Source: Thalassotalea hakodatensis
Lineage (GTDB): Bacteria > Pseudomonadota > Gammaproteobacteria > Enterobacterales > Alteromonadaceae
DNA: 64,000 nt
Assembly (NCBI RefSeq): GCF_030295995.1
Contig: NZ_AP027365.1
Location: 248,001-312,000, forward strand
Direction of reading: 5' to 3'
The position numbers were made by a program, and so were the translations under genes. The notes below the pieces were generated by a model. That model was not told the origin of the DNA. It made no database searches and saw only the letters and a program-made list of their open reading frames with translations. How positions within the stretch are numbered: position 1 is the first letter of the stretch; each line of letters begins with the position of its first letter. Positions 1 through 64,000 of the stretch are shown piece by piece.

Positions 1-21
1 GTAGTTAATAGTAGATAAATC

Positions 22-1395
22 ATGATGACAAAAGAAAATTTAACCTGTTTTAAAGCTTATGATATTCGTGGCAAGTTAGGCGAAGAGCTTAATGCTGATA
101 TTGCTTATCGTATTGGCCGAGCGTTTGCTCAACACACCAAAGCGAAAACTGTTGTGGTTGGTGGTGATGTTCGATTAACCAGTGAAGAATTAAAGTTAGC
201 GCTGGCGAATGGCTTGATGGATGGTGGCACTGACGTTATTGATCTAGGTCTTAGCGGTACTGAACACATTTATTTCGCCACCAGCCATTTAAAATGTGAT
301 GGCGGTATTGTAGTGACAGCGAGTCATAACCCTATTGATTACAACGGTATGAAATTAGTCAGAGAGCATTCTAAGCCAATTTCTGGTGATACTGGGTTAT
401 TTGATATTAAAGCGCTAGCAGAAAGTGGTGAGTTTGTTACTCCTGTTTTAAAAGGAACGATAACGCCTCATTATATCTCTGACGCTTATACTGAACACTT
501 GTTAAGTTATATTGAACTTGAGAATATCAAACCGTTAAAAATTGTCGTGAATGCTGGTAATGGGACAGCTGGCCCCGCGTTAGACTGCATAGAACAAGCA
601 TTTAACACACGCAATATTCCAATTGAGTTTATCAAGGTTCATCATCAGCCTGACGGTACCTTTCCCAATGGAATACCTAATCCTTTACTGCATGAAAACC
701 AACCAGTTACGTCAAATGCTGTAAAAACTCATCAAGCAGATATGGGCATTGCATGGGATGGTGACTTTGATCGCTGTTTTCTGTTCGATGAAAACGGTAG
801 CTTTATTGAAGGTTATTATATTGTTGGGTTACTCGCCGAAAACTTTTTAGCTAAGCAGCCAGGCGGGAAAATTATTCATGATCCGCGTTTAACGTGGAAT
901 ACCATCGATATTGTTGAACAAAGTGGTGGTCAAGCAATACAGAGTAAAACCGGCCATGCTTTTATCAAAGAGCGTATGCGCGAGGAAGATGCAATATACG
1001 GTGGTGAAATGAGTGCACATCATTACTTTCGAGATTTCGCCTATTGTGACAGCGGTATGATCCCTTGGCTTTTAGTGGCGGAGTTACTGTGTATTAAAAA
1101 ACAACCACTCTCTGCTTTAGTGCAAGATCGCATTGCTAAATATCCTTCCCCAGGCGAAATTAATAGCACCATTGCTGAACCGAAAAAGGCCATTGCTCGC
1201 GTGCTTGAGTATTACCAAGCACAAGCAGTTGAGATTGAGTACGTAGACGGTATAAGTGTGTCATTTGATAACTGGCGCTTTAATCTACGTTCAAGCAATA
1301 CTGAGCCAGTCGTCAGATTAAATGTAGAAACCAAGGGAGATCTTGCGTTGATGCAAATAAAAACTGATGAAGTACTTCAATTATTACGACAATAG
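22..1395 (+). CDS. manB: Phosphomannomutase/phosphoglucomutase (ManB/CpsG family)
   Basis: Interconverts mannose-6-phosphate and mannose-1-phosphate in the cytoplasm, feeding GDP-mannose and related sugar-nucleotide synthesis. The 457-residue length is normal for the alpha-D-phosphohexomutase family. Visible are the phosphoserine loop TASHNP (residues 99-104, Ser101), the metal loop DGDFDR (246-251), the sugar-binding loop GEMSAHHYF (about 328-336) and the phosphate-binding loop RSSNTEP (423-429). Two adjacent ATG codons (22 and 25) could serve as start. The FemAB-like gene follows after 2 bases, so this is the first visible gene of a polysaccharide operon; the upstream part lies outside the window. 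A phosphoglucomutase role cannot be excluded. Confidence 0.9.
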
Positions 1396-1397
1396 TA

Positions 1398-2438
1398 ATG
1401 AACATGGAATATCGTATTCTATCGCTGAGTGACTTAAGCGAAGAATATTGGCAACAGCGCTTATCACCGCAACTGTTTGAACATTCGCTTGTTTGGTTGC
1501 AAGCTACCGAGCAATATGTAACGAAAAAGCGCTGTAAGTTACATACCTTATGGTGTGATGAACAACTGGTTGCGGCACTACCACTTTATCAAGAGCAAGG
1601 CTTTTTAGGCGCAAAGGTGTTTAAAAATTTAATGAGCTTTTATTCAACAGAAATCAGCTTATTAACTCACAGTGACTTTCCAGAAAGTGGGCAATTACTA
1701 TATGACCACATTATTGAAGCTAATCGTTGGCATTTTTTTGAACTTGGCCCCATCGTTAACAATCGTCTTAAACTTCATTATTTCAATACGGTGGTTGCAC
1801 AGCAAACGAATTGGTTTATTCGCGATGTTGATTCTGAAGAAGCCTATTTTTCAGCAAGGCCAAGTCGATTAAAAAACACGCTTAAACGTAAAAATAAGCA
1901 ACTAACTAAACATAATTATCGTTTTCAAATTGCACAAGATCCAACAAGCGTTAAGCAAATGTTTACTGACTATCAAGCAATTTATCAACAAAGCTGGAAA
2001 GGGCAAGAATTTAGTGATGATTTTATTCTTGCTACCTGCCTAAGCGCACAGGCACAACAAAAGCTATGCTTTGCAACCTTATACATTGATGACACTCCAG
2101 CAGCGTCTCAAATATGGTTTACGCAACAAGATCAGGTTTCTATTTTTAAATTAGCCTACGACCCGCAATTTTCATCATTGTCAGTAGGGAGTTTATTATC
2201 TGAATATATGACAAAACATGTGTTAAGGCATTGTGGTATGCGTCACATAGAATTTGGTATGGGTGATGAGCGCTATAAACAAGATTGGATGAGTGAAAAG
2301 CAGTACCGTTATCGTTATTTGGTGTTTAATACCAAGTCGATTATTGGCATACTGGCGTGGTTAAGATATAGCGTATTGGTTAACATAAAAAGAACATTAA
2401 CAGGATGGTTAGGAAAAAACTCGGATGACTCAACGTGA
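1398..2438 (+). CDS. FemAB/GNAT-like acyltransferase, exosortase-A-locus type
   Basis: A cytoplasmic protein of 346 residues. It resembles the FemAB-like or BioF2-like acetyltransferases (Acetyltransf_6 fold) that accompany XrtA/PEP-CTERM polysaccharide loci. A basic stretch near residue 160 (SRLKNTLKRKNKQL) and the later segment HIEFGMGDERYKQDW, containing a GxGxxxYK-like pattern, fit that family. The acceptor and donor are unknown; modification of a polysaccharide precursor or of an acyl-carrier-bound group is plausible because the next gene encodes an acyl carrier protein, with a 14-base overlap. The assignment rests on general family resemblance and context; the residues do not prove catalysis. 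Confidence 0.65.
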   Translation: MNMEYRILSLSDLSEEYWQQRLSPQLFEHSLVWLQATEQYVTKKRCKLHTLWCDEQLVAALPLYQEQGFLGAKVFKNLMSFYSTEISLLTHSDFPESGQLLYDHIIEANRWHFFELGPIVNNRLKLHYFNTVVAQQTNWFIRDVDSEEAYFSARPSRLKNTLKRKNKQLTKHNYRFQIAQDPTSVKQMFTDYQAIYQQSWKGQEFSDDFILATCLSAQAQQKLCFATLYIDDTPAASQIWFTQQDQVSIFKLAYDPQFSSLSVGSLLSEYMTKHVLRHCGMRHIEFGMGDERYKQDWMSEKQYRYRYLVFNTKSIIGILAWLRYSVLVNIKRTLTGWLGKNSDDST

Positions 2439-2676
2439 CATTAAACAACAACTCATAGAAATTTTATCTGGCTTAATGCCGAGTTATAACCAACAGTATT
2501 GGCAAAGCAATCCTGAACTTATTGGCGTGGTGCCTGAGTTTGACTCCATGACTATCGTAAACCTTATTGGTGAATTAGAAGATCAATTTGATTTAACCTT
2601 AGATGACGACGATGTAACGGCTGAAAATTTTGAATCTGTCGATACTATTGTTGCGCTTGTCAGTAGCGAACGTTAA
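2425..2676 (+). CDS. Stand-alone acyl carrier protein
   Basis: An acidic 83-residue protein with the four-helix acyl carrier pattern. The expected phosphopantetheine attachment serine is Ser41 in the motif EFDSM, matching the DSL/DSM consensus, and the following helix II (VNLIGELEDQFDLTL) is typical. It overlaps the FemAB-like gene by 14 bases, and its stop codon overlaps the next ATG as TAATG, so it is translationally coupled to the hydrolase pair. Exosortase-A loci often carry such a carrier with an acyl-CoA ligase. I do not see a ligase in this window. Probable role: carrying an acyl or amino-acyl group that decorates the polysaccharide. Confidence 0.8.
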   Translation: MTQRDIKQQLIEILSGLMPSYNQQYWQSNPELIGVVPEFDSMTIVNLIGELEDQFDLTLDDDDVTAENFESVDTIVALVSSER

Positions 2677-3437
2677 TGCTTCAATCTGGCGCACATTTTT
2701 ATTCAACACACTCAACTGAATTATATCGCTTTGTTCGTTTACCTGCGTTATTTGACCGTTTAGTGATGTTTTGTCCGCCATTGTTTGAAGACGCGAATAA
2801 CACTCGTCACGTCTATAGTAAATTTGCCCAGCAATTAGCAACTGAGCGAATCGCGTCAGTTATTTTTGATTATTCCGGCACAGGAGATAGTCAAGGAGAG
2901 TTGGCAGAGGCTTCCATTGCTACGTGGCGTTCTGAACTTACTCAACAAATTTCCAGTATTAAACAACAGTATCCTAACGTGAATGTTACCTTACTCGCCT
3001 GTTGTTCTGCTGCGCTGGTGCTAAATGAAACACTGTTTGAATGTGCTCACGAAATTATACTGTGGCACCCAGAGCTTAATGGTAAAAAATACCTTAACCA
3101 ATTAAAGCGTATGGCTAAATTGCAACCTTATGATGACCAATACATTGGTGAAGCATCGCTATCACTTATTGCCGGGTATGAATTATCAGCGTTGTTATTG
3201 AACGAATTAGCTGCGATCAATATAAGTTTACCAATAAATACAAATATTTTCTGGGGCGAGTTTTCCATGCAAGTGCCCGTATCAGCAGCACGTAGCCGCT
3301 TATATCAATCAGTAGAGCAAAATCGCAATTTTTCGCTTGAAGTGTTTCAACAAGCAAAGTTTTGGCAGGCCTCTGAATTGACTCTACCTCTTGATTTACT
3401 CAAACAAACAATGCAATGGCTTGACGATGAAAAATAG
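2676..3437 (+). CDS. Alpha/beta hydrolase, exosortase A system-associated hydrolase 2-like
   Basis: A 253-residue alpha/beta hydrolase-fold protein. It has the oxyanion-region stretch FDYSGTGDSQGE (residues 64-75), which parallels FDYRGAGDSEGE in the next protein. Aligning the two places the nucleophile elbow at LACCSA with Cys110 where a serine is usual. The elbow is degenerate (A-C-C-S-A, not GxSxG), so the activity is uncertain. The expected substrate would be an acyl thioester or ester in the exosortase-associated pathway; this is inferred from context. It is coupled to the carrier-protein gene upstream (TAATG) and overlaps the next gene by 11 bases. Confidence 0.65.
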   Translation: MLQSGAHFYSTHSTELYRFVRLPALFDRLVMFCPPLFEDANNTRHVYSKFAQQLATERIASVIFDYSGTGDSQGELAEASIATWRSELTQQISSIKQQYPNVNVTLLACCSAALVLNETLFECAHEIILWHPELNGKKYLNQLKRMAKLQPYDDQYIGEASLSLIAGYELSALLLNELAAINISLPINTNIFWGEFSMQVPVSAARSRLYQSVEQNRNFSLEVFQQAKFWQASELTLPLDLLKQTMQWLDDEK

Positions 3438-4245
3438 TCAAGAAACTCCTGTTAATTTTAAATGTGGTGAAGCCCAACTACAGGGTATTTTACATCAGGT
3501 AGAACATGCTAAACAGGGCGTGATCATGGTTGTTGGGGGCCCACAAACGCGGGTTGGCAGCCATCGAATGTTTGTTCAAATTGCGCGACATTTGACTCGC
3601 CAAGGTTTAAGGGTCTTACGATTTGATTATCGTGGTGCTGGTGATAGCGAAGGTGAAATACAATCTTTTGAACATACTGTTGCTGATATTTCAGCGGCAG
3701 TAACCTTTTTTAAGACCCAATACCCCAAAACAAACATCGCCCTGTGGGGTTTGTGTGATGCAGCATCTGCTATCGCTTTATTTTTAAAAACAGAGCAAGT
3801 AACTTCGATTAATCATGTGGTGTTACTAAACCCATGGGTAAAACAGCCAGCGACTGAAGCCCAAGCGTATTTAACACATTATTATTGGCATCGACTGCGT
3901 GATATCAGTTTTTGGAAAAAGCTTATGACGGGTAAGTTAAATATTTTTCGAAGTGCACAAGGTATCGCACAGCAAAAAGCATTGGCCAATCAACAGCAGG
4001 AAGACTCATTTGTTGATGGCATGTTAGCGGGGTTACAACAGTATACTGGTCAATCTCATCTCATTTTGGCAGAGCAAGACTTAACGGCACAAGAGTTTTG
4101 CCAGCTAAGGCAGCATAACGCTCAGTGGAAAACGCTAACTTTCAGTAGTGAAATCACTATTGCGGGTGCTAATCACACCTTTGCGTCGCCCCGTTGGAAA
4201 CAACAAGTGGCAGAACAAACCTTTAATGCGATTATATCTAGTTAA
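3427..4245 (+). CDS. Alpha/beta hydrolase, exosortase A system-associated hydrolase 1
   Basis: A 272-residue alpha/beta hydrolase. It shows the N-terminal MVVGGPQTRVGSHRMF block (about 34-49), FDYRGAGDSEGE (67-78) and the elbow WGLCDAAS with Cys110 as probable nucleophile, all familiar from the exosortase-A hydrolase 1 family. The C-terminal GANHTF supplies the catalytic histidine. A longer reading from 3391 would overlap the previous gene by 47 bases; I prefer ATG 3427, which gives an 11-base overlap and a family-like N-terminus. It is the last gene of a tight run starting at 22. The biochemical substrate is unknown. Confidence 0.75.
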   Translation: MKNSQETPVNFKCGEAQLQGILHQVEHAKQGVIMVVGGPQTRVGSHRMFVQIARHLTRQGLRVLRFDYRGAGDSEGEIQSFEHTVADISAAVTFFKTQYPKTNIALWGLCDAASAIALFLKTEQVTSINHVVLLNPWVKQPATEAQAYLTHYYWHRLRDISFWKKLMTGKLNIFRSAQGIAQQKALANQQQEDSFVDGMLAGLQQYTGQSHLILAEQDLTAQEFCQLRQHNAQWKTLTFSSEITIAGANHTFASPRWKQQVAEQTFNAIISS

Positions 4246-4259
4246 TTTTAATCATTATC

Positions 4260-4292
4260 GCTACAATGGTGAAGGTGTTAATATTTTGTAGC
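4260..4292. repeat. Imperfect inverted repeat in the gap before tviB
   Basis: In the 127-base gap between the hydrolase gene and the UDP-sugar dehydrogenase, GCTACAA (4260-4266) is complementary to TTGTAGC (4286-4292), with a 19-base loop. There is no T-tract after it, so I do not call it a terminator. It could be a weak RNA hairpin or chance. Confidence 0.3.
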
Positions 4293-4372
4293 AACTTATT
4301 AACGTAAGTAAACAGCGGTTTTGTTTCGGATAGATAAAACAAAAAAGAATCACATTTTGCTTGGTAAAGAAT

Positions 4373-5650
4373 ATGGAATCAGTTTTTCAGCCTAAAATTG
4401 CAATTATTGGCTTAGGATATGTCGGTTTACCCTTAGCGGTCGAATTTGGTAAAAAGTTTCAAACTATTGGTTTTGATATCAATGGTCCTCGTGTTCAAGA
4501 ACTCAATCAAGGTATTGACCGTACACTCGAAGTAAATCGAGAAGAGCTAAATGAAGCAACGCAACTTACTTGCTCATCTAACACTCAAGATATTATTGGT
4601 TGCGATTATTATATCGTTACCGTCCCAACGCCGATTGATCAACACAAGCAACCTGATTTAACGCCGCTGATTAAAGCGTCAGAAATGCTTGGTGGTGTTA
4701 TCGCAAAAAATGCGACAGTGATATATGAATCAACGGTTTATCCAGGGGCCACAGAAGAAGATTGCGTGCCTATTTTAGCGCAAGTATCTGGCTTAACGTA
4801 CAATCAAGACTTTTTCGTAGGTTACTCTCCAGAGCGTATAAATCCGGGTGATAAAACACACCGTTTACCCTCAATTTTAAAAGTTACTTCAGGCTCTACG
4901 CCTGAAGTTGCTGAAAAAGTCGATGCCTTATATCGCAGTATTATTACTGCCGGTACTTACAAAGCATCATCTATTCGTGTTGCTGAGGCAGCGAAAGTCA
5001 TTGAAAACACCCAGCGTGATGTCAATATCGCACTTATTAATGAGCTATCGATTATTTTTAATCGCTTAGGTATTGATACGTTAGAAGTGCTTGAAGCGGC
5101 GGGTACAAAATGGAACTTTTTGCCATTTCGTCCTGGTTTGGTTGGTGGCCACTGTATTGGCGTTGATCCATACTACCTTACCCATAAGGCGCAAGCGGTA
5201 GGGTATCACCCTGAAATGATACTTGCTGGCCGACGCCTTAACGATGGCATGGGGCAATATGTGGTTTCGCAATTAGTTAAAGGTATGTTGCAAAAGCGTA
5301 TTCAGGTTGATCAATCAAATGTGCTCGTTATGGGGTTAACTTTTAAAGAAAACTGTCCTGATTTACGTAATACAAAGATAATCGATATTATTCATGAGCT
5401 AAAAGAATACAATATTAACGTTGATGTTGTAGATCCGCTATGTGAAAGTGAAGAAGCACAAAAAGAATACGGTATTTCGCTCACTAAAACGCCTGAAAAA
5501 GGTAAATACGACGGTGTTATTCTTGCGGTCGCACACAGCGAATTTAAAGACATGGATATTAATGAAATTAAAGCACTTGGCCGAGAAAACCATGTGTTGT
5601 ATGACTTAAAATGTGTGTTGGATAAATCACACGTAGATATGCGTCTGTAA
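4373..5650 (+). CDS. tviB: UDP-N-acetylhexosamine 6-dehydrogenase (TviB/WbpO family)
   Basis: Oxidises UDP-GlcNAc or UDP-GalNAc at C6 with NAD to the corresponding uronic acid in the cytoplasm. The N-terminal Rossmann motif GLGYVG is at residues 13-18, and the catalytic cysteine is Cys261 in [25 protein letters not shown] in the C-terminal domain is characteristic of this branch. With ATG 4373 the protein is 425 residues, the usual TviB size; a TTG four codons upstream (4361) is possible. The downstream neighbour is the matching 4-epimerase, as in Vi antigen and Pseudomonas O6-type loci, which supports production of UDP-GalNAcA. Whether it prefers the GlcNAc or GalNAc substrate cannot be told from sequence. 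Confidence 0.88.
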
Positions 5651-5669
5651 ACGTACAAAGGATTAAACA

Positions 5670-6692
5670 GTGTCATCATTTGAAACAGTAAAAACGCAAT
5701 TATTAGCCAGTCCTAAAGTCTGGCTAGTTACCGGTGTTGCAGGGTTTATTGGCTCTAATTTATTAGAAGCGTTATTAAAACTGAACCAGAAAGTGATCGG
5801 GTTAGATAATTTTGCCACCGGTTATCAGAAAAACTTAGACGAAGTCCAACAAAGCGTTAGCAGTGAGCAATGGCAAAACTTTCACTTTATTAAGGGTGAT
5901 ATTCGAGATTTTGAAACATGCCAAAATGCTGCCAATAGCGTTGATTATGTTTTACATCAAGCGGCATTAGGTTCAGTGCCTCGGTCCATTGCTGACCCTA
6001 TTACTACTAACGCAGCTAATATTACCGGCTTTCTCAATATGCTCGAAGCCGCGAAACAGCATTCGGTCACTAGTTTTGTTTATGCAGCCAGTAGTTCTAC
6101 CTATGGCGACCACCCAGCATTACCGAAGGTTGAAGAAAATATCGGAAACCCATTGTCTCCTTATGCTGTGACTAAGTATGTTAACGAGTTATACGCAAGT
6201 GTGTATGCAAGAACCTATGATTTTAACTGCATAGGTTTGCGTTATTTTAATGTCTTTGGAAAGCGTCAAGACCCAGACGGTGCCTATGCGGCGGTGATCC
6301 CCAAGTGGACGGCTGCGATGATTAAAAACGAGCAAGTATTTATTAACGGCGATGGTTTAACCAGTCGTGATTTTTGTTACATTGAAAATACGGTGCAAAT
6401 GAACATCTTAGCAGCAACGGCAGCGAAAGATGCGAAAAATGAAGTGTATAATGTTGCTGTAGGTGACCGCACTACATTAAATGATTTATTTGCATCAATT
6501 AAAACCGCGTTAATCGATAACGGGGTGAAGGTAGAGCAAGCGCCAGAATATCGAGACTTTCGTGCTGGTGATGTAAGACATTCGCAAGCTGATATATCAA
6601 AAGCAGCAACGAAATTAGGCTATACGCCAGGGTATAAAATTCAACAGGGCATCTTAGAAGCGATGCCTTGGTATCTAAACAATGTTAAATAA
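5670..6692 (+). CDS. tviC: UDP-N-acetylglucosamine(-uronate) 4-epimerase (TviC/WbpP family)
   Basis: An extended short-chain dehydrogenase that interconverts UDP-GlcNAc and UDP-GalNAc or their C6 acids. The GxxGxxG motif lies in [10 protein letters not shown] (21-30), the serine triad residue is in AASSSTYGD, and the YxxxK pair is Tyr165/Lys169. The N-terminal leader [14 protein letters not shown] and [13 protein letters not shown] are WbpP-like. The start is GTG 5670, preceded by AAAGGA with suitable spacing. It lies 19 bases after tviB and clearly shares its transcript. Length, 340 residues, is normal. Together with tviB it would make UDP-GalNAcA. Confidence 0.88.
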
Positions 6693-6734
6693 CATTTTTA
6701 AGTCAAAGATAAGCTTATTAGTAAGGATTGAAGC

Positions 6735-8999
6735 ATGAAAGTAGGGATTGTTGTTGGGACACGCCCAGAAATTATCAAAATGGCACCAGTAGTTCGTGAG
6801 TGTCAAAAGCGTGGTGTGGCTTACTTTATTATTCATTCAAACCAGCATTATTCAGAAGAGATGGATAGCATCTTTTTTAAAGAGTTGAACTTACCACAGC
6901 CCAATTACAATTTAGGTGTAGGTTCTGGTTTACATAGTAATCAAACCGGTAATATTTTAATTAAAATGGAACCGATTTTACTGGATGAAAAGCCAGATGT
7001 TGTTCTTGTACAAGGTGACACCAATACGGTACTTGCTGGTGCCTTAGCGGCATCAAAATTAGGTATTAAAGTCGGACATATTGAAGCAGGCTTACGTAGT
7101 TATGATCGTACCATGCCTGAAGAAACCAACCGTATCATGACGGATCACATCAGTGATTATTTATTCGCAGTTGGGCCTAATCAACATAAAATATTGTCTA
7201 AAGAGGGGATTAATGCTGACAATATTTTCACTGTGGGTAACACGGTTTCAGATTCACTATTTCAACATTTAGAAATTTCAGCGGAAAAAAGTAAGATTTT
7301 AGCTGACCTAGGTGTTACCGATAAAAACTATTTTTTAGTTACCGCTCATCGTGCATCTAATGTTGACACACCTGCAAGTTTACAAGCGCTACTCGCTTTA
7401 TTTGATAAACTACACGCTAAATATAGCCAACCAATCGTGTGGCCGATTCACCCGAGAACACAGGCAAAGTTAAAAGAATTTAGCATTGAAGTTCCAAGTT
7501 ACTTAAAACTATTACCACCTATTGGTTATTTAGACTTTATTCAATTACAGAAACATGCGCTATTAATTCTGACCGACTCAGGTGGTATTCAAGAAGAAGC
7601 GTGTTTATTGGGCGTACCTTGTATTACTTTACGTGAAAATACAGAACGACCAGAGTCAATTGAAGTTGGCGCTAATGTATTAGTCGGTTTAGATGGCGAT
7701 AAAGCATTAGCAGCAGCAGAAAAATGGTTAGCAAAAGGTGATTTTTCTTGGGAGAACCCCTTTGGTGATGGTCATGTTGCTGAAACCATTTTAGATATTA
7801 TTACTGGTACTGAACAAGTCGACTTGCAAGAGAAGATTGTTGCTAAGAATGAAACACTTGCTGTTGTTGGTATGGGCTATATGGGCTTACCTATTGCGAG
7901 TTTAATCGCACAAGCTGGATACTCGGTAACCGGTATTGATTTAAGCCAAGACAAAGTAGATTCAATTAATCGTGGTGAATGTCCGTTTGATGAAGTAGGC
8001 ATGCCTGAACTGATTAAGAAAGTCGTAGAACAAGGTTTTTTGAAAGCATCAACGTCTATTCCTTCTTCTGATACATACTTGGTGGCAGTACCCACCCCCC
8101 ACAAAGACAATGCTTGTGATCGTAGCTATGTGTTCAGTGCTGCAGACGCCATTGCAAAGGTAGCCAAAGATGGTCAAACGGTTATTGTTGAATCTACTAT
8201 TTCGCCGCAAACCAGTTTAGCGGTTGAGCAACGCTTTGCTGATGCTGGATTGCAAATTGATGTAGTGCACTGCCCTGAACGCGCAATACCTGGCCAAACA
8301 TTGCATGAGTTAGTTAACAATGATCGAATCATTGGTGCATCAAGCAGTGAAGCGCAACAAAAAGTAAAACGCATTTACCAAAGTTTTGTGAATGGTGAAG
8401 TATTCTTAACTGACCTGACAACAGCCGAATGTGTTAAATTAGTTGAAAATACCTCAAGAGATGTGGGTATTGCCTTTGCGAACGAACTTGCACAAATTGC
8501 TGAAGAATTAGATGTAAATGTGTACGAAGTGATAAAACTGGCAAATCGCCATCCGCGTGTGAATGTTTTAACACCAGGGCCTGGAGTGGGTGGTCATTGT
8601 ATACCGATCGATCCATGGTTCTTAGTTGAAAACACTAAATCAGGTGATTTTGTTCGATTAGCAAGAAAGATCAATGATGAAAGACCTTATGTGATTGGTG
8701 AAAAAGCGTTAGAAATGCTTTCTGCCGTTAAGGGAAAACGTATTGGTATTTTAGGTGTCGCGTATAAGGCGAATGTTGATGATTGTAGAGAAACACCCGC
8801 TGACGCTATTTTAGACTGCTTTAATAAAGCCGGTGTTGACGTTTGTTACCATGACCCGTTTGTTCCTAAGTGGGACTGCCCTAGAAAAGATAGCATTGCT
8901 GATATTGAAGCGTGGGCTGATGTGCTCATTCTCGTAACAGACCATACCTGTTACAGTAAATTAGAGGTCAATATTCCGCTGCTTAATACTCGCGGTTAA
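6735..8999 (+). CDS. WecB-WecC fusion: UDP-GlcNAc 2-epimerase / UDP-ManNAc dehydrogenase
   Basis: A 754-residue protein joining two enzymes normally made separately. Residues 1 to about 360 are a non-hydrolysing UDP-GlcNAc 2-epimerase: GTRPEIIK at 8-15, QGDTNT with Asp95, HIEAGLR with Glu117, and TAHR and DSGGIQEEA further on. Residues about 375-754 are a UDP-ManNAc 6-dehydrogenase: GMGYMG at 379-384, catalytic Cys622 in GVGGHCIPIDPW, and GVAYKANVDDCRETP near the end. The linker is short. The product would be UDP-ManNAcA made from UDP-GlcNAc by one polypeptide. It follows tviC by 42 bases, has AGTAAGGATT upstream of the ATG, and is closed by a terminator at 9007. Both halves look intact. Confidence 0.9.
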   Translation: MKVGIVVGTRPEIIKMAPVVRECQKRGVAYFIIHSNQHYSEEMDSIFFKELNLPQPNYNLGVGSGLHSNQTGNILIKMEPILLDEKPDVVLVQGDTNTVLAGALAASKLGIKVGHIEAGLRSYDRTMPEETNRIMTDHISDYLFAVGPNQHKILSKEGINADNIFTVGNTVSDSLFQHLEISAEKSKILADLGVTDKNYFLVTAHRASNVDTPASLQALLALFDKLHAKYSQPIVWPIHPRTQAKLKEFSIEVPSYLKLLPPIGYLDFIQLQKHALLILTDSGGIQEEACLLGVPCITLRENTERPESIEVGANVLVGLDGDKALAAAEKWLAKGDFSWENPFGDGHVAETILDIITGTEQVDLQEKIVAKNETLAVVGMGYMGLPIASLIAQAGYSVTGIDLSQDKVDSINRGECPFDEVGMPELIKKVVEQGFLKASTSIPSSDTYLVAVPTPHKDNACDRSYVFSAADAIAKVAKDGQTVIVESTISPQTSLAVEQRFADAGLQIDVVHCPERAIPGQTLHELVNNDRIIGASSSEAQQKVKRIYQSFVNGEVFLTDLTTAECVKLVENTSRDVGIAFANELAQIAEELDVNVYEVIKLANRHPRVNVLTPGPGVGGHCIPIDPWFLVENTKSGDFVRLARKINDERPYVIGEKALEMLSAVKGKRIGILGVAYKANVDDCRETPADAILDCFNKAGVDVCYHDPFVPKWDCPRKDSIADIEAWADVLILVTDHTCYSKLEVNIPLLNTRG

Positions 9000-9006
9000 C
9001 CATAAT

Positions 9007-9030
9007 AAAGCTCACGTAATGTGAGCTTTT
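9007..9030 (+). terminator. Rho-independent terminator after the sugar-nucleotide genes
   Basis: A perfect 9-base stem AAAGCTCAC (9007-9015) / GTGAGCTTT (9021-9029) with a GTAAT loop, running into T residues 8 bases after the wecBC stop codon. It should separate the nucleotide-sugar genes from the TPR lipoprotein genes. Confidence 0.85.
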
Positions 9031-9192
9031 CTATAAGTTAAGTAATGACATTAAAGCAAAATTAAAAAAGGTTTAGACTAGCAGTTTTACGGTAATTGCT
9101 ATACAAATAGAGTAAATTATCAACAGGCTACCTTCGCTGTTAGACGCCAAGTACACAATATAAAAATAAATAGAACGAAAGAGGGAATTCTC

Positions 9193-11940
9193 ATGTTAAA
9201 TAAAAAAGCAGCAATATCATTAGCCGTTATGGTCGCACTGGCTGGCTGTGGTGAAACCCTTACTGTTGAAGATCATCTTGCACAAGCAAAACAATATCAG
9301 TCGGAAAAAAAATTAAAAGAAACTGAAATAGCGCTAAAAAATGCCATTCAATTAGACATGAAAAACCCACAAGCAAGGTTTAGTTTAGGTAAGCTTTACT
9401 TGTCGCAAGGTGAAAGTGCTGGCGCAATAAAAGAATTAGAAAAAGCTCAATCTTTGAAATTTACCGGGCGAGATTTAGTGCCATCGTTAGCCAGAGCATA
9501 CCTTATTGCTGATGATAACGAGGGTGTGATTGGCTTATCCGAAGCATCAACAGCACTTCCAGATGAACAGCAAGTTGAATATTTGTCATATAAAACTTTA
9601 GCGCTAATTAAAACACAACAGCCTGATTTAGCGAAACAAGCAGCAAAAGAAGCTGATAAACGTTTACCTGCTAACCCTTATGCTATTTTATCTAATGCGT
9701 ATATAGCCATGTTAGATGAAGAGCTCGATAGAGCCTCTGCATTAGTGAATAAAAGTTTAAATTTAACAGCTGACATTCCAGAAGCGGTGATGTTGCAAGG
9801 GCAAATTGCGATAGCAAAAGCTGATTATGAAACCGCTGCTCAACATTTTGAACAATATTTAGCATTGCAACCACAATCAAAATTAGTTTACTTATTACTC
9901 GCCGACACGTTAGTGAAAACCGATAGATACCTAGAAGCAGAAAAGTATGCAGATTTAATTTTATCGGCAATGTCTCAACAGCCTGTAGCCAACTATGTTA
10001 AATCGCTAGTTCGCTTTGCTGAAAAAGATTATGAAGAAGCTTTAAAATATGCTGAGGTTGGCCTCAATAGCCAATATATGAAGCCTCATTTACGCTTAGT
10101 TGCTGGCGCAAGTGCTTTTTATTTAGCAAAATATGAACAGGCCAACTTACATTTAGGGGCTATTGTTCATCAGTTAATTCCTGAGCATTCGGCCCGTAAA
10201 ATGTACGCGGTTAGCCAGTTTCATTTAGGTGCTATTGAAAATATTACTGATTCTTTACAGGGCTATACACCTGTTTCTGAAAAAGATCAGGAATTCTTAT
10301 CCTCGCTTAGTTTTAGCTTATTTAGTATGGGGGCAAAAGAAGAAGCTAAAATTATTGCTCAACGAGTAGCTGATTCTGAACTTTCTTCTGCTAAGTCGTC
10401 TGGCCGTAAAGGGTTGTTAAAACTATTGATGGACGATTTCTCAGGTGTTGATGATTTAAAAACCGCCCTTGAGAAAAACCCGGATTTAATTGGCGCTGAA
10501 TTAGCACTGGCTTACGTTGCTTTAGATCGTGAAAACTATGAAGAAGCCGCCGATATTGCAAGGCAATGGCAAGAAAAAAATCCTGAAAAAGCTGATGGCT
10601 ATAACATGTTAGCAGCTGTTCATATACGCCAAAATGAATTTGAACAAGCACATGATATGTTGAAAAAAAGCTTAGACGTTGTGCCAAATAATGCATTCGC
10701 ATTAACTGAAATAACGTCAGTGTTAATGAAGCTTGATAAAAAAGCCGACGCAGAAAAAATCGCGCAACAAGCTATTCAAGAACACCCAAATAACCTGAAA
10801 GCTTTACATAACAATTATGCATTAAAACGAAATGCAGAAGCGTTAGCCGCAATAAAAATGGCATTTGAAGCCGCAGAAAATAAAAATACTTATGCCCCGT
10901 TATACATGCAAGCGTTGCTTGATGCCGACGACGTACAAGCCCTTTTAAACGTTGCAGACAAGCTAACGCTTGATTTTAAAACACCGAAAAAAGTGTGGCA
11001 GTTACAAATTTTTGCATATCACAAGTTGAAAAAAGGCGCGAAAATAAAAGCAACCCTAGATAAGTGGATAACGGCAAACCCTTATCATGTTGAACCGGTG
11101 TTTTTATTAGCTGATTATTATGTGAAAGCAAAAGATGCTGGTCGCGCATTAACGGTTATCAATAATGCATTAGCCGGCCCTCACGAAAATAATACGAATG
11201 TTCAATTAGTTAAAATGCAATTGTTACTCGATAATCGTGATGCAGCACGGGCTAAAAGGTTGTTGAATGAGATGGATACTGACGCATTAAATGAAAACTT
11301 GCTTGCCGGCATTCACGGACGTATTGCACTGCTTGACAGTAAATTACCTGAGGCGGTAAAAGGGTTAACAAAGTACTATAAAGGTTATCCAAGTAGTCAA
11401 AATGCGGTATTGCTTGCAATTGCTCGAAGTCGCTCTGGTGATCAGAAAGATGCGATAGCTGGGCTAGAAAAACACTTAGAAACTCATGAAAATGATTTAC
11501 CCGCACGTAATCTGCTTGCCAATTATTATGTGAAACAAAGCAGTTCAAAAGCTATTGCTCAATATGAGCAGTTAGTGAGTAAGCAACCTTTAAACGTCGT
11601 CGCGTTAAATAATCTGGCGTGGTTGTCATTAGAAAATAACCAACTAGATAAAGCGGAAACTTATGCGAAGAAAGCATATGAACTCGCACCCAATGTGCCT
11701 AATATTGCCGACACTTATGCAAAAGTATTGTGGGCATCTGGTGATAAGCGTGAAGCGCTAAATAAATCGAAAGAAGCTTATGATTTATCTAAAGGACAAG
11801 ACGTAGACATTTCGTTAAATTACGTTGAACACTTACTTGAAAATAGCCGTAAGAATGAAGCGAAATCTGTACTATTAAAAGTAAAACCAGTAACAGAAGC
11901 ACAAAAAACGAAAACCACTGAGTTGTTAAATAAAATCTAG
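9193..11940 (+). CDS. TPR-repeat lipoprotein, PrsT-like (first copy)
   Basis: A 915-residue exported lipoprotein. It has a lipobox ending ALAGC with Cys19, followed by about 20 degenerate tetratricopeptide repeats; one clear C-terminal unit has NNLAWLSLENNQLDKAETYA. Length, lipobox and repeat layout match PrsT, the TPR protein of XrtA/PEP-CTERM polysaccharide systems, which is thought to act as a periplasmic scaffold. A strong ribosome-binding site (AAAGAGGGA) precedes ATG 9193. A second protein of nearly identical length and design follows after 16 bases. The partner proteins are unknown; the PrsT assignment is by architecture and locus. Confidence 0.72.
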   Translation: MLNKKAAISLAVMVALAGCGETLTVEDHLAQAKQYQSEKKLKETEIALKNAIQLDMKNPQARFSLGKLYLSQGESAGAIKELEKAQSLKFTGRDLVPSLARAYLIADDNEGVIGLSEASTALPDEQQVEYLSYKTLALIKTQQPDLAKQAAKEADKRLPANPYAILSNAYIAMLDEELDRASALVNKSLNLTADIPEAVMLQGQIAIAKADYETAAQHFEQYLALQPQSKLVYLLLADTLVKTDRYLEAEKYADLILSAMSQQPVANYVKSLVRFAEKDYEEALKYAEVGLNSQYMKPHLRLVAGASAFYLAKYEQANLHLGAIVHQLIPEHSARKMYAVSQFHLGAIENITDSLQGYTPVSEKDQEFLSSLSFSLFSMGAKEEAKIIAQRVADSELSSAKSSGRKGLLKLLMDDFSGVDDLKTALEKNPDLIGAELALAYVALDRENYEEAADIARQWQEKNPEKADGYNMLAAVHIRQNEFEQAHDMLKKSLDVVPNNAFALTEITSVLMKLDKKADAEKIAQQAIQEHPNNLKALHNNYALKRNAEALAAIKMAFEAAENKNTYAPLYMQALLDADDVQALLNVADKLTLDFKTPKKVWQLQIFAYHKLKKGAKIKATLDKWITANPYHVEPVFLLADYYVKAKDAGRALTVINNALAGPHENNTNVQLVKMQLLLDNRDAARAKRLLNEMDTDALNENLLAGIHGRIALLDSKLPEAVKGLTKYYKGYPSSQNAVLLAIARSRSGDQKDAIAGLEKHLETHENDLPARNLLANYYVKQSSSKAIAQYEQLVSKQPLNVVALNNLAWLSLENNQLDKAETYAKKAYELAPNVPNIADTYAKVLWASGDKREALNKSKEAYDLSKGQDVDISLNYVEHLLENSRKNEAKSVLLKVKPVTEAQKTKTTELLNKI

Positions 11941-11956
11941 TATTGAAGGAACGATC

Positions 11957-14707
11957 ATGAATAATAATAAAAAATTAACACTTTCTATTGCGGTAGCAGT
12001 TGCACTAGGTTTATCAGCATGCGGTGATAAATCTTCGCAAGAATACATCCAGATGGGTGAAAAATCGATTGAGAACGCAAATACTGCTGAGGCTATTGTA
12101 CAATTTAAAAACGCGGTAAGGGTCGAGCCTAAAAGTGTTGCGGCCAGAACGCACTTAGGCCTAGCCTACGTTAAACAAGGTGCATACGCTAATGCTGAAA
12201 AGGAATTAGAAAGAGCACTCGAACTTGGGGCAAGTGATGACAGTGTGGTGGTGAACTTAGCACTTGCCAGAGGTAAGCTAGAAGATCATACCGGGTTGCA
12301 ATTACTTATCGACAATAACAGCAACATGAGTGATGAAACCTATCAAGGGGTGCTTTATTATGCGGGCACTGCGGCTTTAGATGAAAACGATTTAGCGACT
12401 GGCCAAGACTTACTAGGCCAAGCAATCTCTATCGCACCAGAAAGTCGTTTTGGTCAGCTATCAAAGGCGTACTTATCTTATGTAGAAAAATCATATGCTG
12501 AAAGTGAACAAATCACCAAAGCATTATTAGAAAAGTCGCCAAAAGATGCGGAAGCACTGGTTATATTAGGTCATACTTACTTTGCCCAAAAGAACTTCTC
12601 AGACGCTAATGATACTTTTGCTAAGCACGTAAAAATGGTTCCAGAAGATTATCCCGTTTTACTTTTTCAAATTAATTCATTATTACACGCTGAAAAATTT
12701 ACCGAAGCTGAGCCGCTATTAGATAAAGTGATGTCACGTTTCAAAAGTTTATCGTTGGCACATCAATATAAATCTCAAATCGAATATCATAAGCAAAACT
12801 ATCGTGATGCTTTATTTCATGCTGAAGAGGCGAACAAAGGTAGTTTAGAATTTGCAGTGGCGCGTATGATTGCTGGGGTGAGCGCTTATCAATTAAATGA
12901 AATTGAACAGTCATATGCCAACTTAAAAATGGTAGAAGACGCATTGCCGTTAACACATCCCGTACAAAAATTATTAGCAATTGTACGTGTGAAGTTAGGA
13001 TATACCGATGAAGCGGCCGAAACCTTTAATTTAATGGAAGGTTTAACGGAGGCTGATGTCGCTTTTTTACAAGAAACAAGTGCCGCTCTGGTTGATTCTA
13101 ATGATTTTAATACCGCTAAAGATTTATTAGAAAAAGCCCAACAACTAGATCCTGAAAATGCGAATGTGGCAGCACAGAAAGGGGCAATGTTGTTATCTCA
13201 GCAAGATGTTTCAGGGTTAAGCTCTTTAGAGCAAGCTTTGAGCATAGATCCATCATTAGCCGATGTTGAATTTTCATTAGCTTTACAATATTTACGTTTT
13301 GATCAAGTTGAAAAAGCACAATCAATTGCAACGGAATGGATCGCAAGTACCGATAAAAAATCAACAGGTCATTTACTGCAAGGTATTATTAATACTAAAA
13401 AAGGCGCTACTAATGACGCTAAAGAAGACTTCGAAACAGTATTAACGTTAGAACCAGAGAATATTTCCGCGTTATACAACCTTGCAAGGTTAAATGAAAA
13501 AGACGATGTTGCTAAAGCAAAAACGTTATACGAAAAGTTAATCGTATTGTCTCCTAGTCACTTAGGAGGGCTGAACCGATATAGTTTATTGCAACAAGGG
13601 CAAAACAACTCTGCTGAATCGATCACTTTTTTAGAAAGGCTAATAACAGAAGAAAAAGACAACATTAATTTAATGTTAGGATTAGCGCAAAATTATCGCC
13701 TTAATAATGATTTACCAAAAGCCATTGAAACGTTAACGAATATTGAAAACAGAGATGATTTACCCGATGCTTATTGGATCATATTAGGTGATAGTTATCT
13801 TCAAAATAAGAACTTATCTGCTGCGAAAGCTACGTTTTCTAAAGCAATTGAACAGTTTCCAAAGAACTTTATCTTGCATTTACGCTATATAGGCGTCTTA
13901 GAAATAGAGCAATCGTTTGATCTTGCCTTACAAGCGGCAGAAGATGCTTATCAAGTGTTTCCTGGCAATACAAGAATAGAAATGTTGATTGCTTATTATG
14001 AGGCACGTAACAAAAATGAACGAGGCAGTAAAAAATATTTAACTAAACTAGCCGATAAAGGTGTTGAACACCCGTTTATTAATGCCATTGCCGGGCAAGT
14101 AGCAGTACTTGAGAAAGATTATGAAGCGGCGGTGGAACACTTTTCTGAAGCCTATTCGTTAGAAAATAGTGCGCAAAATGCAATCTATTTAGCGAGGGCG
14201 TTACGATTTACCGGTAAACAGAAAGAAGCAGAAACCGTGCTTGAAAAACATTTAGCAACAGAGCCAAATGTGAAAATGCGCATGTTATTAGCGAGTTTAT
14301 ATACTGAAAACAGCGCTGATAAGAAAATCGATCAATATGAATTGGCTTTGCAAGAATCACCAGATAATTTAATTATCTTAAATAATCTGGCGTGGGCCCA
14401 TTATACGCAAAATAATCTAGCTAAAGCGAAGCAATATATTTCAAAAGCGTATGACGTTAAGTCTGATTACTTACCCGTTTTGGAAACGTATGGCGTTATA
14501 TTACATGCGTTACAAGATGAGAAAAGCGAAGACATTTTGAAGCAAGCGGTAAATGCTGGCAGCACTGATGTTAAAACTCAATTAGCTTATGCTGAAGTGT
14601 TAATTCGCAAGGGTGATCACGATAAAGCTAAATTAGTTTTAGATAATATCGCCGTGAAAAATGCAGATGTTCAACGTGATATTTCTAAGTTACGTAGTCA
14701 AATGTAG
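11957..14707 (+). CDS. TPR-repeat lipoprotein, PrsT-like (second copy)
   Basis: A 916-residue paralogue of the preceding gene. It has a lipobox LSAC with Cys22 and TPR units throughout, including NNLAWAHYTQNNLAKAKQYI near the C-terminus, which parallels the same region of the first copy. Sequence divergence elsewhere is large, so the duplication is old or the pair has specialised. It is 16 bases downstream of copy one with AAGGAACG before the ATG, hence one transcript. It is probably a membrane-anchored periplasmic scaffold for polymer synthesis or export; the specific role is unknown. A strong terminator follows 8 bases after the stop codon. Confidence 0.72.
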   Translation: MNNNKKLTLSIAVAVALGLSACGDKSSQEYIQMGEKSIENANTAEAIVQFKNAVRVEPKSVAARTHLGLAYVKQGAYANAEKELERALELGASDDSVVVNLALARGKLEDHTGLQLLIDNNSNMSDETYQGVLYYAGTAALDENDLATGQDLLGQAISIAPESRFGQLSKAYLSYVEKSYAESEQITKALLEKSPKDAEALVILGHTYFAQKNFSDANDTFAKHVKMVPEDYPVLLFQINSLLHAEKFTEAEPLLDKVMSRFKSLSLAHQYKSQIEYHKQNYRDALFHAEEANKGSLEFAVARMIAGVSAYQLNEIEQSYANLKMVEDALPLTHPVQKLLAIVRVKLGYTDEAAETFNLMEGLTEADVAFLQETSAALVDSNDFNTAKDLLEKAQQLDPENANVAAQKGAMLLSQQDVSGLSSLEQALSIDPSLADVEFSLALQYLRFDQVEKAQSIATEWIASTDKKSTGHLLQGIINTKKGATNDAKEDFETVLTLEPENISALYNLARLNEKDDVAKAKTLYEKLIVLSPSHLGGLNRYSLLQQGQNNSAESITFLERLITEEKDNINLMLGLAQNYRLNNDLPKAIETLTNIENRDDLPDAYWIILGDSYLQNKNLSAAKATFSKAIEQFPKNFILHLRYIGVLEIEQSFDLALQAAEDAYQVFPGNTRIEMLIAYYEARNKNERGSKKYLTKLADKGVEHPFINAIAGQVAVLEKDYEAAVEHFSEAYSLENSAQNAIYLARALRFTGKQKEAETVLEKHLATEPNVKMRMLLASLYTENSADKKIDQYELALQESPDNLIILNNLAWAHYTQNNLAKAKQYISKAYDVKSDYLPVLETYGVILHALQDEKSEDILKQAVNAGSTDVKTQLAYAEVLIRKGDHDKAKLVLDNIAVKNADVQRDISKLRSQM

Positions 14708-14714
14708 TTACACA

Positions 14715-14754
14715 TAAGGTGCACAGGATTATATCGTGTGCACCTTAGCGTTTT
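14715..14754 (+). terminator. Rho-independent terminator after the PrsT-like pair
   Basis: A perfect 11-base stem TAAGGTGCACA (14715-14725) / TGTGCACCTTA (14737-14747) with an 11-base loop, followed by GCGTTTT. It ends the polysaccharide region before the thiamine operon. Confidence 0.85.
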
Positions 14755-14917
14755 GTTACCACCGCCAGCCCGATTCTACTTCCCTACTGATAATAAAAAA
14801 ACACCACCTTTTTTAGTAGAGTAAAATCAGTTGATTACAGCGTTATATAACTTTACCTATGTCGAAGTGACTATTTAATACTGTACTTTTTGTTATAACT
14901 TGTTAGTATCGCCGCCA
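14755..14917 (+). other. Non-coding stretch ahead of the TPP riboswitch
   Basis: This holds no convincing gene. It must contain the promoter of the thiamine operon; TATAAC at about 14894 is a possible -10 element, but I cannot find a good -35 partner. A short A-rich/T-rich hairpin (CTACT near 14784 pairing with AGTAG near 14816) is visible and of unknown meaning. Confidence 0.4.
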
Positions 14918-15005
14918 AGCCAAGGGGTGCAATGCTTTTACGAGCATTTGCTGAGAGAATTTACCCTTATTACCTGATGCGGATAATGCCGATGTAGGGA
15001 TGGTT
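14918..15005 (+). promoter_or_regulatory. TPP riboswitch (THI element)
   Basis: A near-consensus thiamine pyrophosphate aptamer: GGGGTGC (14924-14930), a variable hairpin (AATGCTTTTACGAGCATT), CTGAGA (14951-14956), ACCC...TACCTGATG (14963-14979), GGATAATGCC (14981-14990) and GTAGGGA (14994-15000). Closing stem P1 pairs AGCCA (14918-14922) with TGGTT (15001-15005). It lies 78 bases before the TonB-receptor start codon. I see no hairpin with a T-tract in that interval, so control of translation initiation is more likely than termination. It identifies the downstream genes as thiamine-related. Confidence 0.96.
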
Positions 15006-15083
15006 AATTGAATGACCTTTATGCACTCTGCTGTATATTTCATCTCAATTGCTTCTTCCTTATCCGGCTAAGTCGAGAGTTGA

Positions 15084-17180
15084 ATGAAGTTATCACAAAT
15101 ATCACTTGCTATTACCTCCTTAGTTTTTGCCCATAGCGCTATTGCTAGTGAGCAAAAAATTGAAAATCAATTGTCAGAAAACCAAGTTTCAGATGTTGAA
15201 GTGTTGACAGTTCATGGGGACTACCGAGCGAGAAATTTACAGAAAACGCCCGCTTCGTTATCTATTTTATCAACACAAGACATCAGTAATCGTCATGCAC
15301 AAAACCTAGAAGATATTATTGGTGCCGTAGCGAACGTTAATTTTGCGAGTGGCTCTCAACGAGCACGTTATTATCAAATTCGTGGTATTGGTGAACGAAG
15401 TCAATTTAAAGAGCCGATAAACCAGTCAGTAGGTGTGTTGGTTGATGATATTGATTTAGCAGGTATTGCCAGTATTTCATCTACCTTTGATATGGAACAA
15501 GTAGAGTTTTTCCGTGGCCCACAAGGGACAAGATTTGGTGCAAACGCGCTTGCAGGTCTAATTTATATGACATCTAACGCGCCGAGCGACGATTTTGAAG
15601 GTGCGGTACGCGCAAGTATCGGTAACTATGGTACATACGGTACATCTTTAATGTTATCAGGCCCGGCTTCAGATTCGGTTAATTATCGATTTGTGGCTGA
15701 AAAGAATATCAGTGATGGATACATGGAGAATCAATATTTAGGTGTTGATGACACAAATAACCGTGATGAATTGACCTTACGAGGTAAGTTAGCGATTACT
15801 GCAACAGATAACTTACAAGTTGACTTAACTGTACTGTATGCAGATTTTGACAATGGCTATGATGCGTTTTCATTGGATAATAATCGTACCACGTTGTCTG
15901 ATGAACCAGGTTTTGATCAACAAAAAACACGCGCAGTGAGCAGTAAGTTTACATACAGTGGTTTTGATAACATGGATATGTTAACGATTGTCACTCATGC
16001 AAATTCTGATTTAGCATATGGATTTGACGAAGATTGGAGCTATGCTGATATTCATCCTGGGTCATATGTATCTAAGGATTATTACTTCCGTGAACGAGAA
16101 AACACCACCGCCGAAATACGTTTTGTATCAAAAGACAGTGCAAAGCTATTCGGCCATTCAGATTGGGTGTTTGGTTTATACGTAAAAAATGATCAAGAAG
16201 CATTAACCCGAGAATACACCTACTTAACTAGTGATTTTACCTCAAGTTTCGACGCTGATAACTATGCCGTATATGGACAATTAGACAGTCAATTAAACGA
16301 TAAGTGGTCACTTACCTCTGGTTTACGCTTTGAACAGCGTAAAACCCAATATCATAATAGCGACAATGTTGCTTTTTCTCCAAGTGATTCAGTGTTAGGT
16401 GGTAAGTTAGTACTTGCTTATCAAATTGATTCAAGGTCTATGACTTATGCATCCATTAATCGTGGTTTTAAAGCAGGTAGTGTGAATAGCGATGGTAGCT
16501 TGTCAGAACATTTGCGTAGTTTTGAACCAGAATTTTTATGGAATTACGAACTTGGCTATAAAACGTCATTTTTAAATGACAAAGCTTTTGTGCGTACTGC
16601 AGTCTTTTACATGGATCGCGATGATATTCAGATCAGCAGCTATCACTTAGATGAACGAAATGACGGTAGCTCAGAGTTTATCAGTTATTGGACGAATGCA
16701 GCCAGCGGCAAAAACTACGGTGTAGAAGTAGAGTTCTCGTGGGATGTATTAGATACCGTGAATATTTATGGTAGTGCGGGTTTACTAGAAACTGAATATC
16801 AAGGCTTTTCATATGAAGATGGCAGCATTGAAACAGGTCGAGAACAAGCGCATGCGCCAAATTATCAGTTTAGCTTCGGCGTTAATTATTATCCTAGTGA
16901 ACAATGGCATGTCAATGTGAGCGTTGATGGCAAAGACAGTTTCTATTTTTCTGATAGCCATGATCAAAAATCACAGAATGTTGCGTTATTGCACGGTGCA
17001 ATTCGTTATGTACAGCCAAATTGGCAAGCAAAACTATGCGTGCGTAATGTATTCGATAAAACCTACGAAACACGTGGCTTTTATTTTGGGAATGATCCAC
17101 GTGACGGTTATACGCCAAAAGCATATTATCAACTCGGTGAACCCGCTGTATTTGGTGTAACCTTAGATTACCAATTTTAA
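15084..17180 (+). CDS. TonB-dependent outer-membrane receptor, TPP-riboswitch controlled (probable thiamine uptake)
   Basis: A 698-residue outer-membrane receptor. It has a cleavable signal peptide ending near AIAS, a plug domain (QKTPASLSILSTQDI through RGPQGTRFGANALAGLIYM), and a 22-strand-type barrel ending in the aromatic C-terminus VTLDYQF. The preceding riboswitch and the downstream PnuT-like, YkoF-like and kinase genes point to thiamine or a phosphorylated or pyrimidine precursor as ligand. TonB-dependent thiamine receptors under THI elements are known in Alteromonadales and Bacteroidetes. ATG 15084 follows GAGAGTTGA. The ligand is inferred; binding residues cannot be read from sequence. 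Confidence 0.88.
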   Translation: MKLSQISLAITSLVFAHSAIASEQKIENQLSENQVSDVEVLTVHGDYRARNLQKTPASLSILSTQDISNRHAQNLEDIIGAVANVNFASGSQRARYYQIRGIGERSQFKEPINQSVGVLVDDIDLAGIASISSTFDMEQVEFFRGPQGTRFGANALAGLIYMTSNAPSDDFEGAVRASIGNYGTYGTSLMLSGPASDSVNYRFVAEKNISDGYMENQYLGVDDTNNRDELTLRGKLAITATDNLQVDLTVLYADFDNGYDAFSLDNNRTTLSDEPGFDQQKTRAVSSKFTYSGFDNMDMLTIVTHANSDLAYGFDEDWSYADIHPGSYVSKDYYFRERENTTAEIRFVSKDSAKLFGHSDWVFGLYVKNDQEALTREYTYLTSDFTSSFDADNYAVYGQLDSQLNDKWSLTSGLRFEQRKTQYHNSDNVAFSPSDSVLGGKLVLAYQIDSRSMTYASINRGFKAGSVNSDGSLSEHLRSFEPEFLWNYELGYKTSFLNDKAFVRTAVFYMDRDDIQISSYHLDERNDGSSEFISYWTNAASGKNYGVEVEFSWDVLDTVNIYGSAGLLETEYQGFSYEDGSIETGREQAHAPNYQFSFGVNYYPSEQWHVNVSVDGKDSFYFSDSHDQKSQNVALLHGAIRYVQPNWQAKLCVRNVFDKTYETRGFYFGNDPRDGYTPKAYYQLGEPAVFGVTLDYQF

Positions 17181-17207
17181 ACACGATAACCTATAGAAGG
17201 AGACTTT

Positions 17208-17474
17208 ATGGATATTTCAATTGAAATTAGTCTTTATCCATTAGCACAAGAAAAGTTTAAACCTGAAATATGGGCTTTTATTCATAAATTAAGAGTTGTT
17301 GATGGTTTAAAGGTTGTAACCAATGGTATGAGCACTCAGGTCTTTGGTGAGTACGATTTAGCCGTACAAACGGTAATGACTGAAATTAAACATGTGCATG
17401 AAACGGTAGACGCTGCAGTATTTGTTTGTAAATTTATTGGCGGCGATCGTTCACAAGTGGAAGCAGAAAGCTAA
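17208..17474 (+). CDS. Small YkoF/MTH1187-like thiamine-binding protein
   Basis: An 88-residue protein without signal peptide or membrane segment. The pattern ISIEISLYPLAQEKFKPEI...VNGMSTQVFGEYDLAV is that of the ferredoxin-like YkoF/thiamine-binding superfamily, here as a single domain. Bacillus YkoF carries two such domains and binds thiamine or hydroxymethylpyrimidine. The gene has a strong AGAAGGAGA ribosome-binding site, lies 27 bases after the receptor gene, and its last base is the first base of the PnuT-like gene (TAATG). Probably a cytoplasmic thiamine-binding or delivery protein; the exact job is unknown. Confidence 0.78.
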   Translation: MDISIEISLYPLAQEKFKPEIWAFIHKLRVVDGLKVVTNGMSTQVFGEYDLAVQTVMTEIKHVHETVDAAVFVCKFIGGDRSQVEAES

Positions 17475-18100
17475 TGCAAGCCATTGTTGAGTATTACACC
17501 ACCTTACCTTTTTGGGAATTAATTGCCGTATTTACCGCGTTATTGTACGTGGTACTTGCGGCTAAAGAAAATATTTGGTGCTGGCCAGCTGCATTAATAA
17601 GTACCGTAATTTACACCGTAATATTTTATGATGTGTACTTATGGATGGACGGCCTATTACAAGTGTATTACTTTGCGATGGCCATTTACGGTTGGTATTG
17701 TTGGAACAACGTGGTGGGTAAGAAAGCGCTGGCCATTCAACAATGGCCAATGAGTTGGCATGCAAAAGCGATTGTGCTGTTAAGTGCGTTATCTTTATTG
17801 GTTGGCTGGGTGATGGCAAACTATACACCCACGCATTTTCCGTATATTGATGCGGCTACCACGGTGTTTGCGGTATTTGCGACCTACTTGGTGGCAAAAA
17901 AAGTATTAGAAAATTGGATTTATTGGATTGCGATTGATGCGGTATCCATTTATTTATATATCGAAAAACAATTAACGCCAACAGCGGTACTTTTTGTATT
18001 GTATGTCTTCATGGCTATTTATGGTTACATTCAATGGTCTAAGCGTATGAATATGAATGATAACGCTCTTGAGCGTGACTCTATACCTTCTTCACGTTAA
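17474..18100 (+). CDS. pnuT: PnuC-family inner-membrane transporter, probable thiamine transporter PnuT
   Basis: A 208-residue polytopic protein with about seven hydrophobic helices. PnuC-family signatures include WPAALISTVIY (early), LLQVYYFAMAIYGWYCW (middle) and YLVAKKVLENWIYWIAIDA (late). PnuC proteins take up nicotinamide riboside; the PnuT branch, found under THI elements, takes up thiamine by facilitated diffusion with intracellular phosphorylation trapping the substrate. The riboswitch, the receptor and the following kinase favour PnuT. It is translationally coupled to the YkoF-like gene. Confidence 0.87.
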   Translation: MQAIVEYYTTLPFWELIAVFTALLYVVLAAKENIWCWPAALISTVIYTVIFYDVYLWMDGLLQVYYFAMAIYGWYCWNNVVGKKALAIQQWPMSWHAKAIVLLSALSLLVGWVMANYTPTHFPYIDAATTVFAVFATYLVAKKVLENWIYWIAIDAVSIYLYIEKQLTPTAVLFVLYVFMAIYGYIQWSKRMNMNDNALERDSIPSSR

Positions 18101-18102
18101 CG

Positions 18103-19026
18103 ATGAAGAATGTTGATATCGATAAAAAGGAAGTGCTCGCTGATATTAAACAGTTAAGCTGTTTTGCCTCGCTTTCATGCGATATTGACTTTCTCGACCA
18201 AGGTTTAAGCAGTAATAACGTAAAAGTAACTACCTTTGATCCTCAGCAACAAGTAACTGCTCAATACTTTGTAAAATGGTTTAGCGGTGCAGAGCAAGCA
18301 GCTAGAGGTGAAGTTGCAATTGCCAGACTTGCAATGCAATATGGCCTTGCACCTATGGTGATCTATTCATCTGAAGAGTACCTTGTCACTGACTTTGTTC
18401 AAGGGGAAACCCTGCAAAGCATATTATTAAAGCAACCATCACAGTTATCATCAGCAGTAGAGCAAACGGTTTCCTTGGTAGCTCAGTTGCATCAATTGCC
18501 TGCTAGTAACATGGTAGAGCCTTTTGATATCTTGGCACTATTATCCTCATTAAAAGCTGATTGTCATTTTAACTCTGCACATTTAAATGATGTTAATCAT
18601 GTTATAGCGCAACTACCTGCTATTGAACGTAGCATTACGCCGGTGATTTGCCATGGAGATGCTAACTTTAGCAATGTATTAGTCGATGATACTGACAGAC
18701 ATTGGTTGATTGATTTCGAGTGTAGTATTTTTACCGATGCTGAGTTTGATATTGCTATGTGCATTGCGATCAACCAATTAAATGACAACGCGGTTTCTAC
18801 AATGCTACAAACATATCAGCAATGCTCGGGTAAAAGATTGTCTTCACAGCTTGTTAATACATACATCCCTTATTGTGCATTAATCAACGCGCTTTGGTTT
18901 ATTGCAAAAGCAAAAAAGTCGCCACAAAAGGCGACTTTTTTGAAACATGCTGAACAGCAATTAACCCAGATTGAAGCTTATACAACACCGTGTTTATTAA
19001 AGCGGTTATTTACTCACAGCACCTAG
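18103..19026 (+). CDS. APH-fold phosphotransferase, candidate thiamine kinase
   Basis: A 307-residue aminoglycoside-phosphotransferase-fold kinase. The catalytic loop is HGDANFSN beginning at His184, and the metal-binding motif is DFE at Asp204, both intact. Located 2 bases after pnuT in a TPP-riboswitch operon, it probably phosphorylates imported thiamine to thiamine monophosphate, as E. coli ThiK does, giving metabolic trapping. Its 3' end overlaps the stop of the convergent RND gene by 21 bases. A perfect terminator-like hairpin lies inside its coding sequence (18912-18941). Substrate assignment is by context. Confidence 0.75.
   Translation: MKNVDIDKKEVLADIKQLSCFASLSCDIDFLDQGLSSNNVKVTTFDPQQQVTAQYFVKWFSGAEQAARGEVAIARLAMQYGLAPMVIYSSEEYLVTDFVQGETLQSILLKQPSQLSSAVEQTVSLVAQLHQLPASNMVEPFDILALLSSLKADCHFNSAHLNDVNHVIAQLPAIERSITPVICHGDANFSNVLVDDTDRHWLIDFECSIFTDAEFDIAMCIAINQLNDNAVSTMLQTYQQCSGKRLSSQLVNTYIPYCALINALWFIAKAKKSPQKATFLKHAEQQLTQIEAYTTPCLLKRLFTHST
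18912..18941 (-). terminator. Bidirectional terminator-like hairpin inside the kinase coding region
   Basis: AAAAAAGTCGCC (18912-18923) and GGCGACTTTTTT (18930-18941) form a perfect 12-base stem with a 6-base loop. On the - strand this lies 64 bases past the stop of the RND permease gene, where its terminator is expected. On the + strand it lies 85 bases before the kinase stop codon. The bases encode in-frame Lys, Ser, Pro, Gln, Ala and Thr codons of the kinase, so the hairpin serves as coding sequence as well. Ribosomes on the kinase mRNA would mask it in that direction. Confidence 0.7.
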
Positions 19027-22000
19027 CTCTGGTGCTAATTGAGTTTCACTTGCTTTACCCATTTGTAATAAGCTTGGCAAGAATATAAGCGTGAAGACGG
19101 TGCTTACACACATTCCACCAACAATAACCGCAGCTATACCTCGATAAAGTTCTGCACCAGCGCCGGGGATCATCAGCAATGGTAACATGCCACATATACT
19201 CGTGAGTGTGCTCATTAATATTGGTCGTAAACGTAATCTAACGGCTTGTTGAACAGCATCATGTCGAGACAATCCTTCTCCTTCACCTATACGTGTTTGA
19301 TAGACTAATAAAATCGCGTTGTTTACTACGAGGCCAAGTAAGATAACAAAGCCAATCATGGTTAATAAATCTAATGGCTGAAAGATAAATAGATTGGTTA
19401 TTTGTAATAATGCAATGCCACCAACCGTGGCAAGAGGGATGGTCAGTACTACTAATAAGCTGTCTTTAAACGATCTGAACAGCGCTGACATCAATAAGTA
19501 TAGAATTGCCAGTGCCAACAAAAAGCTTTGACTCATGCTTGACAGCGCTTCGGTAAGAGCTTCTGCTGAACCTCGATAGCTAACGGCGCCATCTTGCGAC
19601 AGTTGCGCCATAATTGCAGGTTCAGCATTCGTTTTTATCATCGCGATAGCTTCTTCCAAGCTAATGTTATCTGGCGGCGTTACTTGTAAAGTAATGGTAC
19701 GTCTGCGATCAACACGGCGAATAGAACTTGGCCCTGCGGTTCTTACTATTTCGACTAATTCGCCTACAGGCTGAATACCTGCTTCTGGCGTGTATAGTGG
19801 AATGCCCGCGAGTTCTTCAGGAGAATCCCAGTCAGTAGAACGCAGAAAAACATCAAGACGCTTTTGACCATTAAAGTAATCACCCACATACATACCAGTG
19901 CCTAATGCTCGTGAAATAGAAGCAACTTGCTGACGTGTCCAACCCGCTTCAGCTACTCTTCGTTCATTGGGTAGCATACGAAGTTCGGGCTCTGCTAATG
20001 ACAAGCCTGGTGTTGGTTGTATCTGAGCGCCGGGAAGTGCTTGACTCACGGCACCAAAACCAACACGAGCAGCGTTGAGTAGTTCGTCTACTTCATTGCC
20101 TTGAATATCAATATCAATACGGCGACCCCCGCCTAGGTTGCCAAATAACTCTTCTTGAGAAGCAAAAGCAATAGTATCTGGAAAACCAGCAAGTACTTCG
20201 CCATTGATGATGTTAATGATGTCTTTAATGCTATCAGATTCAGCAGCACGCCCACCCATAAAGCCAAAGTTACCAAAAAATCCAAGCCATGAATGTTCAA
20301 TTTTAGGTGTTTTTTCACCGGTCAAATAAGGCATTAAGCGGCGGTTGATTTCATCGCTCATTTCTTCACGAGCCGCAGCATAACTTTGCCCAGGTGGTGG
20401 TAGTAAAAAGGCATTGAAAGAGTTTTGATTACCTTTAGGTAAGTAATCCACTTTCGGGAAAAGTAAGTAGCTGCCAGCAAATGAAAATAACATTAAACCA
20501 AACACCCACGCATAGCGCTTTTTGGGGGTTGAAGTAATGTTCATGATCGTTTGGGTAATGTTTTGCCACCATCGCTCATGGGGGTCGTCAGAATTTACTT
20601 CTTTTAGAAGTCGGCGTGCGGCGGTGGGTAATACCGTTACGGCAATTAAGAGTGACGCTACTATGGCCACAGCAATAGTAATAGCGAGATCTGCGAACAG
20701 TTGGCCGGACACTTCTTCTAAAAAAACGATAGGTAAGAAAATCGCCACAGTCGTTGCCGTTGACGACATTAACGCTCCCCACACTTGGGTGGTGCCTTTA
20801 AAAGACGCTTGGTGCGCATCTTCCCCTTTTTCACGCAGTCGTACGATATTTTCCAGTACGACTATTGCGGCGTCAAGTACCATACCAACAGCAAACGCCA
20901 AACCTGCCATTGAAATAATGTTTAATGTGCGACCTGCACTATACATGACCACAAGAGTAACAATTAACGAGATAGGAATAGCAATAGCAACAATTAATGT
21001 TGCTCTGAACTTACGTAAGAACCACCACAACACGATAACAGCTAAGAAAATACCGAGTAATAAATTGTTCTTTACCAAACTCATTGAGCGGCCAATGTAG
21101 ATGGTTTCATCATACATTTGGATTAATTCTAAATTTGCTCGCTTTAATGGCCCTTCGTTAAGTTCTTTCATGGCAGCTTGCAAGCCATCCATGACCTGAA
21201 TAACATTTACGCCTTGCTCAACTTGCGCATTCATGGCAATAGCAGGTTCACCGTCAAGTGTGAGAATACCGGTGCGATCTGATAGCGTTAATGCCACATC
21301 AGCAACATCTTTTAATAAGATAGGCTGGCCATCGCGCCAATCTAATACCATACTTTGTAGTTGTTCTACACCGTACTTACCTGAAAAGCGTAATGTGTAT
21401 TTACGGCGGCCAATATCATTAAAACCGCCTGATGTATCACTGTTGTTTGTTAGTGTTGAGGCAATCTCTGGAATGTTAAGTCCTAAATTCGCCGCTTTAT
21501 AGGGATCAAAAGTGATGCGTAACTCTGTTGGCAAGCCGCCAAAGGCATTCGTTTGAGAAATACCTTCTACGCGTTCTAAACGTGTTTGTATGATTTCTTC
21601 AACATAATCTTGGTACGAGACAATATCACGGGTATTACCATCGGTAGGTTTTACCGCAAACCAAGCAATCGCTTCGAAAGTACTTGCGCCACCTACAGCA
21701 ATCGTAGGCTCATTAGCATCTGGCGGATAAAAGGGCACTTGATTAAGCGCATTCATGACATCAATTAACGCACGCTCTAAGTTGATACCCGTTTTGTAAC
21801 GTAGGGTAATACTACCTTGGCTTTGATTGGAGCTTGATTCAAGCAACTCTAGCCCTTGTAAGCCTTTTAATACGTCTTCTTGGCGCTCAATGATCTCAGC
21901 TTCTATTTCTTCTGGCGCAGCTGCTCGCCAGCTGGTAGAAATAACAATCTGTGGCTGACTAATTTCTGGTGTTAATTGTATTGGTAATTTAAATAAACTG

Positions 22001-22080
22001 ATGGCGCCAAATAAAGCTATCAGTAACACAGCTACAACAACAGCTGTTGGGTTTCTAAGTGAAGCAGAGGTTAATGTCAT
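19006..22080 (-). CDS. RND efflux pump inner-membrane permease
   Basis: A 1024-residue proton-driven resistance-nodulation-division transporter, normal length for the AcrB/MexF-like class. It has an N-terminal helix then the porter region (about 40-335), helices 2-6 (about 338-490), a second porter region, and C-terminal helices with LLGLVVNNAILLVYQ. The proton-relay site reads LDAAIVV, with Asp403 followed by Ala404, where AcrB has two aspartates; the single-Asp form also occurs in heavy-metal and divergent HAE-like pumps. It sits 2 bases after its adaptor gene. No outer-membrane factor is encoded here, so a TolC from elsewhere is implied. Substrate unknown. Confidence 0.9.
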   Translation of the reverse strand: MTLTSASLRNPTAVVVAVLLIALFGAISLFKLPIQLTPEISQPQIVISTSWRAAAPEEIEAEIIERQEDVLKGLQGLELLESSSNQSQGSITLRYKTGINLERALIDVMNALNQVPFYPPDANEPTIAVGGASTFEAIAWFAVKPTDGNTRDIVSYQDYVEEIIQTRLERVEGISQTNAFGGLPTELRITFDPYKAANLGLNIPEIASTLTNNSDTSGGFNDIGRRKYTLRFSGKYGVEQLQSMVLDWRDGQPILLKDVADVALTLSDRTGILTLDGEPAIAMNAQVEQGVNVIQVMDGLQAAMKELNEGPLKRANLELIQMYDETIYIGRSMSLVKNNLLLGIFLAVIVLWWFLRKFRATLIVAIAIPISLIVTLVVMYSAGRTLNIISMAGLAFAVGMVLDAAIVVLENIVRLREKGEDAHQASFKGTTQVWGALMSSTATTVAIFLPIVFLEEVSGQLFADLAITIAVAIVASLLIAVTVLPTAARRLLKEVNSDDPHERWWQNITQTIMNITSTPKKRYAWVFGLMLFSFAGSYLLFPKVDYLPKGNQNSFNAFLLPPPGQSYAAAREEMSDEINRRLMPYLTGEKTPKIEHSWLGFFGNFGFMGGRAAESDSIKDIINIINGEVLAGFPDTIAFASQEELFGNLGGGRRIDIDIQGNEVDELLNAARVGFGAVSQALPGAQIQPTPGLSLAEPELRMLPNERRVAEAGWTRQQVASISRALGTGMYVGDYFNGQKRLDVFLRSTDWDSPEELAGIPLYTPEAGIQPVGELVEIVRTAGPSSIRRVDRRRTITLQVTPPDNISLEEAIAMIKTNAEPAIMAQLSQDGAVSYRGSAEALTEALSSMSQSFLLALAILYLLMSALFRSFKDSLLVVLTIPLATVGGIALLQITNLFIFQPLDLLTMIGFVILLGLVVNNAILLVYQTRIGEGEGLSRHDAVQQAVRLRLRPILMSTLTSICGMLPLLMIPGAGAELYRGIAAVIVGGMCVSTVFTLIFLPSLLQMGKASETQLAPELGAVSK

Positions 22081-22082
22081 GA

Positions 22083-23180
22083 CTATTTCTCCGCAACGGC
22101 TGTGCCTGAAACAAGTGCATGATTATTATCTTTAATGTTAACGGCTTGGCCTGGCTGTAAACGTTCAGCGCCACGAATGATCACTAAATCACCTGCTTTA
22201 ACATCGCCAATGACCTCTAATAATTCGTTTTGACTGATACCAATAGTGACAGGTACTTGTCGTGCGGTGTTATTATCATCAACAATAAAAATAGAGGTTT
22301 GATTGCGTCTTAATATTAATGCATCTCGTGGTACGGCAAGAGTTTCTTTGCTGTCGCCTGTTGCAACAGCGGCCTTTATATCTAGTCCTATTGGCCAATC
22401 TAAATGGGTCATATCTAAACGAACTTCCATCAAGTGTGAGCGAGAGTCGGCAACAGGAATGAGTGATTTGATAGGTGCTTGGCCTTCACCTAACGGAGAT
22501 TTTACTGCCAGAGCACTGCTTTGTTTTAAAAAACGATACGCGGTTAAGGGAGCAAATAACGAGGCTTCAACATTAGCGGTTTCAACGAGTTGTATAATGG
22601 CATTACCATTATTAACAAACTCACCTTGGTTGCTTAAGCGTTTGGCAACAATGCCATCGAAGGGGGCACGTAATTTTGTATAGGCAAGGTCTTGTTCGAT
22701 TTGCGATAACCGGGCTTTTGCTGCCGCTAAACGGGCTTTAGCTTGGCTGAAACTCGCGGTGGTTTCTTCTAAAGATTGTTGTGCAATTAATTTTTGTTTT
22801 ACAAGAGACTCTTTTCGCGTGCTTTCTGACTGTTGAAACTCAAGCGTTGCTTTTGCATCTTCTACGTTTGCTTTAGCTTCTTGTCGCTGTAGCTTTAAGG
22901 GCTTGTCGTCAAGTTGTGCAATGACATCACCTTGTTTTACTTCAGCACCTAAATCGGCAAGCTGTAATAATCTGCCTGATACATTGGCAGCAATATTAGA
23001 ATTATTCCTACTTACCACAGAGCCTGACACCCAAGCCACAGGGGATAATGTTGTGCTTTTTACTTCTGTTACGTTGACATTGGCAGCGCGTCCCTGAAAA
23101 GCTTGAGATGAAGAAGAAAGAAAAATTAATGGTAGTAAAAGCCCACCAGTGAGTACTTTAGAAAAGTGAAAAAAATTCAT
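22083..23180 (-). CDS. RND efflux periplasmic adaptor (membrane fusion protein)
   Basis: A 365-residue adaptor with signal peptide (MNFFHFSKVLTGGLLLPLIF...), lipoyl-like half-domains (VSGRLLQLADLGAEVKQGD and LRAPFDGIVAKRL), an alpha-helical hairpin between them rich in Ala, Lys and Gln, and C-terminal beta-barrel and membrane-proximal domains. It would link the RND permease to an outer-membrane channel. A longer reading starts at 23231, but ATG 23180 gives a proper signal peptide at the N-terminus and is preferred. The permease gene follows 2 bases on. No dedicated regulator is adjacent. Confidence 0.88.
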   Translation of the reverse strand: MNFFHFSKVLTGGLLLPLIFLSSSSQAFQGRAANVNVTEVKSTTLSPVAWVSGSVVSRNNSNIAANVSGRLLQLADLGAEVKQGDVIAQLDDKPLKLQRQEAKANVEDAKATLEFQQSESTRKESLVKQKLIAQQSLEETTASFSQAKARLAAAKARLSQIEQDLAYTKLRAPFDGIVAKRLSNQGEFVNNGNAIIQLVETANVEASLFAPLTAYRFLKQSSALAVKSPLGEGQAPIKSLIPVADSRSHLMEVRLDMTHLDWPIGLDIKAAVATGDSKETLAVPRDALILRRNQTSIFIVDDNNTARQVPVTIGISQNELLEVIGDVKAGDLVIIRGAERLQPGQAVNIKDNNHALVSGTAVAEK

Positions 23181-23368
23181 TGTTAATGACAACTCATTCG
23201 TTATTGTTAGCACGATGATGGTGGCTAACATCGTTAAAATTATGTCCCTATCGATGAAATTCGTTCAAATGTTCGTTTTGCTAATAATTTCATCTTACCG
23301 TGCGATGCCAAATATGTTGGTTATTAAACGTATTTGGCATGTTAAAAACTCATGGTTTAGCACGCAAT

Positions 23369-24439
23369 TTATCGCGTTAAGTATAGCTCAGGTTTACTGA
23401 GAACTTCAGTTAAAACCGTAACATTTTGTGATAATTGTCGCGCGAGTCTACCTGGAAACAAGCGGTTGATAGTATCAAGCTGGTCAAATTTTGTGTGCCA
23501 CATTTTACCCCATTGTTTTTCATCTTCTCGCTGACAGGCGGTTTTAGTTGATTGTTCAAAACAATCCCAGGTTTCGCTATGTGTGGTTTGCGAATAACCA
23601 TCAAAGCCGTCTTCACCGTTTATCGTAAAATTTGTTGATTCAACGTAGGCGATTGGAATACCAGCACAAGCAAAAGGGGCATGATCTGACCATTCGCCTG
23701 TTACGCCTTCAGGGTAGCCAGGGTAAGCAGGATGAATTGTATACTTATGCTGCTTTCCTAGTTTCTTTTCTGAAGCTGTTAACAATGCATCTCGAATGAT
23801 GGTTTCACTATTAAAGGTTATATCATCGGTAGCGCATTTATAAGGTGAGGTATGCGCACTGTGCACATAAGTAATATCACCTCCTGCAATGGTGTCAAAA
23901 TTGATCATTCCGATCACTTGTGACAGTTCTTCAGGTTGCTGTGTTAATTGTTTCACATAATGCTTTGAACCTTTTAAGCCATTTTCTTCTGCACCAAAGG
24001 CAATAAAACGAATATTAATGCTTGGTTGAGTATTCAGTTGTGCAATATTTTTAGCAATCGCTAACATAGCAGCTACACCCGCGCCGTTATCAATCGCACC
24101 TAATGAGCCTTTATTTGCCGCAGTAGAGTCGTAATGCGCAGCTAATATAATAGTTTTTTTAGCGTCAGGTGCGCTATCAACAATGATATTGGCTGAATCT
24201 TGCAATAAGCCAAAGGTGAAGGTTTGTTTTATGGGGTGATACCCCATGGAGCGGAAAGTATTAACAATAAAGTCAGCGGTTTTTTTCTCTTCGGCAGTGC
24301 CTGCTTCTCTTGCCCCTATGCCTTTAGTGCCAGATATTAGTTCAAGATATTGATAGACTTCACTTTTATTTTCGTTATTTGCAATGGCCGATAGCGATAC
24401 CGTTATTAGTGCAGCGGCTAACAAGTGTTTAGATCCCAC
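23369..24439 (-). CDS. Secreted M28 family zinc aminopeptidase (Iap-like)
   Basis: A 356-residue exported metallopeptidase with signal peptide (MGSKHLLAAALITVSLSAIAN). M28 zinc ligands and catalytic residues are visible in AAHYDST, AIDNGAGVAAML, FGAEENGLKGS and NFDTIAGG, with a final histidine likely in the HTKFDQLDT region. Closest to the alkaline-phosphatase-isozyme-conversion type aminopeptidases, acting in the periplasm on peptide N-termini. It is monocistronic by appearance and diverges from the peroxidase gene across a 185-base intergenic region. The substrate peptide is unknown. Confidence 0.85.
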   Translation of the reverse strand: MGSKHLLAAALITVSLSAIANNENKSEVYQYLELISGTKGIGAREAGTAEEKKTADFIVNTFRSMGYHPIKQTFTFGLLQDSANIIVDSAPDAKKTIILAAHYDSTAANKGSLGAIDNGAGVAAMLAIAKNIAQLNTQPSINIRFIAFGAEENGLKGSKHYVKQLTQQPEELSQVIGMINFDTIAGGDITYVHSAHTSPYKCATDDITFNSETIIRDALLTASEKKLGKQHKYTIHPAYPGYPEGVTGEWSDHAPFACAGIPIAYVESTNFTINGEDGFDGYSQTTHSETWDCFEQSTKTACQREDEKQWGKMWHTKFDQLDTINRLFPGRLARQLSQNVTVLTEVLSKPELYLTR

Positions 24440-24624
24440 AATAATTTTCCATAAATGATTGAAGATAATATGATTGTACTTGATCTTTTAGTAAAAAAGC
24501 ATCGTAATTTAGATAAATCTTATTGTGTGGCTAATACTTATTTTTACCTTTGTTAGCGGTGTGCTACTGTGCAATGATAAAAAATGGTTTGGCAAGTTAA
24601 TGTTTGTTGGAATGGAGTTGTGTG

Positions 24625-25185
24625 ATGAAAAATTTAGTTCTGGTGTTTTTACTATGTATTGGGGTAAATGCTAATGCGACAGAAGCCAAGGTAGAAGCGG
24701 CTAGTTGTCCTGATTACCTTAAAACGACTAAACAAAAATTACATTCCTCGAAATCAGTTAATCTTTGTGAGTTAACCCAAGGCAAGCCTGTGCTTATCGT
24801 GAATACGGCGAGTAATTGTGGTTACACCCCCCACTTTAAGAAGCTTGAAGCAATTCATCAAAAGTATCAAAAACAAGGGTTGGTTGTGATTGGTTTTCCT
24901 TCTGACGATTTTTTCCAAGAAGAAGATGACGAAAAAGACACTGCTAAAGTTTGTTATATTAATTATGGTGTTACCTTTACTATGTTATCGACAAGTCCGG
25001 TAAGAGGTAGTGATGCTAATGATGTATTCCAATATTTAACTGAAAAATCAACATCGCCAAAGTGGAATTTTTATAAGTATCTTGTAGATGCTAACGGAAA
25101 AACAGTGAAAGCGTTTAGCCCGAAAGTAGCGCCCGATAGTAAAGAGTTTATTACTGCGCTTGAAGCAACGTTATCTGCAGAGTAA
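24625..25185 (+). CDS. Exported glutathione-peroxidase-like thiol peroxidase with altered active site
   Basis: A 186-residue thioredoxin-fold protein. It has a signal peptide (MKNLVLVFLLCIGVNANA), the peroxidatic Cys65 in NTASNCGYTPHF, and WNFYKYLVDANG supplying the Trp and Asn of the usual tetrad. The expected catalytic Gln (FPCNQF in typical family members) is replaced: FPSDDF, with Asp95 at that position. A further Cys at KVCYINYG may resolve the disulphide. I chose ATG 24625, with GGAG 7 bases upstream; a TTG at 24604 would place residues before the signal peptide. Probably a periplasmic peroxide-defence protein, using thioredoxin-like donors and not glutathione. Confidence 0.82.
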   Translation: MKNLVLVFLLCIGVNANATEAKVEAASCPDYLKTTKQKLHSSKSVNLCELTQGKPVLIVNTASNCGYTPHFKKLEAIHQKYQKQGLVVIGFPSDDFFQEEDDEKDTAKVCYINYGVTFTMLSTSPVRGSDANDVFQYLTEKSTSPKWNFYKYLVDANGKTVKAFSPKVAPDSKEFITALEATLSAE

Positions 25186-25205
25186 TGTTACAAGGATTAA
25201 CCACT

Positions 25206-25234
25206 GACAATGTTCGTGATTATAGAACATTGTC
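25206..25234. repeat. Perfect 10-base inverted repeat between two exported-protein genes
   Basis: GACAATGTTC (25206-25215) pairs with GAACATTGTC (25225-25234) across a 9-base loop, 20 bases after the peroxidase stop codon and 30 before the next start. No T-tract follows, so it is either an operator-like dyad for the downstream gene or a poor terminator/RNA stabiliser. Confidence 0.45.
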
Positions 25235-25264
25235 GGCTATCATCATGTCATTCCGTTTTAATAA

Positions 25265-26356
25265 GTGAAAGTAACATTGAAGTATCTTTTCATCTTGCTA
25301 TGTATGTCTCTAACAGCGCATGCACAATTTATATTAGACAAGCAACCAAAGCTTTCCGGAGAGTTCTCTGTATCTGCTAATGCACTGTGCCAAGTTGCTA
25401 CTAATACTTTAACGTATATGAAGCAGCAGCCAAATGATGCATTCGCTGTTCACGCGGGTAATCATGTTTTACCGCAAGCGAATTTATCACGAGTTAAAGA
25501 GACGTTAGCGTTCGTTTGCCAGCTAAAAAATAAGCCTCTCAATGCTCAGTTTTTAAAGCATCATTTTGACTTTTACCAATGGATCCCAGATAAAAAAACC
25601 GCAGATCTTTTAGCGAATAAAAGTACAAATGCGGTTAAAAAACGGTTGTTAACGAATATTCCTAAAGATCAAATTTTGTTGACTAAGTATTATACGAAAC
25701 TGCTTGATGCCAGCGAAAGCGCTACAGAGGTTTATGACCAAGCGTTATATGCTTTACCTTATGACGAGCAAGGCCTAACGGAAGAACAAGCACAAGAAAA
25801 GCGCGGTGAATTAACGCGTTTTGCTTATACACGACAAGACATTATTGCTGGCGTTTTACGTGAGAAAAAGCTAGCGAAGCCACTCGTATGGCTAACAGAG
25901 GAAGCATTACATGATGTGTTGTTACAAGGCACTGGCGTAGTAGATGTTGACGGTCAACGTCGTTACTTTAATGTGCACCGAAACAATGGCATTAGCTATG
26001 ATTATACCTTAGGTAAACGAGAGCAATCCCGGTATTGGTACTTTGCCGAAGTACCTAGTGTATTAGGCTATGGCACCACGATTGAGAATAAAATTGTTAT
26101 TGATAAAAATGTTGCTTTTGCTGGTAACGTTAAGCAGTTAGGTTTAGGGAAACTTTTTTTAATTCAAGTGGCTAATGATGACACACAACAGTTGCAACTC
26201 GGTGTTTTAGCCGATCAGGGTGGTGCCTTTGATGATAACTTATTCCAACTGGATTGGTTAAAAGGTAGTTATTATGGTTGGCAAGACTATTACCAAGAAA
26301 ATAAAGTTTATGCTGATTATGCTCACGCCTGGATTTTACTTAAAAAACAAGAGTGA
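25265..26356 (+). CDS. Secreted MltA/3D-domain-like protein (possible lytic transglycosylase relative)
   Basis: A 363-residue exported protein with signal peptide (MKVTLKYLFILLCMSLTAHA). The segment LLQGTGVVDVDGQRRYFNVHRNNGISYDYT resembles the MltA core (QGSG...NG..Y). The C-terminal part (LGKLFLIQVANDD...VLADQGGAFDDNLFQLDW) resembles the 3D double-psi barrel with its conserved aspartates. This suggests peptidoglycan-directed activity in the periplasm, but overall similarity is loose and the catalytic Asp is not proven. The start is GTG 25265, without a strong ribosome-binding site. It converges on the glycan cluster with a 64-base gap that holds nothing obvious. Confidence 0.55.
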   Translation: MKVTLKYLFILLCMSLTAHAQFILDKQPKLSGEFSVSANALCQVATNTLTYMKQQPNDAFAVHAGNHVLPQANLSRVKETLAFVCQLKNKPLNAQFLKHHFDFYQWIPDKKTADLLANKSTNAVKKRLLTNIPKDQILLTKYYTKLLDASESATEVYDQALYALPYDEQGLTEEQAQEKRGELTRFAYTRQDIIAGVLREKKLAKPLVWLTEEALHDVLLQGTGVVDVDGQRRYFNVHRNNGISYDYTLGKREQSRYWYFAEVPSVLGYGTTIENKIVIDKNVAFAGNVKQLGLGKLFLIQVANDDTQQLQLGVLADQGGAFDDNLFQLDWLKGSYYGWQDYYQENKVYADYAHAWILLKKQE

Positions 26357-26420
26357 TGATTTACTGCTTTTGCCATATCAAGATTGACTTAACCACAATT
26401 AGGGCAAATTCTGTTGATGA

Positions 26421-28382
26421 TTATATTGCCACTGAATGCTGCTTAGTCTTTGTAGCTAATGGCTCAGATGCGGTATTATTTTGGTGGTTAAACATGGGGC
26501 TATTTGAGTTTCCTTCGAGTTGCTCTGCTTTTAGTTCAGGGGTGTAATCTAACGGTGCAGCAAGTAAAATTTCACGAAGTTTAGCGGTGTCTTCAGCGCG
26601 CATTGCATCATTAATATCATTTAATATTCGATTAACATCTGGCCAACAAATTGAACGCTCATTTGCCGTTAAAATACGTTGATGCTGTGTGGGTTTAGCA
26701 TGATCATCAATGAGCAATTCTTCATAAAGTTTTTCGCCGGGTCTTAAGCCACTATATTGGATGGGGATATCGCCGTGAGGATTTTGCTCATCTTGAATAG
26801 TTAAGCCCATTAAATGAGTGATGTTATACGCTAAATCAACAATTTTTACTGGCTCACCCATATCTAATACAAAAACATCACCACCGGCACCCATAGCACC
26901 TGCTTGGATCACTAACTGAGCAGCTTCTGGTATGGTCATAAAATAACGAATAATGTCAGGGTGGGTAATAGTAATTGGACCGCCCGCACGTATTTGTTTT
27001 TTAAATAAAGGCACTACTGAGCCAGATGAGCCTAATACATTGCCAAAACGTACCATGACAAACCGAGTATTATGATCTCGTGGCGCGAGAGATTGTAAAA
27101 TTAACTCTGCTAATCGCTTTGTCGCTCCCATGACATTGGTTGGTCTAACAGCTTTATCTGTTGATATTAAAACGAAGGTTTCAACGTCGCAGTAAATTGC
27201 CGCTTGCGCGATTTCATAAGTGCCTAATACATTATTTGAAATACCAGCCATAACATTATGCTCAACTAATGGCACATGCTTATATGCGGCGGCATGATAA
27301 ATAGTTTGTACTTTTTCACTGTGAAAAATGCTGCTCATTAACATGCCATTTTGTACATTTCCAATAAGAGGAATTAATGGGATATCACTGCTTATCTCTT
27401 GTAAATAGACAGTGAGTTCTTGGTTTATCTCGTATAAAAAGGCTTCGCTGACATCAAGTAGAATTAATTTTTTGGGTTGTTGGTGGATTATTTGTCTACA
27501 GAGTTCTTTACCGATTGAGCCACCAGCACCAGAGACCATTACCACTTTATTGCAAATATTGGCGCTAAGTAATTCAGGGATAGGCTCTACTGGCTCTCTG
27601 CCCAATAATTCAGTAATGGATACTTCACGAAGCTGATCTATTTTTCGTTTACCAGAAACAATATCAGCCATTGCTGGAATCGCTAGCAGTTCTAAGGCGT
27701 GAGGCTCAATCGCACCAACAATTTCTTGCATGCGCGCTTGTCCAACATTAGACACAGCAATTAATACTTTAAATTGTCCGTATTGTTTTATTAGTTTTTC
27801 AATATGGTTTAATGAGAAAATGTTTAACCCAACCACTTCTCTACCATGGTAGCGGCTTTTTTCGTCGATAAAAGCAACCGGTTGATACTGATGACCAGCT
27901 AATAGTGTATTTGCTAGTTGCCGGCCAGTACTGCCTGCGCCGTATATAACTACGGCTTCACGTTCATCAAACAATTTGTGATTGGTGATCACGCCAATAA
28001 TGGCTCTAGCACCGGCGATAAACATGGCTGCAAGTACAAAGAATACAATGGGCACAGAGCGCGGTACAAAGGCGTCATAAAACAACCCTGATAAATAAAA
28101 AAGTAGGGTTGAAATGCCAAGAATACCAATCACTTTTAGCGTTGAACGAGCGTTAAAATAACGCACCACAGAACGATAAACACCCATGAAATAAAAGGCT
28201 AACATGGTGCCAATGCCCACTTGAATGAATACCGCCCATTCTGGCCAATCGAAGGAAATATTAGACGCGCCTAATCGTAATAAATAGGCAAGAAAAAACG
28301 CTACGCCTAAAGCGGTTATATCATAAGTAAGCGCAAGTAAAAGCTTTGCTGAACTTGGAATTAAATCTATTTTTCTTATCAT
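26421..28382 (-). CDS. pglF: Membrane nucleoside-diphosphate-sugar 4,6-dehydratase (WbpM/PglF/CapD family)
   Basis: A 653-residue protein, full length for the family. Four N-terminal helices (about 10-115) are followed by a CoA-binding-like Rossmann domain (YGAGSTGRQL, about 147) and the catalytic SDR domain (VSGAGGSIGKELC). STDKAVRPTNVMGATKRLAE has Met in place of the usual active-site Tyr, as in WbpM/PglF. It converts UDP-GlcNAc to the UDP-4-keto-6-deoxy sugar at the membrane. With the aminotransferase and acetyltransferase genes upstream it forms the UDP-diacetylbacillosamine pathway. It is last in the - strand cluster after a 106-base gap. Confidence 0.88.
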   Translation of the reverse strand: MIRKIDLIPSSAKLLLALTYDITALGVAFFLAYLLRLGASNISFDWPEWAVFIQVGIGTMLAFYFMGVYRSVVRYFNARSTLKVIGILGISTLLFYLSGLFYDAFVPRSVPIVFFVLAAMFIAGARAIIGVITNHKLFDEREAVVIYGAGSTGRQLANTLLAGHQYQPVAFIDEKSRYHGREVVGLNIFSLNHIEKLIKQYGQFKVLIAVSNVGQARMQEIVGAIEPHALELLAIPAMADIVSGKRKIDQLREVSITELLGREPVEPIPELLSANICNKVVMVSGAGGSIGKELCRQIIHQQPKKLILLDVSEAFLYEINQELTVYLQEISSDIPLIPLIGNVQNGMLMSSIFHSEKVQTIYHAAAYKHVPLVEHNVMAGISNNVLGTYEIAQAAIYCDVETFVLISTDKAVRPTNVMGATKRLAELILQSLAPRDHNTRFVMVRFGNVLGSSGSVVPLFKKQIRAGGPITITHPDIIRYFMTIPEAAQLVIQAGAMGAGGDVFVLDMGEPVKIVDLAYNITHLMGLTIQDEQNPHGDIPIQYSGLRPGEKLYEELLIDDHAKPTQHQRILTANERSICWPDVNRILNDINDAMRAEDTAKLREILLAAPLDYTPELKAEQLEGNSNSPMFNHQNNTASEPLATKTKQHSVAI

Positions 28383-28488
28383 CGGGTTAAACCCTGTGTG
28401 TATACAAACTTAAATTAACACTTTGATGCCATCTTACTGTGTTCCATCAATAAACATGTTAACTTTTTGTTATATTAACAGGATATTT

Positions 28489-29667
28489 TCAACTGTCTGC
28501 AATTTTGTTGCAAATTTGTTCAATAACCTGACAAGTTTTATTTATCTCTTCAGCGGTTAATGTTGGATGCACTAAAAACATTAAGCTAGTGGCACCAAGT
28601 TGCTGGGCATTTTTTAACGGTTGCTTGGGTTTGTATGATTTATTATCAAATGCTTTCTCTAAATATACCTCAGAGCAACTGCCTGAAAAACACGGTATAC
28701 CTTGCTCATTTATCGCGTCAATTATCTGATCACGTGACCATGGTTTCGGTAATAAATCAGGCTTTACAAACACATAACATTTATAAAAAGCGTGCTCAAT
28801 ATCTTGGGGGATTTCGGGTACATGTAAAAATGAAAATTGCCGACAAGTAGAAAGAATTTTCTGGGCATATTGTGTTCTTAAGCGATGCCACTCTGGCATT
28901 TTCGTTAATTGTAGCCTGCCAATAGCGGATTGCATTTCAGTTAAACGCCAGTTTGTGCCAAAAGACTCATGTAACCAACGATACCCAGGAGGGTGTGATT
29001 TTTCGTACACCGCAGCATAAGATTTACCATGATCTTTAAATGCCCAAGCAGTTCGCCATAGTTTTTCATTATTGGTGGTTAGCATACCGCCTTCGCCACC
29101 TGTGGTCATGATTTTGTCTTGGCAAAAAGACCAAGCGCCAACATCACCAATACTGCCAACACTTTTACCTTTATATTTAGTGCCGTGTGCTTGTGCGCAA
29201 TCTTCTATTACATAAAGCTGATGCTTTTTAGCCAATGACATAATGGAATCCATATCACATGGCCACCCAGCTAAATGCACGCAGATGATCGCTTTTGTTC
29301 GCTGAGATAACACAGCTTGAATAGTGCTAGCTGTAATGTTTTGCGAATCTAGATCTATATCGGCAAATACAGGTGTTGCGCCAGCGTTAATAATACAACT
29401 TACAGATGCAATAAAGGTTCTTGAGGTAACGATCACCTCATCACCTTGACCAATGTCTAAACTACGAAGAGCTAAGTCAATCGCGAGCGTTCCATTTGCT
29501 ACAGCCACTGCGTATTTACTGTCAGAAAATTGTGCAAATTTTTTTTCAAACAGCCGACCTTCGTTACCTGTCCAGTAGTTCACCTTATTAGATAATAAGA
29601 CTTTTGAGACGGCATCGGCTTCTTCTTGGCTGAAACTTGGCCACGGTGACATAGTGGTATTTAACAC
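28489..29667 (-). CDS. pglE: DegT/DnrJ/EryC1 sugar aminotransferase (PglE-like)
   Basis: A 392-residue PLP enzyme of the sugar-nucleotide aminotransferase family. The PLP lysine is Lys185 in SFCQDKIMTTGGEGGM; VIEDCAQAHG (153-162) and the substrate-pocket AVANGTLAIDLAL (54-66) are typical. It probably adds an amino group at C4 of the UDP-4-keto-6-deoxy-GlcNAc made by the neighbouring dehydratase. Flanked by the dehydratase and by a PglD-like acetyltransferase (9-base gap), exactly the trio needed for UDP-N,N'-diacetylbacillosamine. Another 4-amino-6-deoxy sugar is possible. Confidence 0.85.
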   Translation of the reverse strand: MLNTTMSPWPSFSQEEADAVSKVLLSNKVNYWTGNEGRLFEKKFAQFSDSKYAVAVANGTLAIDLALRSLDIGQGDEVIVTSRTFIASVSCIINAGATPVFADIDLDSQNITASTIQAVLSQRTKAIICVHLAGWPCDMDSIMSLAKKHQLYVIEDCAQAHGTKYKGKSVGSIGDVGAWSFCQDKIMTTGGEGGMLTTNNEKLWRTAWAFKDHGKSYAAVYEKSHPPGYRWLHESFGTNWRLTEMQSAIGRLQLTKMPEWHRLRTQYAQKILSTCRQFSFLHVPEIPQDIEHAFYKCYVFVKPDLLPKPWSRDQIIDAINEQGIPCFSGSCSEVYLEKAFDNKSYKPKQPLKNAQQLGATSLMFLVHPTLTAEEINKTCQVIEQICNKIADS

Positions 29668-29676
29668 ATGACTTCC

Positions 29677-30306
29677 TTAATCAATATCTTTAATGCGTTT
29701 AGCCGGTACACCAACATAAAGGCCATTTGCTGTGGTGGATTGAGTGACGGCAGCGCCTGCGCCAACTTGTGTATTTTCGGCTATCTCAATGTTTTGTACT
29801 GAACAGCTGCCGACGCCAAACCAACTGGCTTCAGCCACACTTACTATGCCTGCTAAGTGAACGCCAGGGGATATATGCACTGCATCTGCTAGAAGGCAGT
29901 CATGATCAATGGTTGCCGCAGTATTGATTATACAAGCATTACCTATTTGGCTACCTGGGTTGATTACCGCATTCGCAAAGATAACATTACCGGCACCTAA
30001 ACTAACATGCTTACTTATCACGGCGCTTGGATGAATGATATTGGGTAATCTGGCGCTCGAACTTGATAACGCACGATACATTGCAAGACGTGCTTTATTA
30101 TTACCAATGGCTAAAGCAAAATCATATTCATCTTGATAGCACTTCCATTGTGATGACTTATCAATGATAGGCCAATTAAGGTTTGAGCCTCTTTCTGGAA
30201 AGGTGTCATCTAAAAAAGCAATGTCAGAGTATTGACTACTTGCTTCAGCGCAATCAGCAATAACTTTACCGTGGCCACCGGCACCAATAATTAATAATTT
30301 ACTCAT
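29677..30306 (-). CDS. pglD: NeuD/PglD-family sugar O/N-acyltransferase
   Basis: A 209-residue protein with the two-part PglD layout. An N-terminal Rossmann-like nucleotide-sugar domain (LLIIGAGGHGKVIAD, 4-18) is followed by a left-handed beta-helix of hexapeptide repeats. The catalytic histidine is His135 in TIDHDCLL, and GVGSCSVQN...VGAGAAVTQ forms later coils. It would transfer acetyl from acetyl-CoA to the C4 amine of the UDP-sugar. It overlaps the PglC-like gene by 8 bases and precedes the aminotransferase by 9, so the three act together. Confidence 0.87.
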   Translation of the reverse strand: MSKLLIIGAGGHGKVIADCAEASSQYSDIAFLDDTFPERGSNLNWPIIDKSSQWKCYQDEYDFALAIGNNKARLAMYRALSSSSARLPNIIHPSAVISKHVSLGAGNVIFANAVINPGSQIGNACIINTAATIDHDCLLADAVHISPGVHLAGIVSVAEASWFGVGSCSVQNIEIAENTQVGAGAAVTQSTTANGLYVGVPAKRIKDID

Positions 30307-30898
30307 GTTGACTCCCCTTGAATTTACTCATGGTGGCTTGTCCTTCGGCATTTATATCAGCTTTAGAAAAAACCTTCTTTACTGTTAATAATAAGATTTT
30401 TATATCTAACCATAATGATTGATGATCAACGTACCAAACATCAAGTGAAAATTTCTCTTCCCAACTAATAGCATTTCGACCATTAACTTGTGCCCAACCT
30501 GTGATGCCCGGTTTTACAAGGTGTCTCCGTGCCTGTTCAGGAGAATAAAGCGGTAAATATTCAACTAAAAGCGGCCTTGGTCCTACTAAGCTCATGTGAC
30601 CAACAAACACATTCCACAAACCTGGTAGTTCATCTAAGCTACTTGCGCGCAGCTTTTTACCAAAGGTTGTTAAACGTGCATCGTCAGATAATACATTGCC
30701 ATCTGTATCAGTTATATCGCGCATAGATCTAAATTTAAGCATATTAAACACTTTGCCATTTAGTCCAGGTCTTGGTTGTTTGAATAACACGGGTTTACCC
30801 AAGTTTTTCGATACTTTCCACGCAATGTAACCGATTAGCGGCGATAAAAGTATGAGTGCGAACCCTGAGAGTAGAATGTCTAATAGGCGTTTAATCAT
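30299..30898 (-). CDS. pglC: Monotopic phosphoglycosyl transferase, PglC-like (initiating enzyme)
   Basis: Transfers a sugar-1-phosphate from a UDP-sugar to undecaprenyl phosphate, starting repeat-unit synthesis at the inner membrane. It has an N-terminal re-entrant helix (RLLDILLSGFALILLSPLIG), then FKQPRPGLNGK, FNMLKFRSM, the catalytic DE pair in SLDELPGLWNV, MSLVGPRP and GITGWAQVNGRN. At 199 residues it is the small PglC type, not the long WcaJ/WbaP type with extra membrane helices. ATG 30898 gives an 8-base overlap with the upstream gene; an earlier ATG at 30919 is possible. Neighbouring PglF/E/D homologues suggest diacetylbacillosamine-1-phosphate as the first sugar. Confidence 0.88.
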   Translation of the reverse strand: MIKRLLDILLSGFALILLSPLIGYIAWKVSKNLGKPVLFKQPRPGLNGKVFNMLKFRSMRDITDTDGNVLSDDARLTTFGKKLRASSLDELPGLWNVFVGHMSLVGPRPLLVEYLPLYSPEQARRHLVKPGITGWAQVNGRNAISWEEKFSLDVWYVDHQSLWLDIKILLLTVKKVFSKADINAEGQATMSKFKGSQHE

Positions 30899-32114
30899 GT
30901 GTTTTAAATATCTTTTCAATATAGTCTACAAATTGCGTTGATAATATATCACGCGCGTATTTCTCCATTGCCAACTGTTTCGCGTTTATTGACATTGCTT
31001 TGCACTGTTCTGGATTATTGACTAATTGTAAAATGGCTTGTGAAAAAGCCTTGCTGTTTTCAGGAGGCACTGCAATTCCACATTGCTTTGTGGTAATTTC
31101 TTTAGCTAACCACCCTGGATAGTTATTGATCACAGGTAACCCAGCGGCGATATAATCAAAAAACTTATTTGGCGATGTACCATCGTAGAATGCTGGAATA
31201 TTAGCAAGAACTTGTAGCCCTACGTTAGCGCGTACAAATAACTTTGCGAGTGTTTCTTTTTCTACAGGGTCAATAAATATCACATTAGTTAGTTTCTTAT
31301 AGTGCGCCTGAGCGATCAGATCTGATTTGAGCTTTCCTTGACCTATAAGTATAAATTTAACTTTTTTTGTCTTTTCTTGTAACTCTTCAGCAACATTTAT
31401 CACCGCGGATAACCCATTTGCTTGACCATGAGTACCAGAAAATACCGCGACAAAATCATCATCAGCAATACCTTCGGGTTGCCAAGATTCTGTAGGTGAA
31501 AATATATTCAGGTCACAGCCATTAGGTATAAGTGCAACAGTGTGGCTCTTATTTGGTAAGTGACGTTTAATACCGTTGACAATACCAGGAGATAAACCTA
31601 TATGGCCGTGCGCTGAGCGATAAGCCAGCCATTCTAGGCATGACATTGCAGATAAAATAAGGGGGTTTTTAATAACACCCATAGCTTTAGGTAGTTCTGG
31701 CCATAAGTCCCTTACTTCAAATATAAATGTTTTGCGCTTTAACCACCGAGCGACCAATCCTGGAATTGCGGCGGTAAGTGGAGTTGAAGTCGCTATAACG
31801 AGATCATAGTCCTGCTTCATTACCATTTTTATAGATTGATAGGCAAATTTTAGAAAAGTAATGCTTCGTTGCATGAAAGATTGTGCGTTAGCGTAATTCA
31901 ATTCAAATTCAATGACATGGATGTTGTTAACTGAACCGCTGCGTTGCCCGCTAACAAAAGAGCTATGTAAACCTGTATTGCCACCGCTATACGAACCACA
32001 AATCATGGTAACTTGGTGGCCATTAGCGATAAGTGCTTTTGCCATTTCAAAGGAACGAATGCCTGTTGCCCCTTTAGGCGTGGAAAAATGTTGGTGTAAA
32101 TACAGAATTTTCAT
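30891..32114 (-). CDS. GT4-family glycosyltransferase (WbuB-like)
   Basis: A 407-residue GT-B glycosyltransferase. The N-terminal acceptor domain begins KILYLHQHFSTPKGATGIRSFE, and the donor domain contains VAVFSGTHGQANGL, FILIGQGKLKSDL and ASVPNKFFDYIAAGLPVI-like (here TSPNKFFDYIAAGLPVI). The latter carries the family Glu/Asp region that contacts the nucleotide. These are WbuB-type features, enzymes often adding N-acetylfucosamine-like residues to a lipid-linked sugar. It overlaps heparinase by 4 bases (ATGA) and the PglC-like gene by 8. Probably adds the second sugar; the donor is not determinable. Confidence 0.83.
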   Translation of the reverse strand: MKILYLHQHFSTPKGATGIRSFEMAKALIANGHQVTMICGSYSGGNTGLHSSFVSGQRSGSVNNIHVIEFELNYANAQSFMQRSITFLKFAYQSIKMVMKQDYDLVIATSTPLTAAIPGLVARWLKRKTFIFEVRDLWPELPKAMGVIKNPLILSAMSCLEWLAYRSAHGHIGLSPGIVNGIKRHLPNKSHTVALIPNGCDLNIFSPTESWQPEGIADDDFVAVFSGTHGQANGLSAVINVAEELQEKTKKVKFILIGQGKLKSDLIAQAHYKKLTNVIFIDPVEKETLAKLFVRANVGLQVLANIPAFYDGTSPNKFFDYIAAGLPVINNYPGWLAKEITTKQCGIAVPPENSKAFSQAILQLVNNPEQCKAMSINAKQLAMEKYARDILSTQFVDYIEKIFKTHD

Positions 32115-33925
32115 TCAACTTTGCTTACTGTCGTTGTTATTATCCCAGGCTCAACAATGGTTAATTCCAAGATGTTAATTGGGTCTTTTTTCAGATAGTA
32201 GCGTGACTGCCAGCCATCAACAAGCGCAAGTTGCTCAATGTTAACATTACTGCTAAAACGCACGATGAAATGTTTATTTTGTAAGGTATTACCTGTGAGC
32301 TGCCAATTGTCATTTGGTATATGCCAGCGTAAAGTCGCTTGCTTTTTAAAGCCTTTAAGGCGATCTTCAATCGTAATGCATGTGTTGCTTATGACTAATT
32401 TTCTATGATGAAAATGCCCTTTTTTATTTTGATAGCTGGCGTTAAGCTCATTGCTTTTATATATTCTCGTGTTTGCCTTAATCCATTGCGTATATAGAAA
32501 GCGTGAAAGTTTTGGCATTTGCTCATCATTATCAAAACTAACAGTGTTTTGTGCTTTGACGCTAGGAAAATAATCTTGCCATTTAGGCTCGCAGTTGTAA
32601 CTGTAACTGCCAGAACCAATGAAAATATTGTATTGTTTATGCCATAGATCAATGTGTAATGCATCACATTGAGAGGGTCTAAATTTCGCAGTTGGTGTTC
32701 TAATAAAAATACACCATTCATCGTTATGCAATAAGTGGTAATCACTGCATAATATTGCCGGAGCGACTCTCGCTGCAGGCTTGTCACTGTGTTGAGCGGG
32801 GAAAAGCCTTGCTAACTGATTAAAGGTACCGTCAATGCTGTAACATGTTTGTGTAAAAAAAAGCTGAAATGCCCATTGTACGGATGGACGAAAATCCAAA
32901 TAATCGCATGAAGTAACAGTGAGAAGTTGAGCACCGTCGTTAAGCCCTAATATGGGGGTTTTGCCTGTTTTTTGGCAAGTTGTTGCTTGTAACCATAATG
33001 TGGCTAATTGCAATTTCTTATAACAGTTTTTACTAAAAGTAGGAAGCTGATATTTTTGTCTGAAAAACTCTACAAGTGACAGGCTATCTAACATTAAGCG
33101 ATGGTAATTTGTTGAGTATTGACTAAAGCAGCCATCATCAGCTATTAATTTATCGCAACGATTTTCAATAGTTTTTACTGCTAATGCCAACCACTTTTTG
33201 AGCTGTTTTTTCTGACGAATATTTGCTTGCTGTAATAACATCGCGCTGCCAATAAAAAGTGCAGCACCTTCACTGGTTCCATGATTGTTATCTTGTGCTA
33301 TTGCATAACTCATCGTAGGCGCGATTCGTTGTAAATGGGCAAATAGCATTTCTTTCAGGGATGGAGCAAGGGTTAAGTCTTGTTGTAAAAGATGGGCACT
33401 TGCTGCTAAATGCATAAGTCTAATTGAAGCCTCTTGCCCACATTTCCAATGAACGCCTTGATTCGTTGGGTTTTGTTCTTGCCAATTAATAAGATGGTGG
33501 TTGATTCGGGCTAGATATTGTTGTTCATGTGTGTTGAGATAGTCGATGGATAAAGCAAATAACCAGTTAAAGCGGGACATTTCCCAAACCGCTTTAATAT
33601 CACCCACATTTAAATCAAAATCGTTAAGTTTACTCCAGTGTACTTGATTGTTAGTAATTGTTTTATGGTTGGTGATTGATGATAACCAGTTGATGTCATT
33701 TGTTAAATCTATAGGTAGCCAACCAAATACTTTGTTGTCAACTTTCTGCAATGATGGACAGACTGGCTCTCCTGATATGGGTGTAAAATATTGACCTGTT
33801 TGCGGGTGATTTTTTACCGGCATTATTTTATCAAAATAACCGCGTTTTACCTTGAAACGGTAAAGCGCTACCGCAAAAAGGTTAGCAATGCCAAGGCGTA
33901 AGTAGGTCACAAAAAGACTGGTCAT
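32111..33925 (-). CDS. Heparinase II/III family polysaccharide lyase-like protein
   Basis: A 604-residue protein. An N-terminal alpha/alpha toroid contains WEMSRFNWLFALSIDYL, QEASIRLMHLAASAHL and the NNHGTSEGAALFIG segment (His and Tyr/Asn catalytic region), followed by a C-terminal beta-sandwich. No obvious signal peptide is seen; the N-terminus (LRLGIANLFAVALYRF) could be a membrane-associated segment. Such proteins occur inside biosynthetic clusters and may trim or length-control a uronic-acid polymer, as AlgL does in alginate synthesis; that analogy is inference. It is coupled to both neighbours (6-base gap upstream, 4-base overlap downstream). Confidence 0.8.
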   Translation of the reverse strand: MTSLFVTYLRLGIANLFAVALYRFKVKRGYFDKIMPVKNHPQTGQYFTPISGEPVCPSLQKVDNKVFGWLPIDLTNDINWLSSITNHKTITNNQVHWSKLNDFDLNVGDIKAVWEMSRFNWLFALSIDYLNTHEQQYLARINHHLINWQEQNPTNQGVHWKCGQEASIRLMHLAASAHLLQQDLTLAPSLKEMLFAHLQRIAPTMSYAIAQDNNHGTSEGAALFIGSAMLLQQANIRQKKQLKKWLALAVKTIENRCDKLIADDGCFSQYSTNYHRLMLDSLSLVEFFRQKYQLPTFSKNCYKKLQLATLWLQATTCQKTGKTPILGLNDGAQLLTVTSCDYLDFRPSVQWAFQLFFTQTCYSIDGTFNQLARLFPAQHSDKPAARVAPAILCSDYHLLHNDEWCIFIRTPTAKFRPSQCDALHIDLWHKQYNIFIGSGSYSYNCEPKWQDYFPSVKAQNTVSFDNDEQMPKLSRFLYTQWIKANTRIYKSNELNASYQNKKGHFHHRKLVISNTCITIEDRLKGFKKQATLRWHIPNDNWQLTGNTLQNKHFIVRFSSNVNIEQLALVDGWQSRYYLKKDPINILELTIVEPGIITTTVSKVE

Positions 33926-33931
33926 GAGCTG

Positions 33932-36061
33932 TTATTTATTCTTGTTCTCAAGCAGATGAACCACATCTAACGTGGCTTGTGATACTTCAAATAACTCATC
34001 TGCTGGAATAGGGCTTGGTTTGCCGTTTTCAATAGCATCAACAAAGGCTTTAGCGCACGCTTTTTGCCCTTTATCTTGTTGCCATAAATGCATTTTTTTA
34101 AAGCCTTTAAAACCGTAACCTGTCAGTTTACGAAAATTATCTAGCTGCAACACTTTACCTTCAACAAATACCTCAATACGTTCTTTTGGAAAAGATGCCG
34201 AACCATTCGCTAAATAATGAATAGTACCGAAACTACCGTCTTCAAAACCGAGAATAATCGCTACTTTATCATCACAAACAGCAACCGCAGTGTCATTACC
34301 CATTTTATGCGCTTGAATTGACACTATCTTGCTGCTAGCTAAGTGGCGCATCAGATCAATGAAGTGACATGCTTCCCCTAAAATTCGACCGCCACCAACT
34401 TCTGGGTTTTGCGTCCAGTGATTTACAGGAATAACACCAGCATTAACGGTGATGATAAAAGATTTAGGTGCCGATATACCTGATAATAATTGCTTCATTT
34501 TAATAATTTGCGGAGCAAAACGGCGATTAAAGCCTACCATCAATAATTGCTTTTCAGATTTTTTATATTGTGAGATCACGCTATCGTGTTGCGATTGATT
34601 AATTGCCAGAGGCTTTTCGACAAAAACATGTTTTTTGTTATCTAAAGCTTTATTGATAAATCCGGCATGGCTGTTGTGTTGAGTAACAATAGCAACTGTA
34701 TTGATTGTTTCATCATTTAACATCGCGTCTGTATCGGTTGTTGCTTGTAGAAACCCATTATTTTTGCCATGGATAACACTATTAATACCGGTTGATGTGG
34801 CTAATGAATGTAAACACGCATCTGCTGCTTTAAATGCCGGTATTAATACGCGAGAAGCATAATTCCCTGCACCAATAAATCCCATTGTTACGCTACTTTT
34901 TGTTGCAGATGGTGAGTTAAGTGTTAAGTGTGTAATTGGGGGACTATTTTCTACTGTTGGGTACGTTAATAAAATCCCTAACGCCGATTTGTTTTCAGAG
35001 AGTTCTTGATAGGCATCAAGGGCCTTGTCAAAAAGATAACGATGGCTAATTAACGGCTTAACATTAAGCTTACCTAGCGACATCATATCTAATATTGCGG
35101 TAAAGTTGCGTTGTTCTGTCCAGCGAACAAAGCCTATAGGGTAGTCTTGTCCCTGGGATTCGTAATTATCATCGTAACGACCTGGGCCGTAGGAACATGA
35201 TACTTGAAAGCTAAGTTCTTTTTCGTAAAACTCACTGCGATTTAGTGTTAAACCCGTCACGCCAACAAGCACAATTCTCCCTCGTTTTCGCGACATATTG
35301 GCTGCTTGAGATACAGGGTCACTTGATGATGTGCTAGCGGTAATAATCACGGCATCAACACCTTGTTGCCGGCTAAATGCTAGCCCAGATGAAACAGGGT
35401 CTTCACCAGCACTTGGGTTACATATTTCAGCACCAAATTGTTGGGCAAGTGCAAGTTTCTCGTTATCAAAATCAACGGCTAAAACCCGGCATCCGTTTGC
35501 CATTAACAATTGAATCGTTAATAGCCCGATTAATCCTGCACCAATCACAACAATATGTTCACCTAAAGTAGGCTTAACTAGGCGAATTCCTTGCAAACCA
35601 ATTGATGCTAATACGGTAAAGGCTGCACTTTCATCGTCAACGTTGTCAGGTATTTTAGCGGATAAATGTTTTGCAACTCTCACAACATCTGCATGAGGCC
35701 CATTAGAGACGACTCTATCGCCAATGGCAAAGTTACTTATATTATCGCCGACACTTTTTACATTTCCAACGTGGCAATAACCAAGCGGTAATGGCTGTGC
35801 AAGTTTCGATTTAACCGCATCGAGGGTGGTAAATACACCGTCGGTTTGAATTTTATCTAATACCATTTTTACTTTATCGGGTTGTTGGCGAGCTTTATCA
35901 ATGAGTGATGCTTTGCCAAAATCAACCAGCATACGTTCAGTACCTACGCTAATTAAACTTACGCTAGATTCAATCACTAAATGGCCAGCTTTATTTTGTG
36001 GTTCAGGCGCCTCAATAATTGACGTTTCACCATTTCCCATATGTTGTAGTATTTGTTTCAT
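33932..36061 (-). CDS. Bi-domain oxidoreductase: zinc-type dehydrogenase plus Gfo/Idh/MocA domain
   Basis: A 709-residue two-domain protein. Residues 1 to about 365 are a medium-chain dehydrogenase: LGYCHVGNVKSVG, VVIGAGLIGLLTIQLL as NAD-binding motif, and VDAVIITASTSSSDP. Residues from about 390 are a Gfo/Idh/MocA domain: MGFIGAGNYASRVLIP, HVFVEKPLAI with the family EKP motif, and GGGRILGEACHFIDLM with the catalytic-type His. The fusion recurs in surface-polysaccharide clusters next to heparinase-like genes. It probably carries out redox steps on a sugar or sugar nucleotide; the substrate is unknown. Gaps to neighbours are 6 bases on each side. Confidence 0.85.
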   Translation of the reverse strand: MKQILQHMGNGETSIIEAPEPQNKAGHLVIESSVSLISVGTERMLVDFGKASLIDKARQQPDKVKMVLDKIQTDGVFTTLDAVKSKLAQPLPLGYCHVGNVKSVGDNISNFAIGDRVVSNGPHADVVRVAKHLSAKIPDNVDDESAAFTVLASIGLQGIRLVKPTLGEHIVVIGAGLIGLLTIQLLMANGCRVLAVDFDNEKLALAQQFGAEICNPSAGEDPVSSGLAFSRQQGVDAVIITASTSSSDPVSQAANMSRKRGRIVLVGVTGLTLNRSEFYEKELSFQVSCSYGPGRYDDNYESQGQDYPIGFVRWTEQRNFTAILDMMSLGKLNVKPLISHRYLFDKALDAYQELSENKSALGILLTYPTVENSPPITHLTLNSPSATKSSVTMGFIGAGNYASRVLIPAFKAADACLHSLATSTGINSVIHGKNNGFLQATTDTDAMLNDETINTVAIVTQHNSHAGFINKALDNKKHVFVEKPLAINQSQHDSVISQYKKSEKQLLMVGFNRRFAPQIIKMKQLLSGISAPKSFIITVNAGVIPVNHWTQNPEVGGGRILGEACHFIDLMRHLASSKIVSIQAHKMGNDTAVAVCDDKVAIILGFEDGSFGTIHYLANGSASFPKERIEVFVEGKVLQLDNFRKLTGYGFKGFKKMHLWQQDKGQKACAKAFVDAIENGKPSPIPADELFEVSQATLDVVHLLENKNK

Positions 36062-36067
36062 GATTGA

Positions 36068-37384
36068 TTAGCTCTTGATATGCCTTGTTGCTATATAAAG
36101 GATTAAAAATGGCACAATAGAGAAAATATATCGTGCAAAAAAACCGAGGAATTCAGCATACATAAATTGTGCTGAAAACATAACGACAGAAAATAAAAAA
36201 ATTAGTCGAATTATAGGCGACTGCTGCCTTTTTAATTTAAAAAGCATTAAGCTTAACGTAGCAGCAAAAATTAAACTTCCAACCAACGCACCAATGCGAC
36301 CAAAGTTCATCATTAATTCGGTATAAAGCCCTGTAGTAAGTGAGGAATTACCTTTTCTACCTACAACGTAAGAGCCTGGGTAAATTGCATTTTTTAGACG
36401 TGGCCCAGCTCCTACTGGCTTTTTTGGCCAAATAGATCGTGGAATAAAGTTAGCAAAACCTGCTAGATAGGTGATGCCAAGCTCCAAATCTTGTTCGTTT
36501 TCCATTAACCAAACAATGTTTTCGTGGTTACCAAATGCACCATTAAGGGAATTGATAAGACCATACTCTGTTGTTTGAGTATTTAATGTACTTGCTTTGC
36601 TACGCATTTTGCCAATGGTATGTAGTGCAAAAACAATACTTAATATCACAAAAAGTAATGAAACGGTTTTGCGTAACTGGCTAAAAGTGAGGTGCCCTGC
36701 ATACTTGCGATTAAACGATAGCGAAAAAGATAATAAACTAATAATTAAAAGAAAAAGTGAATTTCTATTACTGTTGATACCATAATAAGTTGCTGCTAAA
36801 ACCAATGAAACAATGAACCCGACTAAGCTAATTTTATTTATCCAAAAGCTTTTTTTTCCATGATAAAAAACAAAGAAAAATAGCAGACATGACACGTATG
36901 TCCAATGGGCAAGTAACAAACTAAGCCCGTTACCAACTCCCATTGATATTCGATCAGTGATGTAATTTTCGTAGCCTAATGTGAGTATGTGTATGATGTT
37001 TTTTCCTGCATAATAAGCACCGACTAAAAAAATAACTGTTGTCACTTGCAACGCTCTTTTTAGAAAAGTGTGGCTTAAATTAAAGTGTAATAGCTCTGGC
37101 TTTTCATCGACTGGAAAACAAGACAGCCCAAAGATAAAAACAGCATGAAGCAAAGCAACAAAAAGTAATGAAAAAATGTATGGTTGGAGATCGTACTCAA
37201 CGTTGTATCTAAAGTAACTTACGTCCCATTGCAGTAGTGGCATCATTAGATGGATCAGAAAGAAAAAGATTGTTGATAAAACAATAGGACTATTAAATAA
37301 ACGTGCTACACCTAAGTTATAGACTCTAAAAAGGGCAATAAAGAGAAAGAATATACTTAATGTTAAGAACAATGAAATTACCAT
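36068..37384 (-). CDS. wzy: O-antigen/oligosaccharide repeat-unit polymerase (Wzy-like)
   Basis: A 438-residue polytopic protein with about 11 hydrophobic helices and a large soluble loop near residues 270-350 (TIGKMRSKASTLNTQTTEYG ... IPRSIWPKKPVGAGPRLK). The RSIWPxKP motif is common in repeat-unit polymerases. It would polymerise lipid-linked repeat units on the periplasmic face. Like most Wzy proteins it is recognised by topology and context more than by residues. It lies between the oxidoreductase gene and a glycosyltransferase and is noticeably more AT-rich than the surrounding chromosome. Confidence 0.8.
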   Translation of the reverse strand: MVISLFLTLSIFFLFIALFRVYNLGVARLFNSPIVLSTIFFFLIHLMMPLLQWDVSYFRYNVEYDLQPYIFSLLFVALLHAVFIFGLSCFPVDEKPELLHFNLSHTFLKRALQVTTVIFLVGAYYAGKNIIHILTLGYENYITDRISMGVGNGLSLLLAHWTYVSCLLFFFVFYHGKKSFWINKISLVGFIVSLVLAATYYGINSNRNSLFLLIISLLSFSLSFNRKYAGHLTFSQLRKTVSLLFVILSIVFALHTIGKMRSKASTLNTQTTEYGLINSLNGAFGNHENIVWLMENEQDLELGITYLAGFANFIPRSIWPKKPVGAGPRLKNAIYPGSYVVGRKGNSSLTTGLYTELMMNFGRIGALVGSLIFAATLSLMLFKLKRQQSPIIRLIFLFSVVMFSAQFMYAEFLGFFARYIFSIVPFLILYIATRHIKS

Positions 37385-37418
37385 AAAAGTATGATTCCTT
37401 TATATGACTTGCTAATAA

Positions 37419-38534
37419 TCAACATATTGCCTTATTAAATAAGTCGTGTAATTGTTGTTCAAAACATACTGGTTGCGTGCCCGAGCAGTTTGTTTGCTGT
37501 TCTTTAAATGTTGTTAATTTTTGCCTAAGTATTTTTATCAATAGATCAGTATCATGATACGGCACCATAATTGTTCCTGGATACTTTCGAAGTGATTTAG
37601 CGGTTTTTACTTCTGAGTTTACAATGATGTTTGTATTGGTGCTAAGTGCATCCCCCCATTTGTTCGATTGAGCAAATTTATTAATTTCGATAGCTGGATC
37701 ATAGTAGGTTAAGACGTAATCAGAAGAAAAGTAAGACGCTAAAGCCATTGCATTTGACACTTTACCAAGGTAGCTAACATTATCGAGTGATATCAATTCC
37801 TGAGCAGCTTTACAATCGACTTTACCTGCGACAATAAATTTAATCTCATCTGATTGAAATTTATTGGCTATATATAAGGCAGCATTCATTCCCCTATCTT
37901 TGCCAAGCCAGCCATTTATATTAATAATGATCTTCGACGTTGGCCAATTATTTTCACGGTACAGTTTCTTTGCTTTAGATAACTCTTCTCTTGAGGGGGT
38001 ATTTTTTAACGTGAACATATTTTTTGACAACTGTTTATACCTATCTTCGCCAGGGATCACATGCATTAAGACGCGTGTTGAAGTATATTCTTCTAATGCT
38101 TGAATACATCGTTTAATAAAACTGGGAAAGGGAAAAACGAGTGAAAACCTATCAGCATCATCGAAGATAATGTCAAACTTTCTGATTTTAGCTGCTAACA
38201 GTGCCGGAAAAGCTGTTTCAAATCCTAAGGCCCAAATAGGAGAGTTATCTTTTCTTAATAGGCAGTAACCAAATACACGAAGCATCCACCATATATAAAG
38301 AAGTTTAGTCAATTTACCGCCATAGCCCCCGCCAGTAATAAGAGCTTTAGTTTCGATTTTATGCGTTGGTAATTCTTTTTCTATTGCTTCACTTGCGTCT
38401 CTTATCCAAGCAATATGCTTAAGCGAGTTAACTTTTTTATCATTGAATAAAAAGTTTGCTAGTTTAAAGAGCCTAGTTCTATTGGATAATGAGGATACCG
38501 GAGCGATAATCGTGAAAGTCGTTTTTATACACAT
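37419..38534 (-). CDS. Putative glycosyltransferase
   Basis: A 371-residue protein that looks like a GT-B glycosyltransferase of unassigned family. The C-terminal half has IININGWLGKDRGMNAAL (nucleotide-domain entry), IKFIVAGKVDCKAA, VSYLGKVSNAMALASYFSSDYVLTYYDP and EINKFAQSNKWGDAL, where EINKxAxxNKxxDAL resembles the donor-binding motif of GT4 enzymes. The N-terminal half is poorly conserved. It overlaps the flippase gene by 10 bases. Donor and acceptor unknown; it probably adds one sugar to the repeat unit. Confidence 0.65.
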   Translation of the reverse strand: MCIKTTFTIIAPVSSLSNRTRLFKLANFLFNDKKVNSLKHIAWIRDASEAIEKELPTHKIETKALITGGGYGGKLTKLLYIWWMLRVFGYCLLRKDNSPIWALGFETAFPALLAAKIRKFDIIFDDADRFSLVFPFPSFIKRCIQALEEYTSTRVLMHVIPGEDRYKQLSKNMFTLKNTPSREELSKAKKLYRENNWPTSKIIININGWLGKDRGMNAALYIANKFQSDEIKFIVAGKVDCKAAQELISLDNVSYLGKVSNAMALASYFSSDYVLTYYDPAIEINKFAQSNKWGDALSTNTNIIVNSEVKTAKSLRKYPGTIMVPYHDTDLLIKILRQKLTTFKEQQTNCSGTQPVCFEQQLHDLFNKAIC

Positions 38535-39733
38535 AGCTTTTCTTTTTCAATTAGGGCTAAACGTGCATATCTTTGGGAAACAAAGGCGCGCATGCTCCAA
38601 TGTATTGCTGTTGTTGCACTTATTGAGGTAAATAGAATGTATATTGGCAAGCTTTTAGTTAACAAAAGGTAAATAATAGTTAGATAAATCAACATGAACA
38701 GCCAGTTAAGCTTAGCGGTAAAGGCTAGTGTCTCATGACGGGCAAAAAGACCTAGGCAAATTGAAGATACAGTATAGCTTCCTCTTGCAATACACATTAT
38801 AAAGATAGAGATAATTATGCTTGGTTCTAATTGAATTCCTTTATCTTGGTAATATAGCTTGTAGATAAGAAAACCGAAGGCAATTGATAAAGTAGATAAA
38901 GCAATGGAAACTATAAAAAGTTTCACGGAGTAAGCTTTAAAAGTGTGTAAAGTAAATACATCCATTGTTTTTATTTTGGGTGCAAGGTAGAAACCGAAAA
39001 AACCAAAAAAACTAATGGCAATAGAACTGAACATAACGAAGTGTGTATAAAGAATATAGGCTGTCTTTTGGTGACCCAATGCGTTAATAAGCATTTGTTC
39101 ACCATAAATTGCAACAACCAGTGTTATATTGTGAAAAAAAAATGCAAGTCCAACGTTACGATGATTAGATTCTTGAATCGTATTGTGTGTTATTGTTTTG
39201 TTAATTATTTTCGTTTTGTTCAAGTAATAAAGAGAAAACAATAGCAAAATACTTAAGCTAGCGGTGAACCAAGACTCAACATTTAAAAGTGATAAAACCA
39301 TACAAGTTAATATTGCAATCTTCCAGCCATTAGTTGCTAATTGTGCAAGTGTTAATAAATGATTCGCGCGAAATATGGCTGAAATCATGGTTAAAATACT
39401 AAGAAAATAAACACTCATTATTAGCTGTAAAGTGCTGATGGCTAATGTTAAAAATACAGTAGAAGCAATGTAAAGAATGCAACAAATCAGAGTGCTTTGG
39501 ACTAGAAAAGCAATGAATATCTTTTTGCTTTGATTGGGTGTTCGTATGATTACCTGATCTAACCCCAGAATGCAGACACTGGCAGCGATAAAAAGGGTTG
39601 ATTTATAGAAGGCCCATTGTGTCACTATATCGCTAGGGTAATTTGCGACTATATATAAATCAGCAAGAAAAAATGACAATAAACCAAGGCCATACAAGCC
39701 AAAGCTCAACACTAGTTGCTTATTAACGTTCAC
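38525..39733 (-). CDS. wzx: Polysaccharide flippase-like membrane protein (Wzx-like)
   Basis: A 402-residue protein with about 12 hydrophobic helices and short loops. The N-terminus (NKQLVLSFGLYGLGLLSFF...) and topology fit the MOP/PST flippase superfamily, which moves undecaprenyl-linked repeat units across the inner membrane. Sequence conservation in this family is low, so the call rests on topology and position among wzy, glycosyltransferase and acyltransferase genes. It overlaps the next gene by 11 bases and the previous one by 10. AT-rich like its neighbours. Confidence 0.7.
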   Translation of the reverse strand: MNVNKQLVLSFGLYGLGLLSFFLADLYIVANYPSDIVTQWAFYKSTLFIAASVCILGLDQVIIRTPNQSKKIFIAFLVQSTLICCILYIASTVFLTLAISTLQLIMSVYFLSILTMISAIFRANHLLTLAQLATNGWKIAILTCMVLSLLNVESWFTASLSILLLFSLYYLNKTKIINKTITHNTIQESNHRNVGLAFFFHNITLVVAIYGEQMLINALGHQKTAYILYTHFVMFSSIAISFFGFFGFYLAPKIKTMDVFTLHTFKAYSVKLFIVSIALSTLSIAFGFLIYKLYYQDKGIQLEPSIIISIFIMCIARGSYTVSSICLGLFARHETLAFTAKLNWLFMLIYLTIIYLLLTKSLPIYILFTSISATTAIHWSMRAFVSQRYARLALIEKEKLCV

Positions 39734-40253
39734 CTATCCGCCTTTCACCTACTTTGACAGCTGGATTACCAGCATAGATTCCAAACGATTCAGCGTTTTT
39801 TGTTAGTACTGCCCCTGCTGCAATAATAGCGCCTTGTCCAATGAAGTCGACAGATGGGAGAATAATGGCATTTGCACCGATCCAACTGTACTTTTCGATA
39901 TGAATCGCTGAAAAAGTAACGCCGTTTAAACGCCAATTTGTTTCGCCATCATGTATATTGTGATTGTGCGTATATATTTTTGCACCTTCAGAAATTGAAA
40001 CTTGCTCTTCGATATGCACACCACCCGAAAAATCGATATACACATCTTTGCCGATATGAATGCTACTTGAAAGTATTAATTTACTATTATTATTTTTATG
40101 CGCTTTGACGATAGTAACTCTTGTGTCTACATGTAATTCATGAGCGTTAAAATATTTCCGATATAACCACCAACGAATGCGGCGTAAGCCTGGGGCTGAA
40201 AATATAGAAAAATCTTTAAGTAGCAATATGAGTAACTTTAAAACAATGTTCAT
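39723..40253 (-). CDS. Hexapeptide-repeat acyltransferase (WcaF/maltose-acetyltransferase type)
   Basis: A 176-residue left-handed beta-helix acyltransferase. It has YTHNHNIHD (catalytic His region), WIGANAIILPSVDFIGQGAIIAAGAVLTKN and YAGNPAVKVGERRI, the usual C-terminal signature. It probably O-acetylates a sugar in the repeat unit. It is the first gene of the - strand cluster, so the cluster promoter should lie in 40254-40417. Acceptor unknown. Confidence 0.83.
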   Translation of the reverse strand: MNIVLKLLILLLKDFSIFSAPGLRRIRWWLYRKYFNAHELHVDTRVTIVKAHKNNNSKLILSSSIHIGKDVYIDFSGGVHIEEQVSISEGAKIYTHNHNIHDGETNWRLNGVTFSAIHIEKYSWIGANAIILPSVDFIGQGAIIAAGAVLTKNAESFGIYAGNPAVKVGERRIGER

Positions 40254-40271
40254 GAGTTATTATTATTTTGT

Positions 40272-40412
40272 AAATAGCGTGCTTATATTTACAGAAGTTA
40301 CAGTAAAAAGGAATGCCTTGTCACTTGTTTAGCTTATATAAGATGCTTTTATTGAGGGGAGTTTACTTTCAATGACTATATGGCGAGTATAGTTGGCAAA
40401 TAGCGTGTTTAT
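40272..40412 (+). repeat. Two near-identical 15-base direct repeats upstream of the glycan cluster
   Basis: AAATAGCGTGCTTAT (40272-40286) and AAATAGCGTGTTTAT (40398-40412) differ at one base and are 126 bases apart, about twelve helical turns. They bracket the 164-base region between the AraC-type gene and the first glycan gene. They also share an AGCRYGYTT core with the pair at 41384/41468 on the other side of the AraC gene. Probably regulator-binding sites. Confidence 0.45.
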
Positions 40413-40417
40413 CACCT

Positions 40418-41293
40418 CTACGCAAGCACAACGTTTTTCCCTGCATAGATTTTGCGAAATTCGCTCGGTTTCATTGCTTTAAATTGTAAAAAACGGCGAT
40501 TGAAATTGGAAATATTATTAAAACCACAAGTATCACTAATGGTGTAAATTGGCTTTTGACTATTTATCAACAACGAACATGCCTTGCTAATACGTAATTG
40601 ATTAACAAACTCAGTGAATGTTTGCTCAGTGCGGTGCTTAAAAAAACGATGAAAATGGTTGGTGCTCATATGTACTAATTCTGCAAGGTGTTCCGCACGA
40701 ATAGTTTCGGTGTAATGTTCATGGATGTAACGAATAACTTTATCCAATTTATCGGTTGAAGGATCAGAGGTGAGCACAACGCTGTAGCCACTGCTTGATA
40801 ACGGCTGCTTATCTGGATCATTGGCCATAATATCTAATATGTTAAGTAAGCCGATGAATCGTGTGCTAGCGTCAGCATTTTGCATGGTTGAAAATACCTT
40901 AGCGGCATTAACAACGGCTTGTTTACCAAAGGTTATCCCTCTTTTTGACAACGATAGCAGTGGTTTGAATTTTTCTAAATCAGGCATACCAAATACAAGA
41001 CTTTCTAGCCAGCTGATAGGGAGTTGAGCCACATAAACTTGCTGCTTTTTCCCTTTGACGGCAGGGGAAGAACACCAAGTATGGGGTAAATGAGGCCCGA
41101 GAAAAGCCATATCAAATTCATCGTAATTATCAATATTATCACCAACATAACGTTGACCTTTGCTATTCAGCGTTAATGCTATTTCGTACTCAGGATGGTA
41201 ATGCCAATGAAAACCAATATGTTCTTGCTCATATAACCAATAACGCCATGAGGAATTTTCGGAAGGAATAATTTTTTCAAATAATAATTTCAT
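40418..41293 (-). CDS. AraC-family transcriptional regulator, divergent from the nag locus
   Basis: A 291-residue regulator. The N-terminal cupin-like sensing domain includes FHWHYHPEYEIALTLNSKGQRYVGD. The C-terminal double helix-turn-helix runs from about 190: AEHLAELVHMSTNHFHRFFK as the first HTH and AISDTCGFNNISNFNRRF-type (here TISDTCGFNNISNFNRRFLQF) as the signature second one. It diverges from nagX across 331 bases, so control of the GlcNAc genes is likely, with GlcNAc or a chitin oligosaccharide as candidate effector. Many Alteromonadales use a LacI-type NagR for this; here none is present in the window. The effector is inferred. Confidence 0.87.
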   Translation of the reverse strand: MKLLFEKIIPSENSSWRYWLYEQEHIGFHWHYHPEYEIALTLNSKGQRYVGDNIDNYDEFDMAFLGPHLPHTWCSSPAVKGKKQQVYVAQLPISWLESLVFGMPDLEKFKPLLSLSKRGITFGKQAVVNAAKVFSTMQNADASTRFIGLLNILDIMANDPDKQPLSSSGYSVVLTSDPSTDKLDKVIRYIHEHYTETIRAEHLAELVHMSTNHFHRFFKHRTEQTFTEFVNQLRISKACSLLINSQKPIYTISDTCGFNNISNFNRRFLQFKAMKPSEFRKIYAGKNVVLA

Positions 41294-41624
41294 GGTGTTA
41301 GTGGTGTTACGAGTGCTAATAGAAAAGTATCAGTAAATGATGGAAAAGTATATCAATAGATGATTGATACCCAGCACACTAGTATTCAGCACGTTTTTAT
41401 TGATCGTTTACATTCAAACACTGAATATTTTAAGCATCGTTAAAGGTATTGTTGCAGTGAAGATATTGTTCAGCACGTTTATATTGTGGTTGAGAGATAA
41501 TATGTTCAAAACGGATTTAATGGTTAACACTGGATGAGGCAAGGACTGTAAGGTGACTTCCAGAATATGTATAACACTCACCTCATAAATTAAATGTACT
41601 TAACTATTAAGTTTGGAGAAAATA
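41294..41624 (+). promoter_or_regulatory. Divergent regulatory region between the AraC-type gene and nagX, with paired repeats
   Basis: A 331-base region without a gene. ATTCAGCACGTTTTTATTG (41384-41402) and GTTCAGCACGTTTATATTG (41468-41486) match at 17 of 19 bases and start 84 bases apart, eight helical turns, as expected for two binding sites of one dimeric AraC-type regulator. GGAG (41615-41618) is the ribosome-binding site that decides the nagX start. Confidence 0.6.
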
Positions 41625-42701
41625 GTGCAACGTTATATCGCTCTTGATGCCTTCCGTGGGCTCACCATCGCATTGATGATTCTGGTTAATACGCCTGGTA
41701 CATGGTCACATGTTTATGCGCCGTTACTACATGCAAAATGGCATGGATTGACCCCAACAGATCTGGTTTTTCCATTCTTTATGTTTATTGTCGGTTCGGC
41801 AATGTTTTTTGCTTTTAAAAAAGTCGACTTTCAATTAGATGCCCCATTAGCCTTTAAAGTGATCAAGCGCGGGTTTTTAATTTTCTTAATCGGTTTTTTA
41901 CTCAACATCTATCCTTTCACTGGCGATCCTGATACGTGGCGCATTATGGGTGTGTTACAACGTATTGGTATTGCCTATATTTTCGCTGCTTTTATTGTGC
42001 TGCTATTTAGACAGCGTGGGGTGTTAATTACTTCTGCTCTTATCCTTGTTGGCTATCACTTTTTGTTAATGACGGTCGGTGAAGGGGCTTACACATTAGA
42101 GAGTAATTTAGTACGCCAAGTTGATATTGCTGTGTTAGGAGCTAATCATATTTATGGTGGCTTCGGCGTACCGTTTGATCCCGAAGGGCTCGTGAGTACG
42201 ATACCTGCGATTGTCAGTGCTTTATTTGGCTTTGAAGTTACTCGCTTTATTAGTCAAATAAACGATAAACGTGATTCTATGATTAAGCTCATTCAACTAG
42301 GTTTTCTAGCGCTTATTGCTGGCTTGGCCCTAGACTTCGTTATACCTATTAATAAAGCATTATGGACAAGCTCCTACGTCATTTATACGGCAGGTTATGC
42401 TTGCTTAACCTTAGCGGTTTTTGTTTATCTGATTGATATTAAAAAATATGAAAAGCCAGTTAAACCTTTATTAGTATACGGCACAAATCCATTGTTTATT
42501 TATGTGTTGTCTTGGGTTTGGGTAGCAAGTTATAACTTTTTCCCTGTTGGTGACGGGACTATTCATCACTTTATGTTTAATAGCTTAGCTATTGTTTTTC
42601 CTGAAAAACTCGCCTCGTTTTTGTTTGCCTTTTTGCATGTTGTGTTTTTCTGGTGGTGTTCAAAATGGTTATATGAACGCAAGATTTTTATTAAAATTTA
42701 G
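41625..42701 (+). CDS. nagX: NagX-like acyltransferase-type membrane protein (DUF5009/HGSNAT-like)
   Basis: A 358-residue protein with about ten transmembrane helices. The N-terminal RYIALDAFRGLTIALMILVN and GLTPTDLVFPFFMFIVGSAM belong to the heparan-alpha-glucosaminide N-acetyltransferase-like family, called NagX in Shewanella GlcNAc loci. It may acetylate glucosamine or oligosaccharide across the inner membrane; the function is unproven in bacteria. GTG 41625 has GGAG 6 bases before it; the TTG at 41613 overlaps that site and is unlikely. It is followed by NagP after 159 bases. Confidence 0.82.
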   Translation: MQRYIALDAFRGLTIALMILVNTPGTWSHVYAPLLHAKWHGLTPTDLVFPFFMFIVGSAMFFAFKKVDFQLDAPLAFKVIKRGFLIFLIGFLLNIYPFTGDPDTWRIMGVLQRIGIAYIFAAFIVLLFRQRGVLITSALILVGYHFLLMTVGEGAYTLESNLVRQVDIAVLGANHIYGGFGVPFDPEGLVSTIPAIVSALFGFEVTRFISQINDKRDSMIKLIQLGFLALIAGLALDFVIPINKALWTSSYVIYTAGYACLTLAVFVYLIDIKKYEKPVKPLLVYGTNPLFIYVLSWVWVASYNFFPVGDGTIHHFMFNSLAIVFPEKLASFLFAFLHVVFFWWCSKWLYERKIFIKI

Positions 42702-42860
42702 CAAACTCGCGTTGAAGAATTCTGTGAGCGTGAACTAAAAATGTTGCTATAAGTGAAAACTTTTCTACTGGTGAACAAGTGAGTAATACAGTAAAACTAA
42801 AGTGTGTTTCAAATAATTAACACGCTGATGGAATATTAATACAACAATAAGGACACTTAC

Positions 42861-44129
42861 ATGAAGACAAATTACACAGGAGTCGCACTTGTACTCGTTA
42901 CGTTCTTTGCTATTTCTTTTATCACCAATATTCTGGGACCGCTATTTCCATCGCTGGTTAAAGATTTTGATATTAGCCTAGCTGTCGCGGGTTTTTTACC
43001 GTTTTCTTTTTTTGCTGCTTACGGTGTGATGTCAATCCCTTCGGGTATTTTAGTGGATAAATACGGTGAAAAATTCGTCATGTTAGCCGCTTTTGTCATG
43101 GCTGCTACCGGGTCTTTCCTTTTTGTGTTGAACCCTAGTTTTTTTATGGCGATGGGGTCGTTATTTTTAGTGGGTACTGGTATGGCAATGTTGCAGGTAG
43201 CAATTAATCCATTATTGCGCGTATCAGGTGGCCAAGAGCACTTTGCTTTTTACTCAGTGCTAGCTCAATTGCTTTTCGGTGGTGCTGCAACTCTAAGCCC
43301 TATTGTGTATAGCAATGTTGTTCAGGCGATGGCAAGTGGTGAAACGTCTGGCATCATAGGTTTTTTCAATAATAATGTTCCAGCGAATATGAGCTGGCTT
43401 TCAATGTATTGGATTTTTGCCGCTGTATCTGTCGCAATGCTTATCTTAATTACGTTAATTAAATTGCCAAAAGTTGAGTTAAAAGAAGACGAAGCTGTTG
43501 GTGCGATTGGTATTTATAAGCAATTATTGAAAAACAAATCAGTGATATTATTTTTTATCGGTATTGCTGCATATGTCGGTACAGAGCAAGGTGTTGCTAA
43601 CGCCATTTCAATTTTCTTAGAACGCTACCATGGTTTAGATCCCGTTATCGTAGGCGCTGAAGTCGTTAGTGATTTTTGGTTAATGCTGACACTAGGTTGT
43701 TTGTTAGGTTTGGTGTTGGTTAAGTTATTAGATAGCCGTTTAGTCTTGAAAATTTTTTCTGGGGCTGCAATGATAGCGCTGTCATTTGCGTTATTTGGTA
43801 GTGCAGAAGTCTCGGTGAATGCATTTCCGCTAGTGGGTTTTTTCCTATCGGTAATGTGGTCAGTAATATTTTCACTGGCGTTGAATTCAGTCGCAGAGCA
43901 TCACGGTTCTTTCGCTGGCATCTTATGTACCGGTATTGTCGGTGGTGGTTTAGCATCACCTTTGATAGGTGCAATAGCCGACATAACTGGCGATTTACGT
44001 GTGGGTATGATCGTGGTGTATATCACCTTAGGTTATATTTTTACTATTGGTTTTTGGGCAAAACCTTTAGTGGTGAACAAAACAATTAAGTTGTTTAACA
44101 AACACCATGCTGATTCAACAGTTACGTAA
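42861..44129 (+). CDS. nagP: GlcNAc permease NagP (FucP-family MFS transporter)
   Basis: A 422-residue major facilitator with 12 predicted helices, of the fucose-permease-like branch. Signatures include the N-terminal GPLFPSLVKDFDISLAVAGFLPFSFFAAYGVMSIPSGILVDKYGEK segment and the mid-protein FIGIAAYVGTEQGVANAISIFLERYHG (Glu and Gln in the substrate path). In Shewanella and Xanthomonas GlcNAc regulons NagP is the proton-coupled inner-membrane GlcNAc transporter. Neighbouring hexosaminidase and ROK kinase genes support that substrate. A clear ribosome-binding site (AATAAGGACAC) precedes ATG 42861. Confidence 0.88.
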   Translation: MKTNYTGVALVLVTFFAISFITNILGPLFPSLVKDFDISLAVAGFLPFSFFAAYGVMSIPSGILVDKYGEKFVMLAAFVMAATGSFLFVLNPSFFMAMGSLFLVGTGMAMLQVAINPLLRVSGGQEHFAFYSVLAQLLFGGAATLSPIVYSNVVQAMASGETSGIIGFFNNNVPANMSWLSMYWIFAAVSVAMLILITLIKLPKVELKEDEAVGAIGIYKQLLKNKSVILFFIGIAAYVGTEQGVANAISIFLERYHGLDPVIVGAEVVSDFWLMLTLGCLLGLVLVKLLDSRLVLKIFSGAAMIALSFALFGSAEVSVNAFPLVGFFLSVMWSVIFSLALNSVAEHHGSFAGILCTGIVGGGLASPLIGAIADITGDLRVGMIVVYITLGYIFTIGFWAKPLVVNKTIKLFNKHHADSTVT

Positions 44130-44202
44130 TATGAATAGAGATAAGAGAAGCTTTTAAAATGGCTGCTCATTTGGGGCAGCTAAACGATAAGGTAATAAAC
44201 AC

Positions 44203-46863
44203 ATGAAATTATCACGAATATTTTTGGCATGCAGTGCAATGGCTTTTGCTATTGCAGGTTGTAGCCAAGAAGGTACTGTCAGTAAAGTAGATACAGATAA
44301 GCCGTCCAAGCTAGCAAGCATAGATCAAGCCTCGCTTGATACGTTAGCGACAACACTTGATGTAAAATACCAAGTGTTAAGTAATATTGAAACTGATTGC
44401 CCTGATCGTGATGGTAAAGCAGTTAAACATTGTTTTAGTGCTCATATTAAATTTACTTCGCCAGAAGATATTAATGTCAATGATTGGCACATTTACTATT
44501 CACAGGTTTATCCTATTTATGCAGGAAAATCAGATACTCTAGACATTGAATTTTACAATGGTGATATACATCAAATTTCACCAACAGATAAGTTTTCTGG
44601 CTTTAAGGCCGGTGAAACCCAATCAATACAAGTGTATATGGCGGCTACTCATGTCACTCACTCACAATTAATGCCAAATTATTGGATAGCGGGTAATAGC
44701 CTGAAGCCAGCAGTCATTGATAGCACACGAACAACCATTGATCCTGAAACAAAATTAGAACTAACACCTTGGATAGAGCCTTACACGGATATTCCAAAGC
44801 AAATAAAATCAACACCAGAAGATATTAACCAATATGCAAATGCTGAGTGGTTATATGAGCACAATGCTGATGTTGAAGTAGATAGCCGTCAGTTGGCGAC
44901 TACCGTTATACCGACCCCTCGTGAATTAACCGTCACTGATGCTGAAAAACAGCTTGATGTTTCACAAGGTTTAGCAGTGAGTTATCAGGGTTTAGAAGCA
45001 TCTGATGTCAGCGCAGCATTCGATCGTTTAGCAACACTCGGTGTTGAACAATCAGATAACGGCATTGCAGTTAGTATTCGTATCACTAAAGGGCTACGAA
45101 CTGCTGAGAGCTATCAATTAACCACTTCTGATCAAGGCGTTACTATTGCAGCAGCTGATTTAGCGGGTGCTTTTTACGGAGTACAAACGTTAGCAAGTTT
45201 ATTACTGGTTGATGAACTTACATTGCCTTATGTCAATATTAACGATGCGCCGAAATATTCATACCGTGGACAACATATGGATGTTGCACGTAATTTTCAT
45301 AGTAAAGAGATGATCTTTCGTCTTATTGAACAAATGGGTGCATATAAGTTAAACAAATTGCATATGCATTTAGCGGAAGATGAAGGATGGCGTATTGAAT
45401 TACCGAGCTTTCCTGAGCTGACAGATATTGGTTCAAAACGTTGTTTAGATTTGTCAGACAAACATTGTATGCAGCCGCAATTAGGTGGTGCAGATGCAAG
45501 CGAACGTGATGGTTACTACAGTGTGCAAGATTATCTTGATATTTTGAATTATGCGAGTCGTCATCATGTCCAAGTTATTCCTTCATTAGACATGCCAGGC
45601 CATTCACGAGTTGCAGTGAAAGCGATGGAATCGAGATACCATCGCTATATGGCAGAAGAAAATGAAGTTGAAGCGACTAAATACTTATTATCAGATTTAG
45701 AAGATAAAACAGAATATCGTTCCATTCAACATTATAACGACAATACCATTAATGTGTGTTTAGAGTCGTCATATGCGTTTGTTGATCAAGTATTAGAAGA
45801 TTTAATTTCTTTGCATAAACAAGCAAAACATCCACTTAATATGTATCACATTGGCGCTGATGAAACAGCAGGCGCTTGGGTTGAATCGCCTGCATGTAAG
45901 GCATTAGTCGCTGATACAAGTAACGATGTTTCTGATATCAAACATTTAGGCGCGCACTTTATTGAACGTGTTTCTAACATGATCGTCAGTAAAGACATTT
46001 CTGTTGGTGGTTGGAATGACGGCTTAGGTGAAACGCACGTTGAGAACATGCCTAAAGATGTGTATTCGTACATTTGGGGAGCTTTACCATGGGGCGCGCA
46101 TAAGATGGTGAGCGAGCAAGCACATCGTGGTTGGAATGTTGTGTTATCAGTGCCTGATGTTTTTTATTTTGATTTTCCATATGAAGTAGATCCTAAAGAA
46201 CGTGGCTATAATTGGGCTTCACGTCGTATTGACAGCCGTAATGTGTTTAATTTTATCCCGGATAATTTACCGATAAATGCGGAGTTTCGTTTAACAACGT
46301 TAGGTAAACCTTTTGAAATTGATGATACCGTGCAAAAAGATGAAGATGGCAATGTGGTACATAAACCTTTACCAGAAGGTTTTACCGTAGCTGGCGTTCA
46401 AGGACAAATCTGGAGTGAAACCATACGCAGTGAAGAGCAAGCCGAATACATGCTTTATCCGCGTTTATTGTCATTAGCCGAGCGCGCTTGGCATGAGGCA
46501 GAATGGTCAGTACCTTATAACTATAACGGTGCTAAATACTCTAAAGATACAGGTTTGCTAACAGAAGAGCTAAAAGCGCAGCGTGATGCAAAATGGCAAG
46601 CATTTGGCAATGCCATCGCACAAAAAGAGCTGATTAAGCTTGATAAACTTGGCGTGTTTTATCGTGTACCGACTGTTGGCGCAAAACTAATAGACGGCAA
46701 ATTGCATATCAATAGCTCATTGCCTGGTTTACCTCTTGAATATCGAGTCAATGGCGGTGAATGGCAAGCTTATGATGCACCGGTTGCGGTATCTGGTAGT
46801 GTAGATGTAAGAGCACGTAATGCTGCCAAAGATCGTGCAGGTAGAAGTTTCAACGTTCAGTAA
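44203..46863 (+). CDS. GH20 beta-N-acetylhexosaminidase lipoprotein (chitobiase type)
   Basis: An 886-residue exported lipoprotein with lipobox AIAGC. Domains in order: CHB_HEX N-terminal beta-sandwich (about 50-200, with INVNDWHIYYSQVYPI), GH20b (about 220-345), the GH20 TIM barrel (about 350-790) and a C-terminal beta domain of the chitobiase type. YRGQHMDVARNFHSKEMI, KLNKLHMHLAEDEGWRIELP and the catalytic pair Asp553-Glu554 in HIGADETAGAW are intact. It cleaves GlcNAc from chitobiose and chitooligosaccharides in the periplasm or outer membrane, feeding NagP. It belongs to the nag operon between nagP and the ROK kinase. Confidence 0.92.
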   Translation: MKLSRIFLACSAMAFAIAGCSQEGTVSKVDTDKPSKLASIDQASLDTLATTLDVKYQVLSNIETDCPDRDGKAVKHCFSAHIKFTSPEDINVNDWHIYYSQVYPIYAGKSDTLDIEFYNGDIHQISPTDKFSGFKAGETQSIQVYMAATHVTHSQLMPNYWIAGNSLKPAVIDSTRTTIDPETKLELTPWIEPYTDIPKQIKSTPEDINQYANAEWLYEHNADVEVDSRQLATTVIPTPRELTVTDAEKQLDVSQGLAVSYQGLEASDVSAAFDRLATLGVEQSDNGIAVSIRITKGLRTAESYQLTTSDQGVTIAAADLAGAFYGVQTLASLLLVDELTLPYVNINDAPKYSYRGQHMDVARNFHSKEMIFRLIEQMGAYKLNKLHMHLAEDEGWRIELPSFPELTDIGSKRCLDLSDKHCMQPQLGGADASERDGYYSVQDYLDILNYASRHHVQVIPSLDMPGHSRVAVKAMESRYHRYMAEENEVEATKYLLSDLEDKTEYRSIQHYNDNTINVCLESSYAFVDQVLEDLISLHKQAKHPLNMYHIGADETAGAWVESPACKALVADTSNDVSDIKHLGAHFIERVSNMIVSKDISVGGWNDGLGETHVENMPKDVYSYIWGALPWGAHKMVSEQAHRGWNVVLSVPDVFYFDFPYEVDPKERGYNWASRRIDSRNVFNFIPDNLPINAEFRLTTLGKPFEIDDTVQKDEDGNVVHKPLPEGFTVAGVQGQIWSETIRSEEQAEYMLYPRLLSLAERAWHEAEWSVPYNYNGAKYSKDTGLLTEELKAQRDAKWQAFGNAIAQKELIKLDKLGVFYRVPTVGAKLIDGKLHINSSLPGLPLEYRVNGGEWQAYDAPVAVSGSVDVRARNAAKDRAGRSFNVQ

Positions 46864-46879
46864 TATACTCAAATATGAC

Positions 46880-46903
46880 GCCGAGTATCCATTAATGCTC
46901 GGC
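46880..46903 (+). repeat. Hairpin between hexosaminidase and ROK kinase genes
   Basis: GCCGAG (46880-46885) pairs with CTCGGC (46898-46903) with a 12-base loop, 16 bases past the hexosaminidase stop. No T-tract follows. It may be an mRNA-stabilising or attenuating structure within the operon; support is weak. Confidence 0.35.
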
Positions 46904-46931
46904 ATATCTTCTAACGTTATTAGGTTTTCCA

Positions 46932-47783
46932 ATGCAACCCACTTCGTTTGTTACTTTAGACATTGGCGGTACTAAAGTAAATTTTGGTCTATTCCGCGAC
47001 GGCATTATTGAACATAATCAAGAAATACCCTTTTGTGCGCATGGTAGTTCAGCACAGATACGTCAGTTTTTAATTGATGGCATTGCTGCAATGATTGCTT
47101 CAGATACTACAGCTATCTGTATCGGCGTACCTTGTATTGTTGATGTTGAAAATGGCATCGTATTCGATGCGGTCAACATTCCTGCATGGCAAAAATATCC
47201 ACTAAAAGATGAATTGAGTGACTATTTCGATTTACCCGTATACATCAATAATGATGTAAATTGTTTTGTTGCAGGAGAAGCCACTTTTGGTGATGTTGCC
47301 CGTTTTGAGAAAAATGTAGTTGGAATTTGCCTAGGTACTGGCTTTGGTACAGGGTTTTATTTAAACGATCAATTGTATGCTGGCCATAACTGTTGTGCGG
47401 GTGAGCTCGGCGGCATTCCGTATTTAAAGGGAACACTTGATGATTATTGCTCAGGTTCTTTTTTTACTAAAATACACCAAGTAAATGGTGCCGAATTGGC
47501 TGAAAGAGCACGCTCGGGTGATGTTGCGGCACAAGCTATTTTCGATGAATTTGCTCAGCACTTAGCAAAAGGCATCAGCTATTTAATGTTTACGGTTGAT
47601 CCAAAAGTGATTGTTGTTGGTGGCTCTGTCGCTAAATCGTTTGATTTGTATATTGATTCACTTAGGCAGTCATTAGATAGTTTTCCTTATAAAAAAGTAC
47701 GAACTAATCTAATTATCGTAAAAAGTGAACTAGATAACGCTGCTCTTCTTGGCGCAGCAGCCTTATATATAGGCAGTTGTTAA
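46932..47783 (+). CDS. nagK: ROK-family N-acetylglucosamine kinase
   Basis: A 283-residue ROK kinase. The ATP loop LDIGGTKVNFGLF (9-21), catalytic Asp108 in INNDVNCF, GTGFGTGFYLND and VIVVGGSVAKS are clear. The usual ROK zinc motif CxCGxxGC is missing: after GHNCCAGELGG the chain reads IPYLKGTLDDYCSG. This non-zinc variant occurs in some GlcNAc and glucosamine kinases. It would phosphorylate imported GlcNAc in the cytoplasm. Deacetylase and deaminase (nagA/nagB) are not in the window. Its 3' end overlaps the convergent STAS gene by 21 bases. Glucosamine or glucose specificity is possible. Confidence 0.82.
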   Translation: MQPTSFVTLDIGGTKVNFGLFRDGIIEHNQEIPFCAHGSSAQIRQFLIDGIAAMIASDTTAICIGVPCIVDVENGIVFDAVNIPAWQKYPLKDELSDYFDLPVYINNDVNCFVAGEATFGDVARFEKNVVGICLGTGFGTGFYLNDQLYAGHNCCAGELGGIPYLKGTLDDYCSGSFFTKIHQVNGAELAERARSGDVAAQAIFDEFAQHLAKGISYLMFTVDPKVIVVGGSVAKSFDLYIDSLRQSLDSFPYKKVRTNLIIVKSELDNAALLGAAALYIGSC

Positions 47784-48113
47784 TGCAGGTTCTACCTGGC
47801 TAGACATCATATTTTCAACAGATGGTAATAAATCAATCATCGTTAACATGTCAGCGGTATTACCGCGTGTTGCGTTAAAAATACGTAATAGTATTTGATT
47901 TTTACGACAGAAATTTTTCAATATCAACAACATACCTAAGCCCGCTGAATCAATATAAAGTGTGTTTTTAAAATCAATATCAATGTGAGTAGTCTGTTGA
48001 CGACATATTCTTTTCAAGGCGCAAACAGTTTGATGGTGAGCAAAGGTAAACGTTTTATTTACTTCTAATAAAACAATAAGGTTTTGGTAACTAACCTTGG
48101 GTGCAGCGTTCAT
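47763..48113 (-). CDS. STAS-domain protein (anti-sigma-factor-antagonist-like)
   Basis: A 116-residue single STAS domain. The phosphorylatable serine lies in IDIDFKNTLYIDSAGLGMLLILKNF, matching the DSxGxG signature of SpoIIAA-type proteins, followed by ILLRIFNATRGNTADMLTMIDL. Such proteins switch an anti-sigma factor or sit in signalling complexes according to phosphorylation. No kinase, phosphatase or sigma gene is adjacent. It converges on nagK with a 21-base overlap, so transcription of either could interfere with the other. Partner unknown. Confidence 0.8.
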   Translation of the reverse strand: MNAAPKVSYQNLIVLLEVNKTFTFAHHQTVCALKRICRQQTTHIDIDFKNTLYIDSAGLGMLLILKNFCRKNQILLRIFNATRGNTADMLTMIDLLPSVENMMSSQVEPALTTAYI

Positions 48114-48284
48114 TAAAAAACCTTGTAACGAACGTCCATGTTGACAGTAAATGACCTAGAAAAGCGAGCTAGAATTATACGTGCTAACTCGTCCGACCAC
48201 AAGTATTTGTCATCAATATAAAATAAGCAGTTAGCAAATTTTTTGAAAATGTAGTGGCATTGAAACAACGTTTTACCCTTATTT

Positions 48285-48303
48285 ATATCAATAAAATTTA
48301 TCT
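48285..48303 (+). promoter_or_regulatory. Candidate LysR-type binding site upstream of the tryptophan-degradation operon
   Basis: ATATCA (48285-48290), 7 bases, TTATCT (48298-48303) resembles the cleaner dyad ATATCA-N7-TGATAT just before the LysR gene (55447-55465). It lies about 75-95 bases before the first gene. The shared pattern suggests a common regulator but is short and AT-rich, so chance is possible. Confidence 0.35.
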
Positions 48304-48378
48304 TTTATCTAAAAATAACTAATTATATTTATCTAATGGTTGGCGATACAGTCAGTTGATGACGCACGCAACAATCTG

Positions 48379-49850
48379 ATGAATATGCTAAATGCATTAC
48401 ACTGCTACATTGATGGGCAGTTTCAACCAAGTGAAACTTACTTTGATAATGTTAGCCCGATAAACGGTGAAAAAATTGCGGATATTGCTGAAGCGAGTCC
48501 ACAGCAAATTGATGCCGCAGTTCAGGCTGCAAAACAGGCACTTAATGGTGACTGGGGCCAAATGAGTGTTCAGCAGCGAAGCGTGTTATTGCATAAAGTC
48601 GCTGATCGTATTGAAGCAAGGTTAACCGAGTTTATTGACGCAGAAATAGCGGATACTGGCAAATCACTTCATCAAGTTGAAACCATCGATATTCCTCGTG
48701 CCGCAGCAAACTTTCGTACCTTTGCAGATCTTGCAAAATTTCATTCTGGTGAAACGTTTATGACGGAAACAGCTAGTGGTGAGCAGGCGCTCAATTATTC
48801 GGTTAATAAACCGTTAGGGGTTGTCGCGATTATTTCACCATGGAATCTCCCTTTACTGTTGGCAACCTGGAAAATAGCGCCAGCACTGGCTTGCGGAAAC
48901 TGCGTGATTTTGAAACCTTCTGAAGAAACATCATCGACAGCCTTTTTATTAGCGCAAGTTATGGATGAAGTAGGTATGCCTGAAGGTGTGTTTAATCTGA
49001 TATTAGGTCGTGGAAATAGGGTAGGTGATTTACTCACCGAGCACGGTAAAGTGGATGCGATCACATTTACTGGGTCGTCATCTACAGGGCAACATATCAT
49101 GAAAAGGGTAGCCTCAGGAGTTAAATCGATTTCTTTTGAACTTGGCGGTAAAAATGCTGCTATCGTTTTTCAAGATGCAGATATTGATAAAGCCGTTGCC
49201 GGCGTAGCTCGCTCTTCCTTTACTAATTGTGGTCAGGTATGCCTATGTACTGAGCGCGTCTATGTACACCGTGAAATATACCAAGAATTTGTCGAGCGCT
49301 TAGTAAAAGCAGCCAAAGCAATAAAAATAGGTTACCCGAAAGAGCCAAATGTGCTTATTGGGCCATTAATTTCCAAACAACATCAACAAAAAGTATTGTC
49401 CTATTACCAACAAGCAAAAAAATCAGGGGCAAAGGTTCTTACCGGGGGAGGTGTGCCTAATTTTGGTGATGAACGTGATAACGGTTGTTTCATTGAGCCA
49501 ACCATTATTACGGGGTTGTCGGATGAAGATCCGGTCAATCAAGAGGAAATTTTTGGCCCGATATGTCACGTCGCAATGTTTGATAGTGAACAAGAGGTGA
49601 TCAGTCGAGCTAATAACACAGTTTATGGCCTTGCCGCCGCTATTTGGACGGAAAACTTATCAAGAGCGCATCGAGTAGCACCGAAAATGGAGGTTGGTCT
49701 TGTGTGGGTAAATACTTGGTTTTTACGTGATCTTCGAACACCTTTTGGTGGCGTTAAATTATCGGGCATCGGTCGAGAAGGGGGCGCGCATTCTATGGCA
49801 TTTTATAGCGAACCTACCAATATTTGTATCAACATTGATAAGAGCGAAAA

Positions 49851-49854
<4 letters not shown>
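48379..49854 (+). CDS. amnC: 2-aminomuconate-6-semialdehyde dehydrogenase (AmnC/NbaE-type aldehyde dehydrogenase)
   Basis: A 491-residue NAD-dependent aldehyde dehydrogenase. [23 protein letters not shown] (NAD site), [12 protein letters not shown] with the general-base Glu and [13 protein letters not shown] with the catalytic Cys are intact. Its closest types are the 2-hydroxy- and 2-aminomuconic semialdehyde dehydrogenases. In this operon it oxidises aminomuconate semialdehyde released by ACMSD to 2-aminomuconate. The start is uncertain: TTG 48340, ATG 48379 and ATG 48385 are in frame and none has a good ribosome-binding site; alignment with the family favours the ATG pair. The next gene overlaps by 4 bases (ATGA). 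Confidence 0.85.
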
Positions 49855-50841
<987 letters not shown>

Positions 50842-50842
<1 letters not shown>

Positions 50843-51864
50843 TGCAGGTGGTTGATATACATTCACATTTTTTCCCAAAAGAATGGCCGAGTCTTCAAGA
50901 GAAATTTGGTGGTAACGATTGGCCTTGGTTACAACATTTACCGAATGAAAAAAATGAAAGTGGCTTTGCCAAAGCGATGTTAATGAAAGGCGATAAACCA
51001 TTTCGTCCTATCTATGCCGCTTGCTGGGATCCTGAAATAAGATTGGCAGAAATGGACGCCCAAGGCGTTTCGCAGCAAATTATTTCTGCCACGCCGATTT
51101 TATTCGCTTATGAAAAGCCCCTTGAACAAGCGGTGTACTGTGCGCAGATATTCAATGATGCCGCGCTAGAGATTTGCCAACAAGGTAAAGGGCGTTTGTT
51201 TTCTATGGCACAAGTGCCTTTACAAGATGCAGATGCTGCGTGTGAAGAAGCAAGTCGAGCAATGAACACCGGTCATGTTGGTATTCAAATTGGGAATCAC
51301 GTGGGCGAGAAAAACATGGATGACGAAGGCGTATTAACCTTTCTTCAACATTGTGCTGCAGAGAACATACCGGTTTTTGTGCACCCTTGGGACATGATGG
51401 CAGCAAGCCGCACGAAAGATTACATGATGGGTTGGACGGTAGGAATGCCTGCTGAAACGCAGCTTTCGATCGTGTCGATGATTTTGGGTGGTGGCTTTGA
51501 CCGTATTAGCCGCGACTTAAAGATTTGCTTTGCCCATGGTGGTGGTGCATTCGCTTTTTTACTTGGCCGATTGGAAAATGCTTGGCTTCATCGAGATATT
51601 GCCCGTGGTAAGTCTGAATATCCGCCTAGTCATTACTTAGATAGATTTTATTTAGATACCGCGGTGTTTGATCATGATGCGCTCGAATTATTGGTTAAGA
51701 AAATGACCACCGATCGTTTGTTGTTTGGTACTGATTACCCTTTCCCGTTAGGTGAGCAAAAAATGGGCGCATTAATTAAAACCGCGCCAAATTTATCGGA
51801 TGCCGAAAAGCAACAAATGCTCGCCACGAATGCACAATTATTCTTTTCTTTGCCGACTTGTTAA
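50842..51864 (+). CDS. nbaD: 2-amino-3-carboxymuconate-6-semialdehyde decarboxylase (ACMSD)
   Basis: A 340-residue zinc-dependent amidohydrolase-fold decarboxylase. Metal ligands and catalytic residues are His7 and His9 (DIHSHF), His181 (FVHPWD), His232 (FAHGGGAF) and Asp298 (FGTDYPFP). It decarboxylates the ring-opened product of the dioxygenase to 2-aminomuconate semialdehyde, directing carbon to oxidation and away from quinolinate/NAD synthesis. Its ATG overlaps the stop of the dioxygenase gene. Family, length and context agree. Confidence 0.95.
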
Positions 51865-51875
51865 TTGAGAATGTT

Positions 51876-53168
51876 ATGACCTTTGAAAATACCCTAGCTT
51901 ATGCACAAAAACTTGATAATGAAGATCCATTAGCGAGTTATCGAGATAAATTCTATCACCCGGTCATAGAGGGAAAGCAGGTTTTGTATTTCACCGGAAA
52001 CTCTTTAGGTTTACAGCCGAAAGCAGCAAAAGAATATCTACAAGTAGAACTTGATGATTGGGCTGCATGGGGAGTAGAAGGGCATTTTCACGGTCGAAAT
52101 CCTTGGGTGAGTTATCATGAACTGTTAACACCAGCAAGTGCAGAACTTGTTGGTGCAAAAGCATCAGAAGTGGTGTGTATGAACTCGTTGACCACCAACT
52201 TACATTTATTATTTGTCAGCTTTTATCGTCCGTCTAAGCAGCGTTTTAAAATTATCAGTGAAGCTAAAATGTTTCCATCTGACCGCTACTTACTGGAAAC
52301 TCAAGTAAAACATCATGGCTTTGAACCTGATGAAGCCATTATCGAAATTTCACCGCGAGAGGGTGAATTTACCATCAGAGAAAGCGATATTTTAGCCGCG
52401 ATTGAAGAGCACCGTGATGAACTTGCCTTAGTGTTTTTCGGTGGGGTTAATTATTTTACTGGCCAGCTATTTGATATGAAAAAACTAACCGCAGCTGCAC
52501 ATAATGTTGGCGCATTAGCGGGTTTTGATTTGGCACATGCTGTTGGTAATGTGCCATTGAAACTTCATGATTGGCAAGTAGATTTTGCCGCTTGGTGTAC
52601 TTACAAATATCTCAACGGAAGTGCTGGTAATGTCGGGGGAATTTTTGTGCATGATAAGCATGGTCAAGATACCGAAATTCCCCGTTTTGGTGGTTGGTGG
52701 GGGCATAATAAAGAACGTCGGTTTTTAATGGAAAACACCTTTGAGCCCATGGCAGGCGCTGAAGGTTGGCAATTAAGCAATGTGCCGATAATGGGGATGG
52801 CGGTGTTGAAATCATCACTTGATATTTTTGAAAAGGCTGGCATGGATGCGCTACGAAAAAAGAGCCTTACACTCACCGCCTTTTTGCAATATGTGTTTAA
52901 TGATGTTGTTAACAAGTTTACTCATATTAAACTGCAAATTATTACTCCCGTAGCACCAGAGCAACGAGGATGCCAATTATCAGTAAAGCTTATTGGTACC
53001 GATAAACGATTTTTTAATCAATTAACTAACGCTGGTGTGATCACTGATTTTAGAGAGCCAGATGTGGTTAGGCTTGCCCCCGTGCCGCTGTATAATTCCT
53101 TTGAAGATATCTATCAATTCGGTCAACAATTAAACGCCTTGCTTAAGGAAATGGCCAATGATAGCTAA
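51876..53168 (+). CDS. kynU: Kynureninase
   Basis: A 430-residue PLP-dependent enzyme. [11 protein letters not shown] (substrate carboxylate region), [22 protein letters not shown] (PLP Asp) and [12 protein letters not shown] with the PLP lysine are intact, as are RFGGWWGHN and the C-terminal [16 protein letters not shown]. It hydrolyses kynurenine or 3-hydroxykynurenine to (3-hydroxy)anthranilate and alanine. I chose ATG 51876 with GAGA before it; TTG 51858 lies inside the preceding gene. The next gene overlaps by 11 bases. Confidence 0.95.
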
Positions 53169-54540
53169 GCCATCTATTGCGATTAACGGTGCTGGGCCTG
53201 TTGGCGCATTATTAGCGCTGATGTTAGCTAAGCGCGGTTACCCTATTGATCTATTCGAATCTCGACCAGATTCACGAAAAAGCAATATCTATCAAGGTAA
53301 ATCGATTAATTTAGCGCTTTCCGATCGTGGTTGGAAAGCGTTAAATGCAGTGGGCGTTGATGAAGAAATTCGTCAACAAGCGATTCCCATGTATTGCCGT
53401 GTCATGCACGATATTGAAGGGAATATCACCAAACAAAATTATGGCAAAGATAGTCAAGCCATTTGGTCTGTTTCTCGCTCAGGTATTAATGAGCAATTAA
53501 TGACATTAGCCGAACAGCAAAACAATGTGTCACTACATTTCTCTCATCGACTCACCCAGCATGATTTTGACACAAACACCGCGACTTATATTGATGCAAA
53601 TAAACAAATCAAACAACATCAAACCGATTTACTTTTTGGCGCTGATGGCACGTTTTCTAAAGTAAGACGATTAATGCAAGAACTGCCGCTGCAGCGAATA
53701 AGCTATAGTTTAGAGTACATGCCGCAAAGCTACATTGAATTAACCATTCCGGCTGGGGAAAACGGCGAACATCTGATGGAAAAAAATGCGCTTCATATCT
53801 GGCCACGTAAAGATTTTATGCTGATCGCATTACCGAATGCTGATGGCTCGTTTACTTGCACCTTGTTTATGGATCATCAAGGTGAGGTTTCATTCTCTGC
53901 GTTCACTGAATATGAAACAGTCGCAGCGTTCTTTGAACAGTATTTTGCCGATGCGCTACCGTTACTCGTTAATCCGATAGAAGAATTTCTTGCGAAGGCA
54001 CCTTCACCGTTATGTTTGGTACATGTTTACCCTTGGTTGGTTAATCATCAAGTAGCACTTATTGGTGATGCTGCACATGCAATGGTGCCATTTTATGGTC
54101 AAGGCATGAACTGTGGCTTTGAAGATTGTCGTGTGTTGTGTGAGCTACTGGATAATTTTCAGGGAGACTGGCAGCAAACATTAATGGCCTACCAGCAGGA
54201 GCGAAAAGAAAATGGCGATGCGATTATTGAATTAGCAAAGCGTAACTTTATTGAAATGAGTGACTTAGCCGGCGATGAACGCTTTCTGTTACGTAAGAAA
54301 ATTGAAGCTCGCTTTCATCAACGTTATCCTGAATTATGGATCCCGCTCTATTCAATGGTGACATTTTCACCCAATATTTCATACAAAACTGCACTTGAAA
54401 TAGGTGACATTCAAGCCAAAATTATGGATGAAATTATGCAGATAGATAATATTGAAAAATGCTGGCAAGACGAATCTGTAATGACAACCCTATATGAATT
54501 GAGCCGCGATTCTATTCCGCTAATTCAGCAGGAGAGATAA
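53158..54540 (+). CDS. kmo: Kynurenine 3-monooxygenase
   Basis: A 460-residue FAD-dependent aromatic hydroxylase. The N-terminal FAD motif is [19 protein letters not shown], followed by [13 protein letters not shown]. The second FAD motif [22 protein letters not shown] is specific for KMO. The C-terminal part has a hydrophobic stretch ([13 protein letters not shown]), which in this family helps form the active site. It uses NADPH and oxygen to make 3-hydroxykynurenine. It overlaps kynU by 11 bases and precedes tryptophan dioxygenase by one base. Confidence 0.95.
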
Positions 54541-54541
54541 C

Positions 54542-55414
54542 ATGAACTGCCCATATCATCCCTCTCAATCGAAAAAGACAACATCAAATTATCGCGAAAT
54601 GGAAGAGAGCATTCATACTAACTTTGAAGATGATATGTCGTACGGTGATTATTTATGCCTTGAGCAAATTTTAACCGCACAAAAGCCACTATCTGCACAA
54701 CATGATGAAATGTTATTTATTACAATTCATCAAACCAGTGAATTATGGTTAAAGCTCGCTGGGCATGAATTAACTGCTGCCATTACAAATATTCAACAAG
54801 CAGACTTTGGTCACGCTTTTAAAGTGATTTCTCGCGTTAAACATATACTCAATCAATTAACCCAGTCTTGGAACATTTTATCAACATTGACGCCTGTTGA
54901 TTACTTGAAATTTCGTGATGCGTTAGGCCACTCATCTGGATTTCAATCATATGGTTATCGTAAACTTGAATTTTTATTAGGGAACAAAAACGCGAGTTTA
55001 TTAGCGGTGCATAAAAATCAACCGGAAAGTTATCAATCTTTAAATGCTGTGCTTCATGCGCCAAGCTTATACGATGAAGTACTTCGAGCATTAGCAAAAA
55101 ATGGCTTGGCTATTGATAAGCACGTACTTGAAAGAGATTTTACCCAACCCTATCAGCAAGATGAATCTGTGCTGCAAGCATGGTTAAACGTTTATCAACA
55201 TGCTGATGAACATTTCCAGATGTATGAGCTTGCTGAAAAATTGATTGATATTGAAGATGCCTTTCAGCAGTGGCGGTTTAAACATATGTATACGGTGCAA
55301 CGTATTATTGGTCATAAAGCAGGAACAGGTGGTTCGTCTGGTGTCAGTTTTTTAAAGAAAGCATTAGATATTAGTTTTTTTCCTGAACTGTTTGCTTTAC
55401 GTACTCATTTATAA
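54542..55414 (+). CDS. kynA: Tryptophan 2,3-dioxygenase
   Basis: A 290-residue haem dioxygenase, normal length. YGDYLCLEQIL, DEMLFITIHQTSELWLKL (haem/substrate region with the active-site His), GHSSGFQSYGYRKLEFLLGNKN and the C-terminal QRIIGHKAGTGGSSGVSFLKKAL with the proximal haem His are all present. It opens the indole ring of L-tryptophan to N-formylkynurenine, the first step, although its gene is the last enzyme gene of the operon. A formamidase to process the product is not found nearby. Confidence 0.96.
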   Translation: MNCPYHPSQSKKTTSNYREMEESIHTNFEDDMSYGDYLCLEQILTAQKPLSAQHDEMLFITIHQTSELWLKLAGHELTAAITNIQQADFGHAFKVISRVKHILNQLTQSWNILSTLTPVDYLKFRDALGHSSGFQSYGYRKLEFLLGNKNASLLAVHKNQPESYQSLNAVLHAPSLYDEVLRALAKNGLAIDKHVLERDFTQPYQQDESVLQAWLNVYQHADEHFQMYELAEKLIDIEDAFQQWRFKHMYTVQRIIGHKAGTGGSSGVSFLKKALDISFFPELFALRTHL

Positions 55415-55446
55415 TTGTGAAATTATTTTTATCGTTATAGCATGAT

Positions 55447-55465
55447 ATATCAGTAATATTGATAT
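55447..55465. promoter_or_regulatory. LysR-type dyad before the LysR gene
   Basis: ATATCA (55447-55452), 7 bases, TGATAT (55460-55465) is a perfect dyad. It contains the T-N11-A pattern of LysR-type boxes, ending 11 bases before the GTG start of the regulator. It is a candidate autoregulatory site. Confidence 0.45.
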
Positions 55466-55476
55466 GTTGAAACTCA

Positions 55477-56397
55477 GTGGACATTAGCAAAAGCCAATTA
55501 ACGATCAGTCATTTAAAAATGATTTGTCAGTTAGCTGAAAGTGAAACGGTAAAAGAGGCGGCTCAAGCATTATTTATTTCTCAGCCGGCATTAACCAACC
55601 GTATTCGCGAGGCTGAAAAACGTTTAAATAGCCAATTATTCTACCGCCGTGGTCGTCGAATTTATATGTCGAATGCGGGTAAACGTTTGCTGGTATCAGC
55701 CAAGAAAATTTTACAAGAATTAGCGCGCGTCGAACATGATATTTCTCGCTTAACTCATGGTGTTGAGCAGGTGCTACGCATTAGTATGCCGCACTATGCA
55801 AACTTTTCATGGCTACCTGATGTACTTGAAGGTTTTTCGTTAAGCTACCCTCAAATAGAGCTTGAAATTACTTCGCAATCACCGGTTAAACCGCTTCAAG
55901 CTTTGCATAATCATGATGTAGATGTGGCTATTATTTCTAGTGCTAAGGCCGAGTTAGAAATAGATGCAGAGCAATATGTTGCTAAAGTGATCACGCAAGA
56001 TGAGTTAGTCGCTTGTTTATCTAAGCAACATCACAAATCAAATCAGGCGTTTTTGATGCCGGAAGATTTCGCCGATCAAACCTATGTGACAAATTCAACT
56101 GAAGCAGAAACTGAACGTGAATATGAGTTGTTTTTTAAACCAGCAGGGGTTATCCCGCCAAAAGTGTTACAAGTAGGTTTTAATGATGCCATTCTCGCGT
56201 TAGTTAAAGCAAATGTAGGTGTGTCTATATTTTCTCAACGTCAATTAACCCGTTATCTACCTGACGCTTCCTTAACAACATGTCAATTAGGTGAAGCCGG
56301 GTTACCGGTATTTTGGCATGTTGTTTATCGCAAACATGATCCTATTATTGCGCCGGCAGAAAAATTATTTTCTCTTTTATCTCAACATTATAACTAA
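55477..56397 (+). CDS. LysR-family transcriptional regulator of the kynurenine cluster
   Basis: A 306-residue regulator. The N-terminal winged HTH (LKMICQLAESETVKEAAQALFISQPALTNRIREAEKRL, about 13-48) is typical LysR, and the remainder is the two-lobe effector-binding domain. The start is GTG 55477; no better ATG is in frame. It follows the tryptophan dioxygenase gene by 62 bases on the same strand, so it probably regulates the operon. The effector may be tryptophan, kynurenine or another pathway intermediate; this is inferred from position only. It could alternatively act on the downstream operon. Confidence 0.87.
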   Translation: MDISKSQLTISHLKMICQLAESETVKEAAQALFISQPALTNRIREAEKRLNSQLFYRRGRRIYMSNAGKRLLVSAKKILQELARVEHDISRLTHGVEQVLRISMPHYANFSWLPDVLEGFSLSYPQIELEITSQSPVKPLQALHNHDVDVAIISSAKAELEIDAEQYVAKVITQDELVACLSKQHHKSNQAFLMPEDFADQTYVTNSTEAETEREYELFFKPAGVIPPKVLQVGFNDAILALVKANVGVSIFSQRQLTRYLPDASLTTCQLGEAGLPVFWHVVYRKHDPIIAPAEKLFSLLSQHYN

Positions 56398-56434
56398 ACA
56401 TTATAGTGTTATGAGTAAATTTATGCCTTTTTGT

Positions 56435-56447
56435 GTTACTAAGTAAC
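56435..56447. promoter_or_regulatory. Palindromic candidate operator of the sugar-acid operon
   Basis: GTTACT-A-AGTAAC is a perfect 13-base palindrome, 59 bases before the first start codon of the operon that encodes an RpiR-family regulator. RpiR proteins bind palindromes of about this size. No second copy was looked for exhaustively. Confidence 0.45.
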
Positions 56448-56506
56448 CATTAGTTTGATATATTGTTGTTATATTTTAACATTGATGTCTGTTGAAAGGC
56501 GATAAT

Positions 56507-57748
56507 ATGACAACAAGCAAACAGCAACTGCATGTAAATAAAGGCTTTGGCGATGTAACCGCGTTAGAGGGCTCTGGTTGGAATATTCTTAATGAAGAGG
56601 TTGGCTTACCCGTAGCGGTACTTGATGAGGCATCTTTACAGAGTAATGCGCAGTGGATGCAATCTTTTAGTGAGCAAGCCGGTGTTAAATTAGCTCCGCA
56701 TGGTAAAACTACCATGTCCCCAGAGCTTTTTAAGCAACAGTTGTCACAAGGATGTTGGGGCATAAGCTTGGCAACTATTCCTCAGGTGGTAAGTGCTTAC
56801 AAACAAGGCGTTAAACGCTTTATACTTGCCAATCAATTAATCGGTAAATTTCACTGTCAGCAACTAGTGGAAATTTTACAAGATCCTGATGTTGAATTTT
56901 ATTGCTTTGTTGAATCAGTGGCTAATGTTGTGTTTTTAGGTGAATTTTTCCAACAGCAAAAAGCAACGTTAAACGTGTTGATAGAAATAGGCGTGCCAGG
57001 TGGTCGTTGTGGTTGGCGCGATGTTGACAACATTGAGCCACTTGTTGATGCAATTTCAGCACAACCTGCGTTGCAGTTATCGGGTGTTAGCTTTTATGAA
57101 GGCGTGATTCACGGTGAAGATGCACAAGCAAAGATAGTGCATTTTATTGAGCGTATTAAGCAATTGTTTAATACGCTACAGCAACAAGGCCGATTCAACG
57201 GTGAAAATGTGATCATTACTGGTGCTGGCTCCGCTTGGTATGATGTCGTCGCTAACGCATTAACTCAAGAACAATCATTAAACTTTACCGCCATTATTAG
57301 ACCTGGTTGCTATTTGATACATGATACCGGCATCTATCAAGATGCGCAGCAAACGATCATGCAACGCAGCCAACTAGCGTGTGATATTGGCGGCGACCTG
57401 ATTTCTAGCCTTTACGTGTGGGCGTATGTTTATGCTACGCCTGAACCAGGATTAGTCATTGTCGGTTTAGGTAAGCGAGATGCTGCGTTTGACGCAGGGT
57501 TGCCAACCCCTACCTTGTATTATCGCCCTGGTAACGACAAACCACAGCAAGTACCTAATAGCTGGGAGTCGGTAAAAATAATGGATCAACACTTGATGCT
57601 CAAGGTTGACGAAAGTGCCGATTTACAACCTGGCGATATGATGTGTTTTTCAACGTCACACCCGTGTCTAACGTTTGATAAATGGCGTTTTATTGGCATT
57701 AGTAATGACCAACATGTGATCACAAAACAAGTGGCGACTTACTTCTAA
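56507..57748 (+). CDS. DSD1-like PLP/zinc amino-acid dehydratase; probable D-glucosaminate deaminase
   Basis: A 413-residue fold-III PLP enzyme. The PLP lysine is Lys67 in KLAPHGKTTM, and the zinc pair His385/Cys387 is in the C-terminal SHPCLTFDKWR, both diagnostic of the D-serine dehydratase/D-threonine-aldolase-like family. Alone it would be called D-serine deaminase-like. Placed with a D-aminoacylase-family deacetylase, a KDG-kinase-like protein and a GH20 gene, its likely substrate is D-glucosaminate, giving 2-keto-3-deoxygluconate and ammonia. ATG 56507 has AAAGG 7 bases upstream; a TTG at 56492 overlaps that site. The RpiR gene follows directly. Confidence 0.82.
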   Translation: MTTSKQQLHVNKGFGDVTALEGSGWNILNEEVGLPVAVLDEASLQSNAQWMQSFSEQAGVKLAPHGKTTMSPELFKQQLSQGCWGISLATIPQVVSAYKQGVKRFILANQLIGKFHCQQLVEILQDPDVEFYCFVESVANVVFLGEFFQQQKATLNVLIEIGVPGGRCGWRDVDNIEPLVDAISAQPALQLSGVSFYEGVIHGEDAQAKIVHFIERIKQLFNTLQQQGRFNGENVIITGAGSAWYDVVANALTQEQSLNFTAIIRPGCYLIHDTGIYQDAQQTIMQRSQLACDIGGDLISSLYVWAYVYATPEPGLVIVGLGKRDAAFDAGLPTPTLYYRPGNDKPQQVPNSWESVKIMDQHLMLKVDESADLQPGDMMCFSTSHPCLTFDKWRFIGISNDQHVITKQVATYF

Positions 57749-58600
57749 ATGGATATTTTAACCCGAATAAGTCAGCGTTATGATCACATGCGCCCGGCGG
57801 AACAAAAAGTAGCAGATTTGATCCGAAAAGATTTAAAGTTTGCCAGTCGTTGTGCCATTCAACAGTTGGCGAAAAAAGCAGGCGTGAGTCATGCCAGTAT
57901 TACCCGTTTAGCAAAAACGTTAGCTTGTGATGATGTACGTGATTTAAAACTGCAGCTAGCACAAGTTGCTGCCGTTGGAGAGCGTTTTCATAATGAACAG
58001 CATATCGAACAACAAGATATGCCAGAGGTATATCAATCTATTCAAGATATTTTGCAGGTTAATCGGGGTTTAATCACCAAAGATAAATGTATCACGGCAG
58101 CTGAATTAATTTTAGCGGCAAATCATTGTTTAATTTTTGGTGTAGGCGGTGGTAGTACCATCTTTGCGCAAGAGTGCCAACATCGATTATTCCGCTTAGA
58201 TGTCAAAAGTAATGCGTATTCTGATCCCATGTTAATGCGGATGACAGCAGCAAGCATTGATGCCAATGATTTACTGATTTGTTTATCGTTAAGCGGTAAA
58301 AGCCCTGATGTGTTAGAAGCTGCCAACATCGCTAAGGAGTACGGTGGCAAAGTCGTTGCTATTTGTCCAGAAGGCGAGTTATCAGCGTTGGCTGATGTGC
58401 ACTTGCCTATCACCACTCAAGAAATGGATTTTATTTATATGCCAAGCGCATCACGGTACGTGTTATTAGCTGCGATTGACATGCTAGCAAGTGAAGTAGC
58501 GTTTAAGAATCAGCGAAAGTCGCGTGAAAAATTGCGCCGAATTAAATTACAACTTGATGAGCATCGTGGTTGTGCGAGTAGAACACCATTAGGCGATTAA
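57749..58600 (+). CDS. RpiR/MurR-family transcriptional regulator
   Basis: A 283-residue regulator. The N-terminal HTH_6 domain (AEQKVADLIRKDL ... QQLAKKAGVSHASITRLAKTL, about 15-60) precedes a SIS sugar-phosphate-binding domain (LIFGVGGGSTIFAQECQHRL and ICLSLSGKSPDVLEAANIAKEYGGKVVAIC). Effectors in this family are phosphosugars or sugar acids; KDPG or a related keto-deoxy acid would suit this operon. It starts one base after the deaminase stop, inside the operon it presumably controls. Confidence 0.9.
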   Translation: MDILTRISQRYDHMRPAEQKVADLIRKDLKFASRCAIQQLAKKAGVSHASITRLAKTLACDDVRDLKLQLAQVAAVGERFHNEQHIEQQDMPEVYQSIQDILQVNRGLITKDKCITAAELILAANHCLIFGVGGGSTIFAQECQHRLFRLDVKSNAYSDPMLMRMTAASIDANDLLICLSLSGKSPDVLEAANIAKEYGGKVVAICPEGELSALADVHLPITTQEMDFIYMPSASRYVLLAAIDMLASEVAFKNQRKSREKLRRIKLQLDEHRGCASRTPLGD

Positions 58601-58613
58601 AAGGAAGCATGAT

Positions 58614-60077
58614 TTGTACGATTTGATCATTAAAAATGCACAAGTAATAGATGGCAGCGGAGCCCCTGCTCAGCAAGTTGATGTTGCCATTTGTGGAGAC
58701 AAAATTGCTACGGTAGGTGAGTCACAGGCATTTAGTAAACATGTTATTGATGCGAAAGGTTTAGTGCTTTCGCCAGGGTTTATAGATGTTCATACCCATG
58801 ACGATCTGGAAGTTGTGCGTAACCCTGACATGCTCGCCAAAGTGAGTCAGGGGGTTTCTACCGTTGTCGTTGGAAATTGCGGCATCAGTGCTAGCCCCTA
58901 TCAACTTGGCATTGAACCACCAGACCCTATCAATTTGTTGGGCAAGCAGGGTGAGTTTAACTTTGCTTGTTTGTCTGAATATATTGATTATTTATCATCA
59001 GCACCGCCTAACGTGAATGTCGTCGCATTGGTGGGTCATACGGCATTACGCGCGCAGGTAATGGATGATTTATCTCGAGGTGCTACCGATGATGAAATTG
59101 CTAAAATGCAGCAATTACTCCGCCGTGCACTTGAACAAGGTGCAAAGGGGTTAAGTACAGGGCTGGCTTATAAAAATGCTAAAGCGTCAACTGAGCACGA
59201 AACACAAGCTCTTGCCAGTGTACTGCATGATTTTGATGCATTATATACCACGCATTTACGCACAGAGTTTGACGGGATTATTGACGCGTTAGATGAGGCG
59301 TTTACCTTAGGGAAGAAAGTGCAATCACCGGTGGTTATCTCTCATTTAAAATGTGCAGGGAAGCAAAATTGGGGCAGATCAAAAGAGATCATAGCGCATG
59401 TTGAGCAGGCCGCACAACAACAGCCGATTGCCTGTGATTGTTATCCGTATCACGCAAGTTCTAGCACCTTAGATTTAAACCAAGTGACTGATGATTTTGA
59501 AATTTTTATAACCTGGTCAGATGCAGAGCCAACAATGGCTGGTCAGAGCTTGGCGGCTATTGCGAAGACGTGGAATGTGAGCTTACAGGATGCAGCAAAA
59601 CGTTTAATGCCAGCAGGTGCTGTTTACCACGGTATGAACGAACAAGATGTTGAAGCATTTTTAAAATATGACAGAAGCATGATTGGTTCAGATGGCTTGC
59701 CGTGTGATCCACATCCACACCCTAGGTTGTGGGGAGCGTTTCCTCGCGTACTTGGACGATACAGCCGAGATAAGTCATTATTTCCGTTAGCAACTGCAAT
59801 TCATAAAATGACAGGAAAGTCGGCGGAAAATTTCAATTTACACAATCGAGGACTGATTAAATCAGGCTATTACGCTGATTTAGTGTTATTTGATCCAAAA
59901 AGCATTATTGACAATGCTGACTTTACTGCACCTTTTGCTGTTTCTTCTGGCATTAAAAAGCTGTGGGTCAATGGTCGGTTAACTTACCAACAAGGTGAAG
60001 GGGTATGCCCTACAGAGCATTCTCCTCGCACCGGACAATTTTTAAAACATACATATATCAAGAGGAATAAATCATGA
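58614..60077 (+). CDS. D-aminoacylase-family amidohydrolase; probable N-acetylglucosaminate deacetylase
   Basis: A 487-residue zinc amidohydrolase. DVHTHDD with His60 and His62, Cys89 in GNCGIS, His214 in THLRTE, His244 in SHLKCAG and Asp360 in IGSDG match the metal and catalytic residues of D-aminoacylases. In isolation it removes acetyl from N-acyl-D-amino acids; in this operon the substrate is likely N-acetyl-D-glucosaminic acid, itself an N-acetyl 2-amino acid. The start is TTG 58614 with AAGGAAG 6 bases before; a nearby ATG (58609) is out of frame. RidA overlaps its end by 4 bases. Confidence 0.85.
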   Translation: MYDLIIKNAQVIDGSGAPAQQVDVAICGDKIATVGESQAFSKHVIDAKGLVLSPGFIDVHTHDDLEVVRNPDMLAKVSQGVSTVVVGNCGISASPYQLGIEPPDPINLLGKQGEFNFACLSEYIDYLSSAPPNVNVVALVGHTALRAQVMDDLSRGATDDEIAKMQQLLRRALEQGAKGLSTGLAYKNAKASTEHETQALASVLHDFDALYTTHLRTEFDGIIDALDEAFTLGKKVQSPVVISHLKCAGKQNWGRSKEIIAHVEQAAQQQPIACDCYPYHASSSTLDLNQVTDDFEIFITWSDAEPTMAGQSLAAIAKTWNVSLQDAAKRLMPAGAVYHGMNEQDVEAFLKYDRSMIGSDGLPCDPHPHPRLWGAFPRVLGRYSRDKSLFPLATAIHKMTGKSAENFNLHNRGLIKSGYYADLVLFDPKSIIDNADFTAPFAVSSGIKKLWVNGRLTYQQGEGVCPTEHSPRTGQFLKHTYIKRNKS

Positions 60078-60460
60078 CAATTACTCGTTTTGGCGCTGAT
60101 GGCGGCGTAGGTACAGGTGGTCAACATTTACCGTTTTCAAGTGCAGTAGAAGCTGGCGGTTGGCTTTATGTTTCTGGTCAAACACCGATGACCGATGGTG
60201 AAGTTGTCGAAGGTGGTGTTGTTGAACAGTCACGCTTAGCAATTGATAACTGCATTAAAATTATGACAGATGCGGGGTACGGTTTAGAAGATGTGGTGCA
60301 TGTGAAAGTGATCTTAACCGATGCACGTTATTTTCAATCGTTTAATAAAGTCTTTAAAGAATACTTCGGTGAACATCCACCAGCGCGTATTTGTGCCGTT
60401 GCTGACTTAGTGGTTGATGTAAAAGTTGAAGTTGACGTTACGTGTTATAAAGCACCGTAA
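60074..60460 (+). CDS. RidA-family enamine/imine deaminase
   Basis: A 128-residue YjgF/RidA-fold protein. PFSSAVEAGGWLYVSGQTPM, VHVKVILTDARYFQSFNKVFKEYF and PPARICAVADLVVDVKVEVDV are typical, with the conserved active-cleft Arg in PPARIC and the Glu in VEVDV. It probably hydrolyses the enamine/imine intermediate released by the PLP-dependent dehydratase of the same operon. It is coupled to the deacetylase by an ATGA overlap and followed by the symporter gene after 19 bases. A direct enzymatic deaminase role is possible. Confidence 0.88.
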   Translation: MTITRFGADGGVGTGGQHLPFSSAVEAGGWLYVSGQTPMTDGEVVEGGVVEQSRLAIDNCIKIMTDAGYGLEDVVHVKVILTDARYFQSFNKVFKEYFGEHPPARICAVADLVVDVKVEVDVTCYKAP

Positions 60461-60479
60461 ATAAAGAGGGAGTGAGCTA

Positions 60480-61922
60480 ATGGAAGGTGTTTTCTTCGTT
60501 GCATTCGCGCTATATGTGTTAGGTATGATCGGACTGAGTTGGTGGGTATCGCGCCGACAAACGTCGGGTGAAGACTTTTTACTGGGTGGTCGCAGTTTAC
60601 CGTTACTGCTTACCTTAGGTACTACCGTCGCGACTATGGTTGGTACTGGCTCTTCGATGGGAGCGGTGGGTTTTGCTTATCACAACGGCTGGGCTGGCAT
60701 GCTGTACGGCATAGGCGGCGCCATTGGTATCTTGCTATTAGCGTGGATATTTGCCCCTATGCGCAGATATCAATTTATGACCATGAGTGAAGAAATAGCG
60801 TTTTATGTTGGTGCTCATCCTTTAATCAAAAACTTATTGGCGATTGTAATATACATCGCCAGTATTGGTTGGCTAGGCGCACATATCATTGGTGGTGGCA
60901 TGTATCTTTCTTGGCTGACTGGCTTAGATATCAACACCGCTAAAATGATTATTGCGATTAGTTTCGCTATTTATGTCATTATTGGCGGTTATACTGCTGT
61001 GGTTTGGACAGATTCAATTCAGGCGCTGATCTTATTTGTTGGCTTTATTTTAATGGCATATTTTTCAGTGGACTATGTAGGTGGCTGGCAAGCAATGCTA
61101 GATGCACAACCAACAGCGAACACTTCTTGGTTTGCAATAGATAAAGTTGGTGCCTTGCATGCTTTATCATTAAGTTTAGCGATATTAGTAGGTATTTTGG
61201 CAACGCCGTCATTTAGACAACGGATATATTCGGGTAAAAGTGTTAGCTCAATTCGTCGCTCTTTTATTTATTCAGGTGTGCTGTATCTGGGATTTTCAAT
61301 TGTACCTGCAATCATTGGCATGTCAGCGTATGCGATTAATCAAGATTTAGACAATGCTTCATTTGCCTTTCCTCATCTTGCATTGAATGTGATGCCACTT
61401 GCGTTAGGGGTGTTAATTATTATTGCGGGTATATCTGCGACATTATCAAGTGCAAGTTCAGATGCGATCGCAGCAGTGAGTGTAGCTATGCGCGATTTAT
61501 ATCGCTTAGTTACTGGCAAAATGCCAAAGCCTGATCGCGTGATTTGGTTGTCACGTTTTAGCCTGTTTTTTACCATCAGCATCGCGCTTGGTTTTGCACT
61601 ATTGTCGGATGATATTATTTCCTATATTACCAAGATGATCGCTATATTAATGTCTGGTATGTGTGTTGCTGGCTTACTCGGTCGTTTCTGGCCAAGATAT
61701 AACTGGCAAGGTGCGTTACTCACCTTATTGTGTTCAACTGTTTGTGCGTTAGCGGTAAGTTTAATACCACAATGGGAAAGTTACTGGGGTAATCCTGTTA
61801 TTCCTGCGCTAATTGCCGGTACAATATCGGGTATTATTGGCAGTTTAGTGACACCAGCGTCAGAATTAGACGAACAACATGCATTGGATGTCTTAGCGAA
61901 AGAACGGAAGCAAATGGAGTAA
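60480..61922 (+). CDS. Sodium:solute symporter (SSF family), probable sugar-acid importer
   Basis: A 480-residue transporter with about 13 transmembrane helices and the LeuT-fold SSF pattern. ARRQTSGEDFLLGGRSLP-type N-terminal motif (here SRRQTSGEDFLLGGRSLP), TVATMVGTGSSMGAVGFAYHNGWAGMLYG and GISATLSSASSDAIAAVSVAMRD carry the sodium-site Ser residues. It imports a substrate with Na+, fitting a marine bacterium. Operon partners suggest N-acetylglucosaminate or glucosaminate. Substrate is inferred; the family also carries sugars, amino acids and sialic acid. The kinase gene starts 3 bases later. Confidence 0.85.
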   Translation: MEGVFFVAFALYVLGMIGLSWWVSRRQTSGEDFLLGGRSLPLLLTLGTTVATMVGTGSSMGAVGFAYHNGWAGMLYGIGGAIGILLLAWIFAPMRRYQFMTMSEEIAFYVGAHPLIKNLLAIVIYIASIGWLGAHIIGGGMYLSWLTGLDINTAKMIIAISFAIYVIIGGYTAVVWTDSIQALILFVGFILMAYFSVDYVGGWQAMLDAQPTANTSWFAIDKVGALHALSLSLAILVGILATPSFRQRIYSGKSVSSIRRSFIYSGVLYLGFSIVPAIIGMSAYAINQDLDNASFAFPHLALNVMPLALGVLIIIAGISATLSSASSDAIAAVSVAMRDLYRLVTGKMPKPDRVIWLSRFSLFFTISIALGFALLSDDIISYITKMIAILMSGMCVAGLLGRFWPRYNWQGALLTLLCSTVCALAVSLIPQWESYWGNPVIPALIAGTISGIIGSLVTPASELDEQHALDVLAKERKQME

Positions 61923-61925
61923 GCC

Positions 61926-62843
61926 TTGAATAATATTGTATTTTTAGGGGAATGTATGATTGAGGACCACTCAGACGGTTTGTTCCGTTTCGGTGGTGAT
62001 ACGCTCAATACTGCGTTGTATTTAGCTAGGCTTACTGAAAATGTACCGATAAATGTTGCGTTTGCGACGTCAATTGGTATTGATTTAGACAGTAACTTAT
62101 TACTCGCCGCGTGGAAAAAAGAAGGCATTGATACCAGGTTTGTTACTCAGCTTGTCGATAAATTCCCTGGTCGTTATCGTATTAAAACGGATAAACAAGG
62201 TGAGCGAAGCTTTAAATACCAACGAAGTAATAGTGCTGCTCGATATTATTTAACCTCATCACCAGGCGCTTTAACCCGATTTATTGCTGGTCGTACAGGT
62301 GATTATTTATATGTTAGCGGGATTAGCCTAGCGATTATTTCTCCTGAAGATAGAGTGTGGCTATTTGATGCATTAGCACGTTTTAAAGCGAATGGTGGCA
62401 AGGTTATTTTTGACAATAATTATCGACCGGTACTGTGGAATAAAAAAGAGGTTCTACCTACTTATCAGAGCGCAATGGCGTTAGCGGATATTGCTTTTTT
62501 AACCGATGAAGATGAATTTGAAATTTATCAAGATAATTCATTGGATGGTATTATTTCTCGCGCAAAACAATACAATACAACGGAAACCATTATTAAACGG
62601 GGCAGTGAACCTTGTATTATTATCAATAGCCAAGGTGAGCAACAAGCGGTAAGTGCTGAACCTGTCACTAATCTTGTTGATACCTGTGCTGCGGGTGATG
62701 CATTTGCGGCAGGTTATCTTTCACAACGGCTTCAGCATGCAAGTGTTGAACATTGTGCGCAATTTGCCCATCGAGTTGCAGGTAGAGTTATTCAGTACTC
62801 AGGTGCCATTGTTGACCGCAAGGTTATGGCCGATCTTTTTTGA
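61926..62843 (+). CDS. kdgK: PfkB-family sugar kinase, probable 2-keto-3-deoxygluconate kinase
   Basis: A 305-residue ribokinase-fold kinase. FGGDTLNTALYLARL (N-terminal substrate site), VSGISLAII, FDNNYRPVLW and the C-terminal DTCAAGDAFAAGYL with base Asp258 are seen; the usual DTTGAGD reads DTCAAGD here, with anion-hole spacing kept. FDNNYRPxLW is characteristic of KdgK. It phosphorylates 2-keto-3-deoxygluconate to KDPG for Entner-Doudoroff cleavage. The start is TTG 61926, 3 bases after the symporter stop. KDPG aldolase is not in the window. Confidence 0.87.
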   Translation: MNNIVFLGECMIEDHSDGLFRFGGDTLNTALYLARLTENVPINVAFATSIGIDLDSNLLLAAWKKEGIDTRFVTQLVDKFPGRYRIKTDKQGERSFKYQRSNSAARYYLTSSPGALTRFIAGRTGDYLYVSGISLAIISPEDRVWLFDALARFKANGGKVIFDNNYRPVLWNKKEVLPTYQSAMALADIAFLTDEDEFEIYQDNSLDGIISRAKQYNTTETIIKRGSEPCIIINSQGEQQAVSAEPVTNLVDTCAAGDAFAAGYLSQRLQHASVEHCAQFAHRVAGRVIQYSGAIVDRKVMADLF

Positions 62844-62861
62844 CGTAAAAGGTAAAATTTA

Positions 62862-64000
62862 ATGTTTAATCGATTATTTTCTATTGCTCTTGTTATGTTG
62901 TGCCTAAACATCAACATGGTCTCGTGGGCTAACGATTTGTCACTCAACGTAATGCCCTACCCTAAAACAGTCATTATTAATGAGCAGGAATTTACCATTA
63001 GCGATGGCTTTTCGATTTCGGTAGAAGGTGGGAGTAAACAACGTTCCGCTCAATTGAAAAATACCTTAGAGTCACAAATCAGTACCTTTGGCTGGCAAGT
63101 TTCTACAACGAATGATAAGGCAATACCGATTGTTATTCGTATTAACCAAGGGGGGGGGTTGGATTATCAATTTCCGGCGTTACATCAAGATGAAAGTTAT
63201 CAACTCACGCTAGATAACCAGCAAGTATTGCTCGAAGCAAAATCTGACTTCGGTGCATTGCATGGCGTGGCAACATTGACACAATTGCTTTATCAAGCAA
63301 AAAGTAACCAGGTGTTGGCCCAGCTTACCATTAAAGATCTTCCTAGGTTTCCATGGCGTGGCTTTATGCTAGACAGTGTTCGCCACTTTATTTCTATTGA
63401 TGCGATAAAGCGTCAATTACGTGGTATGGCTGCGGCAAAGTTAAATGTATTTCATTGGCATCTTACCGATGATCAAGGGTGGCGTATTGCCCTAGATAGT
63501 TACCCTGAATTACATAAAAAAGCCTCTGACGGACAATATTATACCAAAGCACAAATTCGTGAAGTGGTTGAGTATGCAAGCTTGCTAGGCATTCGCGTAG
63601 TACCCGAGTTTGATGTACCAGGTCATGCGTCTGCTATTGCTGTTGCATATCCCCATTTAATGAGTGAGCAAAAACACTATCAAATGGAAGATGGTTGGGG
63701 AGTATTTGAACCGTTATTAGATCCAAGTAACCCTGAAGTCTATCAGTTTATTGATGGTGTGATTGCAGAGTTAACCACGCTATTTCCTGATCAATATTTA
63801 CACATTGGCGGTGATGAAGTTGATCCAACGCAATGGAATAATAGTACTGAAATTCAGGCATTCATGAAAGAAAATAGCTTGCAAGATGCGCATGCATTAC
63901 AAGCATTTTTTAATCAAAAAGTGGCTGGAATACTGGCTAAACATCAACGTAAAATGATGGGGTGGGATGAAATATTCCATCCAGATTTGCCACAAAATAT
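62862..64000 (+). CDS. GH20 beta-N-acetylhexosaminidase, truncated by the window end
   Basis: Starts at ATG 62862 with AAAAGGT upstream and is open to the edge (about 379 residues seen). It has a signal peptide (FNRLFSIALVMLCLNINMVSWA), a GH20b domain (about 30-160), then the TIM barrel: PWRGFMLDSVRHFISIDAIKR, KLNVFHWHLTDDQGWRI, VVPEFDVPGHASA and the catalytic Asp318-Glu319 in HIGGDEVDPTQW. Unlike the GH20 at 44203 it lacks the CHB_HEX domain, so it is the shorter exo-hexosaminidase type. A run of nine G (63150-63158) encodes Gly-Gly-Gly at codons 97-99. It is the last visible gene of the sugar-acid operon, and likely releases terminal GlcNAc from (oxidised) chitooligosaccharides. Confidence 0.92.
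   Translation, partial: MFNRLFSIALVMLCLNINMVSWANDLSLNVMPYPKTVIINEQEFTISDGFSISVEGGSKQRSAQLKNTLESQISTFGWQVSTTNDKAIPIVIRINQGGGLDYQFPALHQDESYQLTLDNQQVLLEAKSDFGALHGVATLTQLLYQAKSNQVLAQLTIKDLPRFPWRGFMLDSVRHFISIDAIKRQLRGMAAAKLNVFHWHLTDDQGWRIALDSYPELHKKASDGQYYTKAQIREVVEYASLLGIRVVPEFDVPGHASAIAVAYPHLMSEQKHYQMEDGWGVFEPLLDPSNPEVYQFIDGVIAELTTLFPDQYLHIGGDEVDPTQWNNSTEIQAFMKENSLQDAHALQAFFNQKVAGILAKHQRKMMGWDEIFHPDLPQN

Follow-up and report, generated by a model that had tools for sequence, protein, structure and literature searches.

Does the run of genes at the end of this window (the whole 64,000-nucleotide stretch of the Thalassotalea hakodatensis genome that was analysed) serve D-amino acids, as standard family names would have it, or N-acetylglucosaminate (GlcNAc1A) from oxidised chitin? 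The open reading frames of the window showed seven tightly packed genes in the order ongC-ongR-ongB-ongD-ongIT-kdgK-ongA on the + strand from position 56507, confirming the run claimed in the original prediction; all seven are present, with families assigned by Pfam. With their predicted functions, they are:

56507..57748, + strand: ongC, PLP fold-type III D-glucosaminate dehydratase/deaminase, 413 aa (PF14031, D-ser_dehydrat, and PF01168, Ala_racemase_N)
57749..58600, + strand: ongR, MurR/RpiR-type repressor, 283 aa (PF01418, HTH_6, and PF01380, SIS)
58614..60077, + strand: ongB, GlcNAc1A deacetylase, 487 aa, first codon TTG (Pfam Amidohydro_3; best solved relative PpOngB, 9kb1, 618 bits)
60074..60460, + strand: ongD, RidA-family protein, 128 aa (PF01042, Ribonuc_L-PSP, 88.5 bits)
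60480..61922, + strand: ongIT, sodium:solute symporter, 480 aa (PF00474, SSF, 147 bits)
61926..62843, + strand: kdgK, 2-keto-3-deoxygluconate (KDG) kinase, 305 aa, first codon TTG (Pfam PfkB; NCBIfam NF052444)
62862..64000, continuing to window-equivalent 65264 (L001:2862-5264), + strand: ongA, GH20 hexosaminidase with a signal-like N-terminus, 800 aa (PF00728 and PF02838)

The intergenic gaps from ongC to ongA are, in order, 0, 13, −4 (an overlap), 19, 3 and 18 bp, and ongA overruns the window end by 1264 bases. The set of seven genes required of an ong cluster is complete. The chitin-oxidation pathway in Pseudoalteromonas to which the original prediction had pointed is a real one: the GlcNAc1A pathway has been proven in Pseudoalteromonas prydzensis, where its reactions and repression by OngR were demonstrated (PMC9537276), and the published pathway agrees with the predicted one in its genes and in what each of them does, supporting the earlier reading of the operon. 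The match now extends beyond gene content, because protein families, the closest solved enzyme and active-site residues all agree. Judged from these sequence comparisons, we hold with high confidence that this is the ong cluster of the GlcNAc1A pathway; it is a further member of an already known system, and the pathway itself is not new.

Comparison of OngB with solved relatives showed that PpOngB (618 bits) ranked above an unnamed amidohydrolase (9g5m, 580 bits) and a D-aminoacylase (441 bits), with 59.7% identity to PpOngB versus 47.0% to the D-aminoacylase AfDam. The alignment showed that OngB equals PpOngB at 21 of the 21 active-site positions checked, including the specificity residues Ser292 and Gln298, which set the substrate of OngB (PMC12017989). 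The pocket of the window OngB consists of Ala193, Ala256, Ser290, Ser292, Gln298 and Gly348, and the hydrophobic pocket residues of AfDam were not present at the AfDam places in this alignment. Ser292 and Gln298 were found in all 44 OngB rows examined, a table in which 10 genomes were entered twice and which omits L019 (a partial gene), G230, G019, G047 and G076 (no locus) and the distant OngB relatives L022-L063 (42 loci). At position 79, the text of PMC12017989 gives Cys79, yet PpOngB carries Pro in the present alignment.

KdgK scored 333 bits against the NCBIfam 2-dehydro-3-deoxygluconokinase model NF052444, compared with 98 bits for the next model; this score is below the equivalog cut-off of 400 bits, which counts against the pathway reading. 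Its best solved relatives were YdjH (255 bits) and the ketodeoxygluconokinase 3lhx (240 bits), and the protein looks like a KDG kinase. The claim that dehydratase plus RidA yields KDG is supported for the dehydratase but not for RidA: in the published work OngC alone yielded KDG, RidA (OngD) being essential for growth (PMC9537276).

Among the 345 genomes of the family, 34 are ong genomes. The genes ongC, ongR, ongB, ongD and ongIT were found together in 29 of the 30 OngB loci read, the 30th lying on a 3-kb contig, indicating that the seven-gene grouping is more than chance. Exceptions among the 15 named loci were L018 and L020 (Motilimonas), without ongIT, kdgK and ongA near ongB, L021, without ongIT, and L019, which stops at a contig end. 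Two genera carry a variant cluster with an MlrC-family protein at the expected ongB place; here an MlrC-family metalloenzyme may replace OngB and the lactonase described below may be fused to the hexosaminidase. A literature search on MlrC with chitin and deacetylase, supplements being outside its scope, found nothing relevant. Genome G015 was dropped as an ong genome; its locus holds DgoK- and DgoA-type genes, has no ongR or ongA, and shows other pocket residues.

Two predicted regulatory sites lie upstream of ongC:

56435..56480, no strand: predicted OngR operator, a paired palindrome GTTA-N5-TAAC made up of GTTACTAAGTAAC and GTTATATTTTAAC, whose starts are 33 bp apart
56455..56482, + strand: promoter-like site TTGATA-16-TAACAT, a weak match (9/12 consensus matches), between and over both palindromes

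The exact palindrome pair occurs as a single copy in the 4.27-Mb genome and in none of 100 shuffles of the window. It was found in 25 of the 34 ong genomes (26/35 with G015 kept) versus 2 of 35 genomes without ong, the latter drawn from 35 genera and unmatched by genus. The pattern was derived from some of the loci later counted; the control genomes, and the sites before receptors or the lactonase away from ongC, are independent of that derivation. In other ong genomes the pair also precedes TonB receptors elsewhere. Counting against the operator reading, 10 of the 37 ongC upstream stretches (L018, L020, L021, L146, L153, L155, L156, L158, L159 and L160) held no pair better than shuffles; in L153, L155 and L156 the pair sits before the upstream receptor gene instead of ongC. 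The promoter-like site is weak since the scanned region held 12 such sites, compared with 20.7 expected in shuffles. Taken together, these results make it very likely that the GTTA-N5-TAAC pair over the predicted ongC promoter is the OngR operator, and OngR would be expected to bind this paired site. Control by OngR of the receptor in the genome's own chitinase cluster was not supported, as L124 has two single palindromes inside the receptor frame and no pair. The operator site is absent from the main text of PMC9537276, and a literature search on OngR with chitin (supplements outside its scope, subscription papers thinly covered) returned nothing besides this paper.

In some genera an SMP-30-type lactonase adjoins the ong genes or is fused to GH20. 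With self-chosen cut-offs (E 1e-70 for the lactonase and 1e-60 for OngB), it was found in 32 of the 34 ong genomes (32/35 with G015 kept) versus 41 of the 311 other genomes of the family. Tests of association at this level assume independent genomes, which genomes are not, and the genus table is safer: the lactonase was present in 13/13 ong genera versus 5/39 other genera. Four copies scanned scored 124-156 bits against the SMP-30/gluconolactonase family PF08450, and the three alignments shown against solved structures were with designed propellers. The published scheme assigns no enzyme to the lactone-opening step (PMC9537276), and a lactonase is absent from the main texts of PMC12017989 and PMC9537276. 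Literature searches on a lactonase with oxidised chitooligosaccharides, or on SMP-30 with chitin and LPMO, found nothing relevant, with subscription papers thinly covered. The SMP-30-type lactonase is a probable extra enzyme absent from the published pathway. A wider proposal, which we put at slightly under an even chance, joins both additions: an exported SMP-30-type lactonase opening the 1,5-lactone of C1 oxidation would be a ninth part of the pathway, and the fixed-distance GTTA-N5-TAAC pair would be the means by which OngR controls the cluster, its TonB receptor and, in a subset of genomes, the lactonase as well.

The original prediction had proposed a check for LPMO and KDPG aldolase genes elsewhere in the genome. 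Two PF01081 aldolase genes were found; the expectation of an LPMO was not borne out, as neither the PF03067 profile nor a Thalassotalea LPMO used as query matched any AA10 LPMO in the genome. No PF03067 match was found in 17 of the 34 ong genomes either (17/35 with G015 kept). The genome contains two GH18-family and four GH20 genes. In one GH18 gene (932 aa) Gln replaces the catalytic Glu, and therefore just one GH18 resembles a working chitinase, which argues against the pathway reading. No receptor gene, ongOT-1 included, lies within 51858-65264; the authors describe ongOT-1 as a non-conserved part of the cluster (PMC9537276). A homologue of the receptors with OngR sites is located 1.5 Mb from the cluster. 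The best candidate importer of oxidised chitooligosaccharides is the 1094-aa TonB-dependent receptor flanked by two GH18-family genes at G000:C1:1818620-1821901.

The Thalassotalea strain would then run the same pathway as Pseudoalteromonas. A TonB-dependent receptor encoded elsewhere would bring oxidised chitooligosaccharides into the periplasm, where OngA would release terminal GlcNAc1A for sodium-coupled import by OngIT. OngB would deacetylate GlcNAc1A to D-glucosaminate, OngC would convert this to KDG with elimination of ammonia, KdgK would form KDPG, and one of the two KDPG-family aldolases would cleave it. OngR would occupy the palindrome pair at the ongC promoter, to be released by the substrate or by a product made from it.

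The D-amino-acid reading takes the operon as degrading N-acyl-D-amino acids such as N-acetyl-D-serine: OngB would be a D-aminoacylase and OngC a D-serine deaminase, working with RidA, and neither the kinase nor GH20 would take part. Besides the family names and the identity of OngB to AfDam, it can point to the best solved relative of OngC, 3gwq (402 bits), which is named a D-serine deaminase, and to the activity of published OngC on D-serine and D-threonine (PMC9537276), both of which count against the pathway reading. However, OngB has the OngB-type residues at 193, 256, 290, 292, 298 and 348, where AfDam differs, GlcNAc1A is the only substrate acted on by PpOngB, PaOngB and PfOngB (PMC12017989), and kinase, symporter and GH20 accompany ongB in many genomes. 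The reading was rejected on the OngB pocket residues and is regarded as highly improbable. Equally improbable is that the main substrate is another amino sugar acid, for example N-acetylgalactosaminate: G015 does hold a cluster of like logic with a galactonate-type kinase and aldolase, but its OngB-like protein differs at 193, 290, 298 and 348, whereas in Thalassotalea the kinase model is of the gluconate type and OngB has the same pocket as PpOngB.

The source of GlcNAc1A is a separate matter. Half of the ong carriers, Thalassotalea included, have no AA10 LPMO and may subsist on oxidised ends from others; for the present cell, we consider the chances about even that, having no LPMO of its own, it uses oxidised ends made by other microbes. 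Alternatively, the cell could make its own GlcNAc1A, using an LPMO that falls outside PF03067 or some different oxidase or dehydrogenase, in which case other microbes would not be feeding the cluster. Retention of a complete cluster in this and the other ong genomes without a PF03067 match would fit such a source, but no such gene was seen inside the cluster in loci read by ORF tables only, a weak argument, and we consider self-supply rather unlikely.

With this cluster, a pathway already proven elsewhere reaches Thalassotalea and related bacteria, with additions open to direct testing: the predicted OngR operator, the candidate lactonase and the consumer genomes without an AA10 match. The lactonase would supply a chemical step lacking a named enzyme in the published scheme. 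With many genomes having the consuming pathway and no AA10 match, the oxidised ends of chitin on marine particles would be a shared good and not the producer's private product.

Compared with the ong cluster of P. prydzensis ACAM 620 (PMC9537276), the Thalassotalea cluster has the same seven genes by family and order. The former was published as two operons, ongCRBD and ongIT-kdgK-ongA; because the ongD-ongIT gap is 19 bp in Thalassotalea, all seven genes here are probably a single transcript. The P. prydzensis cluster includes the receptor ongOT-1 and its genome one LPMO, unlike the Thalassotalea locus without a receptor gene and the genome without an AA10 match; its KdgK is likewise distant from reported KDG kinases (about 36% identity according to the authors). 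Of the solved enzymes, PpOngB (PDB 9KB1, PMC12017989) is closest to Thalassotalea OngB by bit score, whereas AfDam (PDB 1M7J) has the fold family and the metal and catalytic residues in common with it but is unlike it at 79, 193, 256, 290, 292, 298 and 348. Among RpiR-type repressors, OngR is nearest the HexR model of NCBIfam, but its score of 149 bits is far under the cut-off of 296 bits. The fixed-distance GTTA-N5-TAAC pair presumably differs from the HexR palindrome as well. The accessory protein matches the SMP-30/gluconolactonase family, yet is linked or fused to ong genes.

Seven genes run uninterrupted on the + strand from 56507 to beyond the end of the window by ORF reading, and Pfam and NCBIfam profile scans showed that the families of all seven are those of the ong cluster (ongC-ongR-ongB-ongD-ongIT-kdgK-ongA) for N-acetylglucosaminate (GlcNAc1A). 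The GH20 gene ongA, cut by the window end, has 800 codons and its stop at window-equivalent 65264 (numbering extended past that end), and a convergent alpha/beta-hydrolase gene adjoins its 3′ side. The genome is one contig of 4,275,310 bases, in which the window is C1:248001-312000.

The organism was assigned to Thalassotalea because its OngB matches those of Thalassotalea sp. PP2-459 and Thalassotalea sp. 1_MG-2023 with 100% and 98% identity, respectively. The solved protein nearest to this OngB is the GlcNAc1A deacetylase PpOngB (PDB 9KB1) at 618 bits; the unnamed amidohydrolase 9g5m reached 580 bits and D-aminoacylase 441 bits. A joint alignment showed that PpOngB has 59.7% identity to the window OngB and the same residue at 21 of 21 positions, whereas the D-aminoacylase AfDam (PDB 1M7J) has 47.0% identity and departs from both at seven of them (79, 193, 256, 290, 292, 298 and 348). 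According to the accessible text of PMC12017989, the substrate is set by positions 292 and 298; Ser292 and Gln298 were present in all 44 OngB rows examined, four of which have Cys at position 348. The AfDam residue at the 298 place is Arg in the present sequence alignment, unlike the Leu given in that accessible text.

Of the 345 family genomes examined, 35 gave an OngB match (E <= 1e-60) and 70 an AA10 match. One OngB genome, G015, was rejected as an ong genome and removed as a different cluster, as a galactonate-type kinase and aldolase lie in it, leaving 34 ong genomes. In G015, a 2-keto-3-deoxygalactonokinase gene and a 2-dehydro-3-deoxy-6-phosphogalactonate aldolase gene (273 bits, cut-off 207) stand beside the OngB- and OngC-like genes:

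L216:5690-14481, G015 cluster with OngD-like, OngC-like and OngB-like genes

This cluster probably performs ong-like chemistry for galactosaminate and serves in the use of N-acetylgalactosaminate.

ongC, ongR, ongB, ongD and ongIT occur together in 29 of 30 OngB loci of the family, the remaining locus lying on a 3-kb contig, and kdgK was often not found beside ongIT in longer loci. The orientation of ongC is reversed in four loci (L018, L020, L158 and L160); the Motilimonas loci L018 and L020 are without ongIT, kdgK and ongA nearby. In Thalassotalea (this genome, L007, L008, L128 and, up to the contig end, L019) and in Colwellia L010, the cluster is preceded by a block of kynurenine-pathway genes that includes a LysR gene, and a formamidase-like gene lies downstream in those loci where the contig extends that far:

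Window 48379-56397, kynurenine-pathway block and its LysR gene (kynureninase, monooxygenase, tryptophan dioxygenase and others, by eye)
L001:5267-6181, formamidase-like hydrolase, downstream of ong

TDO, that LysR and that hydrolase had no match in the remaining ong loci read. Because these neighbours were seen only in Thalassotalea and one Colwellia, the cluster stands at differing chromosomal sites. The hydrolase was present in 5/5 genomes of this genus examined, and ong in the same five. The arrangement looks as if ong were inserted into a kynurenine locus. A GlcNAc-use block was also seen by eye 9 kb upstream (window 41676-47780); it includes a second GH20 by profile match (45256-46497) and genes that we take to be NagX-like, a NagP-like transporter and a sugar kinase.

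Upstream of ongC lies a predicted OngR operator, a pair of GTTA-N5-TAAC palindromes:

Window 56435-56480, GTTACTAAGTAAC, 20 bases, GTTATATTTTAAC

The pair was found again in relatives at a nearly unchanged distance. In 18 of 37 ongC upstream stretches, a pair reached a score of at least 15 out of 16, with start-to-start spacing of 33 bp (n = 14), 32 bp (n = 3) or 31 bp (n = 1), near-identical L007, L011 and the window being counted separately; 10 of the 37 gave nothing better than shuffles. The exact pair has one copy in this genome and occurs in 25/34 ong genomes versus 2/35 genomes without ong. When the genes behind the 28 exact pairs in ong genomes were assigned by reading neighbouring frames, 15 pairs stood before ongC, 11 before a TonB-receptor gene, one before a lactonase gene and one before ongB (G339, short contig). 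OngR represses ongOT-1 and ongCRBD, and not lpmo or ongIT-kdgK-ongA, according to the accessible text of PMC9537276, and the predicted sites before receptor and ongC fit this pattern. In the main text of that paper, operator, motif, palindrome, binding site and EMSA had no match. The ongD-ongIT gap here is 19 bp, and therefore ongIT-kdgK-ongA should share the ongC-promoter control. The pair stands directly behind the LysR gene (window 53158-56397); an extra single palindrome at window 6509 was regarded as chance.

A 1094-aa receptor, encoded in this genome between two GH18-family genes 1.5 Mb from ong, is 54-66% identical, over the full length or available part, to receptors behind operator pairs in relatives; the receptor behind the second G190 site matched it at just 36% over 203 residues. 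No operator pair of its own was found for the 1094-aa receptor in this genome. It is a candidate importer of oxidised chitooligosaccharides. Its surroundings include:

L124:9498-12293 (G000:C1:1815498-1818293), GH18-LytTR protein, 932 aa, beside the receptor
L124:16014-17516, tryptophan-halogenase-family gene (PF04820, 552 bits, own genome), behind the receptor

The 932-aa protein has a GH18 domain, a membrane stretch at ~434-455 and a LytTR DNA-binding domain, with Gln where GH18 has the catalytic Glu (DGIEIDWQ); the motif of the other GH18 near the receptor is intact, and G101 has the same layout. By its domains, the protein resembles a chitin sensor and regulator combined in a single polypeptide. 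LytTR appears in a figure legend on chitinolytic protein domains in the accessible part of PMC8802321. In relatives (L205, L207-L211), tryptophan-halogenase-family genes were likewise seen following receptor genes that have OngR-type sites.

An SMP-30/gluconolactonase-family gene lies immediately 3′ of ongA in eight loci (L013, L015, L017 and L153-L157), shortly downstream of it in L140 and immediately upstream of ongC in L147; in G145 it stands by itself behind an operator pair. The stand-alone proteins matched PF08450 (124-156 bits in four copies scanned) and have a signal-like N-terminus by eye. The domain is fused to the GH20 C-terminus in G019 and in genera g18 and g42, as confirmed by Pfam in two loci (L200, L204) and by BLAST in five others (L201, L202, L203, L221, L222). 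The SMP-30 protein was found in 73/345 genomes (profile, E <= 1e-70): 16/17 with ong and AA10, 16/17 with ong only, 28/53 with AA10 only and 13/258 with neither. By genus it was present in 13/13 ong genera and 5/39 others; four of these five (all but g39) were read, and of them g18 and g42 carry a variant cluster, whereas g37 and g48 have an OngA-like gene beside it. The copy of the present genome is unlinked to ong genes:

G000:C1:454938-455783, SMP-30 protein gene

At C1-oxidised chain ends, the acid form is in equilibrium with a 1,5-lactone (accessible text of PMC12017989), and a lactonase would therefore have an obvious place. From family and context only, we infer that the SMP-30 protein acts as one; the word 'lactonase' is absent from the main text of PMC9537276 and PMC12017989.

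In six g18/g42 loci (L200-L203, L221, L222), ongR, ongD and ongIT are accompanied by a receptor and by a GH20 fused to the lactonase; ongC adjoins them where the stretch extends far enough. These genomes were not among the OngB matches, and an M81/MlrC-family protein occupies the expected ongB place in all six (PF07364 and PF07171; in L200, the copy scanned, the MlrC model gave 397 bits against a cut-off of 999), for example:

L200:3333-4787; L221:3832-5286; L222:8838-10322, MlrC-family (M81) genes at the ongB position in two genera

This protein may be a replacement deacetylase, to judge by its position.

The original prediction, an operon for GlcNAc1A from oxidised chitin, had asked for a search for an LPMO gene, and PF03067 had no match in this genome. 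AA10 was matched in 17 of the 34 ong genomes and in none of the other 17, of which two are 84% and 80% complete and the rest 99-100%. A Thalassotalea LPMO (from G128), used as query, matched itself and had no match in the 18 negatives (the 17 and G015). Nevertheless, ong and AA10 co-occur above chance (17/34 vs 53/311, p 4e-5, the genomes not being independent). A GH18-family gene is present in 32/35 OngB genomes; in G030 and G051 neither GH18 nor AA10 was found. We read the LPMO-less carriers as consumers of oxidised ends that other microbes make; their GlcNAc1A may also come from a different source.

Specialists may not yet be aware of three points: the paired operator, the lactonase and the large number of carriers that lack an LPMO. 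Searches of the main texts of papers, mostly openly accessible ones, found nothing in print on the operator of OngR, on the lactonase or on the MlrC variant.

The pathway itself, proposed originally and correctly from sequence alone, is already in print (PMC9537276). The accessible text describes eight genes in the Pseudoalteromonas prydzensis cluster: two transporters, an RpiR-type regulator, a hexosaminidase, a kinase, a RidA protein, a deacetylase and a deaminase. Seven of the eight are also in this locus; the eighth, the receptor gene ongOT-1, is absent from it, and is named by the authors in that text as the exception to cluster conservation. The cluster described here thus adds a member to an already known kind of system.
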